This document shows, one piece after another, positions 1 to 25,833 of a stretch of DNA of 25,833 nucleotides. This DNA comes from a virus, in IMG/VR virus record IMGVR_UViG_3300010153_000096, positions 1 through 25,833 of that record; one strand, written 5' to 3'. Made by a program: the position numbers and the translations under genes. Positions within the stretch are counted from its first letter, which is position 1. Each line of letters begins with the position of its first letter. The notes beneath the pieces were generated by a model. The model was not told the DNA's origin. It was given only the letters and a program-made list of their open reading frames with translations, and did no database searches.

Positions 1-147
1 CACTTGAACAGTGTTTACGGTATGGATCTGTTTTATGGGGATGCAACTCTAGAATCTCTATTGGAACATACTAAAAATATAATTGAAGAAATCGATGCTT
101 TTGTGTCTACCACAGAGCAAATAAACGTGGAAGACACTAATGAATAA
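1..147 (+). CDS. 3' end of an unidentified phage gene (partial)
   Basis: Frame 1 is open from the first base to a TAA at 145-147 and gives 48 residues. The segment is acidic, ends in VEDTNE, and contains a probable helix (LESLLEHTKNIIEEIDAF). The 5' part lies outside the window, so no domain can be assigned. It overlaps the start of the sigma-factor gene by 8 bases, which suggests the two are co-transcribed and translationally coupled. The fragment is too short for a family call. That it is real coding sequence rests on the tight overlap and on the same dense + strand packing seen throughout. Confidence 0.7.
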   Translation, partial: HLNSVYGMDLFYGDATLESLLEHTKNIIEEIDAFVSTTEQINVEDTNE

Positions 148-835
148 GAAAAAGCGATCGTCTAAAAAGAACTATTATTTTACTGAACGTACCGAAAAGG
201 CAATTGTAGATTACTGTAAGACAGAGAACATATCAAGACGGTCGGACCTTTATATAGAACATATTCAGCCCGCATTTGATGAATTGGTGAACAAAATTGT
301 CTATACTTATAAGTTCACATCCCTAGAAAATATAGAACACCACAAGGACGATTGTAAAATATGGCTCACTACAATCCTCGGTAAGTTCGATCCGACCAAA
401 AACAAAAAGGCTTTTTCTTATTTTTCAGTTGTTACTAAAAATTGGTTTACTCACAAAGCAAAAAAACAAACTAAGAAAAACCGCAGAGAAGTCAATTATG
501 ACGAGATGATCCGGGAAGTTGAGGCATTAGAAAATAATACTACACCGGATTTATTTACTGACATAGAAGAAAAAGAATTCTGGATGTCACTTATGACGGA
601 GATCCACAGTTGGAGATCTCTCAAACTAAAAGCCAATGAAGAGAAGGTGCTTGAGGCTGTAATAACTTTAATGGAAAATATTGAGAAGATAGAGATTTTC
701 AACAAAAAAGCAGTTTATCTTTATATGAGAGAGATAACAGGACTCAATACAAAGCAAATTGTAAGTGCTCTTAATAAAATGAGGGAACGGTACCGTAATT
801 TTAAAAAGAAATGGAATGAGGGAGAAATTCATTAA
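140..835 (+). CDS. gp55: T4 gp55-like late-transcription sigma factor
   Basis: This 231-residue basic protein is probably the phage sigma factor that recruits host RNA polymerase to late promoters, where virion genes are read. Residues about 40-117 resemble sigma region 2 as it appears in T4 gp55 relatives: an IQPAFDELVNKIVYTYKF helix, a 'KFDPTKNKKAFSYFSVVTKNWF' type block (about 82-103), and a lysine/arginine-rich stretch at 106-117. T4 gp55 is 185 residues, so this version is longer. Its extra C-terminal part (about 160-222) ends in a helix-turn-helix-like stretch (MREITGLNTKQIVSALNKMR, 196-215). The start ATG overlaps the upstream stop region and has a weak GGAAG about 6 bases before it. 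Being immediately upstream of baseplate genes suits a late regulator. The family call comes from pattern recognition and has not been checked by a search. A generic small sigma-70-like factor is the main alternative. Confidence 0.65.
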   Translation: MNKKKRSSKKNYYFTERTEKAIVDYCKTENISRRSDLYIEHIQPAFDELVNKIVYTYKFTSLENIEHHKDDCKIWLTTILGKFDPTKNKKAFSYFSVVTKNWFTHKAKKQTKKNRREVNYDEMIREVEALENNTTPDLFTDIEEKEFWMSLMTEIHSWRSLKLKANEEKVLEAVITLMENIEKIEIFNKKAVYLYMREITGLNTKQIVSALNKMRERYRNFKKKWNEGEIH

Positions 836-850
836 CATTCTAATTATTGT

Positions 851-1141
851 ATGAAAAAAGACTTAAACTCTCTCATAGAGCAGGCCTTGGATAATATTCA
901 AAAAGACCGTCAAGAGACGGAAATCTTACTGGATAATCTCAAGGAATATATGAATGTGTCTAAAGATAGGTATTCAGACTCCGGACCTACGGCGGCTAAG
1001 TTCGTCGAAACACTACAGAGGAGCAACGAACAACTGGTAAAGTTGGCAAACTTAGTTTTTAAGAAAGATCATAATTCTGGTCACGCAGGTTTATCCGATG
1101 ATGATAAAGACCAGTTGTTTGATATCCTAAAGGACGAATAG
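851..1141 (+). CDS. small helical protein of unknown function
   Basis: The product is 96 residues, charged, without cysteine, and predicted by eye to be almost entirely helical. An N-terminal amphipathic segment (LIEQALDNIQKDRQETEILL) comes first. A middle stretch follows with a conserved-looking TAAKFVETLQRSNEQLVKLA (about 47-66), then a short acidic tail (LSDDDKDQLFDILKDE). There is no signal peptide or membrane segment. The start has no evident Shine-Dalgarno and lies 15 bases after the sigma gene in an A+T-rich gap. The next gene starts 1 base after its stop. The helical, self-association-prone look would fit a small assembly factor, co-regulator or small terminase-like protein, but I do not recognise it and assign no function. 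Confidence 0.75.
   Translation: MKKDLNSLIEQALDNIQKDRQETEILLDNLKEYMNVSKDRYSDSGPTAAKFVETLQRSNEQLVKLANLVFKKDHNSGHAGLSDDDKDQLFDILKDE
1129..1134 (+). promoter_or_regulatory. ribosome binding site of the M23 baseplate gene
   Basis: AAAGGA lies 8 bases before the ATG at 1143, inside the last codons of the preceding gene. It supports the 1143 start and translational coupling of the two genes. Confidence 0.6.
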
Positions 1142-1142
1142 A

Positions 1143-2390
1143 ATGGCTGTGCAAAAACCTCCCATTCCTCAGGATCCTCAAACTGCAAAACAGTTGAGAT
1201 CATCTACTATGACTGGACCCCCGCTCAATCAGGTGGTGTGGGATCTTGATAGATCAACCCCGTTAGGAACTCTAAAGGCGATGATCCGTGAAAGGATGAG
1301 CCCAGAGGTCTTATCTGGAATTCGAGTCCAAGCAATGGTCGTAAGTAGAGCAGCCGGAGTCCCCCCAGTAGTCGAAACGATATATGGGGAAGGCGGCGGC
1401 GACCAAAATTTCCAAATGATCAGAGTAAGGGTTATTTCTGATTCTCGCCATTACTGGATGCCTCAGCCACAAAACCCCCAGGATCCAACAGCGGGATTTT
1501 ATCCCGTCATTAAGCATGATCTAGCTAAAACTCAAGGACGCCAGCTTGAATGGGGTCAGTTTGTAGAGGTTCAATTTTATGATAACAAAACCCAATTCAC
1601 CAGTCATATGGAAGTAGGGGACACTGTTAGTCTTTTGCCTTCTTCGTATTTATCAGATTATGCAGATTCTTATTCTGACCAAACTAAACACGGTTTTCTT
1701 GGCGCTAACTGCACGGTTGGTACTAAGCAAGTAACTCGTCTGGTAACAATAGGTCAACGCCAGGAAGGCGAGATGATGGTTCCTATCCAAGAGGAGCGAA
1801 CCGTAGTCACACAAACTATTGAGGGGTGTGGAAAAGTTGAACAACTGAAAGAACATGATATGCCTGAGCCCGACCCAACTGCCGCAGGAGAAAAGGTGAA
1901 GCTTTTCTGGCCTAGTGCCTTCGAGGGGGAAGTGACCGGCGGCGGCGGATGGGCACCGGCAAGAACCATCAACGGCAAAACTAGACCTCATAAAGGAGTA
2001 GATATTCGTGCTCTCTGGGGCACTCCTATATTTGCAGTATTGGATGGTAAGATAAAACATAACATAAATTCAGGCGGACCCGGTAAGGGTTTCGGTTATT
2101 ATATCACTATGGCTCACGGAAAGTATTCTATTTCTCCCGGTGCCGCCCCAGTTAACATATCTACTATCTATGCCCATTTACAGAACCCGTCAATTGTTCC
2201 TATCGTAGCCGATAACGCCGTAGTTAAGAAGGGGCAACTCATAGCCATCTCCGCAGCATCAGGCAGAATCGTCCCGGCGGGACCCAGTGGGGCTCACTTA
2301 CATTTTGAAATTATAGTTGATAGCTCAAAAGTGGATCCGGAACCTTTTCTTAAAAATGGTTTATACCGACCACCCGGAGGAGCCAGTTGA
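1143..2390 (+). CDS. baseplate hub/puncturing protein with M23 endopeptidase
   Basis: This 415-residue protein has two parts. Residues about 1-250 form a virion-type domain (LDRSTPLGTLKAMI near the start, then beta-rich sequence) that plausibly anchors it in the baseplate hub, perhaps like the OB-fold part of T4 gp5. Residues about 258-408 are a peptidase family M23 (LytM-type) domain, which cuts peptide cross-links of peptidoglycan. All expected zinc and catalytic positions are visible: H283 and D287 in PHKGVDI, H345 in YAHL, and H385/H387 in the HLHFE motif. The domain opens with the usual glycine-rich beta turn (VTGGGGW, 264-270). There is no signal peptide, so it is more likely a tail-borne lysin acting during DNA injection than a secreted lysis endolysin. 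The next gene, a spike-like protein, overlaps its stop codon, which supports a hub role. The peptidase call is firm, while the hub placement is inferred from the neighbours. Confidence 0.85.
   Translation: MAVQKPPIPQDPQTAKQLRSSTMTGPPLNQVVWDLDRSTPLGTLKAMIRERMSPEVLSGIRVQAMVVSRAAGVPPVVETIYGEGGGDQNFQMIRVRVISDSRHYWMPQPQNPQDPTAGFYPVIKHDLAKTQGRQLEWGQFVEVQFYDNKTQFTSHMEVGDTVSLLPSSYLSDYADSYSDQTKHGFLGANCTVGTKQVTRLVTIGQRQEGEMMVPIQEERTVVTQTIEGCGKVEQLKEHDMPEPDPTAAGEKVKLFWPSAFEGEVTGGGGWAPARTINGKTRPHKGVDIRALWGTPIFAVLDGKIKHNINSGGPGKGFGYYITMAHGKYSISPGAAPVNISTIYAHLQNPSIVPIVADNAVVKKGQLIAISAASGRIVPAGPSGAHLHFEIIVDSSKVDPEPFLKNGLYRPPGGAS
2376..2382 (+). promoter_or_regulatory. strong ribosome binding site choosing the 2390 start
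   Basis: GGAGGAG sits 7 bases before the ATG at 2390, within the 3' end of the M23 gene. It favours ATG 2390 over the in-frame TTG at 2387 as the spike-gene start, and it forms a TGATG stop/start overlap. Confidence 0.75.
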
Positions 2391-3292
2391 TGATAGGTTT
2401 GAATGTAGTAGCAGCGTTAATTGGAACGGCAAAAGAAAACGCCCAAAATTCAGACGGACCAGCCCAAGCTCGCAATAAAAGCGGGTTTCTGCACCAAGAG
2501 ATATTAGAGCCTATTCCGCACTATAACCAAGCACCATCTGAAAGTATAATTAAAGGCAAAAGTAATACTATCATTATTATGGGTCGGGATAGACCCGGAG
2601 ATGAAGGAACCGGAAAAGGTTCCACCGCTGCTACTCATGTGGGTTGTATTGATATTATTGCCGGAATGTCAGGTATGCAGGCTCGGGAAGTCAACACTGA
2701 AGGTAAGAAAGTGCTTACTAACAAAAACGTGTGGCTAGACTCGGCAAGGATCTATATTTCACAGCGAGCAGATATTGATTCGCCTGAGTACTTCAATTTA
2801 GCAGAAGGCAAGGTGGGAAATTTATCTAACCGGTCTGCGATTGCCATTAAAGCAGATTCCGTGCGCCTAATAGGGCGTGAGGGCATTAAGTTAGTAACAA
2901 GCGGTGATCAATATAGCGGCGGCGCTGGGCTTTTCATCGGTGATAATATCCAGGGCATCGATCTTATAGCTGGAAATAACGACAGTGATCTTCAGCCTAT
3001 GGTCAAGGGTGACGACCTTGCGATGCTATTAGATAATCTTATAGAGATTGTAGCAGATGTCCAGTCTACAGCCTCATTCAACCTTCAAGTGATCGCTTAC
3101 ACTATTGCTTCTTTTATAGATCCCACAGGTACCGCTCAAAAAAAACTACAGAGCCTGCTCGACCGAATGCCAGTTGAAGTAATTAATTTGGCGATCCAAG
3201 AATTAAACTTAGTATTCCACCAGTTAAACTACGACCCTCTCAACCCTTGGGCATACTATAATTTTCGCAGTAAACATAACAACGTAAACTAA
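2390..3292 (+). CDS. baseplate central spike-like protein
   Basis: The product is 300 residues from ATG 2390. A TTG one codon earlier is open but less likely given the ribosome-binding-site spacing. The N-terminal half has short beta-rich segments typical of phage spike or needle proteins: the stretch SIIKGKSNTIIIMGRDRPGD, then THVGCIDIIAG, then AIAIKADSVRLIGREGIKLV. The glycine-turned, alternating hydrophobic pattern suggests a trimeric beta-helix. A 'LQPMVKGDDLAMLLDNLIEIVADV' type helical segment follows at about 200-225, of the kind seen next to spike domains. The C-terminal ~70 residues are helical and end in an aromatic stretch (NPWAYYNF). In T4 the lysozyme and needle are one polypeptide, gp5. 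Here the needle is separate but coupled to the peptidase gene by a TGATG overlap. The spike assignment combines sequence style with context and has not been checked by structure prediction. Confidence 0.7.
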   Translation: MIGLNVVAALIGTAKENAQNSDGPAQARNKSGFLHQEILEPIPHYNQAPSESIIKGKSNTIIIMGRDRPGDEGTGKGSTAATHVGCIDIIAGMSGMQAREVNTEGKKVLTNKNVWLDSARIYISQRADIDSPEYFNLAEGKVGNLSNRSAIAIKADSVRLIGREGIKLVTSGDQYSGGAGLFIGDNIQGIDLIAGNNDSDLQPMVKGDDLAMLLDNLIEIVADVQSTASFNLQVIAYTIASFIDPTGTAQKKLQSLLDRMPVEVINLAIQELNLVFHQLNYDPLNPWAYYNFRSKHNNVN

Positions 3293-3302
3293 GTAACATA
3301 TT

Positions 3303-6300
3303 ATGGCTTTAACTGAAAGACAGAAAAATATTATCAACCCATATCCTCAAAATATTGAGGGCGCTCCGACATTTGAGTGGTACAACACTTTAGATAATAA
3401 ATTTGTTCTTGACGCTATTCACGAGAGTTATATATATTTTTTGACTTTCCCTAGTGTCGGAACCGATTTGATAGGAAAAGATAGAAGCATTACAGCAGAA
3501 GATTACACCGCTTATTTTGCACTTTACCCCCAGAACGGTAAAATACAAAACAACCAAGTTGTAACTATATCGGTGGACGAATCCAAGCAAAAACTCAGAA
3601 ACGTTGTCACGAGCCTCCAGCAAGCCGAAGTATTGTCAAAATACACGACCAACACCACAGAACTCAGTAGGCTACCTGAATACGAGGATGATCAGAATAT
3701 AGCTAAACTGATAGCAATACCGCAGAATAATTCCCTTCCATATCGCAAACAACTAAGAAGATCCTTGGGTTTGTCCGACGAGATATTGACCGAGACCTCT
3801 GATGTGACACAAATGCTGGATTATGTTCCAGAGGTGAGTGTTTTTATAGGTTCTGATAGCAACGTAGACCTTTATGATTGGCGAGAGAACTGCCTTCCTG
3901 GACAGCAGGATTCTAGAGTTTACTATAATAGTGTGGATAAGACATATTATTTTACCCGCCGCACAGACTCTTTAAGATATCAAGACTTTGCGTTAGGTTT
4001 TGGACGTGGGTCCCAAACTGCATTTAGATATTCTCAAGAGCAACAACAGCAAGAATTCTCTGATGAAGAGCGGCAGCGTCAACTCGCACAAAGCTGGTTT
4101 AACCTAGAAAACGTCGGCGCAAATTCCGCTAAACAAAATTATCAACAAGCCTATGATCTAGGTGTAAAGCAGATACTCAAACTTACTGGTCGTTATTCCG
4201 AAGAAAACACAACCTCAGTTAAAACAGAGCTTGGGGTACCCCCTGCGGCAATAAGTACATACTGGGACATAAGACCCGGCTCTAAATGGTGTTATGCCGT
4301 CAAAATACCAGCTTATATAATCAGTAAACTCCCTCAGACAGTCGCAGATGATAATAGACCATCTTATGAAGAAGACGAACTATCGCCCCTTCAAAAATCT
4401 CAAATCTTGATAAATACCACACCCGGCGACGAGCCTCATAATCTCACTGCCTTCACGGCTGACTTTAAAATAGATGATCTCTTTCGATATATGGTAGGAG
4501 CACGAGAGGTATTGAACGACTGCGGCACCCAATTACATAACGAAGACGTCCCACCAGACGTAATTTCTAATATATCTATCGACAAAGAGAGGGGGAATAC
4601 ATCATCTCTGTTTGATATGATATCGGAGTTTTACACTTATAATAAGCTGGCAATGGAGGATGATGATCTCATAGAATTTTGTTTGACAGAAATCTATGGT
4701 CTGGACCATATTATAATAAATGGAAATTTTTATTACAGAGGAGCCGGTAACAGAACTTATTTAAGACCGACGGAAGTGGTTGCCCAAACCCTTGATGCCT
4801 TTCCACTTACTACGGCGACTACTTGGTCAATACTTCGAAATTGCTATGAAATGTATCAGGAGAGTAGAAATACTACACCTGATACTCGGATGCCAGCTAT
4901 AGATTTTTTAACTAAATTTTTGTACCCCAAGGTTGACAGAGAAAAATATAAAAATTTCATCCTGGATAAGTCATCCACAACGACTCGCCGAGACCGCCGA
5001 AACGAAATATTCACAGTGTTGAGTAGATTGTCTCAAACTCCTCCCGAGCAATTCGAAGAACTTTGGTCCAACCGAGAACTATCTTATAAAGTTGGTACAA
5101 CGCTGACTGGACTCAATTGCGATACGGGACAGATGTTGAGGGCCAAACAAGCTCTAAAGTTTTGGCAAGCAGCACAATCAAAGACAAAATGGAGATCGCT
5201 AATACGAGAAACGGTCTTGATTCTTCGGAGTGAGATAATAGATGACGCTTATGCTCGTGAGGCACTGAGATTGGGTGCTACAGGGCTCACAAACCCTGCT
5301 CGGATGAGAAAAGAGATAGAACTATATGTTGATCAACAAATTTCTTGCTCACTTGATGTGGTAGGAGACTTTTTAGAGAAAGGCGTTCTGGATCCTCTTG
5401 GTGTGCCCCCCGTCGCCGGCCGGTTAGTCCGAACAACCTTGAACCAACCCCTGAAGATAAATCTTAAAAAAGCCCCCATGGCATCAGCAAAATCCAGACA
5501 ATCAACACTATATCGCCAGATGATTAAGACTATTTTACAGAGTTTTATAAAATCTCTAGTTGCCGGCGTGGCAAAAGATATATTGACTGCGTTGCTCGGC
5601 TGCGATACCGACGGTAATCAGCCAAGGTTTGGCGAAGACGGACCTAATACAAGCCTAGCAAACCCTCTAAAAAAATATGATTTTGGCTTCGCTGATCTCC
5701 GAGATATGGTAGAGGATGTAGATCTAGTTAGCCTAGCTCGTGGGGCTGATTTTGACAAGAGACCCCAGGGTGAAGATCTCCCAATAACAGAAAAGCAGGT
5801 GCTGCAATTTATAAAAGATACCTCCGAGATGTGTACTCCAATGGAGTTAGAAAGACTTTTGAGCGGTGATTCTTCTGGTAAGGTCTTAAGTCATTTATTG
5901 GAGATTCAATCTAATAATTCTACACATTTTACTGTTCCTGTTTCTCTCATACAAAACGGCGATAACCTCGACGAGGTAGTCTATGAAACTATTAATCCTC
6001 GGGCATATAGTCATTTTGTAATAACTAGAGAAAGTTTGATTGACTTTTATGTTTCTTTGGGACAAGCCCTAGAAGGAACAGAATCCTTAGGCGAGCTTCC
6101 CTTTAACTCTCCGTTGGAAGCATATTGTGCAAAAAAAGAACAACCCCTTACGAGACTTAAATTAGAAGTTTCGAACGAGGATTTAGAAGCACAGTATTTT
6201 GAAATAGTAGCCGATAAAATAGCAAGAATAAACAATTTGTGTGGTTGGCTCAGGGACGCCTTACAAATTCAATTAGAGATGCAGAGATTGATAGAGAACC

Positions 6301-8867
6301 TTCCTTTTATGGGGTGGTATAATGATTTTATAGAATTTATTGCAAAACTTAGCAACTGGTTTGCTGATTGGATGGCATCGTTATGGGAAGATGATGTAAG
6401 TAAGTCCCTCAATTCACATCCTGTGGGTAAATATAATATCTATCATACACAATTAGGACAAGAAATCATATATCAGTGTTTTTGGGCGTTGCGAGATATT
6501 CCAATCAGTGAAATATGGGTTAACGGGTCGGATAAACCTGCTTTTGTTACTCCTACCAACTATATTTCTTCAAAAACTCTTCTCTTCGCCGAAAACGTCG
6601 ATGACGAGACCATGCAATCAGCCGCTTCATTTATCGAAACAGAGAGTGCTCAAACAGCAACTCACGTTCACCAATTCATATGGAATGGTGGCGATGCTAA
6701 ATCCCAAAGAGAGCACAACAACGCCCACGGTCCCCGCCGCTTACGATTCCCCCAATACCGAGCATCACCTCAGGCTGAATATGAGTCCTGGGACTTTTCT
6801 TATTATTCCCTCCGTAATGCCCCCCATGCTCTAGAGGCTTTATATGATAGTGTGGATAAAATCTCTGAACCCCCTATAAATCCTGGCCAAGCCCGATCGG
6901 CCGCAGAGCGTCTCTTTCTGAGTGATATTGCTAGGGTAAACAGAGATTATCTATTCGAACAATCCCGTGGTGAAGGCTGGACTGGCTATACTTGGCTTCG
7001 TTGTGATGGTGGTCCCAGTGCTAATATTAGAATATATTTCCGGGAAGTCGGCGATGGTGGCCACCCAAGGTCTTTAGCCTACTATACACCACGAGGGAAC
7101 TTATATAAAGAAAGTACCACAAAATATAATGTTGGTGTAAATGGAGATTTAGACAGTGTAGACTATAGGATATTTGATAGATTAGAAGTCCCAACCGTCC
7201 ACTCTCCTACAACTATAATATCAGTAAGGGATGGCCATACTCTGTATGTGGGCAATGGAAACACTGAAATTCGCCTGCCAAGATTAGCGCATGCTGATAC
7301 CCAGCGAACTTATGGTAATTTTTCCGTAGGTCTCGCTACTACAATGATCCAGGCTGATAATCCAGGTCCCGATTATTCCACACGCCAAACTCAAGAAGGC
7401 GGTCAAGGACAGAATCTCGTTTCTATGAATAATTTCAGTCTTCGTACAGACGAAACCCTCAACAGATCGATGGTTACGCCCGACGGCAAAAAATCCTTCA
7501 GGAAGTATGTCAGAGCGATTAACCTTGGTCCTTTTAAATTATCTGATGATGACTGCATTGACAGAGAGGACAGAAATAAGGCAGATGCGGCTGTGGCATC
7601 TATCCAAACCAGATTACAAGCATTCTTTTTAAATGTTCTGCCTCTGAGAACGGTTTATCCTAATTGGGGCGCTTTGGGCACAACACGCCTTATAAGTGAT
7701 TATTTGACTAACAAAACTCTGGAGCAGTTGTCCACGGAGCCAGAACTCTGGGGTGCGTGGCAGGAATCATTCAGATACATAAAACTGGTATACCCCCATC
7801 TAGAAGAAGAAGAATATAAGAATAATCCTATTATTGAAGACAGTCTGTCCCCTCGAAATAACCTGCGTAACATTATAGAAGCCATGTACTTGTCTATGCT
7901 CAGCAAAATGGACGAGTCACTAGGTAGACCTAGTTTGAGGTTGTCTCCATTTGAGGCAACCCAAGCCAACTATTCTCGCTATCGCAAAACCCTAGGATAT
8001 TTCTACCGAGGTATGGTCAGTGCCATAAGCCCAGGCGCTGGCCCTGGAAGACAGACCGATCATTTTGGCATCGCCGAGGCTGATGCTCCCGCAGTGCGAG
8101 CTTTGCTTATGCAGTGTTATGTTTTGCAAAATAATGAAGTTTCCGATGTCACCGATCTGGGTATGTTATTGGGCGCTTACTATTTCCCAATTGCATTTCA
8201 GATCGCATCGTATTTGATGTATTACGATTATGGATTGAAATATGCTGAGCGGTTTAGTATTACAAAAGCTCGATTACTGGCTGAGATGGGTGCGGTTGAT
8301 GATGGGCTTCTCACAGCACTTAGGGGCGGTAATGTAACAAAATATAGTGATAGGTATATTGGGTTCCCGGCAGACGTTGACTCCTACCTCGATGAAGAAG
8401 GACCTTTGAAATATTATCAGCGGAGTGAGGTACTGGAGAGAATTGCTTTCTTGGATAGAACATACTTGACTCCTAATCCCGATACTTGGAACGGAAAGTT
8501 TGTCATAGCGTACAGACCATTGATATCTGATTTTGGACATTATCAACGCCAAGGAAATCAACTTGCTCAGACGATCGCCACCATCGCCGCCTTTCAGGCG
8601 ATGGGTGCAAGGCAGCAAGGTGTTTCTCCTACTGTAGGAGCCCTTGTAACCGGCATTATTGCACGAAATGACCCTGAGGGAAGTATTTTAAGGGCGTGGG
8701 CACTAGCATATCAAGCTGGTGTGATTCCTACAATAAGTAGCGTGTATGGATCTGATGAAATATTTTTCGATACAACATCAGAGATTAGAATACTCAGAGA
8801 TGAGACGATTGCTGCAATCTTGGAAGAGAAAAGTGAGTTAGAAACCCTAATTAACCCAGGTGGATAA
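3303..8867 (+). CDS. giant 1854-residue presumed baseplate protein, function unknown
   Basis: One uninterrupted reading frame encodes 1854 residues. I do not recognise a domain along it. What can be seen: a Q/E-rich charged stretch near residues 245-265 (SQEQQQQEFSDEERQRQ); and a helical, hydrophobic segment at about 740-765 starting at M740, flanked by basic residues. A tryptophan-rich amphipathic segment follows at about 1002-1030 (W1005, W1019, W1023, W1028), then long tyrosine-rich beta/loop regions. The C-terminus is partly helical with alanine-rich stretches (AQTIATIAAFQAMGARQQG). There is no signal peptide and no convincing transmembrane helix. The start lies 10 bases after the spike gene without a clear Shine-Dalgarno, and the gp25-like gene follows 7 bases later. 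The position between spike and wedge genes implies a structural baseplate or hub-linked role, perhaps replacing several smaller T4 hub or wedge proteins. That role is inference from context only. Confidence 0.8.
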   Translation: MALTERQKNIINPYPQNIEGAPTFEWYNTLDNKFVLDAIHESYIYFLTFPSVGTDLIGKDRSITAEDYTAYFALYPQNGKIQNNQVVTISVDESKQKLRNVVTSLQQAEVLSKYTTNTTELSRLPEYEDDQNIAKLIAIPQNNSLPYRKQLRRSLGLSDEILTETSDVTQMLDYVPEVSVFIGSDSNVDLYDWRENCLPGQQDSRVYYNSVDKTYYFTRRTDSLRYQDFALGFGRGSQTAFRYSQEQQQQEFSDEERQRQLAQSWFNLENVGANSAKQNYQQAYDLGVKQILKLTGRYSEENTTSVKTELGVPPAAISTYWDIRPGSKWCYAVKIPAYIISKLPQTVADDNRPSYEEDELSPLQKSQILINTTPGDEPHNLTAFTADFKIDDLFRYMVGAREVLNDCGTQLHNEDVPPDVISNISIDKERGNTSSLFDMISEFYTYNKLAMEDDDLIEFCLTEIYGLDHIIINGNFYYRGAGNRTYLRPTEVVAQTLDAFPLTTATTWSILRNCYEMYQESRNTTPDTRMPAIDFLTKFLYPKVDREKYKNFILDKSSTTTRRDRRNEIFTVLSRLSQTPPEQFEELWSNRELSYKVGTTLTGLNCDTGQMLRAKQALKFWQAAQSKTKWRSLIRETVLILRSEIIDDAYAREALRLGATGLTNPARMRKEIELYVDQQISCSLDVVGDFLEKGVLDPLGVPPVAGRLVRTTLNQPLKINLKKAPMASAKSRQSTLYRQMIKTILQSFIKSLVAGVAKDILTALLGCDTDGNQPRFGEDGPNTSLANPLKKYDFGFADLRDMVEDVDLVSLARGADFDKRPQGEDLPITEKQVLQFIKDTSEMCTPMELERLLSGDSSGKVLSHLLEIQSNNSTHFTVPVSLIQNGDNLDEVVYETINPRAYSHFVITRESLIDFYVSLGQALEGTESLGELPFNSPLEAYCAKKEQPLTRLKLEVSNEDLEAQYFEIVADKIARINNLCGWLRDALQIQLEMQRLIENLPFMGWYNDFIEFIAKLSNWFADWMASLWEDDVSKSLNSHPVGKYNIYHTQLGQEIIYQCFWALRDIPISEIWVNGSDKPAFVTPTNYISSKTLLFAENVDDETMQSAASFIETESAQTATHVHQFIWNGGDAKSQREHNNAHGPRRLRFPQYRASPQAEYESWDFSYYSLRNAPHALEALYDSVDKISEPPINPGQARSAAERLFLSDIARVNRDYLFEQSRGEGWTGYTWLRCDGGPSANIRIYFREVGDGGHPRSLAYYTPRGNLYKESTTKYNVGVNGDLDSVDYRIFDRLEVPTVHSPTTIISVRDGHTLYVGNGNTEIRLPRLAHADTQRTYGNFSVGLATTMIQADNPGPDYSTRQTQEGGQGQNLVSMNNFSLRTDETLNRSMVTPDGKKSFRKYVRAINLGPFKLSDDDCIDREDRNKADAAVASIQTRLQAFFLNVLPLRTVYPNWGALGTTRLISDYLTNKTLEQLSTEPELWGAWQESFRYIKLVYPHLEEEEYKNNPIIEDSLSPRNNLRNIIEAMYLSMLSKMDESLGRPSLRLSPFEATQANYSRYRKTLGYFYRGMVSAISPGAGPGRQTDHFGIAEADAPAVRALLMQCYVLQNNEVSDVTDLGMLLGAYYFPIAFQIASYLMYYDYGLKYAERFSITKARLLAEMGAVDDGLLTALRGGNVTKYSDRYIGFPADVDSYLDEEGPLKYYQRSEVLERIAFLDRTYLTPNPDTWNGKFVIAYRPLISDFGHYQRQGNQLAQTIATIAAFQAMGARQQGVSPTVGALVTGIIARNDPEGSILRAWALAYQAGVIPTISSVYGSDEIFFDTTSEIRILRDETIAAILEEKSELETLINPGG

Positions 8868-8874
8868 ATAAACT

Positions 8875-9279
8875 ATGAGCAAACTACAAGGCATATCTGT
8901 AAAGCTCCCGCTAACATATGACCCAGCGGACGGTCCCTATTTGTTAAATAAGACTCTAGGGGAAACCATAAAACAAAACCTTAGAATGCTTATTCTCACT
9001 TCCCCTGGGGAAAGAATAATGGATCCGGACTTCGGCGTGGGAATGAGGAAATTTTTATTTCAATCTGTCGGCGACGAGACTTTTTCCCTAATTGTTGAAC
9101 AAATTAAAAAACAAGTCGCAGACTATATTCCCGTTGTCAATTTAAAAGAAATACGTTTTGTTACTAGTGATGAAGACTCTACAATTCCGGCAAATCAAGT
9201 ATTAGTAGCTATTAAATATAGTATAGAACCGTATGATACAGAGGATGAGTTGTTAATAACATCGTCATTGACTACTTAA
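8875..9279 (+). CDS. gp25: GPW/gp25-family baseplate wedge protein
   Basis: At 134 residues this matches the length of T4 gp25 and P2 gpW relatives, which sit at the inner wedge and help initiate sheath assembly. The family signature is clear at residues 44-62: SPGERIMDPDFGVGMRKFLF, equivalent to the usual 'PGER...PxFG.G...L.F' block. After it come a helix (LIVEQIKKQVADYIP) and a beta strand of the VLVAIKYSI type. The lead sequence LPLTYDPADGPYLLNKTLGE fits the N-terminal extension seen in T4-type members. The start is 7 bases after the giant gene's stop, with AGGTGG about 11 bases upstream. The gp6-like gene follows 19 bases downstream, in the conserved W-J order of contractile tails. No lysozyme activity should be assumed despite old naming of this family. 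Confidence 0.92.
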   Translation: MSKLQGISVKLPLTYDPADGPYLLNKTLGETIKQNLRMLILTSPGERIMDPDFGVGMRKFLFQSVGDETFSLIVEQIKKQVADYIPVVNLKEIRFVTSDEDSTIPANQVLVAIKYSIEPYDTEDELLITSSLTT

Positions 9280-9298
9280 AACGAGGCGAAAATAAAAT

Positions 9299-11095
9299 AT
9301 GGCAAAAAGACCTATAAATTATACCAGCAGAGACTTCCAAACAATCAAAAATGATTTGGAAAATTATGCTAAGAGATATTATCCTACAACATTTAAGGAT
9401 TTTAGCGAAGCTTCGTTTGGGTCTTTGATGCTGGACATGGTTGCGTATGTTGGCGACCAATTGTCATTTTATGCCGATTTTCAAGCTAATGAAAGTTTTT
9501 TAGATAGTGCAATTCGTTATGAAAATATTGTGAGACTATCAGAAACTTTGGGATATAAACATACCGGAGCAGCCCGCTCGACTGGCTTGGCTACATTTTA
9601 TATTTTAGTTCCCGTCGCAGCAAGCTCCCGATCACCGGATACAAATTATTTACCTATTTTGCAGGCTGGTACAACTTTATCGGGCGAAAGTAATGCTATT
9701 TTTACTCTCATTGAGGACGTAGATTTTGCTAACCCATCCAATGAAATAACAGTTGCTCGAACTAATTCTACGACAGGTAATCCTACCTTTTTTGCGGTCA
9801 GAGCATCAGGACAAGTTGTTTCAGGACAAAAATTCTCAGAGCAGATAACCGTCGGAAACTATCAGAGATTCCTGCGTCTTCGGTTGGAAAAAGATAATGT
9901 AACTGAGATTATTTCTGTCACCGACTCTCAAGGGAATGAATATTATGAAGTAGAACACTTATCTCAAGATATTGTGTTGTCACAAATTACAAATACTGAC
10001 TCTTCTACACGAGACACTGTGCCTTATAATATTCGCACTAAGCCTGTTCCTCGGCGATTTGTAACAGAGTTTGACACTTCAGGAAATACTTTTATTCAGT
10101 TTGGCTATGGGTCTGCTGATAATCTTACCAGTAATCTAATCGCTGATCCAGCGGATGTAGTCTTGAACGTTGATAGTAAACCATATGTTACAGATCAGAC
10201 ATTTGATCCTACGAACTTGATAAAAACGGATAAATTTGGGGTGGTTCCCGTCAACACTACATTGACTGTAAATTATACCGCCAACACATCGGACACTTCT
10301 AATGCTTCTGTGGGCACTATCAATACAATTATAACTCCACAGTTTCGCTTCAAGGACCGTTCAATTCTTTCTGAGACCACAATCTCTACTATGGTGGCAG
10401 CTATAGAAGTCGATAACGAAGAACCAATCTTAGGCGATACAGCAATTTTGAGTGGCGATGAAATCAGGGCTCGTGCTTTTGGAACTTTTGCCTCCCAGAA
10501 CCGTGCTGTTACTAGAGAGGATTACATTAGTCTTGCGTACCGTTTGCCTCCTAAGTTTGGCAAAATCAAAAGAGTCAATGTAGTAAGAGACGAAAAATCG
10601 CTAAAAAGAAACTTGAACTTATATATTTTAGCAGAATCTGGTAACGGGTCTTTTGCGCTGCCTAACACCGTGCTCAAGGAAAATGTCAAAACCTGGCTTC
10701 AGCAATATAAGATGATCAACGATACAATAGATATTTTGTCGGGTCGGATAATAAACTTTGGCATTCGCTATACAATTATTGCCGAAATAGATCAGAACAA
10801 ATTCGATATTTTAGAGAGTTGCACACAGAAACTCCAAGAAGAATATCTCAATGTAAAGCTAAACTTAGGCGAGCCAGTATATTTATCAGAGATTTATAAG
10901 CTCCTTAATCAGGTACCAGGGGTTATAGATACCACAAATGTAGAATTGTATAACCTTGTTGGTGGTCGTTACAGCGACTACGCATATGATATTACTTCTC
11001 ATATGTCTCCTGATGGTAGATACCTAGTGGTGCCTCAAGATGCTGCCGCAGAATTGCTCTTTCCCGGCACTGATCTCGTGGGAGTAATAACATAA
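9299..11095 (+). CDS. gp6: T4 gp6 / baseplate J-like wedge protein
   Basis: The 598-residue product matches T4 gp6-type wedge proteins, which form the inner ring of the baseplate and link the gp25-like protein to the peripheral wedge. Residues about 5-75 carry the characteristic start: INYTSRDFQTIKNDL, then FSEASFGSLMLDMVAYVGDQ, then a FYADFQANESFLDSA block. The central part is beta-rich. The baseplate-J core is visible around residues 402-430 (RAVTREDYISLAYRLPPKFG followed by RVNVVRD). Then come a VKTWLQQYKMINDTIDILSG segment and a C-terminal EPVYLSEIYKLLNQVPGVID stretch, both typical of this family. T4 gp6 is 660 residues, so the length is near normal. GAGG lies about 12 bases upstream. The next gene begins 1 base after its stop, indicating tight co-expression. 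Confidence 0.92.
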   Translation: MAKRPINYTSRDFQTIKNDLENYAKRYYPTTFKDFSEASFGSLMLDMVAYVGDQLSFYADFQANESFLDSAIRYENIVRLSETLGYKHTGAARSTGLATFYILVPVAASSRSPDTNYLPILQAGTTLSGESNAIFTLIEDVDFANPSNEITVARTNSTTGNPTFFAVRASGQVVSGQKFSEQITVGNYQRFLRLRLEKDNVTEIISVTDSQGNEYYEVEHLSQDIVLSQITNTDSSTRDTVPYNIRTKPVPRRFVTEFDTSGNTFIQFGYGSADNLTSNLIADPADVVLNVDSKPYVTDQTFDPTNLIKTDKFGVVPVNTTLTVNYTANTSDTSNASVGTINTIITPQFRFKDRSILSETTISTMVAAIEVDNEEPILGDTAILSGDEIRARAFGTFASQNRAVTREDYISLAYRLPPKFGKIKRVNVVRDEKSLKRNLNLYILAESGNGSFALPNTVLKENVKTWLQQYKMINDTIDILSGRIINFGIRYTIIAEIDQNKFDILESCTQKLQEEYLNVKLNLGEPVYLSEIYKLLNQVPGVIDTTNVELYNLVGGRYSDYAYDITSHMSPDGRYLVVPQDAAAELLFPGTDLVGVIT

Positions 11096-11096
11096 A

Positions 11097-12578
11097 ATGG
11101 CAATAAAAAGATATTTTGCAACTAAAGATAATACTATAACCGACGCTTTCGAGGAGAATTTACTTACTCGTGGCACTGGTTCTAATATGGGCGCTGCTGA
11201 CATATTGGAAGCTTTTGTTATTCACGGACAGACAAGTGCATCAATTGACGCCGCAAACGCTGAGCAGTCGAGAATTATTGTACAGTTCCCGTTGGACACA
11301 ATTAGTAGTGATATGGCTGCTGGTATTATCCCCAATTCTTCGGGCAGTATGAGGTTTTATCTTAATCTTTATAATGCTCCCCATGGAAACACTTTGCCAG
11401 AAGATTTCAACTTAGATGTTGTTATGTTATCTCAAAGTTGGACTGAAGGTACTGGACTAGATATGGACAACTATAGTGATATAGGTGTCTCCAACTGGGA
11501 ACAAAGATCTACGGGGAATAGTTGGGATCAAGCTGGCGGCAAATATCACGTTGGCAATCGTTTCGATGCTACAGGTTCATTCCCTACAGGGTTAGAAAAT
11601 CTGTCGATTGATGTCTCTCAGATGGTTTATAAGTGGCTAAACTCGGAGATGGACAATGACGGGTTCCTCGTCAAATTCCCCGATTCGGTAGTTTCTGGAA
11701 CTATCTCCAACTATACGAAGATGTTCTTCTCTAGAACTAGCGAGTATTACTTTTACAGACCAGTGTTAGAGGCCCGATGGAATTCTGCCCGAAAAGATAA
11801 TCGAGGCAACTTTTATGAAAGTAGCAGCATGGTTCCTGCGACAGATAACATTAATACTTTGTATCTTTATAACGTAGTGAGAGGCCAGTTAGCTAATATA
11901 CCAAACCTTGCCGGAGACACTTTATCGATCTCTATTTACTCTGGGAGTGCGGGTCCTACGGGGTCATCTTTGCTGGTAGACGATGCAAGTCAATTGACTA
12001 GTATGGTGACTGGCGGTCTTTTGGTAGAAAATGGCGTTGTACAAACAGGAATCTACACTGCTTCTTTTGCCTCCACCAGTAGTTTTGAAACGGTTTACGA
12101 TGTTTGGCACACCGGCTCCGCCGGCTCTAGAGTTAATTTTTATACGGGATCCTACGCTCCTATATCGATTGGCACGACCGACCATCTTTATGATACTGTA
12201 TACCTCAACACTATCACAAACCTGAATGATTCCTACTTGAAGGGTCAAAAGCCTAAGCTTCGAGTCTTTTCTCGTGATAAGAATTGGAAGCCTAATATTT
12301 ATACTGTCGCTACTCAAGAAGTAGTCCCAAAGATTATAGAAAATGCGTATTATCGACTGATACGAACGATAGATAATCTTGAGATAATTCCTTTTGGAAC
12401 AGGAAGTGCTGTGAAGAACTTTACTCGTATGTCTTACGACGTAAGCGGGAATTATTTTGAACTTGATACCAGTCACTTAGAACCAGGGTATTCATATGGT
12501 ATTCAATTTGCTTATTATTTGAATGGTCAATACAGAGAACAACCGGAAGTATTTAAATTTAGAGTAGAAGAAGAGTAG
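11097..12578 (+). CDS. DNRLRE-like virion protein
   Basis: The 493-residue product begins with a sequence resembling the DNRLRE fold found in bacterial surface and phage structural proteins. The visible features are a FATKDNTITDAF start at 7-18, RIIVQFPLDTISSDM about residue 60, SQSWTEGTGLDMDNYSDIGV near 110, VSQMVYKWLN about 175-185, and a closing FFSRTSEYYFYRPVLEARW at about 210-229. Residues about 235-380 are beta-rich with serine/glycine repeats of the GSAGPTGSS and TGSAGSR kind. The C-terminal ~100 residues resemble an immunoglobulin-like domain (YDVSGNYFELDTSHLEPGYS, then YGIQFAYYLNGQ). The gene lies between the gp6/J-like and gpI-like genes, suggesting a peripheral wedge or tail-fibre-attachment protein, possibly surface-binding. 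The stop and next ATG are 2 bases apart. The domain call is moderate, and the exact function is unknown. Confidence 0.7.
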   Translation: MAIKRYFATKDNTITDAFEENLLTRGTGSNMGAADILEAFVIHGQTSASIDAANAEQSRIIVQFPLDTISSDMAAGIIPNSSGSMRFYLNLYNAPHGNTLPEDFNLDVVMLSQSWTEGTGLDMDNYSDIGVSNWEQRSTGNSWDQAGGKYHVGNRFDATGSFPTGLENLSIDVSQMVYKWLNSEMDNDGFLVKFPDSVVSGTISNYTKMFFSRTSEYYFYRPVLEARWNSARKDNRGNFYESSSMVPATDNINTLYLYNVVRGQLANIPNLAGDTLSISIYSGSAGPTGSSLLVDDASQLTSMVTGGLLVENGVVQTGIYTASFASTSSFETVYDVWHTGSAGSRVNFYTGSYAPISIGTTDHLYDTVYLNTITNLNDSYLKGQKPKLRVFSRDKNWKPNIYTVATQEVVPKIIENAYYRLIRTIDNLEIIPFGTGSAVKNFTRMSYDVSGNYFELDTSHLEPGYSYGIQFAYYLNGQYREQPEVFKFRVEEE

Positions 12579-12580
12579 GT

Positions 12581-15500
12581 ATGAGCAGTATAAAAAGTTT
12601 ATACCAATCTAATCGAGAAGGTATAACCATAAGCAAGTATCTTAAGGCGAGTTCTCCTAGTGAGCTTGGAGAAGGGATAGAGTCCCAAGAGCACCTAAAA
12701 GCTCTGAGCAAGAAGAAAGAATATTTCTTACCACCCATCGACTATTCAGACCCAGAGAATTTTGTCAAGTTTGGTTCGGCAGAACAATATTACAAGAACG
12801 CCTTTGAATATATTGTTAGTTACTATCCTTATGATGGCTCTTCTTTAGAGAAGACCCAATTTTATAACAATATCAACCCTCTTGAAAAGTATACACTAGA
12901 GGTTACGTATCCTCGGTCCACTGGATTCGTGACTATTGGATCTCCATACGGAACCAAGCCCACTCAAACAGAATACTCTACTTCATCTGGGTATTATTCT
13001 TCATCTTTGGATCAATACATACAAGTCAAGGGTGGACCACATAAAAATACTAAATTCAACGTTGGCAAAAATAGAACTTCAAATTTGCAATTTGGCGGTG
13101 TGAGCGGATCTAGTGTAGAATTCTTTTTCCAGAAAAACAATCTAATAGATTCTGGATCGGAGTCTCCTAACCAAGTTATTTTTGATATAAACAACGCCCA
13201 ATCTGATGCCACCGCAGAAGACTATGGAAGATTCAGAATAGAGATCATCTCCGGGTCCGAAACTCAATTTAGGGTGACAATGCTCTCTGGGACAAACGGC
13301 TTTGAGAACGTTATGGTTCCTTCGACCCCAGACCAAATAGCAATATCTGATGGAACCTGGAGAAACTTTGGGTTTATATTTGATACTTCTGAGAATCTAG
13401 GAAAATTAGATTTCTATATTAACGGTAAATGTATCGAGACCAGTATCCCATCTAACGGAGCAGGTGGAAAACTTGTCAACGAGGTTACAGGTACGCTAAT
13501 AGGTAATATAGGCGCTTTGCGTGGAAACACAAAAGCAACAACCTTACTTACTGAGGGTGCGGGAAAATTATCTGCATCGTTAGATGAATTTCGGTTCTGG
13601 AAAACGGCTCGAACCGCTGAACAAATTGGCAGGTATTGGTTTACCAATGTTCAGGGCGGTAGCGACAATTATGATGCAAATGTTTCCCTTGGAGTATATT
13701 ATAAGTTTAACGAGGGATTGACCCTAACATCTAGTATAGATCAGGTGATGCTAGACTATTCTGGTCGTGTATCTAATGGAAACTATGTGGGATACAACTC
13801 AACATATTCTAGAAGCACAGGTTCAGCTATAAATTCTTTGGGTTTAGAGTCGGTAAGCGAAAGGGGCTCGCCAATCGTAAGAAAGCGTAATCCTCTTTAT
13901 ATATCGGCGAAGGATTCCTATGAACTGACGGGAAGTAATTACGACTATTCTAATTCGGGGCGACTTATAAATCACTTGCCAGCTTGGGTAACTGAAATGG
14001 AAGAAGCAGGCGGCAATGAGATCTTGGGTTTGACTCAGATCATGTCGTCTTATTTTGATACTCTCTATAATCAATTGACCGCACTTCGGCAACTTAAATA
14101 TAACAAATACATTAGTGGAAGTCTTACTGATTCCATTGATGAGTTTACCTACAATGACCGATTGATTGATAATATGGGTATTGCTACTCCTGAATTATTT
14201 GAGAATATCGGCGTGCTCGGACAGTTTTTTCAAAGGGATGAAAAAATCAATTTCGACCAACAATTAGTTGACATAAAGAATTCTATCTATAAAAACATAT
14301 ACAACAACCTAACATATATCCTTAAGTCCAAAGGAAACGAAAAAGCAATTCGTAACTTTATTCGATGCCTTGGGGTAGGAGAAGAGATTCTGGCACTCAA
14401 TACTTACCCAGACAATACAGATTATGTGCTGAGTAGTAGTTACCAGACATCAGTAAGTGCTAAAAAATTCGCTGATTTTACCTCTTTGTTATATCAAGGG
14501 GACAGCGAAGCAACAGCGTATCAATATTATGACTCAAGCAATGCAAACTCGGTAGGTGTTATCAGTGGCTCAATAAGCGGCTCGGATGACCAAGGTCAGT
14601 TTGCGTTTACTTTGCAAGGGGACTTTGTTTTCCCCAACAAAGATAACCGATTATCCCTTTCATATGACCTACCTTCGGTAATTTCATCTTCTTTGGTCGG
14701 CTTTCACATCCCAGAAGATACATCGCCCGATTCGACTGAATTGACTTGGACCGGATCTGCTGCTGATTATGGCTTGCAATTATACGCTGTCAAGAAACCC
14801 GGCGACTATGCGGAAATTATAGCACCTTTGGATAGGGTTAAAGATGCTTACTTTGTAGTGGAAGATAGAAATGGAACGGTATATCTTACTACTGATACAT
14901 TTACTAACGTTTATGATAACCAAAGATGGAACTTTTCTTTGTCTCTTAAACCTAAAAAATATCCATTTAGTAGCGGGCTCCCTGGCGCTTCGGCTTCTAA
15001 CTCTACTTATGAACTCCAGCTTTATGGAGTAAACTATGATACTGGAATAAAGAAAAATTCATTCACGGTTTCTAGTGATCTTTCTAATCAATCAGGTATG
15101 AATATCCTGAAAAGCACCAAGCGTATTTATACCGGGGCACATAAGATAAACTTCACGGGATCTACACTAAACAAGTCAGATGTTAGAGCTTCTAGCATAA
15201 GATATTGGACCGATTATATAGCTCCATCAGTGATAGATATGCAGTCTAGGCATGTTGACTCATATGGCATCAACCGTCCGTCAAGAAATGCTTACCTGTT
15301 TCAGACCGGAAGTTTGAGTGTGGCAATTCCCGCCGCCCAAACTTTAGCCCTTAACTGGGATTTTGATAATATTACGGGCAGCAATGATTCAGGTCGATTC
15401 ACCATCGCTGACGCTTCTTCTGGTTCAGTAGGTTCTTCGTATCCCGCAAACTATCAAGGACCTTTCTTAAGTAATATAAACCTTCGACAGCATACGGGTC

Positions 15501-16384
15501 GAGGAGACTTTTTCACAGCAAACTCGACACCTGTGCGCAAAGAATATCTCTACACTGAAAAAATGATCCCAGCGGAATACACTGCCCAAGATGATATGGT
15601 TAGGGTTCTATCTACTGATGATAAAGCGTTCGCTAGTTTCCGCAAGCCGAGCAGTACTTATTTCGCAGTAGAAAAAAGTATGTACAGGGGCATCTCAAAT
15701 CGGATGTTACATCTGTTTGCTTCCATAGATGAATTTAATAACCTTATCGGTGAACCTGTCAATAAATATCGTTTGAATTATAAGGCAATGGAGAAAATGA
15801 GAGAAATTTTCTTCCGTAAAGTTCAAAATGATATACCTAGTATTCAAAAATATTTAGACTATTACAAGTGGCTTGACAGTGCCATGGGACAAATGATAGA
15901 GCAATTGTTCCCGGCATCGGCAAGGTATGCGCCAAGTGTTCGTAATATTATAGAAAGTCACACTTTAGAGCGCAACAAATACCAACATAAATATCCTATC
16001 CTAAAGGATTCTCGTGCTATAGCTAGAAGCGGAATTGTAGGTGAAGTTGGCGGCTCTAATACGCCCCTGGGTGTCGAGGGAGATCCTCACTATCCTAGTA
16101 GCTATGGACCTCAGAGACCTTCGGACGACAATCCTGGCAACCAGGCTGGGGAGGGTAATAACGGTCAGCAAGATGAAAACGATCCAAATTTTGAGCGTAA
16201 CCTGCGAGACAATCCACCCGGAGAGAACGACGACAACGGCGGCGATGATGCGCCTACGAGCAGATCGATGTCCCCACCACCAGAGCGCATCGACCCGAAC
16301 CAAGGTCAGCAAGGCGGCGGCAACAATCCAGGTATCGGGCAAGGACAAGGCGATGACTTTGACCCAGGTATGGGATTCGGATAA
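12581..16384 (+). CDS. LamG-domain wedge protein with gpI-like segment
   Basis: This is a 1267-residue multidomain protein. Residues about 155-410 look like a concanavalin-A/LamG fold: VEFFFQKNNL, DGTWRNFGFIFD, LDFYINGKC, then SLDEFRFWKTARTAEQIGRY and GVYYKFNEG, the standard LamG_3-type progression. Residues about 440-610 contain a helical segment (LPAWVTEMEE, LTQIMSSYFDTLYNQL) and the KNIYNNLTYILKSKGNEKAI block (from about residue 571) followed by RNFIRCLGV. That block recalls the 'KGT..ai..ll..lG' core of P2 gpI-type tail proteins. The middle is beta-rich. About 1040-1140 is helical and ends in SHTLERNKYQHKYP. Residues 1151-1267 form a disordered Gly/Asn/Pro/Asp-rich tail. The order gp25, gp6/J, (insert), gpI-like matches P2-type tails, so this may be the outer wedge or fibre connector. 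The LamG call is firm; the gpI relation is tentative. Confidence 0.8.
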   Translation: MSSIKSLYQSNREGITISKYLKASSPSELGEGIESQEHLKALSKKKEYFLPPIDYSDPENFVKFGSAEQYYKNAFEYIVSYYPYDGSSLEKTQFYNNINPLEKYTLEVTYPRSTGFVTIGSPYGTKPTQTEYSTSSGYYSSSLDQYIQVKGGPHKNTKFNVGKNRTSNLQFGGVSGSSVEFFFQKNNLIDSGSESPNQVIFDINNAQSDATAEDYGRFRIEIISGSETQFRVTMLSGTNGFENVMVPSTPDQIAISDGTWRNFGFIFDTSENLGKLDFYINGKCIETSIPSNGAGGKLVNEVTGTLIGNIGALRGNTKATTLLTEGAGKLSASLDEFRFWKTARTAEQIGRYWFTNVQGGSDNYDANVSLGVYYKFNEGLTLTSSIDQVMLDYSGRVSNGNYVGYNSTYSRSTGSAINSLGLESVSERGSPIVRKRNPLYISAKDSYELTGSNYDYSNSGRLINHLPAWVTEMEEAGGNEILGLTQIMSSYFDTLYNQLTALRQLKYNKYISGSLTDSIDEFTYNDRLIDNMGIATPELFENIGVLGQFFQRDEKINFDQQLVDIKNSIYKNIYNNLTYILKSKGNEKAIRNFIRCLGVGEEILALNTYPDNTDYVLSSSYQTSVSAKKFADFTSLLYQGDSEATAYQYYDSSNANSVGVISGSISGSDDQGQFAFTLQGDFVFPNKDNRLSLSYDLPSVISSSLVGFHIPEDTSPDSTELTWTGSAADYGLQLYAVKKPGDYAEIIAPLDRVKDAYFVVEDRNGTVYLTTDTFTNVYDNQRWNFSLSLKPKKYPFSSGLPGASASNSTYELQLYGVNYDTGIKKNSFTVSSDLSNQSGMNILKSTKRIYTGAHKINFTGSTLNKSDVRASSIRYWTDYIAPSVIDMQSRHVDSYGINRPSRNAYLFQTGSLSVAIPAAQTLALNWDFDNITGSNDSGRFTIADASSGSVGSSYPANYQGPFLSNINLRQHTGRGDFFTANSTPVRKEYLYTEKMIPAEYTAQDDMVRVLSTDDKAFASFRKPSSTYFAVEKSMYRGISNRMLHLFASIDEFNNLIGEPVNKYRLNYKAMEKMREIFFRKVQNDIPSIQKYLDYYKWLDSAMGQMIEQLFPASARYAPSVRNIIESHTLERNKYQHKYPILKDSRAIARSGIVGEVGGSNTPLGVEGDPHYPSSYGPQRPSDDNPGNQAGEGNNGQQDENDPNFERNLRDNPPGENDDNGGDDAPTSRSMSPPPERIDPNQGQQGGGNNPGIGQGQGDDFDPGMGFG
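16031..16381 (+). other. disordered acidic C-terminal tail of the LamG protein
   Basis: Codons 1151-1267 of the 1267-residue gene encode a low-complexity, mostly acidic tail rich in G, N, D, P and Q, for example GEGNNGQQDENDPN, GENDDNGGDDAPT and GGGNNPGIGQGQGDD, ending in FDPGMGFG. The DNA here is visibly more G+C-rich than its surroundings and poor in stop codons in other frames. A flexible linker or an assembly/attachment tail is plausible. Confidence 0.65.
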
Positions 16385-16418
16385 TGAACATATAAACCGT
16401 AAAGAGACTAGTTACTAA

Positions 16419-19400
16419 ATGGCAAACAGGACAATAATAAGCACGCTACCTCCAGACCCCTCAAGCAGGATCATTGGTGGCTCCAACCAGAGAAGCGCAC
16501 ACCGCCTAAATTTGCAAGGTGGTAGCGGATGGCAGTATAATCATCATCCGGTCGATAATGATCAATCTAAAAACCCGTTGTATTGGCAATCTGCGGCACC
16601 TCGGTTTGACGCTCCTTTGTCTTCTTCCGGTGACGTATTATATACCCGCCAGGCTATACAGAGAGCGAGACTCCGAGAGGTCGAGCGCCAAAGGGTTGTG
16701 TCTTATACCTTTGATTTGCAACGACCGATTGGCTCAAGTAATCAAACCTTTAATAAAAAGCCAAGAATTCGTGACATTACTTTTGATGCCTTCGAGCCCG
16801 AACTGGATATTACCACAACTACTGCGCCGAATATCAAGAAAAGAATTTCATTCAGAGCCACAAAAGATCAGATTGCGTATAACGGTGAAAATATAACACC
16901 ATTCAGTGTATTTAGCTCCAGTGTCACAACAGGATACCGAGCCGAACTAGTTTCTTCTGGTCTTTCAAATGTTGATTTAACCAATTTCCATACGGATAGT
17001 GTACTGCCTTATGGAAAAGCCACTCCTATGCAGGGACCATTTACAGAGAAATATGTAGGCGGGGTCCAAGCTCGTCACGTCTCACCGTTTAGATCGAAGG
17101 ATAGACCAGAGGAATACGATCTAACTATTACTACTGGCACCGGGTCCCTAACATCGATTACCACTAAAGCACACACCGCTAAGGGTCAATATTTGCGAGA
17201 CTCTGGCGCAAAGGCTCCCATAAACATTAAAAACATAAAAACACTATTCACATCTGATAGTGTTCGAATTGTGGGGAATTATACTCGTAACTACGAAGTA
17301 GTCCAGGGGAATGATCGTAATGCTACAAATATCGATTTTGCCTACAATGCTGCTAATTATGCGTACACGGCTCCTACCGCTTTTTTGACCACACCCGCTA
17401 TGCTTGCTTTGGGTCGTTCCGGCTCTGCCGATTATCCGGCACCTCGACAGATAGCCTCTCGAAAGATTAGCCAAACAATTATCGCAGGAACTTTTGCTGC
17501 CCCAGGCTCTAAACAGGATTCAAAACAATTGTTTAGGGACGTTCGGTCTAATCAATTTTCTCCTAACTCTGTCCTTCCGTATCGAAATTGGGTAGTCCGA
17601 CAACCTTTTAATAAAAACTTAGGAACCCATGTTACACGAGGTGGGTATCTGAGTGATGAGCCGGGCATCCCAGCGAGGATAAAAACTCAACGCAATCAAA
17701 CTGATAGGGTTCAAATTTTGTCTACCGCTCCTGTTGCTACTTATCATACAGGAACTTTTTACGATACAGCCTTTGTTACTCGTCCCGTGCCTGCGGGAGA
17801 TAGTACTCAGTGGTTTATGGCAACGTCTGGTTCTGATACTTCTAATTATAGTGATTATGTTCTAGCTGGATCTAGATATCCGGCGGATATTTCAATATAC
17901 AAGTCTACCTTACCACCATATTCCCCTGCGGTTGCTGGTGCTTATGCCAGTGCTGTCCTTGTCTTCACTAATACTAGTGAAGCTGACGCTAATACTAAAG
18001 ATTTCGTCCTTATTGATAACTCCGAAACTCCAGCTACAGTTAGCTTCCACGCCGAAGCTGGCCTGGACTTGAATAAGAATTCAAGAGCAGGCGCAGTAAA
18101 ATGGAGCTTTGGTGTATCGGGTATGAGCACATCGGCAGAATTTTTGAATACTGTCTCATTTGCTATAGCATCTGCAAGTGTTGCTGGTGATTTATCTATA
18201 TTTCCTCTTCTTTCTTCTGACCCAGCAATGCAAATAGGTCAAATTATGGCTGGGGCCGGAGGTAATACGGTCATCACAGGAACTTTAGTATCTTATGGTT
18301 ACTTCTTCGTTGACGGCGGCTACGGGTTTGCTGGGGGTGTAGATTCTGAGGCTGCCTCTGGGTTTGTGGCAGGAAAATCAGGTTATACTTATATCGACGG
18401 GAACACAAGGTATATCTGGGCAAATTCTCCTTGGGTGCCCTGGACCCAAACCCGCTTAGGGTCAAAGAATGAAGCTTTATATTACAAAAAGAACAATATT
18501 TATCAGTTTGATCCAGATGTCACCCTTGGGAGTTCTTATAAGCTGTCCGAGCCTCAACAGACCACTTTAGGCTCCACTTTGTCCCGAACGATTACAGATC
18601 AGGCAGGTAACACAAGAACATCTTTTTATTCCAAACAATATGTTGAACCACCCGTCACTTCCAGGTATAAGCCGTTGGTTCACCAAATCGAAACCTTTGT
18701 AGGGACTCCTTCTTCTACGAGTAAGGATAAGACAGTCCTAAGTTTAGAATACGCTTACGGCAATTCTTTGATGGGCTTTACTAATAAAGAACTAAACAAT
18801 TCTTTACTAGGAAATTTGAAAGCGTTCCAGGGAAAAGTAAAGCGCCCCTATGAAGTATTGAGAGATCAGCTTTCTGGGCGCTCATCTCGTGCTGCAAGTG
18901 GGATACACCAGATAAAAATGTTCTCCTATGGGGAAACAATTTATCCCAAAGAAAGATATACATTTCTTTCTGGTACCCGAACAAGATTATCTTTTGCCAA
19001 TGATTTCTGGCGAGATGATATAGCCGTAACATCGCCTCTTATTCAGCAGCTTAACTTTTATGCCTACCGCTTAGACAACTCTTGGGCACGTGGTGAAGCC
19101 CGCACTTATAACCGACAATATAATCGACTCAAGAGCCCTTTTGTAAATTCTCAGGGTATGGAACTGGAAAATGCGTGGCAAGGTCCCTACAATACTGTTA
19201 ATCCCTATTACTATATCATGTCTGGTTCCGGTACTGGTTCTATATGGCCTATGGACTCTTTCCTGTGGTCAGATGATATTAAGAGCTATGCGACTGTACT
19301 AACAGGTACTTGGCAGACGCCTGTAATATTGGCAGACCAAGCCACTCTTCCGGCTGGGGAGTTGATGTCTGTCAATTATGGACCTTTGAATGATCGTAAT

Positions 19401-22400
19401 ACTGATTATCCTTTATCTAATAATGATGGAAGCAGTAGTTATAATACTGGAAGTTCGGAATCCTATTTTGGACTCCCTGTGAACGCTCAATATGTGTATA
19501 GTGTTCCGTTTGTTACAGGTAATCTTTTCGACGGGTATCAGCCCGAGCCTCGCAGTCCTGGTGATGTCTATTCACGCCCGGCATGGACGGCAGGCAGTAA
19601 GAGGAGATACGTTGACGGACCTTTGAAGGGTGAGTTATCTACTAAAATATACCCTTTTTATGATACTTATGAGAAGTATGCCGAAGATGTTCGAGTTATT
19701 GGTCGTGACTATGGCATCGTTCCGGAATTTCGTGTAAGTGAGAATATATCAACTTATCAATCTAATACTACTCCATTCGCTTTAGTTTCCGCAAGTCTTG
19801 AAATTACGGGAGCGTCCCTAAATTTATTCAACGGAACATCGCCAGGATTTTATTCAAGATATGCCATAACAGACGATATGGAATTTTTGAGTGATTTCCT
19901 ATCTTATGAAAAGAGTAATCCTAATTATATTTTCAATAAATTTCCTAAGCATTTTGAGCTAAGTTCTGAGGCTGTTGTTAAGCTTTTGCCTTATGACGGA
20001 TTTTACCCCACCAAGAGAACTGTTCAATTAGCAGGCTTATATTCTCAGTCATACGGGCATCATGCAGCATATAGCGGTGTCGATGCTTCGGGTAGTTCCG
20101 CCTGGCGACCATTATTGCGACCGTTTTTTGCCCCAGGTATCATGTATAATTCTATCAAATCTGGAATAGCTGTAAATTATCCTATTCGCCGAGCTACCAA
20201 GAACAATGACGCATTTCAGGTTTATTCTTCAATAAATTACGCAACGCCAGTCTGGTACCCTACACACGGTATTTGGATCGACCCTGCGCCTTATATGATA
20301 GGTACTCCATTGTTTGGTTGCCTTAATCAGGATTTGGTACTTTCGGCTTCCCTATATAATGGTGTTTTGCCTGACAACTCCCGCCGTGCCAGGGGTTCCG
20401 GAAGTTGGTCTGGAAGTATCGATACGGATAATTTATTTTGGGCAGATAAGTTACCTTTTGAATCTATAATAAACCCCGAAGAATATTTAACAGCAAATAG
20501 TTATGGAACTTTTGCTTCTTCTTCTGTATATGAGGAAGGTCCTTCTGGTTCTCTTCCAATCGTATCAGCAGACAATAACGTCTATGTGGAACAAAAAGTA
20601 ACAGCATCTTTTGCCCCCGCCGCTAATATTTCGAATCTGTACAGTAAGGCTGTTTCAAACTTTTTGGCAAATGTCCCTCAGTTTTTCCTAAAGAGTAAAC
20701 CCAACAAATATGGTACTCCTGGTCATTTGACCAAGTTTGTATCTCAGTTCGGAGCAGTACCTAAAGGGTCTCAGGAAACCAGCGCAGCCACGAGGACAGT
20801 GGCGGCAAAAGCAAATGCTGCGTATATGATGGAGGTTGGTCTGATGCAAACAGATCAATTCAATATGTACAGCAACCCTCATGCTTTTGGTATGCCCACC
20901 AATGTCAGCAACCTCACTGGCAGTTGGGATCTCATCACCAAAGCTGGCGGAGCCGTCCCTCAAGGTGCTAATTGGCCTAGACACCGAGGCGAGTTCGCCC
21001 CATTTGCCCCGCCGTACTATTATGGACCGTCTTTAGTTCGCATAACATTTATGCCAACTTCTGATGGGGAGTATACTTTGAACGAGATTATCAACAATAC
21101 TAAGGGCGAGGTATTTGTTGATTACCTCAATGAGAGTAGTAGCTACTATGATGTACAATCTGGTTCGTTCTATAATAGAGAAGGGATGCGTATAGAAACG
21201 AACAGAACACCATCTTACCAGTGGAACCGAGCGTGGCTTAACCGGATGGACATCGATGCTTCTGTTACTATTGGTAATGAATTTTCTTTAGGCAAGGGCG
21301 CAAAATATAAATCATCTGACCCAAATAAGTGGACTATTATGACCAAATGGGAATGTCCAGCTTTAGATTTCCCAGATCACATTGGAAGCTCAACTTCTGG
21401 AACTCCTTATTCTTTTTCTTCTTCTGTTACTCCAGGTGAATATACACAGCCTACTGTAGGGATGTGGCACCAGTATGGGCAAACACCACAAGACAATAAG
21501 GGTATTTATCTTTATATAAAAGATATACCAACTGGAAACGATGAGGAGTATGATAGAGTTTTCACTTATCATAAATCTCAAAATCTTGGCACCAATCCAG
21601 TTTACTGGCCTAAGGGAGCGGACTTTGGGCTGATTAGCCAAGTTAGAAAAATCCCATCTTTCGTAATAGAATCTGGTCGTGAAGTGCTTTCTTTGGCTGA
21701 CTTGTGCGGCTTTGATGAGGACGAGATCATCAGGAAAGGCTTCGACCCCTCTAAGGCTAAGCGAATTGGTGAATTGGCTGACGATAATAAGTCTTCTATT
21801 TCTGAAGCAGTAATTGCAATGCCATTTTATTTAGATGATTCCGGAACACCCCGCCTGGTCAATCTCCAGGCTCCTGCTAATAAGTTAGGACCCAAGATAA
21901 AAGAATTCAGAAGAAGCTTTACTAAGTATTCTCTACCCCCAGCCTTGGCTCAAAAATTAGTAGGCTTAGTCCCGCAAGGATATCCTAATATTCCTAATTA
22001 CATTAATCCTTTTGGTGGCGATGATTATGATCAAATCTTGTCTGGAGAAGATATCAATCAAATACCTGTCATTTATTTGATGGAACACAATGTCACTCTG
22101 ACCAAGCAGGATCTTGCGGATATTTGGCAAGGAATAATGCCTGATTTTGGAACTAAGATAAAGTTTAGCTTTTCAGCTATAGATCATTATATGCCGGGAG
22201 ACAAGGTTGAAACCAAAGCATCCCAGTTCCCGGAAATATTGAAAGAACAGATCAATCTTGGGGCTGTCAGAGACGGTCATCCAAGGTATGACTTGTTGGA
22301 TATAGCAGAAAAATGCAACAAGGGCTTTACTCCAGATATCAAATGGCTGGTATTCAAGGTAAAACAAAAAGGGTTATCGTCTTATTCTGAAATGATTATA

Positions 22401-22709
22401 GAAGAAGTGGATGGTTCGGACGCCCTGAGCTATGATAATGTAAAAGAGTTATTATCTCTCCAGGGTCTTCCAGACAGCCAAGTGGAGAAAATTCTAAACG
22501 ATCGTGACGAATATGCGAAGAACTTATATATTGGAAAGCATTCTTTACATGATCCAACTTATAATTGGCCTTATGATTATTGTTCGCTTATAGAAAGTGT
22601 CAAGATCAGCAGTAAGGTGGGTTTCCGACCCGATCTTTCAAAAGAGTACGAAGAGGTCGAAAAAAGCACCGAACAAGCTACAATAGATAAAAAGACGGGT
22701 AACAAATAA
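16419..22709 (+). CDS. giant 2096-residue presumed virion protein
   Basis: This is the largest gene of the window. The N-terminal region (to about 130) is extended and basic, with KKPRIRDITFDAFEPELD near 112-130. Long tyrosine-, serine- and proline-rich stretches follow. Residues about 515-625 look like an inserted beta domain of a type common in phage structural proteins (see separate entry). Around 1188-1214 is a LLPYDGFYPTKRTVQLAGLY block, which I associate with very large virion proteins of big marine phages, though that recall is not certain. The C-terminal ~450 residues are more helical and charged, with GREVLSLADLCGFDEDEI, and near the end HDPTYNWPYDYCSLIESVK followed by a lysine/glutamate-rich tail. 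There is no signal peptide or catalytic motif. The 34-base gap before it is the longest in the window and holds only a weak TATAAA-like string and AAAGAG about 12 bases before the ATG. The role is probably a large tail or baseplate-periphery structural protein, inferred from context. Confidence 0.8.
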   Translation: MANRTIISTLPPDPSSRIIGGSNQRSAHRLNLQGGSGWQYNHHPVDNDQSKNPLYWQSAAPRFDAPLSSSGDVLYTRQAIQRARLREVERQRVVSYTFDLQRPIGSSNQTFNKKPRIRDITFDAFEPELDITTTTAPNIKKRISFRATKDQIAYNGENITPFSVFSSSVTTGYRAELVSSGLSNVDLTNFHTDSVLPYGKATPMQGPFTEKYVGGVQARHVSPFRSKDRPEEYDLTITTGTGSLTSITTKAHTAKGQYLRDSGAKAPINIKNIKTLFTSDSVRIVGNYTRNYEVVQGNDRNATNIDFAYNAANYAYTAPTAFLTTPAMLALGRSGSADYPAPRQIASRKISQTIIAGTFAAPGSKQDSKQLFRDVRSNQFSPNSVLPYRNWVVRQPFNKNLGTHVTRGGYLSDEPGIPARIKTQRNQTDRVQILSTAPVATYHTGTFYDTAFVTRPVPAGDSTQWFMATSGSDTSNYSDYVLAGSRYPADISIYKSTLPPYSPAVAGAYASAVLVFTNTSEADANTKDFVLIDNSETPATVSFHAEAGLDLNKNSRAGAVKWSFGVSGMSTSAEFLNTVSFAIASASVAGDLSIFPLLSSDPAMQIGQIMAGAGGNTVITGTLVSYGYFFVDGGYGFAGGVDSEAASGFVAGKSGYTYIDGNTRYIWANSPWVPWTQTRLGSKNEALYYKKNNIYQFDPDVTLGSSYKLSEPQQTTLGSTLSRTITDQAGNTRTSFYSKQYVEPPVTSRYKPLVHQIETFVGTPSSTSKDKTVLSLEYAYGNSLMGFTNKELNNSLLGNLKAFQGKVKRPYEVLRDQLSGRSSRAASGIHQIKMFSYGETIYPKERYTFLSGTRTRLSFANDFWRDDIAVTSPLIQQLNFYAYRLDNSWARGEARTYNRQYNRLKSPFVNSQGMELENAWQGPYNTVNPYYYIMSGSGTGSIWPMDSFLWSDDIKSYATVLTGTWQTPVILADQATLPAGELMSVNYGPLNDRNTDYPLSNNDGSSSYNTGSSESYFGLPVNAQYVYSVPFVTGNLFDGYQPEPRSPGDVYSRPAWTAGSKRRYVDGPLKGELSTKIYPFYDTYEKYAEDVRVIGRDYGIVPEFRVSENISTYQSNTTPFALVSASLEITGASLNLFNGTSPGFYSRYAITDDMEFLSDFLSYEKSNPNYIFNKFPKHFELSSEAVVKLLPYDGFYPTKRTVQLAGLYSQSYGHHAAYSGVDASGSSAWRPLLRPFFAPGIMYNSIKSGIAVNYPIRRATKNNDAFQVYSSINYATPVWYPTHGIWIDPAPYMIGTPLFGCLNQDLVLSASLYNGVLPDNSRRARGSGSWSGSIDTDNLFWADKLPFESIINPEEYLTANSYGTFASSSVYEEGPSGSLPIVSADNNVYVEQKVTASFAPAANISNLYSKAVSNFLANVPQFFLKSKPNKYGTPGHLTKFVSQFGAVPKGSQETSAATRTVAAKANAAYMMEVGLMQTDQFNMYSNPHAFGMPTNVSNLTGSWDLITKAGGAVPQGANWPRHRGEFAPFAPPYYYGPSLVRITFMPTSDGEYTLNEIINNTKGEVFVDYLNESSSYYDVQSGSFYNREGMRIETNRTPSYQWNRAWLNRMDIDASVTIGNEFSLGKGAKYKSSDPNKWTIMTKWECPALDFPDHIGSSTSGTPYSFSSSVTPGEYTQPTVGMWHQYGQTPQDNKGIYLYIKDIPTGNDEEYDRVFTYHKSQNLGTNPVYWPKGADFGLISQVRKIPSFVIESGREVLSLADLCGFDEDEIIRKGFDPSKAKRIGELADDNKSSISEAVIAMPFYLDDSGTPRLVNLQAPANKLGPKIKEFRRSFTKYSLPPALAQKLVGLVPQGYPNIPNYINPFGGDDYDQILSGEDINQIPVIYLMEHNVTLTKQDLADIWQGIMPDFGTKIKFSFSAIDHYMPGDKVETKASQFPEILKEQINLGAVRDGHPRYDLLDIAEKCNKGFTPDIKWLVFKVKQKGLSSYSEMIIEEVDGSDALSYDNVKELLSLQGLPDSQVEKILNDRDEYAKNLYIGKHSLHDPTYNWPYDYCSLIESVKISSKVGFRPDLSKEYEEVEKSTEQATIDKKTGNK
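17961..18293 (+). other. inserted beta domain in the 2096-residue protein
   Basis: Codons about 515-625 encode a segment that begins VFTNTSEADANTKDFVLIDN, continues with a TPATVSFHAEAGLDLNKNSR part and ends in GAGGNTVITGTLV. The pattern is: strand with 'DF.L.D', 'atvsF', an alpha/Ser-rich helix (STSAEFLNTVSFAIASA), then 'A.GNT.IT'. It resembles a small domain that recurs in many phage structural proteins ('I.LTDA.GT..TF ... A.AIN ... T...AGNT.IT'). It is bounded by tyrosine-rich sequence unlike it, so I read it as an insertion. The boundaries are approximate. Confidence 0.55.
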
Positions 22710-22732
22710 TAATGTGTGGGAATACTTAGGGT

Positions 22733-23632
22733 ATGGTACTTTTTTTCAACCAAAAAGAAGAAGTCATTTCTCTTGAACTAACTCCTTACGGAAAGAAGAA
22801 ATTTTCTGACGGTGAGTTTTTACCTAAATTCTATTCTTTCTATGATAGCGATATCCTTTATGATGGGATGTATGGTAACTTATATGAAGAGCAAAATAAT
22901 ATTGTAACTAGAATATCTAATGGGACACCTCGCATTAAAACAATGGCTCGGTTTACTGGTAGTATGGCTTCGGTATTTTCATATGCTTCAGCCGCCGGTA
23001 AAGATGAATTTATTCAGGACAGTGTTGCTAATTCTACATTTTTCGGCTCACTCGGTCAATCAAGCCCATATGCCCAGAACGCTCCAGCTTGGTCGATTGC
23101 TCCTATATCAATGGGGGACGTAGGATTTAATGATGGAGTTAGCTACAGTTCTGCTCACACTATTCCAATGATGAGTGCCACGCTGGACATAAGATACCAA
23201 CCCTTTACTATGCCCGGCGGACAAACTTCCTATACCCTGCTTTCAAATGATAAGATAGTTATTGACGTACAGGAATTGAACACCATTTTCAAGGGAAATG
23301 GAAATTTTGATATTCAGGTCATGTTGTCTGGTACCGATGGAGAGCTTAGGAGTTTAGAATTTATCAATAGCGACACGACTGAGGGTAGCAACCTGTTGGA
23401 CCAACGTGATCCTTATACGTTATCTCGGCGTCTAAACGGAACAGAAGAACAAATTTCAGAGAACTTCCCCATCCTAACTGACAATCTCGTTGAGTTTTTT
23501 CTGGATATTGCAACTGATACTGAAATTGAAAATATTTCTTCGGTTATGAACTCTACTTTATACAAAGAACAGGTAAATCGGTCCCCGGCTGAAATATGTG
23601 ATGTTTTGGATAATTTAGGAGGAAGGGACTAA
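22733..23632 (+). CDS. 299-residue presumed virion protein, function unknown
   Basis: The product is soluble and 299 residues long, without a signal peptide or membrane segment. Its N-terminus (1-48) has a distinctive look: FFNQKEEVISLELTPYGKKK, then FSDGEFLPKFYSFYDSDILY, then DGMYG. I associate this opening with an unnamed family in large marine tailed phages; the recall is plausible but unverified. The middle is Ser/Ala-rich (FTGSMASVFSYASAAGKDEF). The second half has a beta section around DKIVIDVQELNTIFKGNGNF and an acidic C-terminus (CDVLDNLGGRD). The start follows the 2096-residue gene by 23 bases. A TAGGG just before the ATG is too close to be a good ribosome binding site, while GTGGG 12 bases upstream is a weak candidate. 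It ends 1 base before the last gene. Context suggests a structural or assembly partner of the flanking large proteins. Confidence 0.75.
   Translation: MVLFFNQKEEVISLELTPYGKKKFSDGEFLPKFYSFYDSDILYDGMYGNLYEEQNNIVTRISNGTPRIKTMARFTGSMASVFSYASAAGKDEFIQDSVANSTFFGSLGQSSPYAQNAPAWSIAPISMGDVGFNDGVSYSSAHTIPMMSATLDIRYQPFTMPGGQTSYTLLSNDKIVIDVQELNTIFKGNGNFDIQVMLSGTDGELRSLEFINSDTTEGSNLLDQRDPYTLSRRLNGTEEQISENFPILTDNLVEFFLDIATDTEIENISSVMNSTLYKEQVNRSPAEICDVLDNLGGRD
23617..23626 (+). promoter_or_regulatory. strong ribosome binding site for the last gene
   Basis: An AGGAGG core (23617-23622) followed by AAGG precedes the ATG at 23634 by 7-11 bases. It lies in the last codons of the 299-residue gene and fixes the start of the downstream large gene. 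Confidence 0.75.
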
Positions 23633-23633
23633 A

Positions 23634-25833
23634 ATGCTAAATCTGTTATCCCAAGTCAACATAGAATCAATTTTTCTAGATGACAAGATAGATTCAACTT
23701 CTGAGGATAAGACAAAGACAGTAACTTTGGGTCTTTCTGTTCAAGCTAGGACTAATCAAAAGGAATACCCTGATTTGCAGATGCGAATCATCGCCGCCAC
23801 AGGCAATTCGGGGAAATACTTGGATTTTATAGCGCAGCGGTATAACGACTACCTGACCAAAGATATGGATAATTTAGTGAGTAGTTATTTGTATAATGAC
23901 TTTGTTTATGATGCGCTCCGAACTAATAAAGTTTATCTAAGACTTTCTGCTCCGTTTTCCCCATTTTCTATCACCAAGATGGAACAGGATCTCCTTTTTC
24001 GCAACGGTAGGTTCGCCTCTAGTATCACCGACCCTATACCTCCTGGTCTTGTTATTGGGGACTTTCCCGTTGCAGAACTCATAGAACATCGCAAAGAAAA
24101 CCAAATTACTTTTAAGTCAATAAGCTTTGATTTAGTCGAGCCTCAAGATATTCAAAACCTATCATTTTATGTCTATATTTATCAGCGCCCGGATGAAGAA
24201 GGGTTTGCTATCAACACTTCTATGACCCCGATAGCTAGTAGTACACCGATTGGCTTACATTATCACTTTGGTGAGGCAACACTAGAGAACCCTTATGTTG
24301 GAATGGGTAAATTCACTACTCAAAGCGCCCCCAATAAAAGCCAGCTAGTTGTAAGAAGTCAAAAATCGAACAGTGACCCGCTGGCAGAGGTTGTCTCTAT
24401 ATTGGAAAAACTTAGAAACATCGATGAGGTTCTCTTGGAAAAAGGCTCTGTTTCACCAAAGGGCAATAATTACTTTTCTAATTTATGGCTGAGTCGTGAT
24501 GACAAAGACAACAATAGAGTAGTGTGTGCATTTGATATTAAATCATTTCTTATAAATAATAGTACTTTTCCTTCATTGTACAGTAGTGAAAAAATCTGTA
24601 AAATTCTCTTAGGAGATTTTTCCGAAGGGCCTATTATTGCTCCGAAAGAAGCGTCTCAAATAAAAATAATGGAACTCTTGAGAAAACAAGTGGATTCATA
24701 TGCGCTGGCTCCAGGGAACTCTTTAGGTACTGGCGGTCATTATATAACCGTCGGTCCCTCTGAAGCTTTCCCGGAAGTAGTAATTGGGACTCTTAAAGAA
24801 GTGGATGGTCTGTCTGATGCTTATGGAGAGACAAGATTTTTAGAAGCTGTTGATTCCACCGCCGGCGGAAACAAACAGGAAAGCGGAACTTTTCAATATG
24901 GTATAAGATTCTCTGTTTCGGATTCATCTCTAGAGGTGATGAGAGAAATAGCTGACCTGTTTATACGGCTAGAATTTTCTACAGTTTTAATTGTCGATTC
25001 TTTGACCACATCCATAACTCGATCCGCCACTAAGAGCCTCCTTAGTAATTTGGAAGGTCTGGATTATTTGCTTGGCTTGATGGATCCGTCTAGTAGCATT
25101 GATTTGAAAAATTATTACACATCTAGAATTCAAACTGGCGATATAAAAGGTAAAGTTAGGTTCTTGGAAGAAATTAAAGAGATATTTAGTTTTATTTCCC
25201 GAGATACTGTTGCCCGGCTCAGTAAAATTGTTCCTAACAATCCTCTGGGAGGCTCTTCAACCCTGGGTCCAAAAGCCATGTCGATGGGTCAGAATAAAAT
25301 TAGCAGAACACTTCAACAAAACTCCGCCTACTATTTCCCGGAAGTTTTTGAAATAGGTAAGAACCTAAGTTATGGTGCAGATTATATCATAGAGGAAAAC
25401 AGAACAACCAACGGCATTGAATCTGTAAAAATTGAAGATTTTTTATCACGCCGTACAGAAGAATTTGAAAAATATTTTCAACCAATTGTTGGCTCTGATA
25501 TTTCCCCTCCAGACACGGGTTATTTTGCAGACGCTTCTTATAGTTATATGACACCTAAAATAATCAGAACCCCTCTCCGGAAGGTAATGAATCAGCCATC
25601 GGCTAAGAATGAGAGGTATGCTATTGTATATGATTATGAAAGGTATGCGCAATTATTTACTGATATTATGAGTATAAATTTACAAAAAAAGGCAGGATTT
25701 GTTAGTCCTGTTCTTGCTCAAAGACCTGCGAAACAATCAAAGGAAAGTTTTGTATACAGTTCAGCCTTGAGTCTTTTAGAATCAAATTTTGGCGTACAAG
25801 TAAAGGATATAGTCATCCCACAATTTAGCCAAG
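23634..25833 (+). CDS. large unknown protein, 3' end beyond the window
   Basis: From ATG 23634 the frame is open to the last base, giving at least 733 codons. I translated it by hand and met no stop. It begins MLNLLSQVNIESIFLDDKID. The sequence is mixed alpha/beta. Tyrosine/phenylalanine-rich segments occur (YNDFVYDALRTNKVYLRLS), as does a THIGH-like stretch GLHYHFGEATLENPYVGMG at about 204-222. Helical parts are at about 255-265 and 475-525, with an LRKQVDSYALAPGN segment near 350. A possible late-domain block KAMSMGQNKISRTLQQNSAY lies near 547-566. No enzyme motif, membrane segment or signal peptide is seen, and I do not recognise a family. It sits 1 base after the 299-residue gene with a strong ribosome binding site, so the pair is likely coupled and perhaps partners. 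A virion or tail role is inferred from context only. Confidence 0.8.
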   Translation, partial: MLNLLSQVNIESIFLDDKIDSTSEDKTKTVTLGLSVQARTNQKEYPDLQMRIIAATGNSGKYLDFIAQRYNDYLTKDMDNLVSSYLYNDFVYDALRTNKVYLRLSAPFSPFSITKMEQDLLFRNGRFASSITDPIPPGLVIGDFPVAELIEHRKENQITFKSISFDLVEPQDIQNLSFYVYIYQRPDEEGFAINTSMTPIASSTPIGLHYHFGEATLENPYVGMGKFTTQSAPNKSQLVVRSQKSNSDPLAEVVSILEKLRNIDEVLLEKGSVSPKGNNYFSNLWLSRDDKDNNRVVCAFDIKSFLINNSTFPSLYSSEKICKILLGDFSEGPIIAPKEASQIKIMELLRKQVDSYALAPGNSLGTGGHYITVGPSEAFPEVVIGTLKEVDGLSDAYGETRFLEAVDSTAGGNKQESGTFQYGIRFSVSDSSLEVMREIADLFIRLEFSTVLIVDSLTTSITRSATKSLLSNLEGLDYLLGLMDPSSSIDLKNYYTSRIQTGDIKGKVRFLEEIKEIFSFISRDTVARLSKIVPNNPLGGSSTLGPKAMSMGQNKISRTLQQNSAYYFPEVFEIGKNLSYGADYIIEENRTTNGIESVKIEDFLSRRTEEFEKYFQPIVGSDISPPDTGYFADASYSYMTPKIIRTPLRKVMNQPSAKNERYAIVYDYERYAQLFTDIMSINLQKKAGFVSPVLAQRPAKQSKESFVYSSALSLLESNFGVQVKDIVIPQFSQ

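Follow-up and report, generated by a model that had tools for sequence, protein, structure and literature searches.

A giant protein family encoded between the spike and gp25 genes in a phage lineage known from metagenomes

The spike-to-gp25 junction in described baseplates and in the window

The general view of contractile baseplates is that they have a small conserved core in common. In the structures of phages A-1(L) and Milano, the space from the spike and hub to gp25 and gp6 is filled by a LysM adaptor together with wedge helices (PMC10966104; PMC10811340), and this adaptor, the T4 gp53/BW4 protein (gp16 in A-1(L)), lies between the hub and the wedge, where it packs on gp25 and the wedge helices (PMC10966104). 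The A-1(L) hub carries endoglucanase and peptidase (PMC10966104), and in the Milano baseplate disulfides link known wedge, hub and sheath proteins (PMC10811340). The DNA analyzed here, a 25,833-base IMG/VR fragment that we call the window, encodes a protein of 1854 aa, termed BIG, at the junction of the spike and gp25 genes (3303..8867, on the plus strand, as are all features of BIG and its neighbors given below).

Upstream of BIG lie a hub/spike enzyme with a peptidase M23 domain (1143..2390; Pfam PF01551, 2.2e-15) and a spike-like protein (2387..3292). The latter had no family match, and its role was read from its sequence, by repeats recognized by eye, and it has syntenic homologs; its likelier start is the in-frame ATG at 2390, which has GGAGGA upstream, and the TTG start listed for this gene is probably unused. 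Downstream are the gp25 sheath-initiator/wedge protein (GPW_gp25, 8875..9279; PF04965, 4.7e-13) and the gp6 wedge protein (9299..11095; PHROG 219, 3.6e-20, with a profile match to gp6 of PDB 9f4a). BIG did not match the wedge families gp6, gp7 or gp25 in PHROGs and Pfam, and gp25 and gp6 are separate neighbors. The first gene of the baseplate module is late-sigma-factor-like (140-835; PHROG 234, E 0.012), as it is in most relatives and several outgroups, and upstream of the module in the L016 contig (L100:1-20000) a long series of same-strand ORFs of ~300 aa lies ahead of this sigma gene.

The giant gp7 of the T4-like cyanophages P-SSM2 and S-SM2 resembles BIG in that it is very large and adjoins gp25 and gp6. 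However, it lies downstream of gp6, and the gp7-like position is held here by p8-p10. A profile of the BIG N-terminal region found nothing in P-SSM2, although some of the family's true distant members escaped this profile too. The wedge genes p9 (1267 aa, Laminin_G_3) and p10 (2096 aa), in the region 12581-22709, form a single ORF in L003, L004, L005, L007 and G024 (3706 aa) and are split elsewhere in L008, indicating that fission or fusion is common in the baseplate module.

A protein family at a fixed position

The BIG frame runs from the ATG at 3303 to the stop at 8867 without an internal stop. Its homologs are 33-40% identical across most of their length and share both the start site and the gene position, and in the best unsaturated pair of the family (L051/L052) omega was 0.106 overall. 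Since the homologs agree in start and position and dN/dS is low, a chance ORF is excluded; BIG is a real gene, uninterrupted and syntenic, and purifying selection acts on it in relatives.

Relatives were gathered with a gp6 profile, which provided 80 further IMG/VR loci, the best 80 of 575 relatives. Together with the window, 52 of these loci had both spike and gp25 present and a gp6 of at least 40% identity, and in all 52 of these intact loci (among the best 80 of 575 plus the window) the interval from spike to gp25 is filled by the BIG family. The interval has a median length of 6,012 bp (range 2,857-8,288 bp) and contains one giant ORF, two ORFs (L086/L088), or a 926-aa ORF (L090). Family members range from ~930 to 4,000 aa, the longest open frame, in one record, being 4,031 aa. 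Profiles from the window lineage and jackhmmer searches started from distant members join these syntenic ORFs into one family, and within the fetched loci the iterative profiles recruited nothing outside the syntenic position. We define the family as syntenic ORFs between spike and gp25 that contain the region described below as core 2, and the window protein is one of them. The family tracks one gp6 lineage, whose contigs reach 193 kb and are possibly incomplete.

Outside this lineage, BIG is absent at the position in the outgroups L009-L015, which have gp6 identities of 26-34%, include Flavobacterium phage immuto, Microcystis phage Mel-JY01 and LR756508, and are set apart in the gp6 tree by a branch with 100% support. 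Spike and gp25 are separated by just 314 bp in L009. Profile comparison showed no similarity between BIG and the small genes that precede gp25 in the outgroups, and the N-terminal profile found nothing over the whole outgroup records, the same profile having missed several true distant members. An 817-aa upstream gene of L011 and L012 was rejected as a relative of BIG, since its start, judged by eye, is ribonucleotide reductase-like.

The window protein gave no match of note in Pfam or PHROGs and none among PDB sequences, and tblastn with this protein and five relatives found nothing in 50,697 isolate-phage records. A pattern search for relatives with the single BIG protein retrieved none because BIG diverges fast. 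The titles and abstracts retrieved by literature searches contained no description of a BIG-like protein, and a scan of genome contigs provided two short binned contigs only, which gave no host assignment. The first-pass annotation had described an unassigned protein without known domain at a conserved baseplate position, which might define a new class if its homologs were confined to large phages. The position is borne out by the adjacency to gp25 and gp6 and by synteny in relatives, none of the Pfam, PHROG and PDB sequence searches gave the window protein a known domain, and the family is new in that it is unmatched among the isolate phages. BIG is a family without described relative in the collections searched and part of a known kind of machine. 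The giant protein family was previously undescribed, with no match among the isolate-phage records and PDB sequences searched, and annotators gain a family profile for a gene that is now labelled hypothetical.

Domain anatomy, conserved cysteines and inserts

BIG begins with an N-terminal domain (residues 1-190; 3303..3872) that carries the motifs QKNIVNP and AYxALYPQN, is kept in the window lineage, and is modelled by AlphaFold2 at a pLDDT of mostly 80-90. Core 1 (residues ~185-590; 3855..5072) is found by an iterative profile in distant syntenic members, and core 2 (residues ~690-980; 5370..6242) is common to nearly all members, including the shortest and the split ones. Conservation, identity and dN/dS delimit a hypervariable middle (residues ~1050-1390; 6450..7472), in which the structure model predicts a beta-rich domain (residues 1229-1324; 6987-7274). 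The C-terminal helical domain (residues ~1390-1710; 7470..8432) is conserved and confidently modelled, with no fold match. A comparison of this domain with the C domain in distant members did not establish homology (P 0.007, probability 5%). The C-terminal tail (residues 1711-1854; 8433..8864) is variable, and the last ~60 aa are 42% identical between the window and L002 despite gp6 proteins that are 86% identical. The C-terminal half of BIG evolves faster in several pairs, but not in all: omega in L051/L052 was 0.04-0.06 over residues 600-1200 and 0.16-0.19 beyond 1200, and L033/L034 changed in the same direction (0-0.15 over residues 400-1200 and up to 0.62 beyond), whereas L003/L005 had no clear gradient and other pairs were near saturation.

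The Foldseek comparison of predicted structures, which the first-pass annotation had proposed, was run on the two halves of BIG. For the N-terminal half, AlphaFold2 gave a mean pLDDT of 69 and a pTM of 0.47, with residues 570-630 and 683-790 poorly modelled; for the C-terminal half the values were 77.8 and 0.82, the beta-rich region being followed by a confident all-helical domain. Neither half had a match in the PDB at E <= 0.001, the N-terminal model being partly of low confidence, and the C-terminal half had none in BFVD at the same threshold. VIA-align returned unrelated or tied matches for both halves, with a top Z of 5.6, on helices. Phage internal virion proteins headed the list of viral folds for BIG and were rejected, since their E of about 0.5 is not significant. 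A missing fold match to these predicted models does not prove a new fold for BIG.

Cysteines stand out among the conserved positions. In an N-terminal alignment of 29 rows, four of the ten invariant columns are Cys606 (5118..5120), Cys767 (5601..5603), Cys942 (6126..6128) and Cys980 (6240-6242). Cys942 and Cys767, both in core 2, have the top conservation among widely sampled positions in the wider family (98% and 96%, respectively), and Cys606 and Cys980 are invariant and co-occur in the window lineage and are both missing in the three distant members that are readable at both positions. This pattern suggests disulfide pairs 606/980 and 767/942. As in Milano, conserved cysteines in a protein of the baseplate module could bond after lysis, the pairing in BIG being read from conservation. 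The 19-residue stretch with the highest hydrophobicity in the window protein (residues 748-766; 5544..5600) immediately precedes Cys767, and in 28 of 53 members, the window included, the peak over the full protein length falls at this same place. Its Kyte-Doolittle value is 1.43 in the window, where the stretch is amphipathic, reaches 2.32 in relatives, and lies between 1.6 and 2.3 in 18 of the 53 members. This segment may be a helix buried in an oligomer core or a helix of the inner membrane.

Some relatives carry peptidoglycan-binding modules within BIG. LysM scores above the Pfam cut-off in L027, L033, L036 and L042, and the same LysM sequence was recognized by eye in L034 and L041, giving six relatives in total; these inserts sit in the linker from the N-terminal domain to core 1. 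L064 has a PG_binding_1 domain (residues ~886-941) in the linker between core 1 and core 2. Neither module was found in the window protein. Matches of relatives' BIG proteins to endolysin and transglycosylase PHROGs are in fact LysM segments. The presence of LysM in some relatives is a likeness to gp53/BW4, but in BIG it is an optional linker insert that the window lacks, and the relatives encode a separate gp53-like protein; the window BIG does not show the gp53/BW4 arrangement, a small wedge protein consisting mainly of a LysM fold. BIG, as a putative tail-tip protein whose modules would meet peptidoglycan, also resembles tail proteins with cell-wall domains. However, unlike the A-1(L) hub it has no catalytic domain that we could find, and the M23 peptidase belongs to the adjacent gene.

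The inserts, the linkage to the spike gene and the hydrophobic segment fixed before Cys767, with values of 1.6-2.3 in 18 of 53 members, would all fit a delivered tail-tip protein, one that leaves with the spike, crosses the peptidoglycan, inserts a helix into the inner membrane and aids DNA passage. We nevertheless consider this rather unlikely: the window segment is only modestly hydrophobic and amphipathic, oligomer cores also contain hydrophobic helices, and in a relative two membrane-like segments are already present in the tape-measure candidate, a separate gene.

Homologs split into separate genes, for which the first-pass annotation had suggested a search, occur in three lineages, where BIG is carried as two adjacent genes, and a history of fission or fusion therefore exists. 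L086/L088 have proteins of 1566 + 513 aa encoded with a 26-base overlap, L055/L056 have a truncated first gene followed by 529/539 aa, and L006 and L069 have 664 + 648 aa and 734 + 711 aa, respectively. Core 2 is located in the first genes. Of the second genes, those in L086 and L056 correspond to the C domain found in distant members. The ones in L006 and L069 are similar to each other (probability 90%) and do not match that domain. On the gp6 tree, at least by its full branching, the one-gene and two-gene states have to change three times, the starred branches alone forcing one, and the tree places the L006/L069 lineage near the base of the clade with supports of 88-89, not starred. It is possible, judging from this tree, that the ancestral order was two genes.

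Canonical tail genes and the proposed role of BIG

The canonical tail genes were followed in relatives whose gp6 is 51% or less identical to that of the window, the window being a fragment without the hub cluster. The L052 contig (G024; 174,625 b), read through in order from fetched stretches, has a separate tail cluster with genes for sheath (PHROG 23, 9.8e-65), tube (PHROG 4542, 7.5e-26), a T4_baseplate-family protein (PF12322, 1.4e-14; PHROG 150 'baseplate hub'), a tape-measure candidate of 716 aa (proline 0.013, helical composition, two hydrophobic membrane-like segments) and a 114-aa wedge protein that is gp53-like (PHROG 7145, 1.2e-8; PHROG 232), for which the nearest PDB chain is A-1(L) gp16 (E 0.95). 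The gp53-like gene recurs in the BIG-bearing G018, G020, G021 and G026 and in the BIG-lacking W01 and W03. It is followed in G024 by genes for 886-aa and 427-aa proteins (L110:10088-14028; G024:C1:30088-34028) with nearly no assignments, and the 886-aa protein, which weakly matches PHROG 52 (E 0.0025), may be the hub. Because separate genes fit these roles in BIG-bearing relatives, BIG is, by these sequence assignments, neither the gp53 protein nor the tape measure, and there are other candidate genes for most of the T4-type inner proteins.

These data bear on the proposal of the first-pass annotation that BIG may be a fusion or replacement of several T4 hub and inner wedge proteins, for which gp53, the gp27 hub, gp26/28/51 and the like come into question. 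Its size and position would suit such a role, two of the three split lineages lie near basal positions in the gp6 tree, so that older genes might have fused, and there is precedent for a wedge-protein fusion in the BW4/gp53 of Milano and SPO1-like phages (PMC10811340). The proposal did not hold up well, since BIG-bearing relatives encode the gp53-like, T4_baseplate-family and tape-measure candidates elsewhere as separate genes, the split halves have no known domain, and BIG does not resemble, by profile comparison, the outgroup genes that occupy this position; we regard replacement as unlikely. A direct search with PF11246 (gp53) found no match in the window and 19 relative records and did match P-SSM2, but this null result is weak because the same model missed the relatives' gp53-like gene. 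BIG has no sequence match to gp27/gpD in PHROGs, Pfam or the PDB, and the fold search likewise gave no match, although BIG may still have a hub fold.

A tape measure in an unusual place could likewise be large, rich in helices and variable in length, with a hydrophobic segment. Given that the 716-aa ORF in the sheath/tube cluster of G024 has the expected features, that the middle of BIG is predicted to be beta-rich, and that BIG adjoins spike and gp25 and not the sheath/tube cluster, we consider this highly improbable.

We put at about an even chance the reading that BIG is an extra structural protein, confined to this clade, in the tail tip or baseplate, and not a substitute for the standard parts. 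Its fixed position, its absence in sister lineages, its coexistence with the canonical parts and its modular build favor this reading; against it, most members, the window among them, lack the peptidoglycan modules, which may be extras of particular lineages, and half of the N-terminal model, the hydrophobic helix included, is of low confidence. Its presence in the virion would follow from the gene neighborhood, BIG being encoded with spike, gp25 and gp6, and because the gene sits at this operon junction the protein would most likely be built in around the central spike and inner wedge, or between the two. Cores 1 and 2 would form a scaffold, perhaps locked by disulfides after lysis, with the variable beta domain and the tail exposed, and the hydrophobic helix would either be buried in an oligomer core or contact the inner membrane. 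The peptidoglycan-binding inserts of some relatives suggest that parts of BIG reach the periplasm, where at tail contraction they would meet peptidoglycan or membrane. That BIG is a new kind of tail-tip part specific to one widespread phage lineage, a giant released with the spike, gripping peptidoglycan through exchangeable inserts and opening the inner membrane with a disulfide-held core and helix, seems to us improbable. If BIG is an added component, then throughout a phage lineage seen in metagenomes the core has gained, at a fixed site, a protein that is among the longest in the virion module, and some baseplates would carry an inner component beyond what the T4, pyocin or A-1(L) structures explain.

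The rates of divergence within the module were compared between the window and L016, for which the identities were 80% for sigma, 69% for gp6, 65% for p8 and p9, 60% for spike, 53% for gp25, 46% for p10, 39% for BIG and 30% for the M23 protein. The faster divergence of BIG relative to gp25 and gp6, together with the sister lineages that lack it, could point to an assembly factor or peripheral scaffold for baseplate or fibers that is not a core part of the virion. We hold this to be distinctly improbable, since BIG is very large for an assembly factor, its tail-gene context is fixed and its relatives carry peptidoglycan-binding inserts. The M23 protein and BIG are the two fastest genes of the module, the M23 protein (1143-2390) being the fastest of all; in other lineages it is unrecognized at that position, where an ORF of ~370-830 aa is found.
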